Shown in pieces: positions 1-64,000 of a stretch of DNA of 64,000 nt. The position numbers were made by a program, and so were the translations under genes. The number at the start of each line of letters is the position of its first letter. Position 1 is the first letter of the stretch. The notes under the pieces are model-generated. The model was not told where the DNA came from. It did no database searches and saw only the letters and a list, made by a program, of their open reading frames with translations. The stretch comes from Ilyonectria destructans (Eukaryota; Ascomycota; Sordariomycetes; Hypocreales; Nectriaceae). Location: the NCBI GenBank assembly GCA_020740775.1, contig JAHEWK010000008.1, forward strand, positions 2,790,001-2,854,000. The letters run 5' to 3'.

Positions 1-234
1 CACCTTTTATTAGAAGCTGTTTCCTCATGCTTTATTAAATTTTACCTGTAAAGTGATGGAATGTAAATTCGCTCCCATTCTCGACCGCCTTCATAGTAGG
101 GCTGAGCGCCCTGGCAGGGACGCGCCGCAATTGCCCTCAAGTATAAGAGGTCCCATGAACCCCCTTCATTCTGGCGTCCGGTCTTCTTCTTTTTTCCCCC
201 AGCTTTTCAATCCACGCAAGCCCCATTCGCGTCG

Positions 235-840
235 GTGATGCCCCGGCCGCATGCGAAACCCATCATCCTCCCCCCCTTACTCCTTCTATTCATGTGGATT
301 CCGCCACTGGATGGGAGATACCTCCCGACGCCCTCCCTCACGCCCATCCACGTATGCTGGATTTCCGGTCATCAAGGAATTCAAGGCAATAAAGAGGCAG
401 ATCGCCTTGCTAAGGAGGGGACAGCGCTGCCCCTGGAGGACGCTTAGACACCCACACTAGCAGGAGTCCATAGCCTGGCATGGTTGAAAACGAAAGGAAT
501 GGCTGGAGAATGGTGGCAGCAGAAACTAGTTGAATCTGCGCTCCTTAAGTGCCCCGCCGAACTAAACTTGCTCAGAATAGTACTTTATTGCCTTCTTGCC
601 TCAAGGAGCGGCTATGGAGACTTTAAACGGTACCATCGGAAAATTAACTACGATGACTTGACTAAGTGCCTATGCGTGAGACCTACAACCCAAGCCATCT
701 TGTGTACTGCCAAAAGACCAGGCGGCTCTGCGAGAAGTGGCCCACTTTGCGACCGGCTCCGAGAACACAGTATGAGTGCTGGCTTCAGGATATTCGGAGA
801 CACGATACAGCCTTGCTCTGGAGGAAATGTATATAGGTAG
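235..840 (+). mobile_element. Decayed non-LTR (LINE, Tad-like) retrotransposon relic: RNase H end and downstream region
   Basis: The frame covering 235-447 encodes the end of an RNase H domain: WISGHQGIQGNKEADRLAKEG has the H-x-G-I-x-G-N-x-x-A-D pattern of fungal LINE RNase H. In another frame, 484-840 keeps the block that normally follows it (LASRSGYGDFKRYHRKINYDD, close to the usual 'AARSGHGDFxxYHxRFNH' segment), but the terminal CxC/C zinc-like motif is eroded. No reverse transcriptase or endonuclease is present, so this is only the 3' end of an element, broken by at least one frameshift. It is inert. The family name rests on motif memory; a Tad/CgT1-type clade is likely but not proven. 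Confidence 0.75.
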
Positions 841-1067
841 TTAGATACTGATAGTCTTCTGCCCCTCAGGAGGCCTCGAGCGGTCTGAGTTCCCACCGGC
901 GTAAAATACATCTTCTTCATCATCATCTTCTTCTTCTCGCCTCCACCGCCACCACGTGCTCCAGCAACTTGACCGCTTCCTCGACTTGGCCTTTAGATTT
1001 CTCATGCAGCGATGCTAGCCGAAGCCACGATATCACATCCTTGAGCCAATCTTTGGCTCCCTTGTAT
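841..1067 (-). other. Coding-like tail after the DUF7029-like gene
   Basis: Immediately downstream of the stop at 1068 the minus strand is open for about 47 codons (to about 916) and reads KYKGAKDWLKDVISWLRLAS, continuing to LLEHVVAVEARRRR. It is amphipathic and looks coding, but has no start of its own. It may be the end of a decayed neighbour or an alternative 3' exon. Confidence 0.3.
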
Positions 1068-2504
1068 TTAACGCCAGGTGTAGCACTCCTCAGCAATAGG
1101 GATGTACATGTTATAGACTGTCTTTGACCACAGCTTCGTAACGAAAGCGAAGAGGGTGAAACTGAAGTCGCTATTGATGCTCAGACCCTGGGCACAAACG
1201 AGATCGTTGGGCTGAGTGACAGTACCGTCATCTTCAATAGTCTGGCTTGCAGTGAACGCGAACTCGTTGTTGAAACGGGGACGGGCGGTAAGGCCGGCAC
1301 TCAAGTCCACGACACCACCCAGGGCCTTAACAACGAGCTGGAATGTAACGTCGATCCAGGTGTCGGCCTTGGCGAGAGCACGCTCGGAGAGGTCGAGCTT
1401 GGCGTTGTAGACAGGCTTCCAGCGGGTGACACTTGTCTTGGTATTGTCAAGGAAATCGAGATGAACAATGCCGTTTTTCAGACCGGCACCGGCGGACCCA
1501 GTGACAGTGACGCCAGCAGCAACATCGATGTCTAGACCAATGGCGAAGAGCAGCTCCGGGCCGAGGCTGATGATTCCCGGAACGTCGATGATAGAGTAAG
1601 AGAGCTCGCCGGGGCTATAGGTGAAGCTATCGCGATATTCTGCCGTAACGGCAACAGTGACTCCAACCTCAGCGTCGATACTGGAGTCAATATCGACGTA
1701 AAACTGCTTGAGCTTGCCTCCCAGGACATCATAGTCCAAAAAGCCAGAGAATGTGACGCTGGCCGTGACTTCAGCGGAATCGGCTGACACCTCAAGGTAG
1801 GGAGGGAAGGAGTAGATGGGAGTGTTCCTCGGGAGGCCGATCGTGCCCGCGATGGTGAGGCCCTTCTCGTTGACGGTGATACCACGCTCGTTGAGGCCCC
1901 TCTTTGCAACGCTCTGGCGCTTCTTAGCAACTGGCACAGCCTCAAAGGTGATGGCGGTGTTGGCTGCGTGAGGTCAGCTATCGCGGTGCTTTCCACGGAG
2001 GTTGGGAGGCTTCTTACTAGCTGTGCTAGCCACATCTTTCTTCTCGGCGCGTACGACAACAGTCAGGGTTTCCTTGTCGCCACTGATCCAGTTGACGAGG
2101 AAGACGCCACGCTCGGATTCGGCATCGCAACCACCCAAGTGGTTGGTGAAGAAAACAAGATCGGTCTCTTTCGACCAAGTCGCCACGGCAGCTGAGAAGT
2201 CATCCCCCGAAGTGAAGGAGACTGAAATAGAATCCTCGGAGCATGTCACATTGTCGATGGAGGCGATGTCTTCTAGCAGCACAGTAGGCCTCTTCATGTC
2301 AAGGTCCACATGGACCAGAGGGTCGGTGTCGTTACCATAGTCGAGACCGATAGACTTGCTGGGAGCCACCGCCGAGTCATCAGCGCGGGCCTGCAATCCT
2401 TTAGGCTTGGAGATGGGCTTGAGGGTAATGATGTCCTGAATGCTTCCAGCAATGGCCGTGCTGACCAGAAGAGCCACAAGGCTGGTGTAATGGAGGGCAT
2501 ACAT
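1068..2504 (-). CDS. Secreted fungal protein with DUF7029-like N-terminal region
   Basis: Two exons, 2504-2018 and 1963-1068, flank a 54-nt intron (1964-2017) with a GTAAGA donor, a GCTGAC branch site and a CAG acceptor. The product is about 460 residues. The ATG at 2504 gives a clear signal peptide (MYALHYTSLVALLVSTAIAG). Residues about 70-150 (VLLEDIASIDNVTCSEDS..., ending GGCDAESERGVFLV) resemble the fungal domain of unknown function called DUF7029. The rest is beta-rich, with Ser/Thr/Val repeats and few cysteines, as in the large fungal extracellular proteins that often carry DUF7223 after DUF7029. No catalytic motif was found. Likely a secreted or wall-associated protein. The exon structure is firm; the domain name is from memory. 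Confidence 0.8.
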
Positions 2505-3797
2505 GGTGGCGGCTAATGAAGGAAAATCATAAGCAAATGGTTAGCGACGGAGGAGGGATCGAGACTTCGGATGGATGATTGTCAAGTCGAGTATCCTCGT
2601 CGGAAATAATGTCGTGGAGGTGAGACATTTATATTCATGGCCTATTCATTCAATTAAACACGTGCACTATGGTGTCGGGGTCGGTGGAAATGAAGCGGTG
2701 CATTCCCGTTATCCGCCGGTACAAGGCCGAACCTGATCTTGACATATAAGACAGTGGCTAAGATAGTGTGATAATACACGCCCGCAGCGCACTGGCAGGT
2801 TCCTACTGCCTCTTCCGGCAACCCACGTGGGCCATGTCGGTGAAGGTATCATCATGTGCGTAGCCAGGATGTAACACGATGCGGACGCCAGGGTCTATTT
2901 GGGATTCTCCTCCCCCAGGAATGGACATATGGCGCCACACTAAGCACTGATGGTGGGTTCCATCCTCCTATAAAGGCAGGTCCTCGAACTCGATATTGAG
3001 CAGCACATTCGGAGCGAACCGAGCCAGTAACTTAATATTCTCAGTCCACGGACTGAACCAAAAAAGCTCTGGAGCTAGAAATGCCAAGACGTCGTATAAC
3101 TTGCACACTTCTCGTAACCCCGATGGGACCGACCCCTGTAAGAAAGGTACCACACTAGATAAGGAAGACTTTGGCATCCATTCGGATTCTTTCCGGCTTG
3201 GATTCCGGTAACTTGCTCACCTTGAGGGAGCAGACAAAAGTTAGATTAGTTCCGGCTTGGATTCGGATTGTTCTTTACTACTAGATCCGGATTTATACAG
3301 GAGAAATAGCAGCCGCCGAGGTAGATCCGAACTGAATCGAGCTTTCAAAGCCGACTGACTAATTCACCTCTTCACTCACCTTCTTAGTCGGTATAACTAT
3401 CGTCGTTAGATTCTACGGCCAGCGCCTCGGCGGGCAAGTACCTTTCTGGCTCCAAAAGCTGGCTCAGTTCGCAAACGAGGCCTGGTAGTAGAGGAGATAC
3501 GGAGTATTAACGCAACCCTGTCCGACGGGGGTCGGCAACTCAAAAAGCGGTTGTGGTGGAGGGGTTAGAGCAGCATTAAGCCGAAGCCACGCATCCTAGA
3601 CGGTACGCAGTCGATCCTGTTAGATAAGCATGTGATGCCGGAAATAGTGAGATGATGAATAGTACGCATTGAGCAACTTGTCTCTGCTGCCAAAACAGCC
3701 AGCTTTGGATGTAAATAGCAACTTGGGCATTTGTAGGGGTCAAGCCTCCCGACGCCCTCTCCACAGTACGCTCGTGGTGCATTTATAAGTCAAGGCC
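2505..3797. other. Intergenic, no gene seen
   Basis: The promoter side of the DUF7029-like gene. It contains two nearby copies of 'ttccggcttggattc' (3190-3260). Open frames are short and not coding-like. Confidence 0.6.
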
Positions 3798-4377
3798 ATG
3801 TCAATTATCGTATGAATCTGCGCTGTAATTGAACCGTCCTGGATTCCTATTTTTTACTCGACCCAGGGCTCTAGCAGCCAAGGCTCTGTTGAAGTTGTCC
3901 ATGGAGGCACACGAGATAGGCTCACTCCGAATGAGGCATCTGTCAAGGGCACAGCCTCGGATTCATCCACCAGTACAGCAACATCTGCCAGCCCAGATCC
4001 GCGCGAAGAGCTAAATGCCATCTTCGAGAAGCACAGAGGTCTGATCGGCAAACGAGGAAATATTCCGATGAAGACCCTTGACTCCACGCCCATTGATCCA
4101 GGTATGAAAATTCTGGTCTTGGATGTCCGAAAGATTTACTTACTGCGTGCTAGTTCTTTCGCGTTCCGGTGAAAATCGTGGCCAGCTTGACGAGACAAGA
4201 CCTGCATTGTTGGGCAAGTCGACTGAATTGGTTAGAATTCGTCGTGGCGGTCGGCGTCTCCAACCGCGAAAACAAATCGCGACGCAAAAGCCGACAAAGC
4301 CAACGAATGGACCCGACTTCCTCCCAGGGGCGTTTGTCTTCCGAGTCCAGCCCGGGGCTGAGCTTTTTTCAAAGTAA
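3798..4377 (+). CDS. Weak three-exon model, small hypothetical protein
   Basis: Not a recognised family. An open frame without its own ATG spans about 3867-4102 (Ser/Thr stretch SDSSTSTATSASPDP, then ELNAIFEKHRGLIGKRGNIP). It can be joined upstream to an ATG at 3798 through an intron at 3810-3866 (GTATGA...CAG). Downstream it joins the frame ending at 4377 through an intron starting GTATGAAA at about 4101, with an ACTTAC branch and a GCTAG acceptor near 4152. Both junctions keep frame. The product would be about 155 residues, basic at the C-terminus (RIRRGGRRLQPRKQ). It could equally be a pseudogene or a chance open frame; transcript evidence is needed. Confidence 0.28.
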
Positions 4378-4982
4378 AACATGGGGTCCGGAAGAGAGTT
4401 GTCGCGTATTGCCGGGCCGATGTATTGGAAATAACTGGCCATGAAATTGTTGAAGGCAAGTGATCTTTCGGAGAAACAGCCGCACCTTTTTCATAAGGTG
4501 GAAGTGTCTCGCTGAGTCCACCGGTCAAATTAAACGGCGTTGCCGATCAGGACCTAAGCTCACCGCCAACTATGGTCGGCGATTAATATTATTCCCGGCG
4601 TCCGTGGTTTATCAGTAATACGGCTGGGGAGAGCGCTTATTAGGCCACAGTGCCAGCCCCAAAACCCAGCAAGCAGTTACCCCGTCCATCAGTAACCATC
4701 CGAGTAGGCCTCGGCCCACTCCGTCTTGAATTTTCCGCCTGAAGGAAGATGATCGGTTTTTACAATGTCTCATTCCGAAAGCATTTCGATACTTGTATGC
4801 CCGAATCGTCAGGCGGGTCGCGTGAGGTGCTCGATCAAATAAAAAGGCCGTCGTCCCACTATCCCAGGGAAAGTGTGTCACCCCTTTTAAAATCATTCAT
4901 CAACACTCGCTGAACCTGTCTCCTCCTCCAGCACTCTTGCATCGGATTTACCCCCCGTCCATCTACCAACTACAAAAGCACA

Positions 4983-6092
4983 ATGTCGGCATCCCTCGTC
5001 ACCGGAGGCACGGGCTTCGTCGGCCTCTACGTGGTCAAGCTGCTCCTCGAACGAGGCCACCAAGTCCACACCACCGTCCGCTCCCTGAAGAACAAGTCCA
5101 AGTGCAAGCCGCTGCTAGACCTCCAGACTCAGTTCCCCGATCGCCTCCGCTTGTTTGAGGCCGACCTGATGAAAGCCGGCTCCTTCACCCAGGCCATAAA
5201 GGGCTGCCACATTGTTTACCATGTCGCCTCACCCTTCCTCCTGCCCGACCAGATCAAGGACGGGTTCAAGGACTGTGTCGAGCCTGCACTCCAGGGCACC
5301 AAGAACGTGTTGGATTCCGTCAACGATACGGAGACCGTCCAGCGAGTAGTCCTCACCTCGTCCGGTACGTGTGGTGCTTACTCGTCTTCCCGCCCCCCTG
5401 GTCGATGCCGATGATCTAACAAGCTCCCGTCCCAAGTCTCCGCCATGTACGGAGACAACGCCGATGTGCTCAAGGCCCCGAAGAAAATCCTCACCGAGTC
5501 GTGCTGGAACGAGAGCAGCAGCGTCACCCACTACCCCTACGCCTACTCTAAGCTGGTAGCTGAGCGGGAGGCCTGGAAGATGCACGAACTCCAGGGCCGC
5601 TGGTCCCTCGTGGTCATCAACCCCGGGCTGATCGTGGGTCCGTCCCTGACGCCCGACTCCGTTTCTGGCAGCTTGCACATGCTCGACGCAATGTACCGCG
5701 GCGAGAACCGCATGGGCGTCGCCGACCTGTCCTACCCCGTTGTCGATGTGCGGGACGTCGCCGAGGCCCACGTAAAGGCCGGCGAGGACGCGGCTCTCAA
5801 GGGCCGGTTCATCGTCTCGGGTGACCGCTCCATTCCGTTGCTGGAGATGGCCAGCCTCGTACGCCCCGTCCACAAGAACCCCAAGGCGCTGCCGCGCCGG
5901 AACCTCCCCACGCTGATGGTCTACGCTGCCGGGCCCTTCATCGGTATCACGAAGAAGTGGTCGGCTGCGAACCTCAGCACCCCCTTCAAGGTCGACAACC
6001 AGAAAAGTCTTCGGGAGCTGGACTTAACGTACCGCCCCGCCGAGGAGAGCTTCCAGGCGCACTACAAATCCTGGGAGCAGGCGAATGCATGA
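4983..6092 (+). CDS. NAD(P)-dependent epimerase / dihydroflavonol-4-reductase-like extended SDR
   Basis: Exons 4983-5364 and 5437-6092 join in frame across a 72-nt intron (GTACGT donor, TCTAAC branch, AAG acceptor), giving 345 residues, normal for extended short-chain dehydrogenases. The N-terminus has the Rossmann motif TGGTGFVG (residues 7-14). After splicing the conserved LTSSVSAMYG strand is restored, and the catalytic Y-x-x-x-K is in YPYAYSK (Tyr162, Lys166). NPGLIVGPSL and VDVRDVAEAH are further family signatures. The fold suggests NAD(P)H-dependent reduction of a ketone or aldehyde, or 3-beta-HSD/dihydroflavonol-reductase-type chemistry; the substrate cannot be read from sequence. Cytosolic; no signal peptide. 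A pyrimidine-rich leader with an AAATAAAAAGG stretch near 4840 precedes it. Confidence 0.93.
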
Positions 6093-8596
6093 TATCGTCT
6101 TGTTGTTTCTGCTGCGTCAATGTCTGCGTCCCATCCATGTTCGGGTCTCAGTCCCTGTCGAGTCTGCCGCTGCTGTTTGGCGCCCCTGTTTACCATCCAC
6201 TCAGTTTTCGCGCGCAGATATCCACGTGGTCTTTCGGTTGGCCCTGTACTTCTGCCTCACTCCATTATTATTCATCTATAGAACCGTAGCATGATTTATT
6301 ACCATCATCAATTGTTAGGAACCACGCCTTGCGGCAAGCATCCTAGTGCCACAACTGGCCATGATTTGATCTCGTCGGCTTGTGAATCTTGACAATGTGG
6401 TTCCCCTCAATTGCTACAGTTTCTTCTCCCATGACAGTTCCGGAACAGAACCACGACCCGATGTCGCGTTCAGGTGAAACTCATTCAAACGCAGCAACAC
6501 ACAGCGTGGGAAATCTAGCTGGCATCGCATTATCCCCTGCAATCCAAACCTTCGTTCCTTCAAACCCGGCCCTGCTGCGCCTCCTGACGCGTCCATACGT
6601 GACTACTATGGGCGATAACCTTGGCAGAAACTGATGAAGAGGCAAATCTGTCGCCCTTGCATTACCGGCATCATAGTCGTCATGCACTAGTATCGCGGCT
6701 AAAACTAATTTGGGCGACATCTGCCGAGCGACTTATTAGGGGCGACAAAGGAACCGGCGGTCGAGTTGTCCCGATGACTGACTAGTGCGCCCTCTGGCTT
6801 AGCCAAATCTCTGGACTGACTCAGTCTTGATTGAAAACATGTCGAACCTTTCGGCGTTGATCTCCCAAATTCCCGTAGGCAAAGATGCCGAATGCAGCTT
6901 CACTCGTGACCCACGCATCTTAAATCCGCACTTCAGGAGTCATGACCTGCCGGCGCTAGGTCGGACGTTCCGGCTCTTATGCCTCATTCACCATGGGGTA
7001 CCACTCCCCGCCAACTATGTACCGTGCCAGTCAGTTGCCCCACGCGAGCAGTAATAAAAGAGCTTTCGTCCAGCTCGCTGTTGCTGATGGCTCTGATCAG
7101 CAGAACCGAGGATTCACATCTTGACAGTTTGCAAGAGCATCTACAACAGACACAACAAACCCGATTGTACTATTGCCCTTACCCCCTCCCCTTTTCGTAC
7201 CAAAATTCCCTACGGCTTTGGGACGATGTCCCAGCAACCGCTTGTCGTAAGTACTCCGTGCATGGCTGGCTCCGTGAGCTTGCGCCTTGCCCTCCCCGGA
7301 CACTGATAGCTCTTGGGCGGTTCTGGAGCGGGTTGTTAGCACATTTATTTGCCCGATGACTGACGCCCCATAAATTACCAAGCCCCCTTTGCCTTTGACA
7401 TTCCTTACGGTTCGGAACGCCAGTGCCGACCGGAGACGCCGATCACTAATCGATGGACTGGGTGCCTGGCTGCCACCCGGTTGATCCGGGCGATTCCTTT
7501 CCCACTTGTGCCCAAATCGCTCGAAACGAAGCGTTTCCCAATTCCAAATATGTTTTTTTTGTCTTAGCCGGCACAAAAGTGATGGTTGTCAGCGGGCCTG
7601 ATAACTCACTAATTAGCACGGCAGGGAACGTTACATGTCCTCCATCGGCGCGGAACCCCGGGAACATTTCGAATCTAGAGGCCGGAGATTACAATAAAAC
7701 CGTTTGGTGCCTATCTTTAGGAAACAGTCGGAAGACCGGATAGAAACCAAGGCTATTATATCTCCGGTCTGTCGACTATTGGCCGCGCCATTACCCTCTA
7801 GAGACCCAATGCTACACCTAGTCGGGACAGCACTTTGAATGGACAGGCCATGGCATCTCCCTTGCAGGAGTCTCTAAGTTACGCTTCATCGTCTCGTACT
7901 TCAAGATAATGGAAATGCCTGCCTGGATTAGCACCAGAAACACCGCGAGTCGAGGACCAACTCACAGACTCCATCTCGACTTGAGGGTACTCATATTCAC
8001 CTTCGTCGTATCTGCATGTCTTCTTGTCACAATTCCAGGCTGAATTAACTTGGTGCGTCTCTACCGATAATATTCGGGCGGCTGCTGTGCTCGGGCTGGA
8101 GACTCCCGTCACGGCGCCATGGTTGATGATTAGCTTTGGCGGGGCGGAAGATGGTTACGAAGTCCATCAAAGCTGGTCTTCAAAATACCACAGGAGTATG
8201 AGAGATGGAAGAAGGATAGCTGTCCATCAGCATTTTTGCCGTTTATTGTAGCGCAAGCGTCGCTGGTTTTGACAATTAGGACAAGACGGAGGGGGTTCGT
8301 AAAAGATCCCCTATTAGCTCCAGTCGCTTGCTTGGCAAAAAGTGCAAATTGGTCTCCAAAAGCGGCAACCTCGATATGCCAACTTCGGGCTCCCGGCGCC
8401 ACATCCAAGCTGCCATTTTGCAAACATCTTTCTTTTTGACGTAAAACTTTTACTTGGCAAGGGCTGTTCGCATTTGGCGAGGGCAAAGGTTTTTCGCAGC
8501 TGCAATACTTTCCATGCTAGCAAAAGGATCCAACTATGTTATACTAATCTTTATATTCCGCATCTTTTTTGGAATATAAATTCGAACATGCTCAAA
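6093..8596. other. Long intergenic stretch with no supported gene
   Basis: About 2.5 kb between the SDR and the F-box gene. Some minus-strand frames (7879-8112, 8130-8486) have coding-like composition (e.g. AWNCDKKTCRYDEGEYEYPQ) but no start or splice pattern that I can complete. They may be remnants of a gene. Confidence 0.5.
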
Positions 8597-9403
8597 CTAC
8601 TCCTCATGGTGAGGCCAATGGCTTAGCATATACCCATTATTCTCTGCATAAATCTGAATCTGCTCTTCGGTAGTATTGTTCCAAATGTCCACATTAGTCA
8701 TAAGAACAACCCCAAACCTCTCACTACTCCTGATAAACGATCTCAACCGCGTGCAGCACGGATTGTCTCTTCGGATCTTCACAGATTCCCATGTTTTCCC
8801 CAGCATCTTCACGCTCTTTGGCCTCACCTCCCTACCGTACCCGCCATCAACCCTGCCACCAGAACTATTCCATACTTCTCTCGAAGGCGGTTGAACAGGC
8901 AACATTCTCTTCCAACTCGCTTCCTCGCGCAAGAACCGCTCATCCCCAACCACCTTATCCCAGTCAAACTCCAAGTATGTCTCAACCTCATCATCAGAAG
9001 CAAAGCCCATGTCATTGGACGACAGATCATCACCATCCTCAATCATCTCCTGCGTAATTGGCCCCGGACCCCAATCATAGTCGCAGCCTTCCTTAACCTT
9101 TGCGCCTTCTTCGAACGCCAGGTACTTTAGAAATGGGTTGATCTCAAACTCGGAAACCAGCGTTGGGATACCGTTTTCTTGGAGCGGGGTAAAGAATAGT
9201 TTTTGTTGGATGGACTTATTATTATTGATGATATCGTTGAACGTGCTGTTAACGCGAGGTAAATGGCAAAGCAGATCGTGGGCAGCGCAGCCCTCGAGGA
9301 TTTGCGTGAGGAGCTCAGCCATGGAGAAGACGTGGGCCGAAGCGCTAATATATTCGGTGTTGTTGAGGCCCTTCTTAGCGGAAATGGTGCCTAGCGTTGG
9401 CAT
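8597..9403 (-). CDS. F-box-like domain protein
   Basis: A single exon of 268 residues from the ATG at 9403 (MPTLGTIS...). The open frame continues upstream but has no earlier ATG. Residues about 25-71 form an F-box-like segment (HVFSMAELLTQILEGCAAHDLL...VNSTFNDIINNNKSIQQKLFF), matching the fungal pattern in which a leucine-rich helix pair ends in 'RVNxxFxxxIxxSxxIQxxLFF'. The middle is acidic. The C-terminal half has no LRR or WD repeats and ends with the usual short region of this Ascomycota family. F-box proteins bind Skp1 in SCF ubiquitin ligases; the target is unknown. The family is greatly expanded in Pezizomycotina. Confidence 0.8.
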   Translation of the reverse strand: MPTLGTISAKKGLNNTEYISASAHVFSMAELLTQILEGCAAHDLLCHLPRVNSTFNDIINNNKSIQQKLFFTPLQENGIPTLVSEFEINPFLKYLAFEEGAKVKEGCDYDWGPGPITQEMIEDGDDLSSNDMGFASDDEVETYLEFDWDKVVGDERFLREEASWKRMLPVQPPSREVWNSSGGRVDGGYGREVRPKSVKMLGKTWESVKIRRDNPCCTRLRSFIRSSERFGVVLMTNVDIWNNTTEEQIQIYAENNGYMLSHWPHHEE

Positions 9404-10269
9404 GGTGGGATTGGGGATGTGAGGATGATGGGGATGTTGAGAATAGTGAGGTGTGTTGCTCTGCTCATCGAGCAATAGACTTGTCGCTGCAAGTCTTGAA
9501 TATTTGACTTGGTGGTATTCTTCGAGGAGAAGTTGTAAGCAAAAAAAAAAAAAACGAAGATGGCCCTTTTGTAAGCTGGACTCTGTGAGTTTGATTACCC
9601 CCTGCTAGTTCCGGGAATAATAGGCGGCCCGGCTAGACCTAACAAAGAGGAGAACAAATAGTTAACTGAGGTTGGCTTGGATAAGAACCTAAATAAGACA
9701 TAGAATAATGCTTAGTAGTAAGTAAAGATATAACTAAAATAGAATATCTAAGATAATGAAACACAAATATGAGATAATATTATTAGCGGAATGTCTTTGG
9801 ATGTCATGCTGACAAGTCTTGACAGATACACGAGGGTAACAAAGACGCAAAGGGTTCTCCACAGGAAAGCAGAAAATCCACGGCTCTGAGACTTGAGGTG
9901 GATCTTGTCGGTGTTGAACGATGGCCTCCATGATAATGTGCGAGAGATGTGTGGTACTAATAGTCAGTCGAAAGAATATCCGAGGCAAGGTGGCCAATCG
10001 TCTACGTGCAGATAAGGTCCTAGTCGGTCAGTGTCACGAACTGCGGTCTGGATTCAGGGGAATGGAGCTCATCGCCTATCGTGAAGAACGCGGGGAAACA
10101 CCTCGTTTATCCCCATACTGTTCCATGGCTCGCTACACTTAGCTGCTGCTACCTCCCGTTACTCATAGCTGCGTCCTCTCGAGTCTTCGAATGTATTACC
10201 ACTTGGGCCCTCTGGTGGGGTGGAACCACTAGCCGCCCTATCACATAACCCACGTTGAAAGTCCCCAAC
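9404..10269. other. Intergenic with oligo-A and AT-rich patch
   Basis: An A14 run at 9541-9554 and an AT-rich, TA-rich patch at about 9650-9790 that looks like mutated repeat DNA (RIP-like). No gene seen. Confidence 0.55.
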
Positions 10270-10655
10270 GAGATTGGAGGGCTCGGATGACGGCCGACGA
10301 AAGTGACGCAAGGTCTAGGAGCCTTGTTGAATAACCGACCCCTATGCCAGTAGACCGAAGAGATTGGAGGGCTCGGATGACAGCCGACGAAAGTTGCAAA
10401 CTGACAAGGTCCGGGGGTCTTGCTGAAGAATCCGCCCGTATCTTGCCGAGACCGAGGAGATTCCTGGGTTGTATGTACACCACGGGACGAATCTTGCGGG
10501 AGGCTTAGATAGACAATCTCTCTAGAAATTACTCGTTGTGGAAAGATGCGGAGAGTTCGCGGGGTATCCGTACACCCTGGAGCGAATCTTCGGGGAGGCT
10601 TTGCTACTTAATCTCTCCAGAAATTACCAGATGTGGAAAAGATGTGGAGAGTTCG
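10270..10655. repeat. Two neighbouring ~90-95-bp minisatellites
   Basis: Family A: the 35-bp block gagattggagggctcggatg... at 10270-10304 returns at 10360-10394 with one mismatch, a period of 90 bp, and a third degenerate start near 10456. Family B: the ~95-bp block at 10467-10560 (containing acgaatcttgcgggaggctt and tctagaaattac) is repeated at 10561-10655 with about 80% identity. Both lie in the 5' flank of the glutamine amidotransferase gene. No open frame spans them. Confidence 0.9.
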
Positions 10656-10878
10656 CGGCAGGGTGCCATCACGCGGACAGGCGTTAGTGCAGAGGGTGGA
10701 GCTACTCACATTAGCGTAAGCGTCAAGTAACGGATGATACAGAAGGCTTTCTCCTCGCTCCGGCATCGTCCCAGACGTTGACGGGGAGCTATAACACCAT
10801 CATCCTCTCAAAGAAAAAACACAGTTCTCACATTCGCCGATATCATCATCTTCGCTATTAGCAACCCCGAACTCAGCA

Positions 10879-11697
10879 ATGCCAGTGATGGCTCAGAGCA
10901 ATCAATCAAAGCGTATTGTTCGGATCGCTGTCCTAGACTGCGATTACACAGCACCCAAGGTCGCCGAGACTTGGGGTCCAAGCTACGGCAATATCTTCGC
11001 TCATCGCCTCAAGGCAGCTGGCAAGTCAGTGTGCCCGACAAGGCTGCTAGACTTTGCCTTTTACGACATTCTCAAAAACGAAATGCCCGACGCCGACGCC
11101 GAGTTCGATGCAATCATCATAACAGGCTCCATTAAGGCAGTATACGACCCGGATGCCTGGATACCCAATCTCAAATCCTTTATTCAGGAGACTTATCACC
11201 ACCGTCCCGAGGTTCGAATGTTTGGCGCTTGTTTTGGTCATCAGATTATTTCCGAAGCACTACTCGAGCAATTCGGTGTAATAGTCGAAAAAGATCCGAA
11301 TGGATACGAAGTCGGCGTTCAGACCATCAGCCTGAACCCTGTGTTCTCGGCGCATTTCCGGCATGTTTTGGATTTAGACGACGAGAATAAGTTGCGAATG
11401 CAATTTGCTCACGGTGACCACGTCCGGTTGGATCTTCCATGGCCCGAGTCCTGGATATCAATCGGCAGCACTTCTCACTGTCGAATTCAGGGTGTCTTCC
11501 TGCCAGGACGGGTTCTGACTTTCCAAGGGCACTTTGAGTTTGATCAAGATATTTCGACGAACTCGATGAAGTATTTCTACACCACAGAGAGAGGGTTTAC
11601 TACAGAAGATCTGAATTCTGCTTTGCGTCAAGTCCAGCAGCCCGACGACGCAGACAAGGCGGCCAAGTTGTTATTTGCATTTCTCGCAGAAGGGTGA
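10879..11697 (+). CDS. Class I glutamine amidotransferase-like protein (GATase1)
   Basis: A single exon of 272 residues (a second in-frame ATG at codon 4 is also possible). The nucleophile elbow GACFGHQ places the catalytic Cys at 118, and FQGHFEFD supplies His218 and Glu220, so the Cys-His-Glu triad is complete. The segment IIITGSIKAVYD at about 79-90 is the typical oxyanion-loop strand. The length matches stand-alone fungal GATase1 proteins related to GMP-synthase amidotransferase domains. These hydrolyse a gamma-glutamyl amide or a similar bond and often act in small-molecule or stress metabolism; the substrate is unknown. A pair of minisatellites lies upstream (10270-10655). The next gene, a SnoaL-like protein in the same direction, could be a metabolic neighbour. 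Confidence 0.9.
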   Translation: MPVMAQSNQSKRIVRIAVLDCDYTAPKVAETWGPSYGNIFAHRLKAAGKSVCPTRLLDFAFYDILKNEMPDADAEFDAIIITGSIKAVYDPDAWIPNLKSFIQETYHHRPEVRMFGACFGHQIISEALLEQFGVIVEKDPNGYEVGVQTISLNPVFSAHFRHVLDLDDENKLRMQFAHGDHVRLDLPWPESWISIGSTSHCRIQGVFLPGRVLTFQGHFEFDQDISTNSMKYFYTTERGFTTEDLNSALRQVQQPDDADKAAKLLFAFLAEG

Positions 11698-12564
11698 TGG
11701 AGGAATTATTCCGATGCTAGCTTTGGTTGATCAAATAAAGATAAAGCTCAAGATAAAGAAGTGAAATATTCTCATAGTGTAACGGCCAAACACCTAGGCC
11801 GTCTTAACAAGGAATGAGCGGTACTTGCTACGGCATGCGCCCTGCCAGAATTCATTAAGCGTGGTTTTACTTCTACGGAGGAAACGCACAGGCCGAAATG
11901 GCCCAAGCCCGATGGAAAAGCGATGGCTTGGGCCGGGTTCTTGTCAAGTGACAGGGATTTGTGCAGGTCGATGCTTGTCGCCATTTTCGCCAATCCAAAA
12001 GCCTTTCCAGTGCTCTCCCTCGTCCTCAAACCAAGTTCGTAAGATGAGGCTCGGGGGAGGCATCTGCAAGGACCAATGGCAGCCCCGATTTTAATTGCGC
12101 GATTTACTCATGTAAGCCTGGTTCATGCTATGAGGAGGGAGAAGACGGCTCTGTCTTGGGTATGCTGAAGAACTCCTGGGCTAAGCTGGAGGACGTATTC
12201 CCACCTTGGTCCCAGAAGACCACGATATCGTAGTAAAATGCAACTGCGCGGAACCCGCCTTCGGGCTGGGATAGGATGTTTCTCCATTCATTGCTCTCGA
12301 CTTTACTAGAGTCCCAAAACATAAGGAGATTGCCTAGCTTTTAATCTCTTTACTCCAAAGTGGTAAATCTCACGCTTGCTTACTATCATCCGAGGCCCTA
12401 CCCCTTGGTCGCAAAAATAAAAGTCCGGTCATAGCGATGACATAACGTCATAATCGTCATACGTCGGGCGCGAAAAGGGACTGAGAGGGGAAACTTGTCC
12501 AACACCATAACTCGCACGTTCCGAGGAAGACTTAATTTCAACCAGCATCGCCAAACCTTTTGTA
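11698..12564. other. Intergenic, no gene seen
   Basis: The spacer between the amidotransferase and the SnoaL-like gene. Short frames only; 11772-12029 (minus) is open but not recognisable. Confidence 0.5.
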
Positions 12565-13404
12565 ATGTCTCACTTACAAAATGTGGCTAGCATTTACGGC
12601 AGATGGTTGGAGGCCGTCAATCATCGGGACTGGGTCAGCGCCTCAAACCAAATCGCCTCGGAACTGATTCGCAACGATGAGACAATCTCAAGCATCGCAT
12701 TTCTTCAAGGCTTGCAAAAGAGAACAGAAGCTATTCCAGACATCAAGACAGAGATCTTTATGGTTGTCGCCGACAAAACCTCGGGAAAGATTGCTTCGAT
12801 AATCACTCATAGAGGCACCCTAGTCAAGCCCTACAAGGGCTTTGAGGTGACTCGCGAGCAAATTGAGTGGTCGGAGTATGTCTTTTGCGAGTTCAAAAAC
12901 GAGAAGATGGACTCATATACCAGTTTGTCAGATTGTGATACTGCTGGAATCAGCAGCGCTCACATGTCAAACCCACCCATCTCGAATCGAGTAATCAACC
13001 AAAAGTGCGATCTTGGCCTTGAGATTCTTTATCAACAATACATTCACGCCATCAACACTCTTACGATGGCAGAACATTTCCCCAGTTACTGCCAGTCGCA
13101 GGTAGTTCACAACGGCAGACATCTGTCCATGGACGAGTACCGCGGTTTGATCGAATCTAGCTTCGAGGAGATTCAAGGGCTGCGGTTCACGATTGCCAAC
13201 TTGGTGGCAGACGAGGAGGCGCAGCGGATAGCAGCAAGGTTGGAATTCTCAGGGCGGCCCGTTACCGAATTCCGGGGTATTCAGCCCACTGGGAAAGAGG
13301 TCAACTTTTCCGAGCATGTGTTGTATGAGCTTGATGACGGAAAGATCGCAAGAGTATGGTCCGTGCTGGATTTAGACGCTTATCGAACAAGCTTGGAGAA
13401 TTGA
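12565..13404 (+). CDS. Tandem SnoaL-like (NTF2 fold) protein, polyketide/ester-cyclase type
   Basis: A single exon of 279 residues with two successive SnoaL-like halves (about 1-120 and 145-279). The second half is the clearer: LYQQYIHAINTLTMAEHFPSY..., then RIAARLEFSGRPV and GKEVNFSEHVLYELDDGKIARVWSVLD, the typical cone-shaped alpha+beta barrel signature with a final 'DGKIxxxWxxxD' strand. The first half shows the same order (YGRWLEAVNHRDW; ...EWSEYVFCEFKNEKM) but is more diverged. Single-domain relatives act as polyketide cyclases, isomerases or dehydratases in secondary metabolism, or bind small hydrophobic ligands. No polyketide synthase is in the window, so the role is open. Probably cytosolic. 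Confidence 0.8.
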   Translation: MSHLQNVASIYGRWLEAVNHRDWVSASNQIASELIRNDETISSIAFLQGLQKRTEAIPDIKTEIFMVVADKTSGKIASIITHRGTLVKPYKGFEVTREQIEWSEYVFCEFKNEKMDSYTSLSDCDTAGISSAHMSNPPISNRVINQKCDLGLEILYQQYIHAINTLTMAEHFPSYCQSQVVHNGRHLSMDEYRGLIESSFEEIQGLRFTIANLVADEEAQRIAARLEFSGRPVTEFRGIQPTGKEVNFSEHVLYELDDGKIARVWSVLDLDAYRTSLEN

Positions 13405-14709
13405 GGTGCAGGTAGAAGTTGTACTTGCTTCCAATGTCTGCTGGCATTAAATCGTCCATGATGACCAACTATCACGGGATCGAAGTTACAATGTGGTACA
13501 AATATTACTTTTTCCCGCTTCCCCACGCCGTCATCGCTACCCCAACTGATCGGCCGTTCATCGCCTCTATCAAACAATTAGATTGATTGCAGCTTTGGGG
13601 ACGATGATGATCGGTCTAGGAAGGAAGAAAGCTAGCTATTTATACTTAGGGATCTGACTGACCCAGATGCCCTTGATCCGATGCCGAATGTCCTTGATCT
13701 GATGATGCCGATGATATCCGGAGATCTAGGTTGTTGAGGTTAATCTAGGTTCGAAGGGATCCACGGTACGGATCCGGTCCTATGCAAAGCTGACTTTTCC
13801 TATCAGGCTGTCCGACAGCCTCAATACCCATCACCGCACAATTCAATAGGGTTCACCATACGATAGCATGGACATGCCACGTTCACTATTGCTTGGTGCC
13901 GGAGTGGAGAACTTCGACGAAGGGTTGCTAGGAGTGACTGGGAAATAAGTCAGCTTCTCTGGCTAAGCTGCCGCTTTCACCGCATAGACTGAGATGATAC
14001 TCATGTTGCCCGGTTTGGTGATAGCTCTTCGATCATGCATGACGACGGCGGTGGCTTTCACCCCGTTATAGACTATGTCTGTCAGTCCCATCCGACTGAC
14101 CGCATCACCGTTCTTTGCTGTCCGCTGAATAAGGCGAAATTGACGAGCACACAAGTGCTCAGAAGCTCAGAAGCCCACGCCAACAAGGCCTTGAACTAAA
14201 GATAGGCCTCCTTTCGGAAGAGCGACGGGAAAGCAGACTATATATGGGGCTCGTACCTACGCAGTGACGTTTGAGGCCTGTTTGTCGAGGTCAGGTTTGT
14301 AGCTCAACGTTGGGGGACGTAGACAAAGCGTCGGACCATACTACTCTCGACTCAGCCTCGAAAAAACATGGAGCGCAGCTTTTCGCGAAACGCTGGAAAG
14401 AACAAAAGCTGGAGCATCGTCTGGAGTATCCTAAATGGGGATACCTAGGGTAATGGGCAGGAAGCTGTCTTCGTGCCTAGTTGAGTGCTGCCCAAGCAAA
14501 TCATGTAGCCCCTCATCCGGCACATCAGAGCGTAGCGCCGCCGGGGAATCTTGAGCAAGTCATCAGTGGAACCAAGACAATCTGATGGGACTAAAGTTGG
14601 CCTACTCACAGTTATGCTCCAAGTTAGGGAGTGACGCATTTTCATATGAGCTTCTATTCTGGTCACGTCGTTGCCGTTTCAGCCGATGTTGGTTTGGTGG
14701 GCTGTATGC
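13405..14709. other. Intergenic with one coding-like fragment
   Basis: Mostly featureless. A minus-strand 63-codon frame at 13963-14154 (RTAKNGDAVSRMGLTDIVYN...) has protein-like composition and ends at a stop, perhaps the last exon of a lost gene. Not recognised. Confidence 0.4.
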
Positions 14710-15197
14710 TCACTCGTCGACCTCTGGGCGAATTAGTAACCATCTCTGTCGTAAAAAAATGGACAAGTTGGCTCACCTTGGACGAAATACCCATATGGCG
14801 AAGACTTGCAGAGTGGCTCCTCGTTTGCCAGATCTCGAATCATCTCTCGCGCATTCAACGCAACCTCCGCGACAGGCTCACTTTCAGTGCCCGCCTTGTG
14901 CATTCGGCTAACCACATCGTCGAAAACATCCTGGTCAATCTCCTCCCGTGAACTGAGCGGCAACGACACGGCCCATGCCATAATTGGCGCCGCGCCCAAG
15001 ATGCGAAGCAGCCGGCTCTCATCTGCCTTCCTTACTCTTCTCTCCCTGACCGACGGAGATTCAACGGCTGAAGGCGAGCGCCCGTGGAAGATGGCTACTA
15101 AGTTTCTCTTCAGAATGGAGCCCTTGAACTCAACCTGTGCCGCAGCCTGAATGGGTGTGTGGGCTCGCGACATGGGCTCGTTAGACTTTTGAGCCAT
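14710..15197 (-). CDS. Orphan hypothetical protein, 5' end unresolved
   Basis: Not recognised. The minus-strand frame is open from about 15455 down to 14733, but its first in-frame ATG is at 15197 (MAQKSNEP...). The sequence before that Met (SAHEIARLHDAAASILQQAWLV) looks coding, so the true start is probably in an upstream exon; the TTTAG at about 15456 could be its acceptor. At the 3' end a GTGAGC donor, TACTAAT branch and CAG acceptor define a 53-nt intron (14724-14776), after which four codons run to a TGA at 14710. From Met 15197 the protein is 144 residues, mostly helical, with a basic patch (SVRERRVRKADESR). No function is assigned. Confidence 0.5.
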
Positions 15198-15977
15198 CTC
15201 TGGCGTCCACAAAATGCGAGGAGGCAGTTTCTCGCAAACAAGCCACGCCTGTTGGAGTATACTGGCTGCTGCATCGTGGAGTCGAGCAATCTCGTGAGCG
15301 GACGGATAAAGCTTGGGGCATTCTAGCCTCGATGGGATGGCTTCGATGTTCGAGGCATGTCGGCCAGCATGGCCATGATTGTAGCTGCCATGGCAAGACA
15401 AGGGAGGACGGGACAGGGGAATTGGCAGAAAGCCGGGGATGGTTTGTGGCGAGTTCCGGACCGACTAAAGCGACTCGGAATGAGAGGGAAAAATGGTGCT
15501 CTGCAGAAGGCTTGTTCCAAGTTCGACGATGTGCATGTGTCTAATATTGATCATCGAATAAGGCTGCAGGCCGGTAGATGTATCTCTTCGTAATCCCACT
15601 TTGCTCGTCAATAAGCACCCGGAACTCCCTGGATGAGGCAATGCAGGGAATGGCGCTGGGTGTCATGGCGATGATGGCTGGGGCTTGTTGGTCGGCTGGC
15701 GGCTAACCGCCTCGTTGGGACCGACGACAAGCGCGGGTCGGCTCTCGAGATGTTTGAGGAGGCATGGGTGTCTTTCCGCGGTCGTGAGCTAATTGGGGAT
15801 GCCTCATGGCAGTCTAATCTTCACGGGCCGACGGCGGATAGTTTTGAAGTCGCGGGTTGATGTCCCATCACAGCGAAGTGCAAAGCGGAGTTTCACGGGT
15901 GAGAATATTTACTTGGCGTCAAGGCGTGGTTTCATTTGTAGTATTACGGGGCATCGAGGTCGCCATGCGCATCAACG

Positions 15978-17025
15978 TCATTCTTTTAGTATCCAGGATG
16001 CCTTCCACGGCCTGTACAGCGTTGGATCCCATTCAAAACCGTCAGCATCAATCATGTCTGCGAGGTCTATCAACACTCCGCTCTTCCAGTTCCTGGCCGC
16101 TGGCGATACTGTGTGACAGAAGCCGGTGAGCCAAAAGAACCGGTCGACTTCTTCGACGACGAATGGGTCGTTCCCGCCTTCCTCGATGTACTCGTAAATG
16201 ACGGCAATGTATTCCTCCCTGGAATCGACCGATCTCTTAACCTTTGAAACGGTGTAAGGCTGAACGCACAGGTCCATGGGCAAGTCGTGGAAGATCTCAC
16301 CAGGGAGCTTCATCCAGCCGTAGCACTCCCTGAGGCGGGGCATGGATGTGATGGGCACGCTATTGGGGCTCTCCGGGTCGATAGTCGAGGGGGAGGCCGG
16401 CTTGGAGTCGGCTTGGCTGGACTGAGCCAAGTTCTCGTCGGAGAAGGCGAATTGGTTGTCCAGAGCCTCATTCTGGGTTTGAGGATTGGCATGGACGTGG
16501 ATGGATCTCGAATCGGCGGCCGCTTGTGCCATGGACGCCTCAATCATCTGGAAGATGGCGGAGTTATGGCACTCGCGCTGGGCGGCGAAGTAGTGAAAAA
16601 AGTCGGGCGGGTTATCCCAAAACTGCGAGGCGGATGTTAGCTCGATGTGCGGTTTGCAGATGGGTCGAAGTACTCACCAGCTTCAGGGCAAACGGACCCG
16701 CGTCTCCAAACCAGACCTTCCAGACATAACCGTCCAGCCCTCCACCGAGCCTGGACTCCCAAGCCAGAGTGCTCGGATCCATGGTGCAACGTCGAAGTCG
16801 CGGCTGCTGGAAGTGCTTGGCGGACCAAGGCGCAGGACCGATCATGGGGCTCTCGTCGAGGAATGGCACACCCATGGCGGCGACCCATTTGGGAGGTAGT
16901 CGGGGGTTTTCGAGTTGTATGGCGCGGAGTTTCTCCTCCATGGGATTTGCTGTGAGATCGAACTCTACACCCGTTTTCGATGCGGCATCCTGTGCCTCCT
17001 CGAGTCGTGATGAGGGATCCAGCAT
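15978..17025 (-). CDS. FTA2-like protein (kinetochore Sim4 complex subunit FTA2 family, protein-kinase-like fold)
   Basis: Exons 17025-16678 and 16622-15978 join across a 55-nt intron (GTGAGTA donor, GCTAAC branch, CAG acceptor), giving 330 residues. The ATG at 17025 (MLDPSSRLEEAQ) is chosen because the frame upstream runs through a 16-bp minisatellite and is not conserved-looking. Family hallmarks are visible: YVWKVWFGDAGPFALKL (kinase-like beta strands with the Lys), FWDNPPDFFHYFAAQRECHN just after the intron, MPRLRECYGWMKL, then IAVIYEYIEEG and FFWLTGFCHTVSPAARNWKSG near the C-terminus. Classical HRD and DFG motifs are absent, so catalysis is doubtful. In fission yeast Fta2 sits in the Sim4 kinetochore complex, but the family is expanded in Sordariomycetes and most copies have unknown roles. 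Confidence 0.85.
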
Positions 17026-17068
17026 GGTTGGTTTGGGTGGCGAGGATGCAGTTTGAATGAAGGCGAAA

Positions 17069-17196
17069 GAGAGTAAGTAGTGAAGAGAGTGAGTTGTGAA
17101 GAGAGTGAGTGGTGAAGAGAGTGAGTGGTGAAGAGAGTGAGTGGTGAAGAGAGTGAGTAGTAAAGAGAGTGAGTAGTAAAGAGAGTGAGTGGTGTT
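17069..17196. repeat. 16-bp minisatellite, 8 tandem copies
   Basis: Eight consecutive 16-bp units with the consensus gagagtgagtggtgaa; variants replace gg by tt or ag and the final gaa by aaa or gtt. The block lies 44 bp upstream of the FTA2-like start codon, in its probable 5' leader or promoter. The unit is not a multiple of three, so a coding role is unlikely. The purine-rich strand contains GTGAGT in most units, which resembles a splice donor on the plus strand. Confidence 0.95.
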
Positions 17197-17558
17197 TGAA
17201 TAAGGTGTGAGGTCAAGGTGCTGTGATCTAGTCACGTGCACGGGCGGCGGGACTGTTCCTGGATTCTTTGCGGTGGAGGCCATGTTTGTTTTTGTACAAA
17301 AAGTCTGATGAAGAGCAAACAAGAGACTAACATTAGGCAACGGCCAAGAGGCTTGGATCAAGACGTGATGCGCGATTGGGTGTCATGGCATCATTGTTCA
17401 CGAGTACGTCGTAACGCAGCCGCGACTGTGGAGGACCGTGACCAAAGACAAGCCTGGACGCACAGCAGCAACCGCAACAGCAGCAGCGACAGCAGCACTG
17501 GCTGAAGATGACATGCGAAAAACAGATGCCCTCATTGAGGCGGGTATTATATTATATC

Positions 17559-19073
17559 TCAAACGCAGGCCCATTTATCCAACCTTTCTGGTAACCAGCC
17601 ACTGGTGTGCTTCAACGACGTTTTCCTCTGTGACATTGCCGATGCAAAGCCCTGGCCCATAATCATCTTGTCGTCCATCTTGCACAAGTCCTCCACGAAT
17701 GTCCACTGAACGCAGTTGGACCAGCCCGTGCAAGCTGCCTGGCAAGCCTCAACCGACTCCCAACCCTTGTTCCAGAGATCCGCATTGTACGCGTCTTCTG
17801 GGTGCGGCGGTGCGTCTTTGTTGGCGGAGGTGACTTCATAGAGATTGGCCATGTTGTCCCACCACTCGAGCGGCTTCTGGATGCTGGGAAGAATCATTTT
17901 GGAGAAGAAGTCGCGATGAAGAAGCGGTTTCTGAAGCACGTTGTTAGTTCCACTATTAGAGAATTCGGCACAGAAAGACCATACCGAAAAGTCCCATGCC
18001 TTCTCCAACTCGTAGTACTGGGACACATCCCGATTGTGCACTTTGTGCCAAGACAACAAAGGATGGCACCAATTGTGCATGCTAAAGCCAAAGGTCCAGT
18101 GAACGACGGGATTAAATCCCCACGTGAACTTTCCGTCGCCGCCGTTCTCTCCAAACTTGACGCCGTACTTGTCGAGAGCGTGCGCGAGAACCTGGTCGCC
18201 ACAGCAGTGGTCGGCTGTGTACTCGTAATACTCCTCAGTCAGATTCGAGTTTTTGCCGAATGACGCCTCCCACGCGCCGCGAGACACGGCAAAGCCTGCG
18301 CCGCCATGGGCGAAGACCACATCGGACTTGGCCGCGTAGCTGCCCAGATATTGCGGCTTGCGCCAGTCAAAGGTCGACAGGTATGCCAGCACGTTGGGCA
18401 AGAACAGGTACGCGTCGTCTTCCATGTAGATGTACCACTTCGCAGCGGGCCAGTTCTCGCCCGCGTGCTGCATGAGCGGGATGAATTTGTACTTGTCAAT
18501 GATCCAACCGCCTGTCGGGCCCCATTCGTCGCCATTCACCCCGGCGGCTTCGGCATAGTAGTTGTTGGCCATGTACTCGGGCTGGTCGCGGTAGACGTCA
18601 AAGTCAGGCCTGGCCTTGGCTGAGTCTGTCATGTTTGCGAGCACGTCGATGATGTCGAAGCGGCCGATTGTCTCCGGGTAATCTGAGTAGACGACGACAT
18701 TGTCTGGGCTGATGCGTTCGCTAGCGAGGGTGGTGGTCAAATGGACGAGCAGTCGCTTCCACATGGTTGTGCCACCGGTTTTGACAATAAGCAGCACATC
18801 GTCTTTGGTGAGTGCTTCACCAAGAGGAACGTCCTTGAATGACTGTGTTGGAGCTGGAGGCTCCTCCGCGACAGCGCTGGTGTCGCTGACCGTCTCGTTC
18901 TGTGCCGGCGCATGCACAGGTTGCTCGGAATGTTGGGTCGGGTCTTCCAAGATCTCTGGATACACGCGCCCGTTGTTTCCTACGGACGGGTCAATCAAAT
19001 AGTAGATGAGTCCAATGCATAGCGCAATGATGACGGCCGGCACCAGGCGATTGTTTCGATACGTGACAATCAT
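17559..19073 (-). CDS. Type II membrane glycosyltransferase (Fringe/GT31-like fungal family) with C-terminal PAN-like region
   Basis: The ATG at 19073 starts a short cytoplasmic tail followed by one membrane anchor (about residues 9-27). A Pro-rich stem leads to the catalytic domain: VLLIVKTGGTTMWKRLLVHL, then WYIYMEDDAYLF with the metal-binding EDD at about 218-220, and GGAGFAVSRGAWEA. The C-terminus (WESVEACQAACTGWSNCVQW...) is a PAN/Apple-like Cys segment. A 54-nt intron at 17931-17984 (GTATGG donor, ACTAAC branch, CAG acceptor) has no stop and is a multiple of three; spliced length is 486 residues, unspliced 504. Fungal members of this group are Golgi enzymes of unknown sugar specificity. 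The neighbouring GT2 gene lies 1.4 kb away on the other strand. Confidence 0.88.
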   Translation of the reverse strand: MIVTYRNNRLVPAVIIALCIGLIYYLIDPSVGNNGRVYPEILEDPTQHSEQPVHAPAQNETVSDTSAVAEEPPAPTQSFKDVPLGEALTKDDVLLIVKTGGTTMWKRLLVHLTTTLASERISPDNVVVYSDYPETIGRFDIIDVLANMTDSAKARPDFDVYRDQPEYMANNYYAEAAGVNGDEWGPTGGWIIDKYKFIPLMQHAGENWPAAKWYIYMEDDAYLFLPNVLAYLSTFDWRKPQYLGSYAAKSDVVFAHGGAGFAVSRGAWEASFGKNSNLTEEYYEYTADHCCGDQVLAHALDKYGVKFGENGGDGKFTWGFNPVVHWTFGFSMHNWCHPLLSWHKVHNRDVSQYYELEKAWDFSVWSFCAEFSNSGTNNVLQKPLLHRDFFSKMILPSIQKPLEWWDNMANLYEVTSANKDAPPHPEDAYNADLWNKGWESVEACQAACTGWSNCVQWTFVEDLCKMDDKMIMGQGFASAMSQRKTSLKHTSGWLPERLDKWACV

Positions 19074-20526
19074 GACGGCCACATGGAAGATTCATCAAGC
19101 AGCTGAGTCCGGTTTGCGGACGACAAGAACCACAAAAGAGCGTGGTCGATGAGGTCAAGTATCACAGGCTGGCTCCAGTAGGGCTGATGCAGGGATCAAG
19201 GGGCAGCCTCCACCGGAGATGGATCTCGGTGATTTCCCAAACAGGTAGGCGACGGTTGAGGGAGATGTAATGCATGGCCCATGAGTATTTATTACGGCCC
19301 ACAACTGCTGCGGTATTGACAGGGGCTCTGTCTCATGACGCGGCTTCAACGGTGAAATTGGCTGTACTTCATTTGCAGATTGGTTATCGGCATCTCGGTG
19401 CGGCCCGGATGATCAAAACTCTCTTACTCGTGATCGCGAGAATACGAACAGATTCAGTAGAAGAGACTTCACGATTGCTCAAACTCACGAGGCCGCTAAT
19501 TTTAGTGTCAACTACTCTGCATACCACGTAGTATAATGCGCCACTGAGTCGGGAATGGACGGGTATATTGGTCTGTGCTAAGAAATCGGCCGAGTGCAAC
19601 GTCAACGTCCCCAGAACTCAAGGATCCCTCCCCTATTTCGTCCCACTCCGTATTTGTCACGAGTGCAGTGGACCGTTTTCGCACATTGTGAAGATGCACG
19701 CTCTTAGCGTGCGGCGAAGTCTCCGAGCCCACGGAGCCGTTTTCAATGAATGCAGATCATTGTCAGTTACGGAAGCCTAATCAACTTGACCGGACTAATC
19801 AAAGGCCATTATTGCAAGAAGCCCACTCCTTTTACCGAGTGACTCTTGGCAGGCTGTGTCACAAGGAAGGTCGTCGTGTTGATACCAGGCTTGGATTGCT
19901 CGAGCGCATGAAAATTGGTCCACAGCCGCTTTTCCCACCTATAGCTGCATGGTGCTATATTGAAGGGTCGTATTTTCGCGTTTGGCCCTATCGCGTTCAT
20001 CGCAGCCCACCCGCGCGCATGGGATTTTAATTCGGCGGTAAATTCCTAATATCGCAACGGCCGAAACAAGGCGGCCGCTGTCCCTCTTGTAGGGCTAAGG
20101 CAGATTTTTTACCCCTGGTATACGCATACGGATGGGGGGACTCCCGGCCGATATCCCAGCATCTCCAAGAATATTTTGGCTTCCCCAAGACGCGATTCCC
20201 AATGAGGAGCAACTAATAGGCCAGACCCTCGTATTCCCCAGGGTTCAGCGCTGGCATCTTTGACAGCTGTTACAGCCAAGAGCCGTGATGAGGCCATTCC
20301 ACTAAGGAATATTGCCTCCTGACGCTAAGGATGCCGCTGCAGCCGGCCTATTTACACTTCTGTGTGCGTCAGAGGGGAAGTTATTTTTATCTGCTTGAAT
20401 GAAAGATGTACTCTTTTACTCTCCCCTTATCTTCTCTTTGATACTCGTATACGTATCGCTTCTCTGTAGCAGCAACACATCGCAGGTGGTGACTCCTGTT
20501 CAGTGGCGGGTATCAACATCTCGACC
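19074..20526. other. Divergent intergenic region between the two glycosyltransferase genes
   Basis: 1.45 kb between two divergently transcribed genes, presumably holding both promoters. No gene or repeat seen. Confidence 0.6.
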
Positions 20527-22412
20527 ATGGAGAAATACCCGGAAGAAGATGTCCAGCTTGCCAGTCAACGCGGCCAACACGTCAGTTGGCTGCGTAAGGT
20601 GATCAATATTTTGGGATGCTTGATGGCGTTCCCCATTTATTGGATCATGACTGTGAACTGTAGATATCCCGTAACACTGGACTTGGCTTGCACCATTATG
20701 CTGGCTGAGCTCAATCGGTTCGTCAACGAAGGCCGGCGCATCGGTTTTTACTCGGAACAATCTCGACCACGCAGCAAAATGGACTCTGAAAAGTTGGACT
20801 TGGAAAGACAGTCTGCCTCGCCGAGGTTGGACTGTGTAGCCGCCGTCGTGGGCTGGAGAGAGGATCCGACCTTGTTTACACAAGCTCTGGAGAGCTACAA
20901 GGTGGCGAAGCATTGCTCATTCATGCTGGTTGGCATCGACGGAGACGAGGAAGAAGATCAAGACATGGTTCGCGTTTTCAACAAGGTAAGACACATCAGT
21001 TGTTTCTTTACAGGATATGTTCTGACATATTTAGGTGTACCCTCGTCAATCAAGGACCATGCACATCCCTGAGCCACTAGGCACTGCAGCTGAGCATTTC
21101 ATGACCAAGATGGCCTCAATGAAGAAGCAGTACGGCGAGGAAGTTGACGAAGACGAGTGCCACGACCTTGCCATGAATCACTGCATCCAGCTGGCGCGTC
21201 GCACTCTAGAGCAGGAGAAGATCAACTTTCGGGGAGTTGACGGAGTCCGGCAGCTGTGCATTCGGCAAAAGCACATGCATAAAAAGGGAATCATGTTCAC
21301 CACCTACGTCTTCTCCCTTGTCATTGCTGATATGCTGGGCCTTGAATTTCTTTGGTCGTCGGACTCGGATACCTTGGTTCTGCCGGACTCACTCGAGCGC
21401 ACCGTCAACGCCATCGCCGCTGATCCCAAGATTGGGGGAGCTAGTTCTGGTCTCATTGTCCACAACGAGTCGGAGACGGCAGTTACTAAACTGTCGGCTA
21501 CTGTGTACTGGGGCGAACTGTACCTGACCCGATCTACTCCAGCAGCTACTGCGACAAGTGATTGCCAGAGTGGGCCAAGCACCGTGTTCCGACTCGCAGC
21601 TTTGCCATCGATTCTTGTCCCATGGTATCTCCAAACGGTCATGGGCAAGCGAATGGTGAGAACATACATTACCCACTCTCTTAGTTAGTACACGTGAAGA
21701 CTAACGAGTCATATTTCAGATTATCAATGAGGACCGACACTTGACGACCAATCTCCTCTCTCGCGGCTGGGGCGTTGTCTTTGCCTCGGACGTGCTTACC
21801 GCCACGGAGACGCCGACCACTCTTTCACGATGGATCATGCAACAAGTCCGATGGGGACGCGCAACGCATATCGAATCTCTCCTCCAGCCGAAAGTCTACC
21901 TCGTGAGCCATCCGCTACTCTTTTACGGAATGGCCAAGCGCGAGTCTGGCCCTGTCATTGGAGCCTTTGCTGTTCTCTACTACTTTCTTACTTCTCGCCA
22001 GCTGTTTGTCATTTGCTTCTTTGATCTCGCGATGCGCATGGCAGTCAGCACGACTTACAATATTCTGAGAAATCCCCAGAGGCTTACTAGAAAGTCGCTG
22101 GTCTGGGTTATCCCTGGGATATTCTTTTATTACATTCCCCTCCCCGCTATCCACGTCTGGAGCATGATGACGCTCACTGCAGATGGATGGGGAACGACCA
22201 TGCGGGCAGCCAGTGAACGCTCCCGTGCATCAAGCAGGAGAAAGGCCTGGTGGGAACTAGGATTTGTGGTAGTCTGGATGGGAATTATTGCAGGAGCAAT
22301 GGCAAGATGGGTTGCGACGAGTCATGATCTAAGCCCAGAGCACCGAGCCCTTTCGATGCTCCTGAGTTCTCTTCTCGCATCATTTAGCGCTTGGGTGGTA
22401 TTAATAAAGTAG
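20527..22412 (+). CDS. Processive family-2 glycosyltransferase, hyaluronan/chitin synthase-like membrane enzyme
   Basis: Three exons (20527-20985, 21035-21655, 21720-22412) join in frame through introns of 49 and 64 nt (GTAAGA and GTGAGA donors; TCTGACA and GACTAAC branch sites), giving 590 residues. An N-terminal hydrophobic segment (about 25-45) is followed by the GT2 core: LDCVAAVVGWREDP, SSDSDT (DxD at 263-265), GPSTVFRLAALPSILVPWY, NEDRHLTT (363-370) and QQVRW (QxxRW, 401-405). The C-terminal part has several membrane helices. All residues expected of a processive beta-glycosyltransferase are present. Fungal relatives are annotated hyaluronan synthase-like or type 2 glycosyltransferase; the polymer made is not known. 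Located in the plasma membrane or Golgi by inference. Confidence 0.93.
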
Positions 22413-24505
22413 ACGGTAAAGGGTAAACTAATAGATAGCGGCTCTGTGGATAGGACAGAGATCGCTGGGGCGCAAATGGATGGTGCTGCTTGGTCAATAC
22501 TTCCGATCAACTAGAAGACCTCTTCTTAACCTAGACACGGATAAAGAAAATAGACTCAAAAGTTCGATATCTAAAATTCGTTTCATAGGCAGCCGCGAGT
22601 ACGGACAAGTATCAATATATCGCGAGCATGCTACTAAGTCTCTCCCATCAGGTAGAAGCAAAGTCCCGTTATAGTAAGCGCTAGCAGTTGTGGCCAAAAG
22701 AAAATGATTCTAGGAATGTCATTAACTATCCTTACACGTCTAGTGGGAATAGTCGCTAGTAACGCTGGGCTGGAAATATCCGTAGGGCACGCTATGCGGA
22801 TCAAATTAGCCTCTTGTGAAGGATGAAAAAGAAGCACCATAGACAATAAACTCACGGCCCCGGATTACGACTAATATTGTAGGAAATTGGGTGTGTTGAC
22901 AGTTGCTTCGTCATATGCACCGCGGCGACCTTGCTTGTATCGTATGAGAACTCACTAGGAGCCTGCCTCTTAAACGCTGTGATGCCCGCTGTAGTGATGA
23001 CTTGGCTTGGTGCATCGATATTCTTCTGCAACTAGAAGATGAACATAGCCGCCTCGACTCTTAGTTTCGTCTGTCATCTAGGAGGCTTTGCGTAGCAGTG
23101 ATGCCGCGTAGGATGAGATATAGCTTTCCATATCTAGATAATATCAGTCAACGGACTACGGGACTTCTTCAATCGAGATGATGGAAAATTCCCGACTGCT
23201 TGCAAAAATCGTCCAACTTTTCCCTGCCAATGTCAAGGACGAAAACTTGTGTTCTGTTGACTTCGAGTGCGAAAGAAGGGCCCAAATCGATAGAAAAGCT
23301 CTATCTAGCTCGAGACAAGAGTCTGAAGGGGATCTCGGGCAAAGAAATCCTCATCTTGAATGGTGCTATCGATCCTCTCGTCCCTTCTAAGAGAGGTATG
23401 GTGCTAACAACAGGGTGACGTTTTTCGAATAAGAGGACAATGGGTATTGGGTGTCACATTAAATGATGGATAAGATTGTAGATTGGGTAATGGGGGTCTT
23501 GGCTTAGATCTCTAGATCTCTTGAACACGTGGCTGATGATTGGGTTGACTTTGTTAGACCTCTCGTCAATATCCTGCATCCTTATCGCGTTGGCAATGAG
23601 AAAAGCAGCTAGAATCCTACAGGCTGGGAGTTTTTGTTTACACTTGGACCGCCATTAATAGTTCCAGTGTCAGACATAGACGAGCATTGAGGATCTATCA
23701 GAACTTGTCTCGGGACACCTCACCGAGGCACCAAGAGATGAAAAAGTGGCCTTATACTTCTCAATATCCCAGACAGATTCGTTGAACAAATCGTTTTAAA
23801 ATGCGAAGTTGCTTGGAAAGTCCATAATTGGTCCATATAAGAGCCCATGGCTTAATTCGGGTAGTTGGCAAGTTCGAGTGGATTGGAAGGAAGAAAGAGA
23901 TGTAGCCAACAAGATCAACGATACTTTGGACACTATTAGGCTGACTCCATGCCGAACCGTGGGGGATGTGCATGCATCATACCGCGCTAGGCGGGATCGT
24001 TTGCGGGGAAATATCACCACGTACATCGCAAGTCTAGCAAGCAAGAAGTTTAAACTCCGTGTTAGGAAATGATTATTGCACCTTTAGCTACTATATTGAA
24101 ACGAATCAGGGAACCCCTTGAGTATTATGTAACAACAACTGGTCGGACTGTTGGATGGTTGTCGCTCCAGGGTAGTACCGGTAGAACCCCAACTAGAGCC
24201 AAGCCCATATTACTCGCTTCAGTTTAGTCTTGGGGTATTCCATCTACCGCGGTCGTTTGCCGCGTTGAAGCTAGTAGAACCCCGCTGAGTAGTCAGCGGA
24301 GCTTCGAATAGTCGTATCGGATATTCGGGTTTACGTGTACTTGACACGCCCCAAGTAAAACCCCAGCCATCTGCCACATATCGGAACTATCCTTCCGAGA
24401 ACTTATCACCTCGACATCTCTATACATCTGTACCTTTCAAAAGCCTATCAAACTCAACCGCGTATCACGTTGACGACAAATATCGAAATTGCCTCTTCTC
24501 TAGCC
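22413..24505. other. Gene-poor stretch with remnants
   Basis: Holds the hydrolase-like fragment at 23200-23395. Another open frame at 23809-24072 (SGSWQVRVDWKEERDVANKI...) lacks an ATG and is not recognised; it may be a relic exon. Confidence 0.5.
23200..23395 (+). pseudogene. Possible alpha/beta-hydrolase fragment
   Basis: A short open frame (about 23260-23395) reads EKLYLARDKSLKGISGKEILILNGAIDPLVPSKRG in two overlapping halves. The stretch GKEILILNGAIDPLVPS resembles the strand-and-loop that carries the catalytic Asp in alpha/beta hydrolases (ILxLNGxxDxLVP). Neither a nucleophile elbow nor a His is found in frame on either side, and the flanking frames are broken. It is followed by GTATGG, a possible donor. 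The likeliest reading is a gene remnant, or one exon of a gene that cannot be completed here. Confidence 0.3.
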
Positions 24506-25597
24506 ATGTCGAAGATTTCAGTACCGTCGGCGCAAAGCGCAATTGTCGTCAAGAAGCTGGGCAAAAAATGGAAGTTAGAAATCGACCGCTCCTACGCTAT
24601 GCCTAAACTTGAGCCGGGCCAAGCCCTTGTTCGGCTGTCACATACAGGAGTCTGCCATTCGGACCTCTCTTTGATCAATGGAGGATGGAATCGACAGATG
24701 ATTTGCGACGTGCCTGGACATGAGGGAGTAGGCGAGGTGGTGGCCTATCATGACGACACGGATCAGTCTACAGTGCCGCCGCTGGGCACCAAGGTTGGCG
24801 TTCCATTAATTCGACGCCCTTGTGGAACCTGCATGCCTTGCAAACTCGTCGACGGCGAAGTGCTCTGTCCCCACAGCGGGTTTAATGGTCTGGAGACCAA
24901 CGGGACATATCAGCAGTACATATCGGTATATACCTCGTACCTCGTGTTACTGCCAGAGTCGCCAACAATCGGAGACGCTCTTTTTGCCCCGGTACTCTGC
25001 GGAGGCGTCACCGCGTACAAGGCACTGAAGAAGTGTGGCGCCGGGAAGGGAGACTGGGTTGTCATTGCTGGAGCTGGAGGCGGACTGGGCAGCTTCGCGG
25101 TGCAGTACGGCGTAGCGATGGGCATGCGTGTTATTGGGATTGACACGGGTGAAGAAAAGAAAGAGGCGACGCTGAGACTCGGCGCTACAGCCTTCGTCGA
25201 CTACCGCGGAGAGGGCGAGGTGCCCCAGAGAGTCAACGATATTACCAACGGCGCAGGTGTTAAAGCCGCCGTCGTTCTTGCGCCCAGCGAGGTGACATAC
25301 AACCAAGCCCTGCAGTATGTTGGTTATCAGGGGTGCATCGTGTGCGTTGGACTTCCTCACGAGGACGTTCGGATGGCTGTGCCGCCAGGTCTTGTTATCC
25401 ACCGCGATATCACCATCCGTGGGTCCATGGTTGGCACCCGCAAAGATATTGCTGAGGCACTCGAGTATGTAGTTCGTGGGCTTGTGAAACCCGATGTGGT
25501 CGTCCACCATCCCGAGGACATTGTACAGATCTACCAGATGATGGAAAAGAATAATGTTGTTGGTCGAGCAGTGCTGGAATTCAGTCGTTTTAAATAA
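24506..25597 (+). CDS. Zinc-dependent alcohol dehydrogenase (MDR, fungal ADH1-like)
   Basis: A single exon of 363 residues from the ATG at 24506; the open frame begins earlier but without ATG. The catalytic zinc ligands are Cys50 (GVCHSD), His72-Glu73 (PGHEGVGEV) and Cys165. The structural zinc site is a Cys cluster at 106, 109, 112 and 121 (CGTCMPCKLVDGEVLC), with one residue more than usual before the last Cys. The NAD-binding motif GAGGGLG is at 189-195. Length and motif order match cytosolic tetrameric ADHs of the Adh1 type, which interconvert primary alcohols and aldehydes. It stands between the GT2 gene and an RTA1-like gene; a short direct repeat follows it at 25719. Confidence 0.95.
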   Translation: MSKISVPSAQSAIVVKKLGKKWKLEIDRSYAMPKLEPGQALVRLSHTGVCHSDLSLINGGWNRQMICDVPGHEGVGEVVAYHDDTDQSTVPPLGTKVGVPLIRRPCGTCMPCKLVDGEVLCPHSGFNGLETNGTYQQYISVYTSYLVLLPESPTIGDALFAPVLCGGVTAYKALKKCGAGKGDWVVIAGAGGGLGSFAVQYGVAMGMRVIGIDTGEEKKEATLRLGATAFVDYRGEGEVPQRVNDITNGAGVKAAVVLAPSEVTYNQALQYVGYQGCIVCVGLPHEDVRMAVPPGLVIHRDITIRGSMVGTRKDIAEALEYVVRGLVKPDVVVHHPEDIVQIYQMMEKNNVVGRAVLEFSRFK

Positions 25598-25718
25598 AGA
25601 ATCTTAGCACCGTTTGCATATCAAAGGTCCATTCTTGAATTCAAATGTAATACGAACATGGATGGCTGGAATGCAAGAGGTGAGGCCTGCAGAGCTTTTA
25701 TATCCATCAGGATTTTGC

Positions 25719-25784
25719 CTTTTCCAAGATCTAGCTTTTCCAAGATCTAGCTTTTCCAGCAGATCTAGCTTTTTCAAGATGCAG
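25719..25784. repeat. 16-bp direct repeat, about four copies
   Basis: Two perfect copies of cttttccaagatctag (25719-25734 and 25735-25750) are followed by two diverged copies, one with a 2-bp insertion. The array is in the 3' flank of the alcohol dehydrogenase gene, within about 120-190 bp of its stop codon, and could be transcribed in the 3' UTR. Confidence 0.9.
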
Positions 25785-26296
25785 CTGTTCCTGCAGCTTA
25801 TTGAGGTATTGGGAAAGGTAACCAGTTGGACTAGAAACCTTAGTCTGTTTGAGTAACTTTTAACCTTTAAATAGACTGGGTATATAGTCTGTATTATTGA
25901 TACTATTGTTGGTATTTCTTTTTACTGTTGAGCTTCTAGTCTCCCCTCTAGGTATGTGTGTACTAAGGCACCCTAACCTCTTGATAAATCTCTTCAAATA
26001 AAAGCAATAAATTTATTGACTCTTGCAGTTAGTCTTAAGCTCTTTATATGTCTCTGACATTAAGAAACTAAATCTCAATCAAAGAAAGCACAATGCCTCT
26101 TCCCCTCTGTCTGCAGCTACCTCTCCTTTTTATCCCCGAGATATCTCAGCTAGCGACCAGCTGGCCCAAATGTCCCCGACCGCCCGTGACATTAGCTTTA
26201 TTATTCTAAGGCTACACCCGTTGAGTCTATATTAGGGGATGATCGTAGAATAACTCTTACTCGGCCACTCCTTCAACCTTTTCCGCGGAATTTCCG
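25785..26296. other. AT-rich convergent spacer
   Basis: AT-rich DNA between the convergent ADH and RTA1-like genes, probably containing both 3' ends. No coding frame. Confidence 0.55.
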
Positions 26297-27311
26297 TTAC
26301 GCTTGGTTTGCTGATGGCCTGGCAGCTACAGAATACAGATCAACTGAGTTGTCATTCTCCGAGGTGAGGACCGACTTGTCTTCGGTCTGGATGATCTTGC
26401 CTGGGTGGAAGTAATTAAACATTGCAGCCACAACAAACATGAGCGCCGCATCGAAGACATAAAGATAGACCTCGCTGGCTAGTAGTGCCCCATCGCTTCC
26501 CATGACATACTCGGCAACTCTGAAGACCGACCGAATCATGATGAAAACGCTTGCAGCGTAGAGAACCCAAAGGAAGCGTTGCCAGAGCATCGTCGAGGAG
26601 TGCCAGGAGCTGGTTGGGGACGCAATGATGCGATAATGAAAGAGGCAGATGACAACAATGAAGACGCCGAAGAACGCAATCTGAATGGCGAGGCCTGCGA
26701 TGATGACGTTTTCGCCGAGCTTGACGCCACTCATTGACTTGGCACGGGCAAGAATAGCACCACCTGTAGTTTTCGGGTTAATTGTTTTTCATGGCAGATA
26801 CCTGAACCCGTGAGGAGACTTACCTCCACCTTGGGTTAAGAACGACAACACATCACCCAGGACGAAAAGCTTCGTTAGCCATTTCGGGTTGATTGCAGAA
26901 AGGTGCTCTGCGCTAAGCAGACGGATCAATCGACCCAAGACCATGTAAATGGAAGCAGCGAGTAGAGCTGGGCCGAGGAGGAGCGTGAGGCTCTGGATCG
27001 TGAACGACCGGGTGGACCAGTTCGGGGTTTCTGTCGCTGACAACGCACGCCCTATGTATCCCACAATGTCAACTGAAAAACGGCAGATATTAGCATCGAG
27101 GAGCGAAACTTGGTAGTGGTCGAGACTTACAGATGCAGCCGACGAGAAAAGGTATGAAGTACCAAGCCCGCAGCTTGATGACTTGCCAAAGGTGTAACAA
27201 TGCGGAGATGCCGAAAAGAACGATGAAAATTACGGCCGCGGCGAGGGAAGGATCATAGTGATAGAATACGAACTCGCCCGGCTCTTCTCTCGGAAGGTGT
27301 GCAGAGGACAT
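26297..27311 (-). CDS. RTA1-like seven-transmembrane protein (lipid-translocating exporter family)
   Basis: Exons 27311-27131, 27072-26824 and 26763-26297 join through introns of 58 and 60 nt (GTAAGT donors at both), giving 298 residues. Family signatures appear in order: FDIVGYIGRALSA after the first junction, then FTIQSLTLLLGPALLAASIYMVLGRLI, KLFVLGDVLSFLTQGGGG across the second junction, and MIRSVFRVAEYVMG with EVYLYVFDAALMF near the end. These match the RTA1 domain, including the R-x-x-E motif. Seven hydrophobic segments fit a plasma-membrane protein. Yeast relatives give resistance to 7-aminocholesterol (Rta1) or move long-chain bases (Rsb1). The Zn2Cys6 regulator is divergently placed about 730 bp away and may control it. 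Confidence 0.93.
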
Positions 27312-28041
27312 GATTCGGTGATATCTGAGGGATGGAGAATGTTGCTGTGATGTTGATTTGGACCTTGGCGCTGAGAAGTCGTGACGTTTGAAGCACGGCT
27401 GGGTTGATGTCCTGGGGTTTTATAGATCTGTCACGACTCTTCGATGAGTGAGATGTGGTGCAAATTAAGTTTGATAATGGCTTGCAACGTCATGGTTGCT
27501 TGGAGCCCTTGGCCGGTGCTGAGGCTGTGCTAGCTACATGGTGTTATCTTCCGGGGATGGGTTTTTAAGGAAATGGTCTAGCTCTCCTCTGACTAATAGC
27601 ACTCGGCCTGGTACCCAAAAATAACAGAAGAAATGCCATCATGGAAGCGTCGCTAAGCAAGCATCGTAAAGGACGAGATCTCTTTGGTTGTGTCAAGGTT
27701 TCAGCAGGGATGATTTGCCGACAGAACAACCACCAGACTAATTGTGCCAAGTATATGAATTCCTTTATTCGTCCGTGATAAGACCACACGCACACTCAAA
27801 TAAAGCCAAGTGGCCCTGGCGCCTCCCGGCGGAACGCGTCCCGAGTCGTTGCGGAGTTACATTTCAGGCGGACTTTCCCCAGCCCCCTCTTATTTAAGTA
27901 GCGGCCAACCACGGCAAGACGGCTGCTCGGATTCACGCTGCTGTCAATTGCTGCTCGGATTGGAAAACGGCCTAGAGGCATTCTCCCTAGGCACAATCTC
28001 CCCGCAACGACCTCTGGAATCAACCCATGCTCATCGGCCTG
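27312..28041. other. Divergent promoter region, RTA1-like / Zn2Cys6
   Basis: 730 bp between divergent genes. Possible CGG-type triplets for a Zn2Cys6 protein occur but none forms a convincing inverted pair. Confidence 0.45.
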
Positions 28042-29315
28042 ATGGCAAGGATTGGGCACAAGAAGTCCCGGAACGGTTGCTCCCGCTGCAAAGAACGAAA
28101 GGTCAAGGTGTGAAGAGCCCCATCAGGATGCCGGGCATGCCGAGCATGTTGGAGACGGCCACTGACCCCTAGAAGTGCGACGAGCGACGTCCATGCGGCG
28201 CCTGTGTCAAGCTCCACGACTGTTGCAGCCTTCTGCCGTCATCTGGCAAGATCAATGCGGCATCCAGCGGTCAAACTCCTCCGGATGCGAGGGCAAAACG
28301 ACGGAAAGAGATTGTGCTGGCCGCTGCTAGTCCCACGCCTCCTCGAACCAATCTCGCAGATCCATTCCATCCAGTGTTCGTATCAGAACCGTTCTCACAT
28401 ATAGCCCAACCTAGTGTGGGACTTCAACCTGAGCAGGCATTCAACTGGGCCATGGACCTTGGCTTGATGAACCACTACACCTCCCTCACATCCGGAACCC
28501 TGCCAGGAGCTAGCCTGCGAGTATGGCAAAGCGAGATACCCAAGGAGGCCATTTCATACCCGTTCCTCATGCACCAGATCCTCGCAGTCTCGGCATTCCA
28601 CCTTGCCAGCCTTCAGCCGTCTCGGAGCCAGGTACATTTCACCCAAGCTCTCCAACATCAGCAGCACGCAATCTGCGGCATCAATGCAGAGGTCTCTAGC
28701 GTCACCTCCGGCAACTGCCACGCGCTCTTCGCTGCATCCTCGCTGTTGTTCATTGGGGTATTCGCCGCCTCCTCTCCAGCCCTGCACAAAGCCCGCCAGT
28801 GCGAAATGGACAACATGATCGATATTTTCACCCTCATCCAAGGTGTCAGCGGCATTCTAGGCTCTTCCAAGAAGGATATCCAGCAGGGATCACTTGGAGA
28901 TTTCATGGATTGCGTTCCTCATCCGATAGAATCCAGGCTACTCAATATACTCCTTGAGAAGATTCCTGAGATCCGTCGAAGTTTTCATGGAAACAGTACC
29001 CAAGCTCTAGCAGACGAAGCAGTTGTCGGCCTTCAGGAAAGTATTGGCAGAGCTTTAACTACAACTCCTGAGCTTACCGTTGCTATTATCTGGCCCATGA
29101 CCCTGAACGATGGCTTTCTTGCTCTGCTGCGCGAACGCCACCCGGCTGCCCTGGTCATCGTTGCCCATTATTGCACAGTCCTTCACGCTGCAGGGTCGGA
29201 CTACTGGTTTATGAGAGGATGGGGACGCTGCGTTGCTACTGCGATTGCGGAGTGTCTTACGCCACCGTGGAAGGAGTACATCGAGTGGCCCTTAGCCTAT
29301 ATTGATGAAGCCTGA
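28042..29315 (+). CDS. Zn2Cys6 binuclear-cluster transcription factor (UPC2-like subclass)
   Basis: Exon 1 (28042-28107) encodes MARIGHKKSRNGCSRCKERKVK. The intron starts GTGTGA at 28108 and ends at a tandem acceptor, TAG-AAG. Using the second AG (exon 2 from 28176) gives the canonical C-x2-C-x6-C-x5-C-x2-C-x6-C with Cys13, 16, 23, 29, 32 and 39, and a protein of 401 residues. Using the first adds one Lys. The body (QPEQAFNWAMDLGLMNHYTSLTS..., FLMHQILAVSAFHLASL) follows the pattern of fungal C6 proteins annotated as sterol-uptake-control-like. Nuclear, DNA-binding. The RTA1-like gene is divergent from it and the MDR gene follows it, so both are candidate targets. Confidence 0.9.
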
Positions 29316-29554
29316 GAGCTTGCGTTTTCTTTCGGATACTGTATTCCTGGTGGCAATAACAGATTTGTTACCGACATAATTAGCGGGCGGAAATTACGGA
29401 GTACTGACTGGGTCTGTTGGAGCTCGTTCGAGCTTGTCTCAATCACTTAATTAAATTCAACACATTCGTCACTAAATCGCGATGATGTGTATGTTCTCAT
29501 TGGACCAGGATAATATGCATTAGCATCGTTGAATCATCTTCATTGGAGAGATTG

Positions 29555-29726
29555 GATCCTTCAAGTTTTGAATCCGAACCCGACAAGATCTAACACAAAT
29601 CAGGAAAGGCGCCCAACTGAGCCCATCGGAGTTCGGTTTGAGATCTCTGAACAGATGTGATCCTTGTAATCCGAACCCGAGAGTATCTATCATTAATTAG
29701 GAAACGCCCGCCAGTCCCTCCGCTGG
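29555..29726. repeat. Imperfect ~97-bp tandem duplication
   Basis: The block that starts gatccttcaagttttgaatc and contains aatccgaacccga recurs about 97 bp later as gatccttgtaatccgaac. In both copies it is followed by a taac/tatc stretch, an 'aat-agg-aaa' motif and gcgcccaactg or cgcccgccagt. The copies share order but are clearly diverged. The block sits between the Zn2Cys6 gene and the promoter of the MDR gene. Confidence 0.7.
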
Positions 29727-29978
29727 GTGCAATAATGGTTGGCGGCGATTCGTAAGCCATGTTGTTCGTCATTTCCTTTCCTCGTCAAAATACGAACAAC
29801 GACTCGGAGCCTCATCATCGAAGCTCCTCCTTTAGCAACCTGTCGCCCTTTATTTGACATCCAACTTTGACTTTCGCGTCCCACCTTTCTCAATGCCAGT
29901 CAAAACTGCCACGCCAAACTCTAGGTTGTCAACTTCCATCACCTTCAAAACGGATTGACTGCTCAATTCCTCGCAAAA

Positions 29979-30983
29979 ATGCAAGCCTGGCAATACACAA
30001 CCTTAAAGGATACGCTAGAGGGCTCCCTCGCTCTCAACGAGACTGCTACTCCTCCCGATGCATCCTCGCTAGACAAAGACCATGTTCTTATCGAAGTCAT
30101 CACGGCAGGCATCAACCCCGTTGAATATAAACTTCCAGAGATGCCCATGTTCGGGAAATTCATGGTGCAGCCACCTGCTAGTCCCGGCCTCGACTTCTGC
30201 GGCCGTGTGAAGGCGAAACATGCCACAAACGAATCCGTCACCGAAGGCCAGCTCGTCTTCGGCGCCTTGAGCATTGCGACAAAATTCCCCAAGTTCGGCT
30301 CTCTTGGGCAGATCATTGTTGCGCCATGTTCCCAAATCACACCTCTTCCCAATGGCGTTGATCCCGACGGTGCTGCAGCTGTGGGCACAGCCGGCGTGAC
30401 AGCCCTGCAAGCCCTTCCCCGGGACATCGTCAAGCGGGGATCGAAAGTCTTCATAAACGGCGGCAGTGGTGGAGTGGGCAGCTTCATGGTGCAATTCGCA
30501 AAGGCTCTTGGGGCTGAGGTCACGACGACGTGCTCCACGGCTAATGTGAAGCTCTGCCGCAGCATCGGAGCTGACGAAGTTATTGACTATCGACAGACAG
30601 ATATCCTCGAAGCATTGAAACAGAAAGGGCAGGTTTTTGACCTTGCTGTCGACAATGTTGGCGTCCCAGCCGACCTATACGAACGGAGTGATCTATTTCT
30701 GAAGCAGGGCGGCACGTTTTCGCAGGTTGCAATGCAGAAATCAGTGGGCGCCATGCTTCGCAGGAGCATCTTGCCAGGATGGCTTGGAGGTGGACGGAGA
30801 ACACTTCGCACCGTGAGGGTGAAGATCAACGAGGACGATTTGAGACAAATTGGCCAGTGGATGGCTGAAGGACGGGTTCAAGCCGTGATTGATGAAAGGT
30901 TTGAGTGGAAGGACGCCCCGAAAGCGTACAAGAAGCTTAGAGGAGGAGGTACGGTGGGGAAGATTGTGGTTCGTCATCTCTAA
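29979..30983 (+). CDS. Zinc-free MDR oxidoreductase (quinone oxidoreductase-like)
   Basis: A single exon of 334 residues from the ATG at 29979 (MQAWQYTTLKDTLEGSLALN). The N-terminal GroES-like half has VLIEVITAGINPVEYKL, where the zinc-dependent enzymes have their Cys, and SPGLDFCGRV. The Rossmann half has the NADP-binding motif GGSGGVGSFMVQFAKALGAEV and ends GGGTVGKIVV. There is no structural-zinc loop, so this is a quinone reductase or enoyl-reductase-like member (relatives include TOXD and reticulon-4-interacting protein types). It probably reduces quinones or enones with NADPH; the substrate is not known. It lies 660 bp after the Zn2Cys6 regulator in the same direction. Confidence 0.93.
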   Translation: MQAWQYTTLKDTLEGSLALNETATPPDASSLDKDHVLIEVITAGINPVEYKLPEMPMFGKFMVQPPASPGLDFCGRVKAKHATNESVTEGQLVFGALSIATKFPKFGSLGQIIVAPCSQITPLPNGVDPDGAAAVGTAGVTALQALPRDIVKRGSKVFINGGSGGVGSFMVQFAKALGAEVTTTCSTANVKLCRSIGADEVIDYRQTDILEALKQKGQVFDLAVDNVGVPADLYERSDLFLKQGGTFSQVAMQKSVGAMLRRSILPGWLGGGRRTLRTVRVKINEDDLRQIGQWMAEGRVQAVIDERFEWKDAPKAYKKLRGGGTVGKIVVRHL

Positions 30984-31235
30984 ACTAGAGGTGATATATT
31001 GTGGTGCAAGTGTGAGGATTTGTGTAGCGTGTCCCTTTTTTTTCTCCAGATATTACTAGTACTATTATACCAGTGGTGAGCACACAAATTCCCAGATGCC
31101 CGTGTAGAAACGGTGAGGAACCTTGTAGACAAGGATGAATCCAACCAAGGGAATGAAGACAACCAGGGCAAACTGTATATATACCAGCATATAATATCTG
31201 TGATTTATTTTACTGCTCTCTTGCTAGACTACCAC

Positions 31236-32959
31236 CTAATCTGCTCTCCCAATCTCGGCACATGAAACCTCTGCCTTTTGCATCGTGGACTCAGTGTCAT
31301 ACCGCAGTCCGTCATGATTACCGCTCTTGAACAGCGCCGGGGTCACAACAATCTCCACGGACTTGAAGCAGTGGTCAACAGGTGTCTCCAGGTCATCTTC
31401 GGATTGACTGTCCATATCTGTCATAGTTGAGGGCTCGAAGACAATAACGACGGCGTATTCATCATGCGGGAGTGGGTTGACAGGCATCAGGGGCGGAAAG
31501 CGAACGCTCCAGCTCGCGCACTGTCGGCGGAGAAGCTGCGAGAACTCCAAGGCAGGGAGAAATATGTTGTCTATGAGCTTCTGTCTCAGTTCCCCGATGT
31601 CTGGCTGTGAGGTAAGAGGAAGGATGACTTCGAGAGTGAAGTCTACCTTGTCCTCGACCGAGGTGATAGTGTCCTGTGGCCATCGGCCAGGAGGATAGAC
31701 TTTACTCAGCAGAGCCATCGTTGTTGTTCTCCATCTATGGAATGCGGTGAGGGCTATGGCTTCGCCTGAGCTTTCATTAGTAATCTCAATGTGTAAAGGA
31801 GCGCTTGGTAGCGTACCAGAACTAAGCAGTGTTGTCTCAAGCTCTCCAACGGCTCCACGAGCCTTGGGGGGCATCCACAGGTCATGTCCCAAACTTGCAG
31901 GATGCGCCGGTCCAGGCAAAGATCGGATCATGGTCTCTGCCAAAATAAGACCAACCCACCCACGAACAAACTTGCGCCGACGCCGAAGATCATTTGAAGG
32001 CAAGAATCTGGGCAGATCTTCATGATCCTCGAGGGATGGGAGAACTCGACGAATCTGGGACAAGTTGTCCTTGTGAATTCCAGTCACCGTCATTGGCTTG
32101 TTGGCTGCGTTGCAGAACTTGCTTGTCCAGCTCTTCAACTGGAGGAAAATGCTTTCAAAGTTTGCTGAGATGGTCAGATCCTGTTCCTGCCGACCGAGAA
32201 GATCCTCTTGCGCGTCACGAGACGACTGCATGGCGTTGTTCCGCTTCTTTAGTTGGGCACCTTGTTCATCCTTGACTTGCAGCTCGGCTTTGAGAGTGTC
32301 AATGCTGGAGTTTGCAGAAGCAAGTTGGAGCTGGAGACTCTCGAACTCGCGCCGATACACCGCTGATTGGGATCCAGTATTATGCGAATCGAAGTCATCT
32401 ATATAGTGACCCTGGGGTGGGCCACGGGACGAGCCCTGGGACGGGCCATGATTATTCGATTCGCGACTCAGTACTGTTTTAAACCCATTTCGGAGGCGAC
32501 TCGTCGTGCCTGACCACGAACTGGTTTCCGGACGACGCTCACGGTCGTGGTCACGGTCGCGGTCACGGTCACGATCTCGATGGCGATCACGTTCTCCTCT
32601 TTCTCTTTCATTTTTTGGTTTCGCAGTAGTTCTCCGGGCTATAACAGGTCAGCCAGATGCAACGGAATACACAGGTGCCACGTACGAGGTTCTCCATACC
32701 CGGGCCGAGGTTGTGAGGCCTGATCGTCCGGGTAAGAATCACCGTAAGCTGCCCCGTTGGGAGTACCAATGCTGTTGGATCCCCTAAAGGCAGGTCTCTC
32801 GTCTTGATGAAGAATTTTGGTTACGCGGTTTCTGCGCTCACCACCGCCAGCACCAGCATGTCTGGTATGGGACACGGTGTCTTCATGATCCATCTTGTCA
32901 GAATACACGAGGCCGCCCTCATTCCCATCGAGGTACTGGTCCGTGTGAGTTTTCGCCAT
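31236..32959 (-). CDS. Hypothetical protein with Arg/Asp-rich dipeptide tract and coiled coil
   Basis: No family recognised. Exons 32959-32686 and 32638-31236 join through a 47-nt intron (GTACGT donor, GCTGAC branch, TAG acceptor) to give 558 residues. Residues about 90-125 are an alternating Arg-Asp/Arg-Glu tract (GERDRHRDRDRDRDRDHD), reminiscent of RS/RD-rich nuclear RNA-binding proteins. Then come a flexible Gly/Ser/Pro part and a heptad-like helix (REFESLQLQLASANSSIDTL...). The rest is a globular, Leu-rich domain of about 280 residues with no known motif (WTSKFCNAANKPM..., FVRGWVGLILAETM). This layout, a disordered charged N-terminus, coiled coil and conserved C-terminal domain, is common in fungal orphan proteins. 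It is convergent with the MDR gene. Confidence 0.8.
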
Positions 32960-34039
32960 GGCGACAGTGACGTTCAAGCAAATTGGAGGCAATTGACTGT
33001 CACTGCGTGAAAGAAAAGGGTACGAGAGAGCCCCGTGGTCTGGTTAAGGGAGTGGTCGGTAGAAGAAGTTGCAATTCGCGACCACCGACGGCGAGAATAT
33101 TAGGCCAAGGCAGATTTCGGAGCCGTGTTAAACTGGACTGAACTAGACGCAACGCGTGTGATGCATATGTTGCTTCTAGGTTGCAGGTTACGAACGCGGT
33201 CCCATTGCGGCGCGGAAACCTCCGGTGTAGAACTCTCTGGCGCCTCCGGCAATTCGAAAGCGTAGGTGCATAGGACTTCGATGTACTTTCATCAACAAGC
33301 TGTGGTGGCAGTGCTGTGTGATGGAGTAGCACCCGTATTGGCGGTGATCTGCACATTCCTCCGATGGCACGCCTTTGGTGCAACTCCGAGACAGGCCCAT
33401 CATCTATTAATGTCGGCCTAGCGTATGTATGGCGTGGGGTCGAGAACCGCCTCCAAATACAACACGCGGCTCTGATAGTTCTGTGAAAACTGTTGAGCCA
33501 CTCAGCTCGCGAGGCAAAAGAGGAGCTCCATATCTATGGCTTGCTTGTGTGGATGTAGCATATACGCCTGGTCCCTTCAGCAAAAGCCAATATGTCTCAT
33601 TCTGCCGTTCTGGACCAGGGCTGAGAGATCGAGACTCATCTCGCAGCCTCCTCGGTCTCTAAGCGTCTCACCCCTCCGCAATCCTTAGTGTTATGAGGGA
33701 AGCCACCCAGAGGTCACTCGTGGATTGAGGTGCCACTGTTACATAATATGCATCTCTTACCTGCGCAACTACCAGCGCCTCTTGCTGGAGTGTGCATTAC
33801 ACTTTTGGTCTGATCAGTTAGCGTGGCAGAATGCGACAGCACGATTGCATTGTTGTTGCCGGACTCTGCCGAGCCTCCTTTTTCATGCTCCCATGAAGCA
33901 ACCATGTAGCACTACGCTAAAAGCACATTGTTGTTGCAGCAGGCTCATCTAAAAAAACATGTCGTATTGTTATCCAATCTTATCTAGCAGCTCGATTTGA
34001 CAGCTGAGGCTGGGGCGGTTTCACCATTGCTACAGGCGA
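32960..34039. other. Intergenic, no supported gene
   Basis: A minus-strand frame at 33714-33905 (HSATLTDQTKSVMHTPARGA...GKRCILCNSGTS) looks coding but is too short to assign. No repeat seen. Confidence 0.45.
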
Positions 34040-35152
34040 CTATAGCTCTAAGTCTGAGAACCAATCGGGGATCCCATCCACCCAAGTCGTCAACATCTCC
34101 ACGGCCCCTGGGGGAACCCCAACGAACATTCCCAAGAGGCTCAGTGCTGTCGGGATGAATGGAAGGAACCTGCGGAGCCCGCTGGTCTTTCGCTTAGCCT
34201 CTGTCTTGATCTCCTCCTTTACCTCCCCTGCAACGTCGGTGTGTAGACTGACCTGTTGCTTCTCCGTCTGCAGTAGCTGCTCACGTCCACGCTCAAAGTC
34301 TAGCTGCAACTTACGCCGCATTGCGCGGTCTTGCTCCTGTAAATTCTGTCGCATCTCCTCGAGTGATTCTAGTTGCTGCAGGTACTGCTTGCGTATCTCA
34401 CCAAGGTCCTTGCTGACATAGGATCCAGCCTCGGTCTCGTCCAGCTTCTTGCCTTCGTTGATCATCTCATGTTGGAGACGAAGCACGATAGGCTCCTTGA
34501 TGACGAGTTGGCTGATGAGGGCAACGGCCGATGTGCGGTCGCCGTGGAAGCGGCTCATGAGCGAGCCGCGGCCAACCATGTACGCCCAGAAGTCGTCCCG
34601 AAGTTGGCGCTCTCGTGATGCTCCCGTTGGTTCATCAACCTCGTGCCAGCGGGTCGTGGTCAATAACACATTGGGAAGTGCGGTTTCACCACATATTCTC
34701 TTGAAGATCTCAAATGTCTTGACCGCGGAACCGCAGTAACGAATGTCGGTGATTCGGTGGACATAAATTATGCCCTTGAGCTCGAATCCGAGTCCATATT
34801 GTGCTGCAAGTAGCCTTGCAATTTCGTTCAAGATCTCAGCATCTGATCGCTTCGTATCGTCAAATCCCGGCGTGTCAATCAATAGGACCTTGGTGTTGCC
34901 GATATCCACCGGAACCATTTGACATTCTTGCGTGCCTATAGATAATATTAGCGACATGATATTTGTACGATTTCAGTGAGGCTTCTGGGTCTACTCACAA
35001 GCCTCCAAGTCGGCGCCCTCTTTGACGACCTCTCTTCCCGCCAACTTGTTGATGAGGTAGCTCTTTCCGGAGCCTGTAACCCCCATCACCACCACCATGC
35101 TCATGCCATTGACCCGAGGGGGGGATGGAGTCTGTTCCTCCGAATTGTCCAT
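34040..35152 (-). CDS. P-loop GTPase of the AIG1/septin-like type with coiled coil and C-terminal hydrophobic segment
   Basis: Exons 35152-34999 and 34935-34040 join across a 63-nt intron (GTGAGT donor, TATAG acceptor), giving 349 residues. G1 is GVTGSGKS (24-31). G3 is DTPGFDD (72-78), reconstituted just after the splice. LPNVLLTTTRW is at the usual G4 place but with a TTRW-type motif instead of NKxD, as in many fungal AIG1-like GTPases. A long helix from about 200 to 270 (LEEMRQNLQEQDRAMRRKL) is a strong coiled-coil candidate. It is followed by a hydrophobic stretch (FLPFIPTALSLLGMFVG) that could touch membrane. Such proteins oligomerise in plant and animal defence, but fungal roles are unproven. 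The Hsp70-like gene is divergent, 1 kb away. Confidence 0.88.
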
Positions 35153-36167
35153 ATTGTCTGCGAAGTAGACAGTAGTTGATGCAAGAAACTGGAATTGGAG
35201 GTGCAAAGTGAGTACGCGAGAGTCAAAGTATAAGGACCCCGAGTTTTGTGACAATCCAAGCTGGGTCGGAGATAAGTCAGAGGAGATTACGGTATGTAAA
35301 TCAAAGAGGCTGTGAAAGCGAGTACAATCACTGAGCCAGGAACTAAGATAATCAAGTGACCGTCTTCGGCCCTCAGCCGGAAATAGCGAAACCCCTAGAT
35401 TCAATACTATGGGGCCCCGTAGCCTGTTTTCGTGTGGTAAGGCATTTGCCTCCATATGGCGTCCAATAGCGTCTAAGTGGCTGACTACCTCAACCATTTG
35501 CAGCCGTAACGTGGAGTGTTGGTATGAGACCGCAGCCAGATATTGCGGGGCGAGGCTCTGAGCCACTATACATGTGTGGTACCTCATAGAAGAGGTTAGG
35601 GCAATTATACAGCCTTGCCGTGCAAAGTTTGGAACCGTGCTAAGTGCCACCATTTGCGACGTGACCCAATCTCGGGCTGTCTTGGATCGTCTTCCTTCCC
35701 TGTCAATAGGCTCACCCTCCACATCCGCCCTCACAGCAAGTTTTAGGCTCACTTCAGCCGCACAAGGTTTGTGAGCCAGTGGCTGGCAAGACAGACCCAA
35801 TAAACCGGAGACAGGTTTCGTTAGCTGACTCAAGATGCCGAAAAAGAAAACTTGGGAGGACTGATGAGTGTGGCGGTATCCGGATCGCTCTAGATCCTGC
35901 TAGGGAATGTCAGCATGGCAGCTGATCACAGCCAAGTTGTTTGGAGCTACAGCCGTAACTATTTCGGTTTCATCTTTAACAATCCGGCGATTTACCCTCT
36001 CCGCTAGTTAGTCTCCACCAGGTGCTTTACATTGTCCTGTGTTTTTCTTGAGTGCCTACCCGTCCTCAAGCCTCCTGTCAACCGTGGATTTACCCTGCTT
36101 CTCACCCCAGATCTTGGCATATCCTCCAAATCAAATCCCCACGTTAATTTCCTCTTGATTCGGCAAG
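35153..36167. other. Divergent spacer between the GTPase and Hsp70-like genes
   Basis: The minus strand is open in the GTPase frame for a further ~227 codons upstream of its ATG (to 35833), with several internal ATGs (e.g. MVEVVSHLDAIGRHMEANAL). It may be chance or an N-terminal extension. Confidence 0.45.
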
Positions 36168-38418
36168 ATGAATTCGCTCAGCTCAGAAATTATGGTGGGG
36201 ATCGACTTCGGGACAACGTAAGTCGGCGTTATAGTATCGCTTTTTGGCAGTCAAATGCTAAATCATTCTGCCCAGTCATTCAGGTGTCTCGTGGGCAATC
36301 AACGAAGGCCAAAAGAAGATTCGACTCATCACAGATTGGCCTAACCTGGGCGATTCCCTCGCAAATCAAGACAAGGTCCCTTCCATCATATCCTACAACA
36401 ACGGACGCGTCGCGAACTGGGGCTATGAAGTGAGCTGCAAGGAGGAATCATTTCGGTGGATCAAGATTCTCCTCGAGCCCGAGTCCAAGTATGCAAGAAC
36501 AGTCCAAGAAGTTCGCGACAGCAATGAGCTCCTCCAGAAGCTCAACAAAACGGCCGAAGAAGTGATCCGCGACTATCTGCGCGAGATTTGGCGATACACC
36601 AAGGAAGATATCCGGAAGCGAGTCGGCGATGATGATTGGGAGGAAACATTCACCATTCACGTAGTTCTCACCGTCCCGGCCATGTGGTCCCACGCAGCAA
36701 AAGACAAGACTCTGAGGGCTGCGCGTGATGCGAACTTGCCTGCCAACATCAAGTTGGTCACGGAACCCGAGGCTGCTGCGTTGGCGACACTCCACGACAA
36801 GGCCGAAGAGAATGCGTTGGCGGTATGTCTTCGAATTTTATGCTTATCTGGAGCTTGAACTAATCAGAGTAGCCCGGTGACACATTTATAGTGTGTGATG
36901 CTGGAGGAGGTACAGTTGTGGGTTTCTCTGTCGGCCAGACAAACCTTGCAGTCGCTAACATGCCACCAGGATCTAATCAGCTATAAAGTGAACCAAACAA
37001 ATCCTCTCGAGATTGAAGAGTGTGCCATTGGAGACGGTATAGATTTATTCCTGCATTCCAACTCAATATCATTTTCTGACAGTGCAATAGGCGGCCTGTG
37101 TGGCTCTATCTTCCTCGACACGTCGTTCGAGAAACACATCCGCACACTAGTTGGCGAAACGCAATATGCCAATATCAAACCGATTCATAAGCTTCGAATG
37201 ATGAAGATGTTTGAGCTTGGTGTCAAACGATCCTTTACATCGGAGTCTAACAAAGACTATTCCGTCGACTTGAGGGGCGTTGAAGACAACTTTGATGAAG
37301 GTATTGAGGATGACTGCATCACTCTGAAAAGGTCCTTGTCTTTCTATATACTCCTTGTTGTGCTTTTTCTAACCACGAATATATTAGATCCATGCTCCGG
37401 ACAGTCTTTGATTATGTCTGTGGCCAGATCGACACTCTGGTCCAGGAGCAAGTAAACCAGGTTGAAGACCGTGGATCTAGGGTGAAGGTAAGCTACGCAG
37501 CTCATATCCATGCCATAGTGTCTGTTAACTCGCTAAACCCCCTCTTAACGTAGGCCATTCTACTTGTTGGCGGATTTGGATCCAGCAAGTACCTACACCA
37601 ACGACTCGAGAGCTCATTCTCATCTCTTAGTATCAAGGTGCTTCAAGTGGATGGGGCGTAAGTCATTGTTCGTCAAGCCTTAGCTTCACTAAGTTCTAAT
37701 ATTGTTTTAGTTGGTCAGCCATTTGTCGAGGTGCCTGCATCTGGGGACTTGAGCACGCCCATCGTCCAGGTGTTGGAGCAGAAGAGCAGCACAAACCTAC
37801 AGTCATATCACGGATTTCCAAATACAGCTATGGCGTGTCCCTAGCTGTGCCGTTTGACCACAAGATACATCTGTGGCAAGATAGGGTGCTGGATCCTTCA
37901 AATAATACCTATATGGCGAGCAATCAGATGAGGTGGCTGCTGAGAAGAGTGAGTCACGAATTCAGAGCAATATGCTCCATTATCTAACACCATCAAGGGT
38001 GAAACAGTCACAAAGGAGCGAGTCCTCAACATCATGGTCGTTAGCTCTGTTCATGGTGTGGGGTTTGGCAGCAGCGGGGACCGGAACTTCTCACATGAGC
38101 TCTTGTACTCCGAGGAACCTGAACCTCCATCGAGAATGGATGAGAGTAAGTTTCAAATACTGATGATAAAATCTCCACTGTTTTATTCTAACGACTATGA
38201 TGACAGATGTAAAACAGCTATGTTCGGTAGATTTCACTGTCCCGGAGTACAAGATTTGGATGGAAACGAGCTACAAGAGCGCTGCAGTTCCAGGCAAATG
38301 GCGAGATATGACATTTGAGGTATTTGTGCTATTAGGCAGCACGACTCTGGATTTTGTTGTTGCATACCAGAATGAACCCGTGGGCCATGTTGAGGCAAAA
38401 TACATGCAGGATTTCTAG
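36168..38418 (+). CDS. Hsp70-like ATPase (fungal actin-fold family), ten exons
   Basis: Ten exons (36168-36217, 36276-36822, 36873-36917, 36970-37036, 37091-37331, 37388-37487, 37554-37657, 37711-37948, 37998-38145, 38207-38418) join in frame to 583 residues; the nine introns are 49-66 nt. Splicing restores phosphate-1 GIDFGTTHSGVSWA, TEPEAAALATL, phosphate-2 VCDAGGGTVDLISY (about 207-220) and the adenosine motif AILLVGGFGSSKYL, so the nucleotide-binding domain is complete. The C-terminal third is not a canonical substrate-binding domain and lacks EEVD. The donor after exon 5 is the weak GTCCTT; the rest are standard. These divergent Hsp70s are numerous in Pezizomycotina and poorly characterised. 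Probably cytosolic. Confidence 0.92.
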
Positions 38419-39977
38419 TTCTGTTCAAGAAAGGGGGAGTGGCAATGAATCATTGATGGTCGGGATTTAGGTGTTCCAGTTTCAGAATCCCGCCTTTAGA
38501 TTACGCTATGATATGCCCAGACTTCACTTTCAAGGCAATCATCCTTCATTTCATATCTGCCGTCCCAGTGCCGCGTCTCTTTTATAAATGCACACAGCAC
38601 CCGAGCTTTTTCCCCCCCGGCTCGCCAGTGGTGTGAAGTTTGCTACCTAGCACTTATGAGTATGCCGAATATGCCACAAAACATCTGTGGCCGGAACTTG
38701 GTAAAGTATTGCCCACAATGTCGTAGGTGGTCAATTCTCCGGGAAATATTGGAAATGCTCAATAACTATATCGGAGCCAGCAACACCGTTAATGTACCCA
38801 GAATCATAATTGAAGAACACACCATCAAAAGGTAGCAAAGTTACACGATAGGTAGGGGCAGATTTTCTAGACCCAGTGGCAAAATCCCTCATCAGCCTGA
38901 TGAGCTGTTTGCATCTACACTATGAACCTCTGTCAGTGGCCTGCACTCTCCTCGGCTCACCGCATCCTCAAGAAGGTCTGTAGGTCGTATGAGAAACGGA
39001 CCAATGTCTAAAGTGATCCGGAAAGTGGAGGTGGGGGGCCCGAGGTTAAACGATATAACTCGTATAGTCCTACACAGCCACAGTGTGGTTCTACAACCGC
39101 TCTAGGCGGATTTCACAACCTTTCCCTACCACTCGAAGGCATCCCAATGAGAGATAGCATGGAAGGAACCCTGTCTAAGTTTCAGCCTGAAGGCAACGGA
39201 AATTAGCGAAGCAGGGGTTCATGCGGAATGTTTACTAAGCGGGACTAGAAATACAAAGTGTTTTGCGTTAGTGCCCTTCCCCCACTCTCGGAACGCTCTT
39301 TTAACAGTTGATGGATCCGATACGGTCAATTTGATCGATGCAATAGTGTTCAAATTGATGATGAATATCGCGATGATCTCCCGGTCATCCGGACCGGCCG
39401 GAAGAGGGGTTATCTGACCCCCCTCATGACTATGGTCCGGATATCAATCTATCGAAGGTTTCCTAGTACAGGGTCTTCATCCAACAACAGTTAATTATGC
39501 TCCAACCTCCTTAAGGTGGGGCTCACGCAATCGTTCCGCCGTTTTGACATGAGACTGGAGAAAAAGCTCGAAGCAAATAGTCCAAGCCGGTCGTAGTATT
39601 GATTTACGGTGTTGCATCTTGAGCGTTACCTGCGATAGAAATCCTCCGCGACAGCTCTTGAAGTGACTAGCCATGCAAAAGTAACACAGCCCTCCCGACA
39701 GGTCTGTCTCGCGAGCCGTCTTTAGCACCCGAAGCTAAACGAATTAGATGGCTAAACGAGCCTTCCTAGTCGAGCACGGACATCCCTTCCAAGGCTGTTT
39801 CCTCTGACGGCATGGGGCTTTTTTGAGGTCCCGTCGTGGGGCCGTCCGTCGGCAGGCTGGACTAAACGAAGCTCAGTTCTCATAAGAAGAGAAGATCGCA
39901 ACGATATGCCGACTTACCTTGGTCAATCCAGCACACATCGCATCAAGACTCGCACACCATCTAAGCACTCGACAGCC
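38419..39977. other. Intergenic, no gene seen
   Basis: About 1.5 kb; only short frames (39495-39728 minus) without recognisable features. Confidence 0.55.
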
Positions 39978-40922
39978 ATGCTTCCTCATCTCTTTATCTT
40001 CGCCTCCATTGGCCTCGCCAGTGCTTTGGCGCCGCCGCAACAGCGAGACACCGAACTCATCCCCAAGCAGATTGTCATTGTGCGCCGCCGGTCTGGATTG
40101 ACGCACAAGGAATACGTCAACTACCACGCTATAGTACACGGTCTCAAGTCGTGGAATGGCCCCCGAGACAACTCTTTCCCCGCGGCCTACATCCAGGACC
40201 ACACCTTTGACTCGGCTTTCGGCGTTAACAACAGTGTCCCGAACCAGATCTACGTGGGTCGTGACGATGTCACTGAGCTCTATGGGAACTCTTCCACTTC
40301 GTTCACATCGCCGCCTGCAACGAATTACACGGCCGAAGTGACCGGGCCTGACGGTTACAACTTCAATGATCTTGCAACTGCATTCTCTATGTTGGCATAT
40401 GAGAAGCCCGTGCTTGGGTCTATCGACAGGAGTGAGACAGTGACCGACAAGAATGGCTCTGGTCCGGTCGTAGCCTTTTTCTGGGCCGCAGCGAAGCCTC
40501 AAATCTCGTCCAACGATACCTTTGGAGTGGACCTGGCGAATCAGATTGTCAAATTGATTCCCAAGGACACTCTCTACCGCGCCACCGTTCACATTCCAGT
40601 TCCAGGATCTGACACCAGACCTTACTTTGGTGGTGATACCATGCCGACTATGAACGCCGTCGTGAAGCTGTGGCTTCACCGCAAGAGCAACGCAGTTGAA
40701 CTGGTCAGGGCTGCCCAACTTAAACTAGACAGTGACGCCCTAAGCCTCAACCAGGATTTGTCTTTCATCGCCTTTTGTAACGAGGTAGTTCTGTGGGATT
40801 TAGCTAAGAATGTCAAAGTGAGTTATAATCCTCCGTATTAGGCCCCTTCCGATAGCATGCTAACCACTTTCTAGTTCGACGAGAAGCGAATCCAGGCTCA
40901 AATCAACAAGGAGTCGTATTAA
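39978..40922 (+). CDS. Secreted EthD-domain protein
   Basis: Exons 39978-40817 and 40875-40922 flank a 57-nt intron (GTGAGT donor, TGCTAAC branch, TAG acceptor), giving 295 residues. The ATG at 39978 is preferred because it starts a signal peptide (MLPHLFIFASIGLASALA); an upstream ATG at 39906 in frame would bury it. The mature N-terminus, KQIVIVRRRSGLTHKEYVNYHAIVHG, fits the EthD ferredoxin-like fold ('RRKxGLSxxEFxxYWxxxHG'). NNSVPNQIYVGRD and several N-x-S/T sites (NNS, NSS, NYT, NGS) suggest glycosylation. EthD proteins act in polyketide decarboxylation or alkyl-ether breakdown, or have unknown roles; secreted versions occur in ascomycetes. The C-terminal exon adds only 15 residues. Confidence 0.85.
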
Positions 40923-42119
40923 GGGGCAAGCTCAATAGGACAACATGGGAAAGGCGGAGGAGGATGGTTAAAGATGCATTTCAGGTTCAAGTGAGAGCTG
41001 GTTAACCCGTGGATGAGCTTAGTACGAAGATTGCACGTAGGATATGTCATGAATAATACACTGTTGTGTCTACAGAGCCAGAAGGCGAGGATGAAGAGTT
41101 GGAAGCGTAACAACAAGGAGCTTCCAGAAGCGCGCACTTATACTTGTGTGGGCAAGATATCAGGGAGAGAACCCCCGTCTATCATTCGCTAAATTGTCGC
41201 TATCGTTGATCCCTTGCAGATTAGGAATGTATACATTCAGTAAGATAAAAGTGTTATGTAAGGCGTTGCAGTTTAGAAATAGAGTTAGTCTGTAGCTGGT
41301 AAGTTGCTACCCTACGTTTCGCTCCGTTTAACCAACCCCGCTTCTGTTTCTCTCCCTCCACGAGCGTTGTACCATTATCTGAGAACACTCCACATTTCCA
41401 ATGCTTACAGAGCTCATTCACCGCCTGGAATATTTAAGACCCTTGGGAGCAATTTCTGTAATCAAGAGAGGCCATCAAGCTGCATGACTGTGCTGTGCGG
41501 TTTCCTAGCTTATCAATTTACAAACATTCATAGACATGGGCGACACTTCTTCATTGAGCGCGATCTGGCGGAGTGAAGCCGAAATACACGGTAGCTTTCC
41601 TCGCAAAGGCGAGCTCTTGAATGACCCATCGCCGACTGAACCACGGTTGATCCCAGATGATGTGTGAACTTTCTAGGGCAGGGTCTGTCTGGACATCTCT
41701 CCAAAGACTATACAACTCCATCGTGGGCAAGCCGTGGGTCGTGCAGTGTCGGGCTGTCGATCGAAAGGGATCCAGCCTGTGTCGGATTATCCGAATTGAC
41801 TAAAAAGAGGATCCCCGATTATTTCATCACATCTTCGATCCTCTATTAGAACAGCCTATTTTGGCCTAATCTATCGTCTTTTTCCTGGGTCGACCAGCTG
41901 CTCTTGCGGTCGATTACAGAAGGTTTACGAGCGCGGATGCGAGCTCGTCCAGTTTGGATGTGGTTGAGGAAGCGGTGGGGATCCCTACTGATCCTAATTC
42001 CACGGTCTCGGTGAAGCGCTTCAGGCCGTCTTCGGTTGTCAATCGGACCTCGCCTGGTTGAGTTGACGCTAGCATGGTGATAGTGATCGCAAGGGTATCC
42101 AGTCCCGAGACTAGCACTC
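40923..42119. other. Intergenic, no supported gene
   Basis: A minus-strand frame at 41914-42117 (TLAITITMLASTQPGEVRLT...) looks protein-like but lacks an ATG. Nothing else seen. Confidence 0.45.
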
Positions 42120-42452
42120 ATGGAGACAAGGGCAGATTTTAGGTCCCGAGCTTTGGAGCAAGGATTTGTAGGCTTAACCGAGGATATCTCGGGTTATTAC
42201 GGAAGCCCGGAAGCCAACTTCTACGACACAGTCTACTCAATCACTCTTCTCTCTCTCTATTACAAAGCTCAATTCGACGAAACTCGGCCCACAATAGATC
42301 AATCTAATAAGCCGACAATCGTTCCCACCAAGACGAAGCTCGAGACCCGCGAACACTGGACCAGATGGATCACAGTCTTGCGCAACTATGCAAAAGACCA
42401 AGACACATGGGGCGCTGTTAATCCAGACATACCCGAGCTTACAACCGACTGA
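42120..42452 (+). CDS. Small Gag-like ORF (copia-type Gag N-terminus resemblance)
   Basis: 110 codons from an ATG at 42120. The segment LETREHWTRWITVLRNYAKD, followed by DTWGAVNPDIPE, resembles the N-terminal Gag signature of fungal Ty1/copia elements (Leu-x-x-x-x-x-W-x-x-W..., then ...W-x-x-[IV]-[ND]-P). No protease, integrase or reverse transcriptase follows, and no LTRs were seen. The frame ends in a stop immediately before a separate frame with EEPEPAPKRRKRA, which continues into the Cys-rich gene downstream. So this may be the 5' part of that gene, with a one-base frame change, or a solitary Gag-like relic or domesticated gene. Confidence 0.45.
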   Translation: METRADFRSRALEQGFVGLTEDISGYYGSPEANFYDTVYSITLLSLYYKAQFDETRPTIDQSNKPTIVPTKTKLETREHWTRWITVLRNYAKDQDTWGAVNPDIPELTTD

Positions 42453-43034
42453 GGAACCGGAACCCGCGCCCAAGCGTCGGAAGAGAGCGGTACCTTTCTT
42501 CTTTTACTACATTAGGTGTTTCTTATGCTAACTCCTTTCCTCTGCAGTCCAATAAGTCTCCCTCTAAGGAAGAGCCTCGCGGTGTACCGAGGGGCGTGCC
42601 CTGCGAGGGCTGCGTTCGTGCGGCGATCGCCGGGAAAGGTGATGGCGGACGTTGTTATGAGAGTGCTGGTCGCTCTCAACGATGCTGGGGGTGCAAGAAG
42701 ACTGGCCATCAATGCTCTTCCTGCCCTTCCGTCATGGTTCCAATCGCTGTGCGGCTGGTGATGGCTCTTGACGCCGACCACAAGAAGGTTCGTTATATCT
42801 CCCTCCATCTATTCCTACACTTAAGGCTGACTTCTTGAGCAGATGTACGACCGCTGCCGTCAGGCATTACGGCTACAAATTGATCTTCTGGAAGAAGAAA
42901 ACTCTGTCTATATAGGCTTTGAGGAGGTCTCCGGTGAGGGCTCCGGTGAGGGCTCTGCCCCAACCGATGAGACGGAGGAGGAGAGGCGCCTTCGGGCGAA
43001 GAAGTTGATACAGGAGGGAATCGCTCTCTTTTGA
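42438..43034 (+). CDS. Spliced Cys-rich zinc-binding-like small protein, start uncertain
   Basis: Three exon segments join in frame: a first that ends at 42489 (TEEPEPAPKRRKRA), then 42548-42787 and 42843-43034. The introns are 42490-42547 (GTACCT donor, GCTAAC branch, CAG) and 42788-42842 (GTTCGT donor, GCTGAC branch, CAG). The core has CEGCVRAAIAGKGDGGRCYE, then CWGCKKTGHQCSSC: six to eight Cys and one His in two CxxC pairs, suggesting a zinc site. A repeated GEGS and an acidic/basic tail (ETEEERRLRAKKLIQEG) close the protein. No ATG lies in frame before the first intron; the only start available is that of the Gag-like frame at 42120, offset by one base. I do not know its function. Confidence 0.6.
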
Positions 43035-43434
43035 GGCGGTTGTCTTTGGCGTTTAGGCGTTTAGAGGAGTCTAGAGTGATCATTCCCTTTTGCCGTAGCG
43101 GCATTACGACACTTGATATGTGGGAGTGTTAGGCTAAGCGTGAAGTGGTCGGAACTAGTGGCCAGATGATCTTAGATGGTAGCACCAGCAAGGGGTATAT
43201 TCGCAAAGGCGAGGTCTATTGTATTCCCATGAGGGTCAGTGGGGGTGTCTGGGGTGTTCAACAAGTTGAGGTCGTTGTCTGGCACCTAGGATGCGATGTC
43301 TCGGCCGTGGTTTGTAGCCTACCCTATCTTCCAGGTGCAGTATCTTGCGTTGAAATCGCCCGCCACAAGTATACTTTAAAGACTAGTCACCGGACAACCA
43401 AGCAAGCCCATAATCCCGTGCCGACCATCATCTA

Positions 43435-44921
43435 TTACAAATCAGGCCGTTTCTTGCGTTGACGAATATTGTCCACCTGAGAAGGATCCGCCGTCCTAAT
43501 CCTGCCGCGTTCCTCATCTTGGCTCGTTTCTTCAAAGAGCAGGACGGCCCCCATGCGTTCTTCCACCTCGTCGCTTGTTCTCTGGTGCTCTGCCTCGGTT
43601 GGCTTATTGATTGCTCCGGCACTTGGCGCCGTACTTCCAGGGCTTGCGTCACTTATTAGGCTCAAGGAGGCTGGGCGGGGCGCGGACAAGAATCTCTTCC
43701 CGAACAATAGTTCAAGAAAGGGCAGGAGCATCGGGATGCAAGCGGCGATTATGACACTGTTTGTCTCGACGCTGCGAATAGTGAGGATAGTACGACAGTA
43801 GCATGCTGGCTTGCACCGGGACAAATACTTACCTTATCCAGATCACAAGGCTCCCTGCATCATCTGGTCATGCAGGATATAGTCAGTACAGGTACTGGTG
43901 CTGTGTTGTTAAGTAATGCCTGCGAACTCACAAGTATAATCTGTACCATCTCCCATGCTTGGAACAACCGTCAACTTGTATACGGCAGCAACGCCAGCAC
44001 TGAGGGCGGCTGTCAGCCAATGTCTAGACCTGAGGGGCAGCAGCTCGCCGTAGGATACAAACCAGGCACCGAAGCCAAGGGCAACGCTGAGGGCCAGTTT
44101 CTTCTTCAGATGCATGCTCATTGACCATAGAACTATTGCGGGATATATAGCGAGGTAGAAGTCGACTACAGCCGAATATGCTGCCATTTCCCATTCATGA
44201 CATTAGTAAATAGGACACCTCTCCTTCCGCTCCCGAGAATAAGGGCCCGCTTACCACCCACAACAATCGCATAGACGATTGTGGTGGTCGAACTACTGCA
44301 CTTGGCAGGGGCATGTACAGTCCATCGGGCCGATGGCGGGTCGCACTCTGAGAAGTGGAAGACGAAGGTGGTGAGCATGAGGACAAGGTTAGAGATTGCG
44401 AGGCCCCAGAGCAGCCACACGTGCCAGGGCGATGGGAACAGAATCTTGGTAAGGAGACTGACGACGGCGAACTTGGGTACCGTGACCGACAGGACGCCTG
44501 GGACCAGGCCGATCATGGTGAAGAACATAGCACGCTCGCGATCGGCGAAGGAAAGTGTCGCGGCGTGGCGGCCGCTGCCGGCTGAGATGGCGACAGTCAT
44601 GAAGCCTACGTAGGTGAACACAAACCCCTGGTGAGCGTTCAGTAGTTAGTATGTTCATGTGTTATTGCCTGCTGGTAGCTGGAGGGGGGCGGCTGCATCA
44701 TAGAGAAATAGAGAGCACAGGGAACTGACAAGAGATAAAAGTATGATATAGTCATCGATGAATAAGTGGCCCAGCTTCCTATGTCTTGAGGTGATCCTGC
44801 CTACGACAGTGAGGCATGAGAGGGCGGTGAATGAGTACATGACACCCATCATGGCAGGGCCTTGGTTCTGGGCGGCGATATCCGGCGGAAGCGGAAGCAT
44901 CGCTGGCATCCGAGCCACCAT
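43435..44921 (-). CDS. PTH11-like / fungal rhodopsin-domain seven-TM protein
   Basis: Five exons (44921-44730, 44627-44255, 44180-43932, 43863-43833, 43771-43435) join in frame to 393 residues; introns are 102, 74, 68 and 61 nt. The donors are GTCAGT, GTAAGC, GTGAGT and GTAAGT. Seven hydrophobic segments occur in the usual order: TALSCLTVVGRIT, then DDYIILL, a CDPPSARW...AKC extracellular loop, VDFYLAIYPAIVLW, and after the tiny 31-nt exon, IWISVETNSVIIAACIPML with FLELLFG. This is the conserved pattern of the fungal rhodopsin domain without a CFEM domain. Magnaporthe Pth11 senses surface cues during infection; most relatives are uncharacterised. The cytoplasmic tail is charged and Glu/Arg-rich. 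Confidence 0.9.
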
Positions 44922-47900
44922 GTTCTCAGATCGACGCAGCCGAAGCCGAATGCTGCAGTTCCTTGTTATGGGCGTAAAGTCGACGTGTGTGGTAATCCAG
45001 TGATCCGAACCACGAAGACACCGTCTTACGAATATATCAGGCGCGTTATCGATCGTAAAAGAAGTTCAGATTGGGAACCACGCGCCATACCTGAATAAAT
45101 GCGACATTCAAACCCGATTTTCCGATGTAGGTAGGTCACGGATTGATCTTTGGGAGGCAGAGGTGGGCTGTGATTACGACACTGCAATGAATTGGTTTCT
45201 GCATAGAACGCTAAGATATAGAAGTCCAAATGATATATGACGGTATATTCACGCTATATCGACGCTATATCGACGCTATATTCACGCTATATTGACGCTA
45301 GTGCGATACAATTTGGTGTTGGGCATTTCGTTTCTTTGCGTCATTAGATATATTTCAAATGACACAGAAGTGAACTGATGTTTGGGCTATCTCTATGATG
45401 AGCCGCCCCTGGACGACGATCTGGGGCTCGACGGAGCGACACATGCGCTCTAAGGCGTCCGGAGTGCAGGAGATGCCTGCGTCTTCACCGATTGAATGAA
45501 ACGAAGTTCGAAAGGCATCAAGGCCGTTCCCGATGGTGTGGTCCCCCATGACTTTTGGCCGTGGTTCGTCTGCCGTGATAGCCGAGAGTGAACAGAGCGG
45601 AAGCGTGGCGTTGTCCGTGGCGTTGTCTGTGGCGCCTCAGCTGGACTAGGGCGACCAAGGGTTGTGTGATGTTCTCAGTTAGCTTACTACAGCCATGACG
45701 TGTGCCTTGAGGAGCCCCAATCATACGCCGTCCTATTCCGGATTACCACTGTTGGTGGGGGTCCCGGATGTCAGACTCGTTCTGATGGCAATACCTCCCG
45801 TTTTCTAATTATCAGCTGTTGTTAGATAGTTACGCCGGGTGACCAACGTACGCCTTGTCGAAAAGCTAGTGAGACCTCTTACCTTACCGGCGTGACACTC
45901 GTCACTATCCATGGAGACGGAAGACGAGCCTCTACAGAGAGACAGGCCGCGATAGAATCTTGGAGCATGAAATCACTGATGCAGGGGGACGAAATTGCTA
46001 TGATACGGCGGAGAGTAGTGAGACGCAAGGCTCAGTTTTACGTCTCACCTAGAAGTACCAGCTTAGGACCCAGTGGTATTCCACCTAATCAATTATTGGC
46101 AGCAGTGATCTCAAGCCGTCAACCTGGATTAAATAAAATAGGTCACAATTCATTTTCCTCAGACAAGACCCCTAGAGACTGTTCAAAAGCAATCCATACA
46201 GCACTTCGACGTCCGTGACATAGAGACTTGCCATCTCTATCCCCCTTTTCAAGGTCCTGCGTCCATCGGCTATGCCATCGCGGTTAACTAACCTAAACCG
46301 TCCAAAGGACAGCCCGTATGATTATATTATATCAACATGTGATAAGCGCCACATCAAGCTAGTGTGTGACGGGGGCAGCTTGGGGGTGTCCCGCAAATGT
46401 ATCTCAGACCCCTCCTTCGTATCTCCGCGGCGCCTATGAGAAGGACTTGTGTAGTACAAGCTAGAAGCAGCGGCGGGAAGTTCTCATGTGTGTGTAAGCT
46501 GAGTGGGCCGAATCGATTGACAAAGGATAATCACAACGTGTTTGATTCTATGGCAAGTTGTCTTTTCTCTTTGTCGATGTCTCCCTTGTCTCCTCCACTT
46601 TCGAACCCGGAGCCGAAGTGAACCGAACCATGGCCCCGGCGAAGATATCTGATTAAATTAGAAAGATAAATATTCTAATTAGGCTGTATCAATAAAAATT
46701 ATATACTGTAAGAAGACTAGCCTATAGGCCTCTATTATATAGAGCCAACTAATATTATTTACCTCTAACAACTGTATCTTACTCTTCCATACAGTCTTAA
46801 GGCTGAACGTAGCACTAGCACTAAAGGTTGCCGCACCGCTATGTGCCCCGTGCCCCGTGAATCTACGCCTCCGGTCGAAGAACTCCTGGTCTGGTGCCAG
46901 GCGAGCCACACTGCGCTTCGTGCCGAACCTTAACCAAAATCGGGTGGTCTTTTTGACACTTCTTTTGTCGAGATCTGCAGACTACCGCTATTATGGCTAT
47001 TCTTAGATTTCAGCTGGTTGTCATGTCGGCCCACCCTTACGACGCCGAACACTTCGTGCTGATTAGTAGTAGCCAGTCCAAGTTCAGGACCCATCCCGTG
47101 CCCACTAGTCCGGACAACTCTTAACGAGCGCCCTTTAATTGCCACACACTGCAGGAAGCAATCGGTTGTGGCAAGGCATCCAGCTAAATGAGGGAATCGC
47201 CGACTTGGTTTAATACGGTTCTTCACATTACCCCACAATGACTGAGCGGCTAATGGTTGGTTGACAGACAGCTCTGAATGGCACCAGTACCAGCTCGAGC
47301 GCAGCCGGTGACGGCGACCATTACCTGCGACCGGCTCTTGGCTCGTATCCAGTCCAGTTGGATCTTGCTGGTGTCGTCATTACTTTTGCCTCATGCCAGC
47401 CTAGAGCGGCGGAACTCATACTCGCAGCCGACTGCAGGAGCCACTAGCCAATCCACCCTTCAGCCATCACATCTTAATGGTACAAGACTACGAGCCATAA
47501 CCAACAAGCAACAGGTGCAAGGAGATAAGATATCAGAGCCAAGCTTAACCAAGGCTGAACTCAGATCAGCTTACAGTAGTAGCAGTCGACCTCATCAGAT
47601 CCCCAGACAAGAGCAATTTACCCGGATAACCAGAATTTACGCAACCTTGCCCTCATAGCCCATCAGAAGCCACAGATATACCTATACTACGCAGCTTAAA
47701 GAAGAAGACCCTAACTACAAGGAGCCAGGCCATCGGACTGCTGCTAAACACCTTCCCTATAAAGGAGTCCCGGGGCACCCTTCTAGATATGGCTAGTTGT
47801 TGTGTATGTACTAAAATCTGAGGTGTATCTTACGGTATTTCCTTGTGAAGGACCCCGCGAGCCCGCTCTGTCCTGGCCGGGCTCCATATTTTTGCGCGGC

Positions 47901-48646
47901 GATAAGCAACCCCGCGCGGAGCTCAGTGCTAGCAGTTGGAAGCTTCCCTCCAAGGCCCGAGACATTTCGGGCATATTATAATCTGCGCTAGAGCGATAGG
48001 GTCTGAAGAACAGAGCATGGCGGTGCCTAGTCAGGGACAAGATCGATGGCTTGCAGGCTGCAGCATGGATTCAAAGCGACGCCGTACGGGCTCGGGGAGG
48101 CCCCACAGACCAACTGCTCAGGCTCATGGTAAGTTGTAAATTAGCCAAGTCTTCAGTAATGGCGCAAACTATGGCTCGTGGCCGACGGATCCGTCAATGG
48201 CATCAGAGCATGTGATTAACGCGCCGGAACCCTGATATAAATGCGCAGACAAGGGTAATGTGTTCTGGCCCTTTTTACGCGTGGGAAGTTGGGTATCCGC
48301 GCATGTAAGATGTCTATAAGCGGTCTCTTGAAGGTAATAAGCGGCTACCTTAATTGTCGGTCCTAGTTCCAATACGAGCAACACTTCGGCTAGCCGACGG
48401 CTGACAACGTGGTACTCGTATTCCAGATCTGAGTCAGATATATCCGAATTCTTACTGGGCTTTAGAGGTGTTGCATTATTTGGACATGTTTACAAGACTT
48501 GATGCCACTTCAAGGGAGGCTCGTGATGCGAGGGTCTGGGCCGTAGTAGGTGGGCTGATGTTATAACAGCAGTGTCCTCCCGCCCTGCATCTAACCCGCA
48601 ACTCGGACGGGCTAGACTAATAAAGTCCGACTACCTTGGACCGAAC
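44922..48646. other. 3.7 kb gene-poor region with relics
   Basis: Contains the 11-bp array and an AT-rich patch at 46640-46800 (RIP-like). A lone exon-like segment at 48017-48129 (ATG ... basic SKRRRTGSGRPHRP ... then GTAAGT) has no partner exon that I could find. Confidence 0.5.
45248..45302. repeat. 11-bp tandem repeat, five copies
   Basis: Five units of t[tc][cg]acgctata follow one another from 45248 (ttcacgctata, tcgacgctata twice, ttcacgctata, ttgacgctagt). The 11-bp period is close to one helical turn, so the TATA steps fall on the same face of the DNA. It is about 330 bp upstream of the PTH11-like start codon. Confidence 0.9.
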
Positions 48647-51600
48647 ATGCGTTATTTGCAATGGCTGGCGGCTGGCGCGGTCCTGCCACTCGTCCTGGGG
48701 CAGGCCACGGGCAACACCATCTGTTTCCAACAGACTTCGGCCGACTCGCCAGATCCCTCTACGCTCGCTGGTTTCTTGGCTCCCGCAATCTCGGCAGCCT
48801 GTGACAAGTTCGGGGCGCCACAGGCCTCCGCCGAGCCTGCACAGTTCAACTCGTCCGGATATCTCTTCGTCAGGTTCGACCTTGAAGGCGTCACGAGCCG
48901 TGACGAGTGCGCCTCGGCCTTCGCATCCATCGTCGGCCAATGTGTCCAGCCGGCGTCTTCGGCCACGTACTTTGGCGGACAGTGGTCCCCTAACCTCAAG
49001 CTATTCTACCTCATCACCAACGTCGCTTACCCTGAGGATCCCCTCAACAACAGCCAGCCGCAGCAGCCCGCGTCGTCAACCACCCAGTCAACTTTGACCA
49101 CTACATCTCGCACCTCCTCTTCTGCAACTACTAGCACTACAGCACCACCCGTCTCAAATGACGATCCGGGAGATGAGGCCATTGCTGCGGCTGCCGCCAT
49201 CGCAGCGGCTGCCGCTTTCTGTCTTGCATTTGCCGTCATCCCCGGCGTAAATCTTGTCACCGCCGTGGCCGCGGTAGCAGCCGTTGAAGCCGCGGCACCA
49301 GGCAAGCAGGCTCCATCTGCTTTACTCCCCATCTGCTAACTTGAGAACTTGTACTAGTCATGAACCAGGTCATGAGGCCTCTTCCGCCATCCTCGGCAGT
49401 GACTCGACTCCGTGGCGCAATGCAAGCCGTCCGGTTCGCGGCGGTAGTGACGCGTGGTTTTCCAAACCCGATAGCTGCCACCATGTTGGTGGCGACATCG
49501 GCCGTCGTCATAGAAGCGGCTGCAGAAGTGGCCAAGGAGGCAAACGAGCATGAGGAGCAGCAAACTTCAGACTCTAATTCGCAGTCTTCGTCGACTACTT
49601 CGAGCACGCCCTCGGCTACCCCTTATATAGTGGCAGTAGACCAGAGCTGGCCTGACCTGCTAATCAACGCCGCTGTTGAAGCCTTTCCGGATGGCGGAGA
49701 AGGGCATCTAGAGGAGTTTGAGCACCTCGGTATCAAGACTTATGTCACTACCATGGCAGACGACGAGGCCCAAGGGCTTGACATATTGCCTCTGTGGACA
49801 TTTATCCTCCAGAACCGCGAGACATTCAACTACGGCCGGGGCGATGTCGCCTCATCGAGCGTTGCGCGGAAGCGAGACGCTGTCAACCCCGTTCATGGGC
49901 GAAGCAGCAACGACATCGGTACGAACGCAACGCAAACTGAAAACGGCTGGGGAACTGCATCCGCTGTCCGGAGGGCCGGCCCTCCTTTCAACAGTATCTT
50001 TCCAAAAATCGACAAGCTAAGCTACAATCGCGAGACAAATCCCTCGAGACATCTACCCCTGCTATCGCGGAAAGTTCCCGCCAGTGGGGAGATCCCAGAT
50101 GACCTGGATCGGTACTACCACCTTGACAAGGGCGGACAAGGGGCCACGGTCTATGTTCTTGACTCTGGCTTCGGCATGCCATCCACTGAAGACGTAGGAC
50201 CAGCAGCCATTTCCAGCTCAATGTTTGAAGGTGTCATTAACTAATCGTCAACCCCAGGAATTGACGACGTTTTTCGACGGCAAAGTCGAGGTTCGAGCCA
50301 TCAAACAAAACGACCTCAAAAACCGTCTCGATTGCGACGTGACCAAGGTGCCAGATGAGATACCATCCCCGGACACGTACGACCGCGCGGATGGAGCAGG
50401 CCACGGCACGTGTGTTGCGGCCGTGGTTGGATCTTCTGAGTTCGGAGCGGCTCGGGGCGTCAACATCGTGTCGTTCCGAGAGAGCCATCCGGGCTGCTCC
50501 TTGACGCACAAAGGCATCCTGAGCATATTCAACGACATTATTGCCGACGTCAAGGCAAAAGGCCTCCGCAAAAAGGCCATCATCAACTTATCCTCGAGTA
50601 AGTCTCCACAATTTGTGGGCTGCCATGCCAGAACCAAGAATCACGGACTGATTATATGCTCGACTGTCAGCGATGGAGGTGGCTGATAACGTAAAGCAGT
50701 TGAGGTCGCAGGATGCGATGTGGAGGATAATTCTGGAGACCCTGGTCAGGAGCGACGTTATCCTCGTCGCCTCCGCAGGCCAGGGCTTTCAAAGGAGCAC
50801 CGGGGAGACTGTACCGGCAACGGAGGTTAGGTTCAAGTTCCCAGGCAAGCTCGTGACCCTCGACTACCCGTATGTCAATAGGGGCAACGCCGTCATTCTC
50901 GTGTCCGCCATCGACGAGGGCCCGCCCGAGACCGTCGGCCTACACCCGGAAGCCAACTACGAGAACGACGTGGAGACGCGGATCGCTGTCTATGCGCGCT
51001 GGCAGGCTGCATGCTTCAGTAAGAACGCGTTACAGAGTCAAATGGCCGGCACGTCGTTTGCAGCGCCGGCCGTGTCCGGCGTGATAGCAGAGTGGCTCGG
51101 CAACGATGCGATCCGCGCGGCGATTGAGGCCTTCCCGGAAGGCGACACATTCTCGCACAAGGTGCGCAATTTCCTACGCAAGGTGTCGGTTACGCACAAC
51201 CCGGGTCAACCGCGAGTCAACTGCGTCTACAACGGTTACCGAGACCACCCGTGTTACTCCTGGTGGCGGTCCTCCCGACAGCGTGATGCAAGGGGAAAGC
51301 CAAAGGTCATGGCTCGGGCTGGCCCGGTAGACGAGCCGGCGGTGGTAGACGGAACCATAGTCGACCCAGACTACGCCAGTTCCTCGGTGCGTATAGTCCA
51401 CTGCCCTCCTATCCCACTGCCCTCATATGCAGATATACATATCCGTAGGGAGTATGCGGTGACTGATTGACATAGACTTGCCCACCTCGCACGACCAGTA
51501 CATCTATCGAGACGACGGATGGACCAACAGCTTCCAGCACTACCTCGGCGAGCGTGCCACCATCAACTTCGACCACTTCTCTACTGACAACAACCCTCAA

Positions 51601-54097
51601 GCCGTCGACGAGCTCAACCACAAGGCCGACCACGACAACATCGACCACATCAACATCGACCACGTCAACATCAACCACTTCGCTATTGACAACAACCCTC
51701 AAGCCGTCAACGTCAACGTCAACGTCAACGTCAACGTCAACGTCAACGAGCTCAACCACAAAACCGACCACGTCAACAACCGCGGTCTGCGGCACCATCA
51801 GCTGCGACGACTGCACCGGTAGCTTTTCCGCAGGCGGCAAGACAAAGGCCGTATGCACTAAAGGTCCGTCGGCCGGATGCCAGTGCGTCCCCACGGCACG
51901 AACCTGCGGCGCGGCGGCGACGTGCGACGGCGATGGGTGCGCAGGCGCATGGGACGCCGGCGGCTTGAACGCGACCTGCCGAGTCAACTACTCGCCGTGC
52001 GTGTGTCTCCCGTCCTCTAATACGTGCGGCCCGGCGTCGGCGCGAAGCTGTCAGGCGGCGAACTGTCAGGGCACCGTCGACTCCTCGACCGGGTTGGCGA
52101 CGTGTAAGACAGCCTTCAAGGGATGCGGGTGCACCCCGACGTGCACGCTCAGGCAGCCCTCGATAGCAGGCTCGTCGAGCGTCAGCCTCAACGTGTACAG
52201 CTCGTCCTGTTGCGATGCGCAGCCGCTGGAGACGTTGACCCTGGCCGACTCGGGTGTCTGCCGCCGTGTGAGCGCCTCGTTCCGCGGCGTCACGCAGGCC
52301 GTCGGCAGCGACCTCTTTGGCCGCGGTATCAAGGTGCATCTGTTCACCGACGACGCCTGCCGAGACGCGCAGCCGTTCGTCATGGGGCTCACCAACACGC
52401 CGGGCTGCACCAACGCGGCGGGCTCGGCCTGGCGGAGCGTGGTGTTGTGGGACGGCAATACAACGCCTCCATCTCCGCCTCCGCCTCCGCCTCCGTGCGG
52501 CGGCCACACGCCCGTCAACCCGGGCGCGAACCCCTCGACGGTGCAGGTCGGCTTCTACAGCGACGGCAGCTGCTGCGACGACATCGCCAACACGACTATC
52601 GGCATCGGCGGCGTCGACTCGTGCCGCAGCCTGGCCAACAACATGGCCTGGTCGACGCTCCGTATGGCGCCGGGCAACAACCTGATCGGCACCGGCTACA
52701 ACATCGAGGTGTTCCGTCAGGCCGCCTGCGTCGACTCGGCCGGCTACTACGGCGTTGACAACCTGAACCACTGCAAGACCGGTGGCCCGTTCCGGAGCTT
52801 CCGCCTCGTCGTCGCCCCGGCGCCGACCTGCAGCGCGCCGCCGTCTCCGGGGAGTGCCGATACGGCTGTGCTCCGCCTGTACCGCGACTCCTCCTGCTGC
52901 CAGGCATTCCAGACCACGGCCATGACGGTGGGTCAGTGTCTCGGCGTGTCGGCCGGCTTCACCAGCTTCCGCCAGGCTGCCGGGACGAATCTGGTTGGCC
53001 GCGGCATCAAGGCCTACGTATACACTGACGCGGCCTGCAGTGCCTCGGGTGCGCAACTGCTTGACGTGGCCAACGACAACACCTGCTGGGCCGACGCCGC
53101 GGCAGGGTGGAAGGGCATCAAGCTGGTGGCTCCCTGTGCCGGCCAGCCTGCGCCGACCGACCCGTGGGCCGTGACGTTGTCGCTGTTCCGCGACTCGTGC
53201 TGCGTGCCCTTCCAGACGACCACCGTCGGCCGCGACCGCTGCATCGCCGTGTCATCCGGCTTCACCAACTTCAAGCAGGGTGTCGGCGCCAACCTGCTGG
53301 GCCTCGGCATCAAAGTATACCTCTTCACCGACTCGGCATGCTCAGCGGCCGGCGCCCTGGTCGTCGACGCCATCAATGCTAATGCCTGCTGGACGGGCGG
53401 AGTGACTTGGAAGAGCTTCAAGTACGTCACGCCGCCGACATGCGCGCCAGGGCCCAGCAACGCCGGCGGGAATGCCAACACGGCGGCCATGGCCTTGTTC
53501 GGCGGCGGTGACTGCTGTACGGGCGTCGGCACGCTCTCCAACATGCTCGTGGGCGGCTGTCGTAACAAGCCGCAATCAGCCGGCTTCGATTCGCACAAGA
53601 TCCAGCTGGGCTCCAACCTGCTCGGCAAGGGCCATACGCTCGTCACCTTCACCAACACAGGCTGCACCGGCAATTTCTACTCGTACAGTCTCGGCAGCGC
53701 CAACGCAGATATCTGCCGCTACGGCGACACCGTCAAGAGCGCCCTCATCCTGCCGCCGGCGCGCCAGCTCGATCAGGGCCGCATCACCCAGGAGCGCGGC
53801 TACGGCGAGTTCGTGTGGGTGCGCGGAACGAACCCGTGCCGCGCCGCCTGGCCGCTCGGCTCCTCCACCGTCTGCGCCGGTGGGCGGTTCGTCCTCGACG
53901 TCCCTGGCGGCCGGGCAATGTGGTTTGAGGGCTGCGGTTCGACTGATCTGAACGTCATGGCCGACGCCCAGCCGGACTCGGACGGCCGCTTCTACGCCCA
54001 CTGTTCGTCCGCGTACCAGGGCAGCATCGCCACGTGCGACACGACAAAGGGTGATTTGTTTAATGGCTATGTCGAGCGGTACTACACGTGTGTGTAG
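48647..54097 (+). CDS. Giant modular secreted subtilisin-like protease with Cys-rich tandem modules (predicted 1,700 residues)
   Basis: Five exons (48647-49246, 49369-50193, 50258-50597, 50671-51386, 51476-54097) join in frame; introns of 122, 64, 73 and 89 nt have donors GTAAAT, GTAGGA, GTAAGT and GTGCGT. Order: signal peptide (MRYLQWLAAGAVLPLVLG); N-terminal domain to about 150; Ser/Thr linker and Ala-rich hydrophobic part; a second Ser-rich stretch; subtilase S8 domain about 455-740, with Asp465 (YVLDSGF), His524 (GAGHGTCVA) and Ser717 (AGTSFAAPAVSG). Then come a Thr/Ser linker (828-925), three ~40-residue Cys modules (930-1046), five ~90-residue CC repeats (1061-1584) and a C-terminal Cys domain (1595-1700). 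Probably an extracellular or wall-bound protease. The first junction is the least certain: without it there would be two genes. Confidence 0.8.
51476..51781 (+). repeat. Thr/Ser linker with duplicated block and GTCAAC hexamer array
   Basis: A ~75-bp block (ctactgacaacaaccctcaa ... gagctcaaccacaa) occurs at about 51582-51632 and again at 51682-51770. In the second copy it is split by about seven tandem GTCAAC hexamers (51704-51747). In the protein frame both are Ser/Thr-rich (TSTSTSTS), a typical O-mannosylated spacer. The hexamer keeps the frame whatever its copy number, so linker length can vary freely. Confidence 0.85.
51782..52132 (+). repeat. Three tandem ~40-residue Cys-rich modules
   Basis: Within the giant protease gene, residues 930-964, 969-1003 and 1009-1046 each have the order C-G ... 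C ... C-x-G ... C ... G-C-x-C, e.g. CGTISCDDCTGSF ... GCQCVPT. Six to seven cysteines per unit suggest small disulfide-knotted folds. Similar short Cys repeats occur behind Ser/Thr linkers in other secreted fungal hydrolases, where they may bind wall polymers; that function is inference. Confidence 0.8.
52175..53746 (+). repeat. Five tandem ~90-residue CC-repeats in the giant protease
   Basis: Units at about 52175-52444, 52535-52807, 52859-53122, 53165-53422 and 53477-53746. Each starts with a hydrophobic strand and Cys-Cys (LYRDSSCC, LFRDSCC, FYSDGSCC), then a Cys in 'GxCxxVSxGFxxF', a 'GxNLxGxGIKxYxFTDxAC' core and a final Cys-Trp...WKxxKLV strand. Units 3 and 4 are the most alike, and units 2 and 5 the most diverged. 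A Pro-rich spacer (PPSPPPPPPPPC) separates units 1 and 2. I do not recognise the domain. Confidence 0.85.
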
Positions 54098-54574
54098 GTA
54101 GTTGTAGCCTGGTAGAGTACATCAAGGGTTCCCATCATGGTAGCTATCTTAGCCCTCAATCCAGCCATGGGCAAAGACCTACCAAGCATGAATTGATAAT
54201 AAACTGAAAGATCTAGCTTAGTGTTGAAGTGAAGATGCCGTAGTGAACGTTATGCCTGCAAAACGACGATGAAGGGGCCTCCCGTTCTGCGGAGAGAACC
54301 TGTTCTCTGCTATATGTGGCCCGCCATGGTATTGACCAGGCCTAATAACCTTCGAGTGTGCTCGTTGTACTCAAGCTCGCGACTGCCGTCTCACTCGAGA
54401 TGTTTTGATCTGGGCATAGTGAGCATACAGAAGTTCCCATGTCGGCCGGATGGCGCCTCGGTACGCGGGGCTAATCTCTGTATAGCTCACGATGCCGTTG
54501 GTATAGGGCTCGAATGGTACGTCATGGCCTAGGTTGTATCGAGCGAGCTAAAGATATTCAGTCTAGGGTTTATC

Positions 54575-55240
54575 ATGCGAGGCAATTATGACAAGAAACG
54601 TTCCCGAGAAGAAGGCGACTATGATTATATGCAAATAAGTCTTCGCCTTGATTCCACGCCTGTTGGCCAATGGCTCCGAGCATTTGCCAGTCCAGTGCCG
54701 AAGGCCCTTGGTCTCGGCCTGACTCTTGGCCTTCTCCCAAAAGTTTTCCAACTCCTCTACGATATTAGAGACTGCGTAATTAATAGCACCATTACTGTCT
54801 CCATTCTTAAAGTAGTCCACAGCAAAATTCCATTTGGTCTTCTTTTCTGTAAGAACGCCGATGGCCATGATGGATGTAAGGTTGCAGAGTTCCCAGTTTG
54901 CAAAGAAGTGTTGCACGTTATGCTCAGAAGGCAACATATAATTAAAGAGTCAATATGCATAGGGAGAAAGATGTCAAACATCATAGAACTAATAGTCGAA
55001 AGTCCGTTTTCGGAAAATGGTGTATAGTCTCTTAAAAGCTCAGCAGCATTAGCGAGCTTATAGCCTTACAAGCCTGCAGTATGATAATCATCATCGCCAC
55101 CGCCAGAGAGAAATTCAAGCTTCTCAGCCCAGGCAATAAGGATATTCGCAGCCGTTTCGGCGTATTCTTCCTTGCCTGAAATCTTTTCCGCGAAGAGCAA
55201 GATTGAACGTGGTCGCTGCGTCATGCCACAAAAGGAGCGA
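54575..55240 (-). pseudogene. Alginate-lyase-family (PF05426-like) pseudogene
   Basis: Reading the minus strand from 55240 down, pieces in different frames follow the order of fungal alginate-lyase-like proteins. These are DAATTFNLALR; KISGKEEYAETAANILIAWA; after an in-frame stop near 55067, GYKLANAAELLRDYTPFSEN; then MMFDIFLPMHIDSL. In a new frame come HNVQHFFANWELCNLTSIMA and FAVDYFKNGDSNGAIN, and in yet another GEGQESGRDQG...LGAIGQQAWNQGEDLFA. At least three frameshifts and one stop break it. The N-terminus and the whole C-terminal part (downstream of 54575) are missing, so it is non-functional. It is convergent with the giant protease gene, 480 bp away. Confidence 0.8.
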
Positions 55241-58200
55241 TAAGGCGCGAGCGGCCATATTGAAATGAATGGAAATGTGGAATGAACGACAACAGGTGAA
55301 AAAGATCAAATAAAAGGAATGTCTTGAAGGAGTAAGCAATGGGTCGTGATTCAATTCACATCAAATGATCAAAGTGGGAAATCTGGCCAAGATATTGAAC
55401 ATTAAGCACCTACTCACTCCATTTCTGCCACTCCTTAGGTCGCAGGATTGAATAACAGGGCGGCACCAATGCACGTTGGCCGGCTGTCAAATAACGGATA
55501 ATCGTGAAACGTATCCCAGGTCGGAAAGATTTGAAAGTGCAACTGACACTAGTTGGGTCCCTTAATCATACCCTGGACAAAACTCAATAAGCGAACAGGC
55601 GGCTTAGACCTATTGGAGCACTTTCGCCCGGGCTGTTCTCAGATCAAATTTGGGCTTGTCAAGTGTCCATTTCTCTTTAGGCTAGATCGAGCGCCGATCC
55701 TTCGAGAAATACGTAGTACGACGAAGAGCTCCCTGTCACTAAAACCCAGCAGCTTTCTCATCATTAGTGCGCAATGACGTGAATGGAAGCCTGTATTTCC
55801 ACTAGATCTGAGAAATGATCTCGCAATTTTATCGCAATGCCGAATATTGAGTTTTGTCTAATTAATTAAAAAGGAAGAATATTTCATAGTAGCGTCCATT
55901 CACTTTGGTCTTCAACTCGTCTATTACTCAGCTAATTCTCGGATGTTTGAAGTTCGACTCTATAATGGACCACTAGCCTCCTTATTTGTTGGAAATTTGT
56001 GTGCCAGTCAAGCGAAGCGCCTGTTTCCATGCTGCGCAAGTCAGACAGAACGGCCACAGCCCCTCTCAGTGGTGAGTGGTAAATATCATAGGAAGCTGCT
56101 TGCTTTCACCTCCAAGAACGGGCACGTAGCTACGCCCCGCGCCTTGATGGCCTCTACCTCATCTCCTCCATTCCATTTCCCATTTGTGGCTCGAGCCCAA
56201 TAGCCATCAAGTCGTATCCTTGAGCTTAATACTAGTCAGGGTTACCCTCCCGGAGTCGTTGACGTAGGCTCATTTGGGACAGGCGTTGTGCCAGATTTTG
56301 CCAAGTGTCTAGATGCTTTACTCCGTACGAGTCAGTGCAATGAGTATGCTTCAGCGTACAAGGGTCAGCAGGAGGTTAATCCAGTCAACAGCAATCACCT
56401 CCAATCTGTCATCATATTACACCCTTGCTTTTCTCTACACCTTGTTTAGTGTTAGAAATCTCTTTACCTTCGAACCGTATCACAGAATTTTGACTTCGCC
56501 GTTAATGAAATCTCTAGTCCGTAAAATAGCTTCGGCATATTGCTTCGGCATAGTAGTACGTACGCCACATACAACACGGGCGGACGCTAACCAACCGCGT
56601 CGGGTCACTAACTCAACGAGGGCCAAGCTACCTAAAACGGGCTTGAGCTAGCTGTGTGCTAAGCAGGCAGACATTAATCCGATCATCTTGCCATCCAGCC
56701 TGCCAGCATCGCAAGTCCCTGCCACTCTGAAGCCGTGGTTGCGAGCGAATCTCGGCTATACCCAACTTCCACTATACGATCACTTACAAGCACTCCCTTT
56801 CCAGAGCATGTTGGCTCCTCCTGGGTCACCGTGCACTACGCTCTCGCCAAGTACTACCTGCGACGACGCACCATCCCCGCCACCAGGTTCGGCAAGCTTG
56901 CTATTACGGCCTCTTCCCCCCTTTTACTCACAATATCAGCAACTGGTGGCTTATCCAGATCGATGCTCTTAAGGTAGACTGGAGCAACCTCGTCCTGGAG
57001 CCGCTCTAGCTATGACTACACGTAACCTTCGCGCCGCAGATACTGAATCGCCGTCGCAGCCGTTCCTGTCCCAGATGGGCTGCAGAGTGGATGTCAACTC
57101 TAATAAAACTACCGCTTATTTTAAAATGTCACTAACTAGTAACTTAGATTTATCAATTTTACTAAATTAAGTCTAAGATAGTTGTATATTTATTGGATTT
57201 ATTTAAGGGTCCTTATTTCTTTTTAGTATTTATAAAATATCTATAATAAGCAAGCTGGGATGGAATGATCGCGAATCTAGGTCAAGGACATACTCAACAA
57301 GAGGATTACTATTTGCAGAGATAGAAACCTCTAGTTGCAGAGAAAGTGGGCAACGCCCCCCCCCCCCCCCCCCAATTCCTTGCAGCCCACGCCGCCACGA
57401 CTAATTGCAAGTGGGGATCCTTGGCTTTCGCAGGCGCCCTGAATTCACAGAGGTTGCAGCCACTCCTCGGCAATCTCCTGGTCTAACGCTGCACATTTGA
57501 CACTTTGTTGCGGGGCTATTCCAGACTCCATCGCCTAAGATGGACTTGAGCCTCCTTCTCAACGCGTCTGAACGACCTTGCCGGCGGCGCCCCTGCCGCC
57601 ATCTTTATTGAGGCAGCTTGAGCGCTTGAGAGGCTGTTGTGGAAAGAAGTCTCGTCGTGATGCCATGCAGCTTCTAGTCCAGGTTCGACTGGCGCCTGGG
57701 TGGCGGCCTTCCCATCTGCTCCGAATTCCCTACATTTAAGGTGGCTAGCTCCCCGTTGCCTGTCTCGCCTTGGGTTTAGGGCAGACGGAAGCCTGACTCC
57801 ACAACGGTTTTTGCTTTTAGTGGCTGAAGAGCCTTTCGGGTAGGGGTGTGGGAGACAATTTGCAGCGTGGTTGATGATGATTCGCCCGCATGTGTTTCGT
57901 TCGATGGCTCTGAGCTTGCTTGTGCTTGGGTTGCATCTCAAAATGTCCGTCTCTTCCGGGTACCATACCATTCGTATCTCGGGAGAACCCAAACCTTCTC
58001 CGTTAATTCTGATTCTGGTACGTGGGCCAACGGACACATCCGTGCTATGGTGTCACTCGTAGGCATGGGCAAGATCAGACATCGGCAGCTCAGTGTGCCA
58101 AGTTGCCTCAGACTCGATCGCGGGTAGCCAGGTACCTGGGTCCAAGCCCGTCCTCCCTCCATCCCGTTGCTCGTGTACCTTAGGACCTGTTTACACAAGC

Positions 58201-59595
58201 ATTCTATTCCACCCAGCGCATGTCCCAAGAAGCAAGGGAGGTGGCATCGTCGCGGAAGTGGAAGCGCCTCCACCGATCCGACGGAGGGCACGGCGATCCC
58301 AACCAGGTAGCCTAGGCTAGCTACCCGTTGTCAATGATCGCCCTGCCTCAAGCCCCAGCCCCGGCCCAATCTCCAGCTAGCCCCAACGCTGCGCGATGGC
58401 GCTGACGCTGACGGCAACGGCACCCGTCCGTAGGCCGACGGATGACCGACAATTAGATGGATGGACGAATCAAGCAAGAGAGCGGGCGGGCGGCGTTGTC
58501 AACGAGGCTAGATCAAACTCTGCTTCGACGTTCATTGCCCGATACGGCTACGAGTTGACGAGAGTAGCTAGAGAGGCTACAGGCTACAGGCCGAGCCGGC
58601 GGTGGGCTCTGTTGGTGGCTTGGCTGACGGCGGCAAGATGGACCGACGACAACAATCTGACACTCTCCACGACAGCTGAGGGCGTTCCGGATCCACCCAC
58701 CCCTTAGATCCAGCTCGACAACACCCAGAGAACGTAGTACGTACGTTGGCGAAGGGGAACCGGGGGTGGTCGGCGAACAACTGGGGGATTGGAGATCGGT
58801 GTCAAAAGACAACCTTGAGACACCCAGCGAGTAAGATGATAAGAGACTTTGGGGCTTTGGGGGGAACCTTCAACCAGCGCAATCCTGTGGAACACCTACC
58901 CAGTAAGTATCTGTACCAATCTGGAGGTCGACGTTGGCTTGGAAGCCTGCCTGGCTGTCTGCTGTGCTCACACCAGTCTTCTGGACGTGCAGCTATGTGC
59001 TAAGCTTGCTCTGTCCTAGCCTGACCCGACCTGGCTTGTCCGTCGCACTAGTCTCACTGTATCCGGGGCAGCGAGCCGCCTTGGGCAGTCGACGATGGGA
59101 AACAGGGTTGGGAGAGACAGTGGGCCAAGGGAGCTCGAGATGATGATGGGTCGTTATCCGGCGAACATGCCCAATCACAAATACGCCCACTCAGCTTGTC
59201 ACTCACCCACAGACCGGATGCAGTCCAATACCGTAAAGACTCATCAAATTGGCCCGTAATTAACTATATGAGGAAGTGATCTACAGGCATAAGGAAGTGG
59301 GCTCGGTCATTGGCAGACCTGTCAAACCTCTATAGAGTAGTTTGTGGGCACCGGTGTGAAAGATTGCGGGCCAATTTGTCGAGTCTATACGGTATCTTCC
59401 CCGGCTTGCATCGCCTTGGCCAAAACTGCCCTAGCATCCACCCCTTCTTGCCACCCCCTTGATCCTTGATCCCTCCACCCCTAGAACGCCGTTGCCCCCA
59501 TCCACGGCCCGTCTATCTATCAACAGCGGTATCCTGGTAGCAGATCGAGAAAGTTTGACGTGGGTAGGGGGGGTAAGTTAAAGCCTTAACCCCCC
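55241..59595. other. 4.3 kb without supported genes
   Basis: Holds an AT-rich patch (57100-57250), the C18 run and several overlapping open frames in GC-rich DNA (57516-58320, 58396-58812). None shows splice logic or known motifs. Confidence 0.5.
57356..57373. repeat. Homopolymer of 18 cytosines
   Basis: An uninterrupted C18 run in gene-free DNA, just downstream of an AT-rich patch (57100-57250). Length may be uncertain because such runs are prone to sequencing and assembly error. Confidence 0.9.
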
Positions 59596-59952
59596 ATGTC
59601 ACAACTTGCTTTTCCCCATACAATACGCTTCATGCCAAAGACTGGCACATCCAACCCTCACGGATATTTCTTTACCTTACCTCCCATTCCTCTAAGCAAA
59701 CATCTTCTCCGAACCTCATTACCAGATATCTATATCATTTCCGTACCGCGGCTTGTATTAGAGCTCATTACCACCCTCCCTCGCGTCTTTTTTATATCAT
59801 CATCGTCTCTACCACCCCAGCCGCTTGTCGCCTTAATCACAACACCACAATATCATCCCACCCACGCCCACTTCACGTCCACCAAGAGCCATCACCACGG
59901 GCCATTATCATCTATCTACCGCTTTATTTCCACCACTCCCGACTGTCTCTGA
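59596..59952 (+). promoter_or_regulatory. Upstream ORF (118 codons) in the leader of the FlbD-like Myb gene
   Basis: An ATG at 59596 opens a 118-codon frame that stops at 59952, only 12 nt before the Myb ATG at 59965. The region is pyrimidine-rich, as fungal leaders often are. If the transcript starts upstream of 59596, this uORF would lower initiation at the Myb start. The peptide (hydrophobic, Leu/Ile/Pro/His-rich) is not recognised and may be chance. Confidence 0.4.
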
Positions 59953-59964
59953 TAGCCTCCTATC

Positions 59965-60798
59965 ATGACTGCCCCCAGGAGAGGCCCGTGGACCAGCGCC
60001 GAAGACTCTTACCTGATGCAACTGGTTCAAATACATGGTCCCCTCAACTGGGTACAGATCGGCCTAACCTTGGGTTCACGAACGCCTAAACAGTGCCGCG
60101 AGCGCTACCATCAGAACCTAAAGCCGACACTGAATCACGACCACATTACACCTGAGGAAGGCCTCCAGATTGAGCGCTTGGTGCATGAGATTGGAAAGCG
60201 ATGGGCAGAAATCGCCCGTCGGCTCCATGGACGGAGCGACAATACCGTCAAGAACTGGTGGAACAGTAGCCAGAACCGCCGCAAGAGGCTGGACCGCCAA
60301 CGGCCCATTCAAACCTATAATAGACACTACGGCCGAACAGCACTCTCTATTTCGACACCGACACTTCCCTTACCAAGGAGGCAGTCATCAACACAATCGA
60401 CCCAGGGACACCGACACCGACGCTCGATGCTCTGGTTAGAAGCTCCTCTCCCATCTCCTTGCTCATCTGAATCAGCCGAGTCAGATTCAGGCTCCAACTA
60501 CACAACATCGCCAGGCCGGCATTCATTATCGCTATATATGCCGGTAGAGCTACCTCCGCTCCGCACCGTCGTGGCAGCGTTGTCTGGTGACCCCAAGCTC
60601 CCCAGCCTAAGCTCCTTGGCCTCACCCTCCTTTGGAGACATACGTAAATCCCAGCCTCGACTACCTCCACTGGTGCCCCAGAACCAGTTGCCTACGGCGC
60701 CAAACTCTCCTGTTCAGCAGCAGCTTCAACTACGACAACAGAAGCAGGTGCTCTTGGACAAGGACTCACGGATGAATGTGGCTGCGCTCTTGGGATGA
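59965..60798 (+). CDS. flbD-like: R2R3 Myb transcription factor, FlbD-like (conidiation/development regulator)
   Basis: A single exon of 277 residues. Two Myb repeats fill the N-terminus: R2 about 5-55 (RRGPWTSAEDSYLMQLVQIH ... WVQIG ... GSRTPKQCRERYHQNLKP) and R3 about 56-108 (NHDHITPEEGLQIERLVHEI, GKRWAEIARRLHGRSDN, VKNWWNSSQNRRKR). This closely matches Aspergillus FlbD, including the CRERYHQNLKP and GKRWAEIARRLxGRSDN blocks. The remainder is a low-complexity Ser/Pro/Gln region ending in a short conserved-looking NVAALLG. FlbD promotes asexual and sexual development with FlbB in Aspergillus; function here is inferred from the family. The 5' leader is pyrimidine-rich and contains a long uORF. 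Confidence 0.92.
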   Translation: MTAPRRGPWTSAEDSYLMQLVQIHGPLNWVQIGLTLGSRTPKQCRERYHQNLKPTLNHDHITPEEGLQIERLVHEIGKRWAEIARRLHGRSDNTVKNWWNSSQNRRKRLDRQRPIQTYNRHYGRTALSISTPTLPLPRRQSSTQSTQGHRHRRSMLWLEAPLPSPCSSESAESDSGSNYTTSPGRHSLSLYMPVELPPLRTVVAALSGDPKLPSLSSLASPSFGDIRKSQPRLPPLVPQNQLPTAPNSPVQQQLQLRQQKQVLLDKDSRMNVAALLG

Positions 60799-61960
60799 AC
60801 CGGCGTGCGTCCTGGCACTGCGATGTGCTTCATAATACCATTGACAGCCTGAGTGTGGCTGGAGGGTTGTGTTTTGATTGCCTAAGGACAATGACCTAAG
60901 GTGACCAGTCCCTACGGGATCGCCAACGCCTTTCGGAAAGAGGCTCACGGGTGTGATCTGGAAGGCATTCGGCGCTATGTATCCACTTTCATGTCGCAAC
61001 CCAGGGTCTTTCTTAAGCTATCCAGCCATGACGGGGCTCAGCATTGATTCCATGGCCCTCACAATAATCTCTTATGACGGAATAACATAACAACTAATAG
61101 GATAAGTGAAATTGGCTTTTTTATTGCTCATGTCACGTCCAACGGACCAACAGATCATATATTTGATTAATCTGGAAGGAAGGTTTCTCAGCTGTTGAGA
61201 AAGGCTGTTCACTGGCAGGTTGGAAGACTGAACTTCCGGCCAGAAGTTGATTGTATTTATCATTCCCAAAAAGCAAGTTCTTTAATATATCGGCCCCGAA
61301 CGCCCTTCACGGTGGTGGATAATTTGCCACAGATCCGTCGCCGCTTTAAGAACCTCGTTGTCGACCAGACCTCCATTGTGGATACTGCAATGTATCCCTC
61401 AGGTCACTCGTCCCCATCTAATCAACGAACAACGCCAGAGCCACTGCGTAGGCAGTATTCTGGTGGCTCGAGCAGATAGCGGATACGCCCCTCTAAGCCA
61501 GTCGGCAGTGTATCGAGCTGCCTGCCGTCGTGCCTACCGCCTGAAGTGACTCTCAGTACCTGACGGGAGTAGTCCAAGCCTAAGGTGGTCTACGTGGCAG
61601 AATTCCCAGAAGAATACCAAGTCCGAAGTCTCAACATAAATTAGCGCTAAGAGCACAGTGCAATAATTCTTGCTAATAATTAGCTATCGTTTATTTCACA
61701 AGAAAATGGCAGTGCACCACAGGCTTGGTCTGGCTGTCATATGTCAGGCAACCCGGTCCGTAAACTTACTACGTAGATCCTGAAACACTGAAACGGCTGG
61801 CATCCGTCTAATGTCATCTCTGGGACCCAACAGAAACTGGGCAGGTACATATCCCCGCCTACAGGATCGATGCGGGCTTTCCAACCTCCCCGTTCCGAAT
61901 CGAGCGGCTTGGTTGGCTGATAAGTAACATGCCGGGGAAATGAGTTTCCGCCACACCCCG
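60799..61960. other. Intergenic, no supported gene
   Basis: The 3' flank of the Myb gene; includes a moderately AT-rich part at 61080-61200. No recognised feature. Confidence 0.5.
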
Positions 61961-62122
61961 CTACTTCGCCGGATGCCCCGAAGCACTGTGTGTTACCGCC
62001 GAAGTGGATGGAGATGGGTGTGAGGAGGTTGCTTGAGGCGCAGGCGCTTGCTGAGACACCATCTCTGGCTCGGAACCCGTGTCTCCGCTGGCCCATTTCG
62101 AGTAATAATCTCTAGGTGCCAT
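61961..62122 (-). CDS. Very short hypothetical ORF, unproven
   Basis: A 53-codon frame from an ATG at 62122 (MAPRDYYSKWASGDTGSEPE...) ending SASGHPAK, rich in Ser/Thr/Pro/His in its second half. Two other long frames overlap it on the same strand, which may mark exons of a gene that could not be assembled (61744-62096). The family is not recognised. It is listed because composition and start context look coding-like; it could be noise. Confidence 0.22.
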   Translation of the reverse strand: MAPRDYYSKWASGDTGSEPEMVSQQAPAPQATSSHPSPSTSAVTHSASGHPAK

Positions 62123-62488
62123 GGAATCAGCATAAGTCTTCACAATGGTTGAATGAAAGGACTGGATTCAATCTACGCGACAGGTTGTACAGGACCTGGG
62201 CTTGTGAAAACCACCAGGCCTTCCAAACGCCCGGATCACCTAACGCCCAATGCCATCCAAGCTACGCCGTAAGCTTCGTTCCGAAAGGCATTGGCGGGGC
62301 CGTAGGTATCGGTCACCTGTATAATGGATGGGGTAGTAGTAGCATTATTCCAGTTGGTATAAGTTCAGTTGTTATTAGGTGAACTTGCTTTATTAGGTAG
62401 TCCACAGACGGAAATCTAGTTTCCTGACCAGAAAGCAGAATATCGACAGAAAACGACATAATGTAGTAGTAGTAGCCAGTTACTCTGG

Positions 62489-63058
62489 TTAAACTTGCTT
62501 CGCCCCGCATCGACAACAGAATCTGTCCCCGGCTTGGCAAGCGAAGCCACATTGGGTACAAAATCGAGCATTTGATCCTAGACCCGGCCCTGCGCTCCTT
62601 GGTCTCCCATCCTGTGATGGAGATCCTGACAAGTATGCCGGCATCTGTGGAGAAGGAACCCGCATGAGCTGCTCTGGCTGAATACTGAGCGCAGCGTTCA
62701 TACCCGGTGTGTAGGGCTGTCCAGGTGTTGACATCAAGAACCCATCGTCTCGTGTTTGGATCGGCATCGGTGGTTGAGTATTGTAAAACTGCTGTGGAGG
62801 TTGTGGCACCATTGCAGCGGCGCTCTGCTGAAGAGCTCGGTCTGTGGCCGCCTTATCCATCGCGTCGTCGACTGCGCGTTGCGTTCGTCGTTCCTGTTCT
62901 TCCTCTTGGCGCCTCCGCGTCTCGACCTCCCGCTCTATCTCGAAATCACGCTCAGAGTCCCTCATTGCCTGCTTCTTTACTTCGCGCTTGGCGGCCATCC
63001 TGGATGCGCCAACGACGACGGCGGCGCCGAGAATCGGTCTCCGTCGACGGCCGAACAT
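62489..63058 (-). CDS. Small zinc-ribbon protein with charged coiled coil
   Basis: A single exon of 189 residues from the ATG at 63058 (MFGRRRRPILGAAVVVGASRMAAKR). The N-terminus combines a basic tip with an Ala/Val-rich helix. Residues about 30-70 are a charged coiled coil (EIEREVETRRRQEEEQERRT), followed by a Pro/Gln-rich flexible part. The C-terminus (RFCTQCGFACQAGDRFCCRCGAKQ) is a zinc ribbon with two CxxC knuckles. Similar 'zinc-ribbon domain' proteins are common in ascomycetes without known function; the short hydrophobic N-terminal helix might associate with membrane. The frame extends upstream without a better start. Confidence 0.85.
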   Translation of the reverse strand: MFGRRRRPILGAAVVVGASRMAAKREVKKQAMRDSERDFEIEREVETRRRQEEEQERRTQRAVDDAMDKAATDRALQQSAAAMVPQPPQQFYNTQPPMPIQTRDDGFLMSTPGQPYTPGMNAALSIQPEQLMRVPSPQMPAYLSGSPSQDGRPRSAGPGLGSNARFCTQCGFACQAGDRFCCRCGAKQV

Positions 63059-64000
63059 CGCGGTGACTGTAGATTGGAAAAGCGTACTTGGGACGAAAGG
63101 AAGACTGGATCTGATTGACAGAGTATCAAGGAATCGGATCTCCTGGCAGGCGTGCAAGAAGTAGATAACTGGAGCAAGACAGCCCCTCGACGTCCTCATC
63201 TGGCATGCGATTGCCCTCTAGTAATTGGCTTTACTCTTAGAGTTCAAGCCCCCGAGTCTATCATACGAATGCATTAGTTATCTCACTCTGCAGGCAAGCG
63301 GGTCACACCTCGCCGAGCCCATGTGTCTCGGAAGTGGCGAGGCAGTCATGTTTGTTGTGGAAAGATTATGATATTGATGGACAAGCAAACATGAATATCT
63401 AAAATACTAATATATATTACTTCTAGATCCACCACGAAGCCTTCTATCTGCAATTAAGGGCCGATTTTCTCTTTATATGTAATAAAGTACTACGCAAACT
63501 TGTGATACAGGACTGTCGCTTGTATTGTAGACCAGATGCATGTGACTAATGTCGTAGTGATGAGGTGGCATTTGGGTTATTGGTGCCCCCACATGACAGA
63601 CCAATAGTCTCCTCCAATACGTATCCACAACCGGGAAGTCCGACAGAGTTGCCAATACCCGCAGCGCTGTCGCCATAATGACGTGAGTTGGGGCTTTGGA
63701 AGTCAAATGGCCATATCTAAGGCAAAGCAACGTGCCACGCACAGCCAATCATGAACGTCGTGTGTAATGCCGCTGTCATCTGGCGGCTAATCATCGGAAT
63801 CTTTAGTTGAGCAAGATCCTTTGCTACTTAATTAGTCTTTGATGTAAATAGCACCCTGAACTAGATAGCTGGAATCTACCTACTAGAGGCCGTTCACAGC
63901 TGCTAGACAACAGGAAAACCACTGGCTACGAGATCATATTTAGGAGGGTCTTTCTTCTCAGAGCTGGGCCGCAAAGCATGTTGTCACATATCGGGATATC
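63059..64000. other. Right edge, no gene seen
   Basis: The upstream flank of the zinc-ribbon gene to the end of the window. Short frames only. Confidence 0.5.

Follow-up and report, generated by a model that had tools for sequence, protein, structure and literature searches.

The window, that is, the whole 64,000-nucleotide stretch of Ilyonectria destructans DNA analysed here, carries at 48647–54097 (+) a single predicted reading unit, in which an S8 protease with Asp, His and Ser motifs is followed by a tail of Cys modules and CC repeats, and the CC module recurs on Alginate_lyase2 proteins. As far as sequence can tell, this architecture is real, and it is kept in two genes of this genome and in one of Hypoxylon texense. 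The tail modules are absent from Pfam and NCBIfam. It is proposed, with about an even chance of being right, that the product is an exported multi-module S8 protease whose CC repeats bind glycans and tether the enzyme to a glycan-rich matrix.

The gene comprises five predicted exons encoding 1,722 residues, with the following predicted features.

48647–49301 (+): exon 1, with the start codon, a putative signal peptide, the N-terminal domain, a Ser/Thr linker and most of the hydrophobic stretch
48701–49060 (+): N-terminal domain (residues 19–138), weakly like the fungal lectins LDL / GBD_Y3
49302–49357 (+): intron 1, GC-AG; GT-AG in the paralog at the matching place and phase
49358–50193 (+): exon 2, with the end of the hydrophobic stretch, the pro-region, the dibasic sites and the start of the S8 domain
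49867–49875 (+): RKR, residues 389–391, possible kexin-type site; dibasic sites in the same region in all three proteins
49969–49974 (+): RR, second dibasic site; dibasic sites in the same region in all three proteins
50134–51095 (+): Peptidase_S8 domain (PF00082), residues 478–752, interrupted by introns 2 and 3; Asp487 at 50161–50163
50194–50257 (+): intron 2, GT-AG
50258–50597 (+): exon 3, S8 domain with catalytic His546 (50402–50404)
50598–50670 (+): intron 3, GT-AG
50671–51386 (+): exon 4, remaining S8 domain, with catalytic Ser739 (51054–51056) and Gln648 (50781–50783) at the usual position of the oxyanion-hole Asn
51387–51475 (+): intron 4, GT-AG; stops if retained
51476–54097 (+): exon 5, with the linker, Cys modules, CC repeats, C-terminal domain and stop
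51476–51781 (+): Ser/Thr-rich linker; Ser+Thr 66% over residues 891–975
51782–52144 (+): three Cys modules (51782–51895, 51896–52015 and 52016–52144)
52142–52456 (+): CC repeat 1
52496–52816 (+): CC repeat 2
52829–53134 (+): CC repeat 3
53135–53434 (+): CC repeat 4, the AF2-modelled copy (pLDDT 88.3, pTM 0.78)
53441–53758 (+): CC repeat 5
53762–54094 (+): C-terminal Cys domain, common to the paralog

The start ATG at 48647 has an A at position −3, and the stop codon occupies 54095–54097. All exon joins are predictions. Introns 2–4 had been placed in a preliminary description of this DNA; they have GT-AG ends, and the frame is open after they are spliced as placed there. The fourth junction, which that description had left unplaced, is best placed as the GC-AG intron 49302–49357, with the donor CAG/GCAAGC, a CTAAC and a TAG end. 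Since 46 frame-keeping choices were listed for this stretch, the placing of intron 1 relies on the context of the sites and on the GT-AG intron of the paralog. The donor itself (window 49302–49307) is GC here as against GT in the paralog. The 873 codons of the last exon are more than any open stretch reached in 300 first-order Markov sequences of matching composition, whose longest stretches had a median of 250 and a maximum of 569; on this evidence, combined with dN/dS against the paralog, a chance open reading frame in GC-rich DNA was rejected.

The paralog came to light when the fungus's own genome (71.7 Mb in 74 contigs) was queried with both the tail and the protease half, a search whose counts are lower bounds. 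It lies on another contig (C45:3567121–3572858), measures 1,797 residues in our own model and has the same domain order, with four introns at places and phases (1, 0, 1 and 0) matching those of the window gene. Identity between the two proteins is 45% over residues 1–218, encoded by exon 1 (34% to the H. texense protein), 42% over residues 219–470, 38% in the S8 domain and 39% over residues 781–849. Along the tail, it amounts to 38% in the linker, 67% in the Cys modules, 42% in the CC repeats and 30% in the C-terminal domain. The dN/dS ratios (simple Nei–Gojobori, linker left out) range from 0.13 to 0.43 by region and are partly unreliable, dS being 1.15–4.45 and near saturation in several regions.

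With all 1,722 residues as the query, the search yielded a single protein, hypothetical protein Hte_012559 [Hypoxylon texense] (2,014 residues, E 2.4e-193), which is deposited as one predicted chain and in which the Pfam S8 domain is present. Its parts follow one another as in the window protein, from the N-terminal domain through a hydrophobic stretch, the S8 domain and a Ser/Thr linker to Cys modules and CC repeats, and dibasic sites precede the S8 domain in both. The H. texense protein differs in its greater length, in having two Cys modules (counted by eye) and eight CC repeats, and in its C-terminal domain, which does not align locally with that of the window protein. The search for the same architecture elsewhere thereby recovered the same plan in a second fungus. 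The architecture had been called undescribed: the tail is indeed unnamed in the accessible parts of the subtilase literature surveyed, but the plan is not unique, since it was already deposited as this hypothetical protein. A homolog search with the tail alone, with about 8,000 candidates scored, returned only the window's own protein. Because each of the three homolog searches scored about 8,000 candidates of limited length, the rarity of the architecture is not inferable from them, and words of the Ser/Thr linker may have crowded out other homologs.

It is very improbable that the model joins two separate genes or was fused in error. Such an error is conceivable insofar as the introns are inferred from sequence, intron 1 was chosen among many frame-keeping placings and the join in the paralog is likewise a model of this analysis. 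However, the paralog has identical intron places and phases, the H. texense protein is a single deposited chain, and retention of intron 4 introduces stops. Furthermore, the check for a separate start of the Cys-rich part found no in-frame Met in exon 5 before its residue 303 (window 52382), which is already within CC1. For joins that are predicted, the two-gene reading was rejected on these grounds, and the single unit of about 1,700 residues put forward in the preliminary description holds, with a plan shared by the paralog and the H. texense protein.

The product had also been described as secreted. There is a short hydrophobic core at the N-terminus (hydropathy 2.45 over 11 residues), but a hydropathy of 1.6 over 19 residues is reached in the H. 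texense protein only, and not in the window protein or the paralog, so that secretion is not confirmed. The following domain gives Pfam E-values of 0.11 (LDL, window), 0.086 (GBD_Y3, paralog) and 0.19 (LDL, H. texense), with scores of 12.3–13.9 bits that fall below the cut-offs of 27–28 in all three proteins; unrelated Pfam families score about equally in two of the three. A PDB profile search with this domain returned no lectin, and its AF2 model is poor (pLDDT 50). The assignment as a lectin was not accepted and stays a lead.

A hydrophobic, Ala-rich stretch at residues 175–221 (window 49169–49365) spans intron 1. The sequence IPGV stands in the middle of the stretch in the window protein and the paralog, and a comparable hydrophobic stretch is present in H. 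texense. Hydropathy peaks at 2.46 in the window protein and at 2.65 and 2.56 in the other two. This conserved stretch could be a membrane hairpin, which would make membrane attachment possible; a BrkB match was rejected as below the cut-off (9.6 bits vs 33.7). Dibasic sites follow the stretch in all three proteins, and therefore release by a kexin-type enzyme is possible. According to the accessible part of a 2017 survey of fungal subtilases, the proteinase K-like group has an I9 propeptide (PMC5371821); in contrast, none of the three pro-regions matched Inhibitor_I9 of Pfam at E up to 10, a search that a divergent propeptide could escape.

The S8 domain of the window protein, taken alone, matches PF00082 with E 4.7e-12 (46.3 bits vs a cut-off of 21.8), and the same profile scores 36.9 bits with the paralog domain and 23.5 bits with the whole H. 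texense protein. On the whole window protein, no match to PF00082 was reported at E up to 1. The 50 matches listed by an exon-by-exon Pfam S8 scan of the genome include neither paralog, and therefore the group may be missed by surveys that use this profile. The best PDB match of a three-row S8 profile is Alkaline protease 1 (8gko, E 1.1e-8). The only NCBIfam model to match the H. texense protein, that of a mycosin subtilase, was discarded, as its 15.6 bits lie far below the cut-off of 278.75.

The predicted catalytic residues Asp487, His546 and Ser739 lie within YVLDSG, GHGT and GTSFAAP, motifs that are kept in all three proteins and are common to proteinase K-like S8 subtilases such as Alkaline protease 1. 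The window protein differs from these enzymes in its apparently replaced oxyanion Asn and in its 1,722 residues, tail included. The sequence AAGN is usual at the oxyanion-hole Asn in S8 enzymes, the Asn expected here being the equivalent of Asn155 of subtilisin. At this site, the window protein, the paralog and the H. texense protein read ASAGQ, ASAGT and ASGGQ, so that the Asn appears replaced by Gln, Thr and Gln, in a register that rests on the local motif and on our own alignment (the paralog is gapped there in one alignment, and two PDB profile alignments of the S8 domain do not extend over the site). Among eight other S8 loci of the genome, the site was readable by motif scan in one, as AAGN. 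Should this register be correct, the enzyme could be catalytically weak or could work through a changed hole.

Both parts of the tail named in the preliminary description, three Cys modules (51782–52144) and five CC repeats (52142–53758), are present. The Cys modules also number three in the paralog. Their profile had no match in the PDB at E up to 10, and a Saposin match was set aside as below the cut-off (15.3 bits vs 22). The tail as a whole has no match in NCBIfam, as is also the case for the metagenomic lyase protein described below, and against the PDB it gave one chance-level row as a single sequence, one for profile A4 and none for A2. Elsewhere on C45 (652686–655667; L024 687–3668, +), a Ser/Thr-rich open frame of 993 residues carries five Cys modules and has no Pfam match; its last domain shares 30% identity with the C-terminal end of the H. 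texense subtilase.

The CC repeats are clearly related to one another, with all ten pairs of the five window repeats outscoring all 500 shuffles (z 6.3 to 24.2). Their number is five in the window protein, six in the paralog and eight in H. texense. Six cysteines in the order C-CC-C-C-C were found in 23 of 23 copies, which would form three disulfides per repeat, and no Pfam or NCBIfam family matched. Structure prediction of one copy, CC4, gave a model resembling the beta-gamma-crystallins; by VIA, crystallins account, by title, for 44 of the 50 listed rows (clostrillin counted) and X409/StcE for four, while Foldseek places MiAMP1 at rank 1 (E 0.06) and WmKT at rank 5 (E 0.48). A beta-gamma-crystallin-like fold, whose hallmark is the double Greek key, is supported by this model, as a moderate match. 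The usual calcium-binding motif of microbial beta-gamma-crystallins is (N/D)(N/D)x(S/T)S. Unlike proteins of that fold, the CC repeats contain it in none of the 23 copies, and the six-cysteine pattern sets all 23 apart from the Abundant Perithecial Protein of N. crassa (5z6e), WmKT and MiAMP1.

Searches of the genome with the CC repeat detected at least three genes, namely the window gene, its paralog and an Alginate_lyase2 frame. The last of these is a 457-codon frame (C67:846284–847654; L023 2285–3655, −) with one terminal CC repeat after a Ser/Thr-rich stretch; it matches PF08787 (E 4.7e-45), and its best PDB match is the glucuronan lyase 7nde (E 1.7e-58). A CC profile search, which covered proteins of about 240–750 residues, returned the window's own protein and one metagenomic protein of 585 residues, in which Alginate_lyase2 is followed by three CC repeats. 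These two proteins, whose catalytic domain is of lyase type and not a protease, show the CC module as a discrete unit appended to carbohydrate-active enzymes. A module common to two extracellular enzyme classes is how carbohydrate-binding modules have often first been recognised. Because the CC repeat ends two Alginate_lyase2 proteins, it is a candidate carbohydrate-binding module. Reportedly, one paper describes a bacterial GH64 enzyme with a crystallin domain.

In the proposed mechanism, a kexin-type enzyme would cut the pro-region at RKR or RR, the Ser/Thr linker would be O-glycosylated, and the CC repeats would act as glycan-binding modules whose number (5, 6 or 8) may set avidity. The protease would then act on proteins embedded in a glycan-rich matrix, which might be a wall, sheath or slime, the fungus's own or another organism's. 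A uronic-acid-containing matrix is the first candidate ligand, because the CC module sits on a glucuronan-lyase-like protein. The wall-directed or host-directed action suggested in the preliminary description is likewise conjectural. The pairing there of an S8 protease with a binding-type tail in one unit gains support from the paralog, the H. texense protein and the CC module on Alginate_lyase2 proteins. A more far-reaching version is advanced only tentatively and is less probable than the glycan-tethered protease itself: the CC repeat, which stands in tandem on the subtilase and once or three times on glucuronan-type lyases, might represent an undescribed, calcium-independent, disulfide-rich family of crystallin-fold carbohydrate-binding modules, and the subtilase might form a new subgroup of S8 whose oxyanion hole is altered and which breaks down proteins within a glycan matrix.

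A parallel is offered by X409, which gives the protease StcE its mucin binding and whose removal left catalysis unaffected, as far as the accessible part of the report goes (PMC8249670). It is an analogy of use and not of membership, as X409 is a single-copy module on a bacterial metalloprotease, with 11% identity to the CC repeat. The accessible part of the 2017 survey names I9, Fn3-like, P-domain, galactose-binding-like and ankyrin companions of fungal subtilases, and no crystallin-like or Cys-rich tail is named among them there (PMC5371821). Most serine protease families, in the accessible part of another source, have single-domain proteins (PMC5567314). Among the titles listed in a search of the literature, with most subscription journals outside its scope, none was on this architecture.

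Three other readings of the gene have been weighed against a glycan-tethered protease. The most substantial of them, although unlikely, is a pseudoprotease or very slow protease, in which the S8 fold would be retained for scaffolding or binding, and the tail would be an adhesin or matrix protein. The Gln, Thr and Gln at the oxyanion position would be in keeping with it, as would the divergence of the S8 domain (33–39% identity to that of the window protein). Yet Asp, His and Ser are intact in all three proteins, with their motifs, and the dN/dS of the S8 region is 0.24, a value made unreliable by a dS of 2.85.

The CC repeats could instead be modules with antimicrobial or membrane activity, which the protease part would set free and which would resemble MiAMP1 or the crystallin-fold killer toxin WmKT. 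Both stand high among the Foldseek matches, and among fungal orphan candidate effectors a family with the crystallin/WmKT fold is widespread, according to the accessible part of the source (PMC10462633). We regard this reading as improbable: the E-values of those two matches are 0.06 and 0.48, and tandem arrays in one chain, together with the link to Alginate_lyase2, fit binding better. Equally doubtful is a structural protein of wall or sheath, cross-linked through its repeats and Cys modules, with a protease acting on itself alone. The Cys modules of the 993-residue frame on C45, which is Ser/Thr-rich and lacks a Pfam match, would suit such a protein, as would the resemblance of its last domain to the C-terminus of the H. 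texense protein, whereas on lyase-type proteins a structural role of the CC module is less likely.

If the CC repeat binds glycans, it would be the founder of a new family of modules, recognisable by the C-CC-C-C-C pattern, and the fungus would equip a protease in the manner of a polysaccharide-degrading enzyme. Genes of this kind readily escape notice in surveys with the Pfam S8 profile. Moreover, the apparent oxyanion change poses a clean question, namely whether such a subtilase cuts at all.

Other frames were observed elsewhere in the window. Two adjoining frames at 34040–35899 (−), the upstream one with a P-loop-like GVTGSGKS, have no Pfam match at E 1e-4. A Fringe-like frame (PF02434, E 3.3e-6) lies at 17559–19091 (−), and an open frame at 12511–13404 (+) contains two SnoaL-type stretches (PF07366) in one protein. 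Finally, two zinc-binding dehydrogenase frames flank a Fungal_trans_2 frame at 24359–30983 (+), possibly forming a small cluster.
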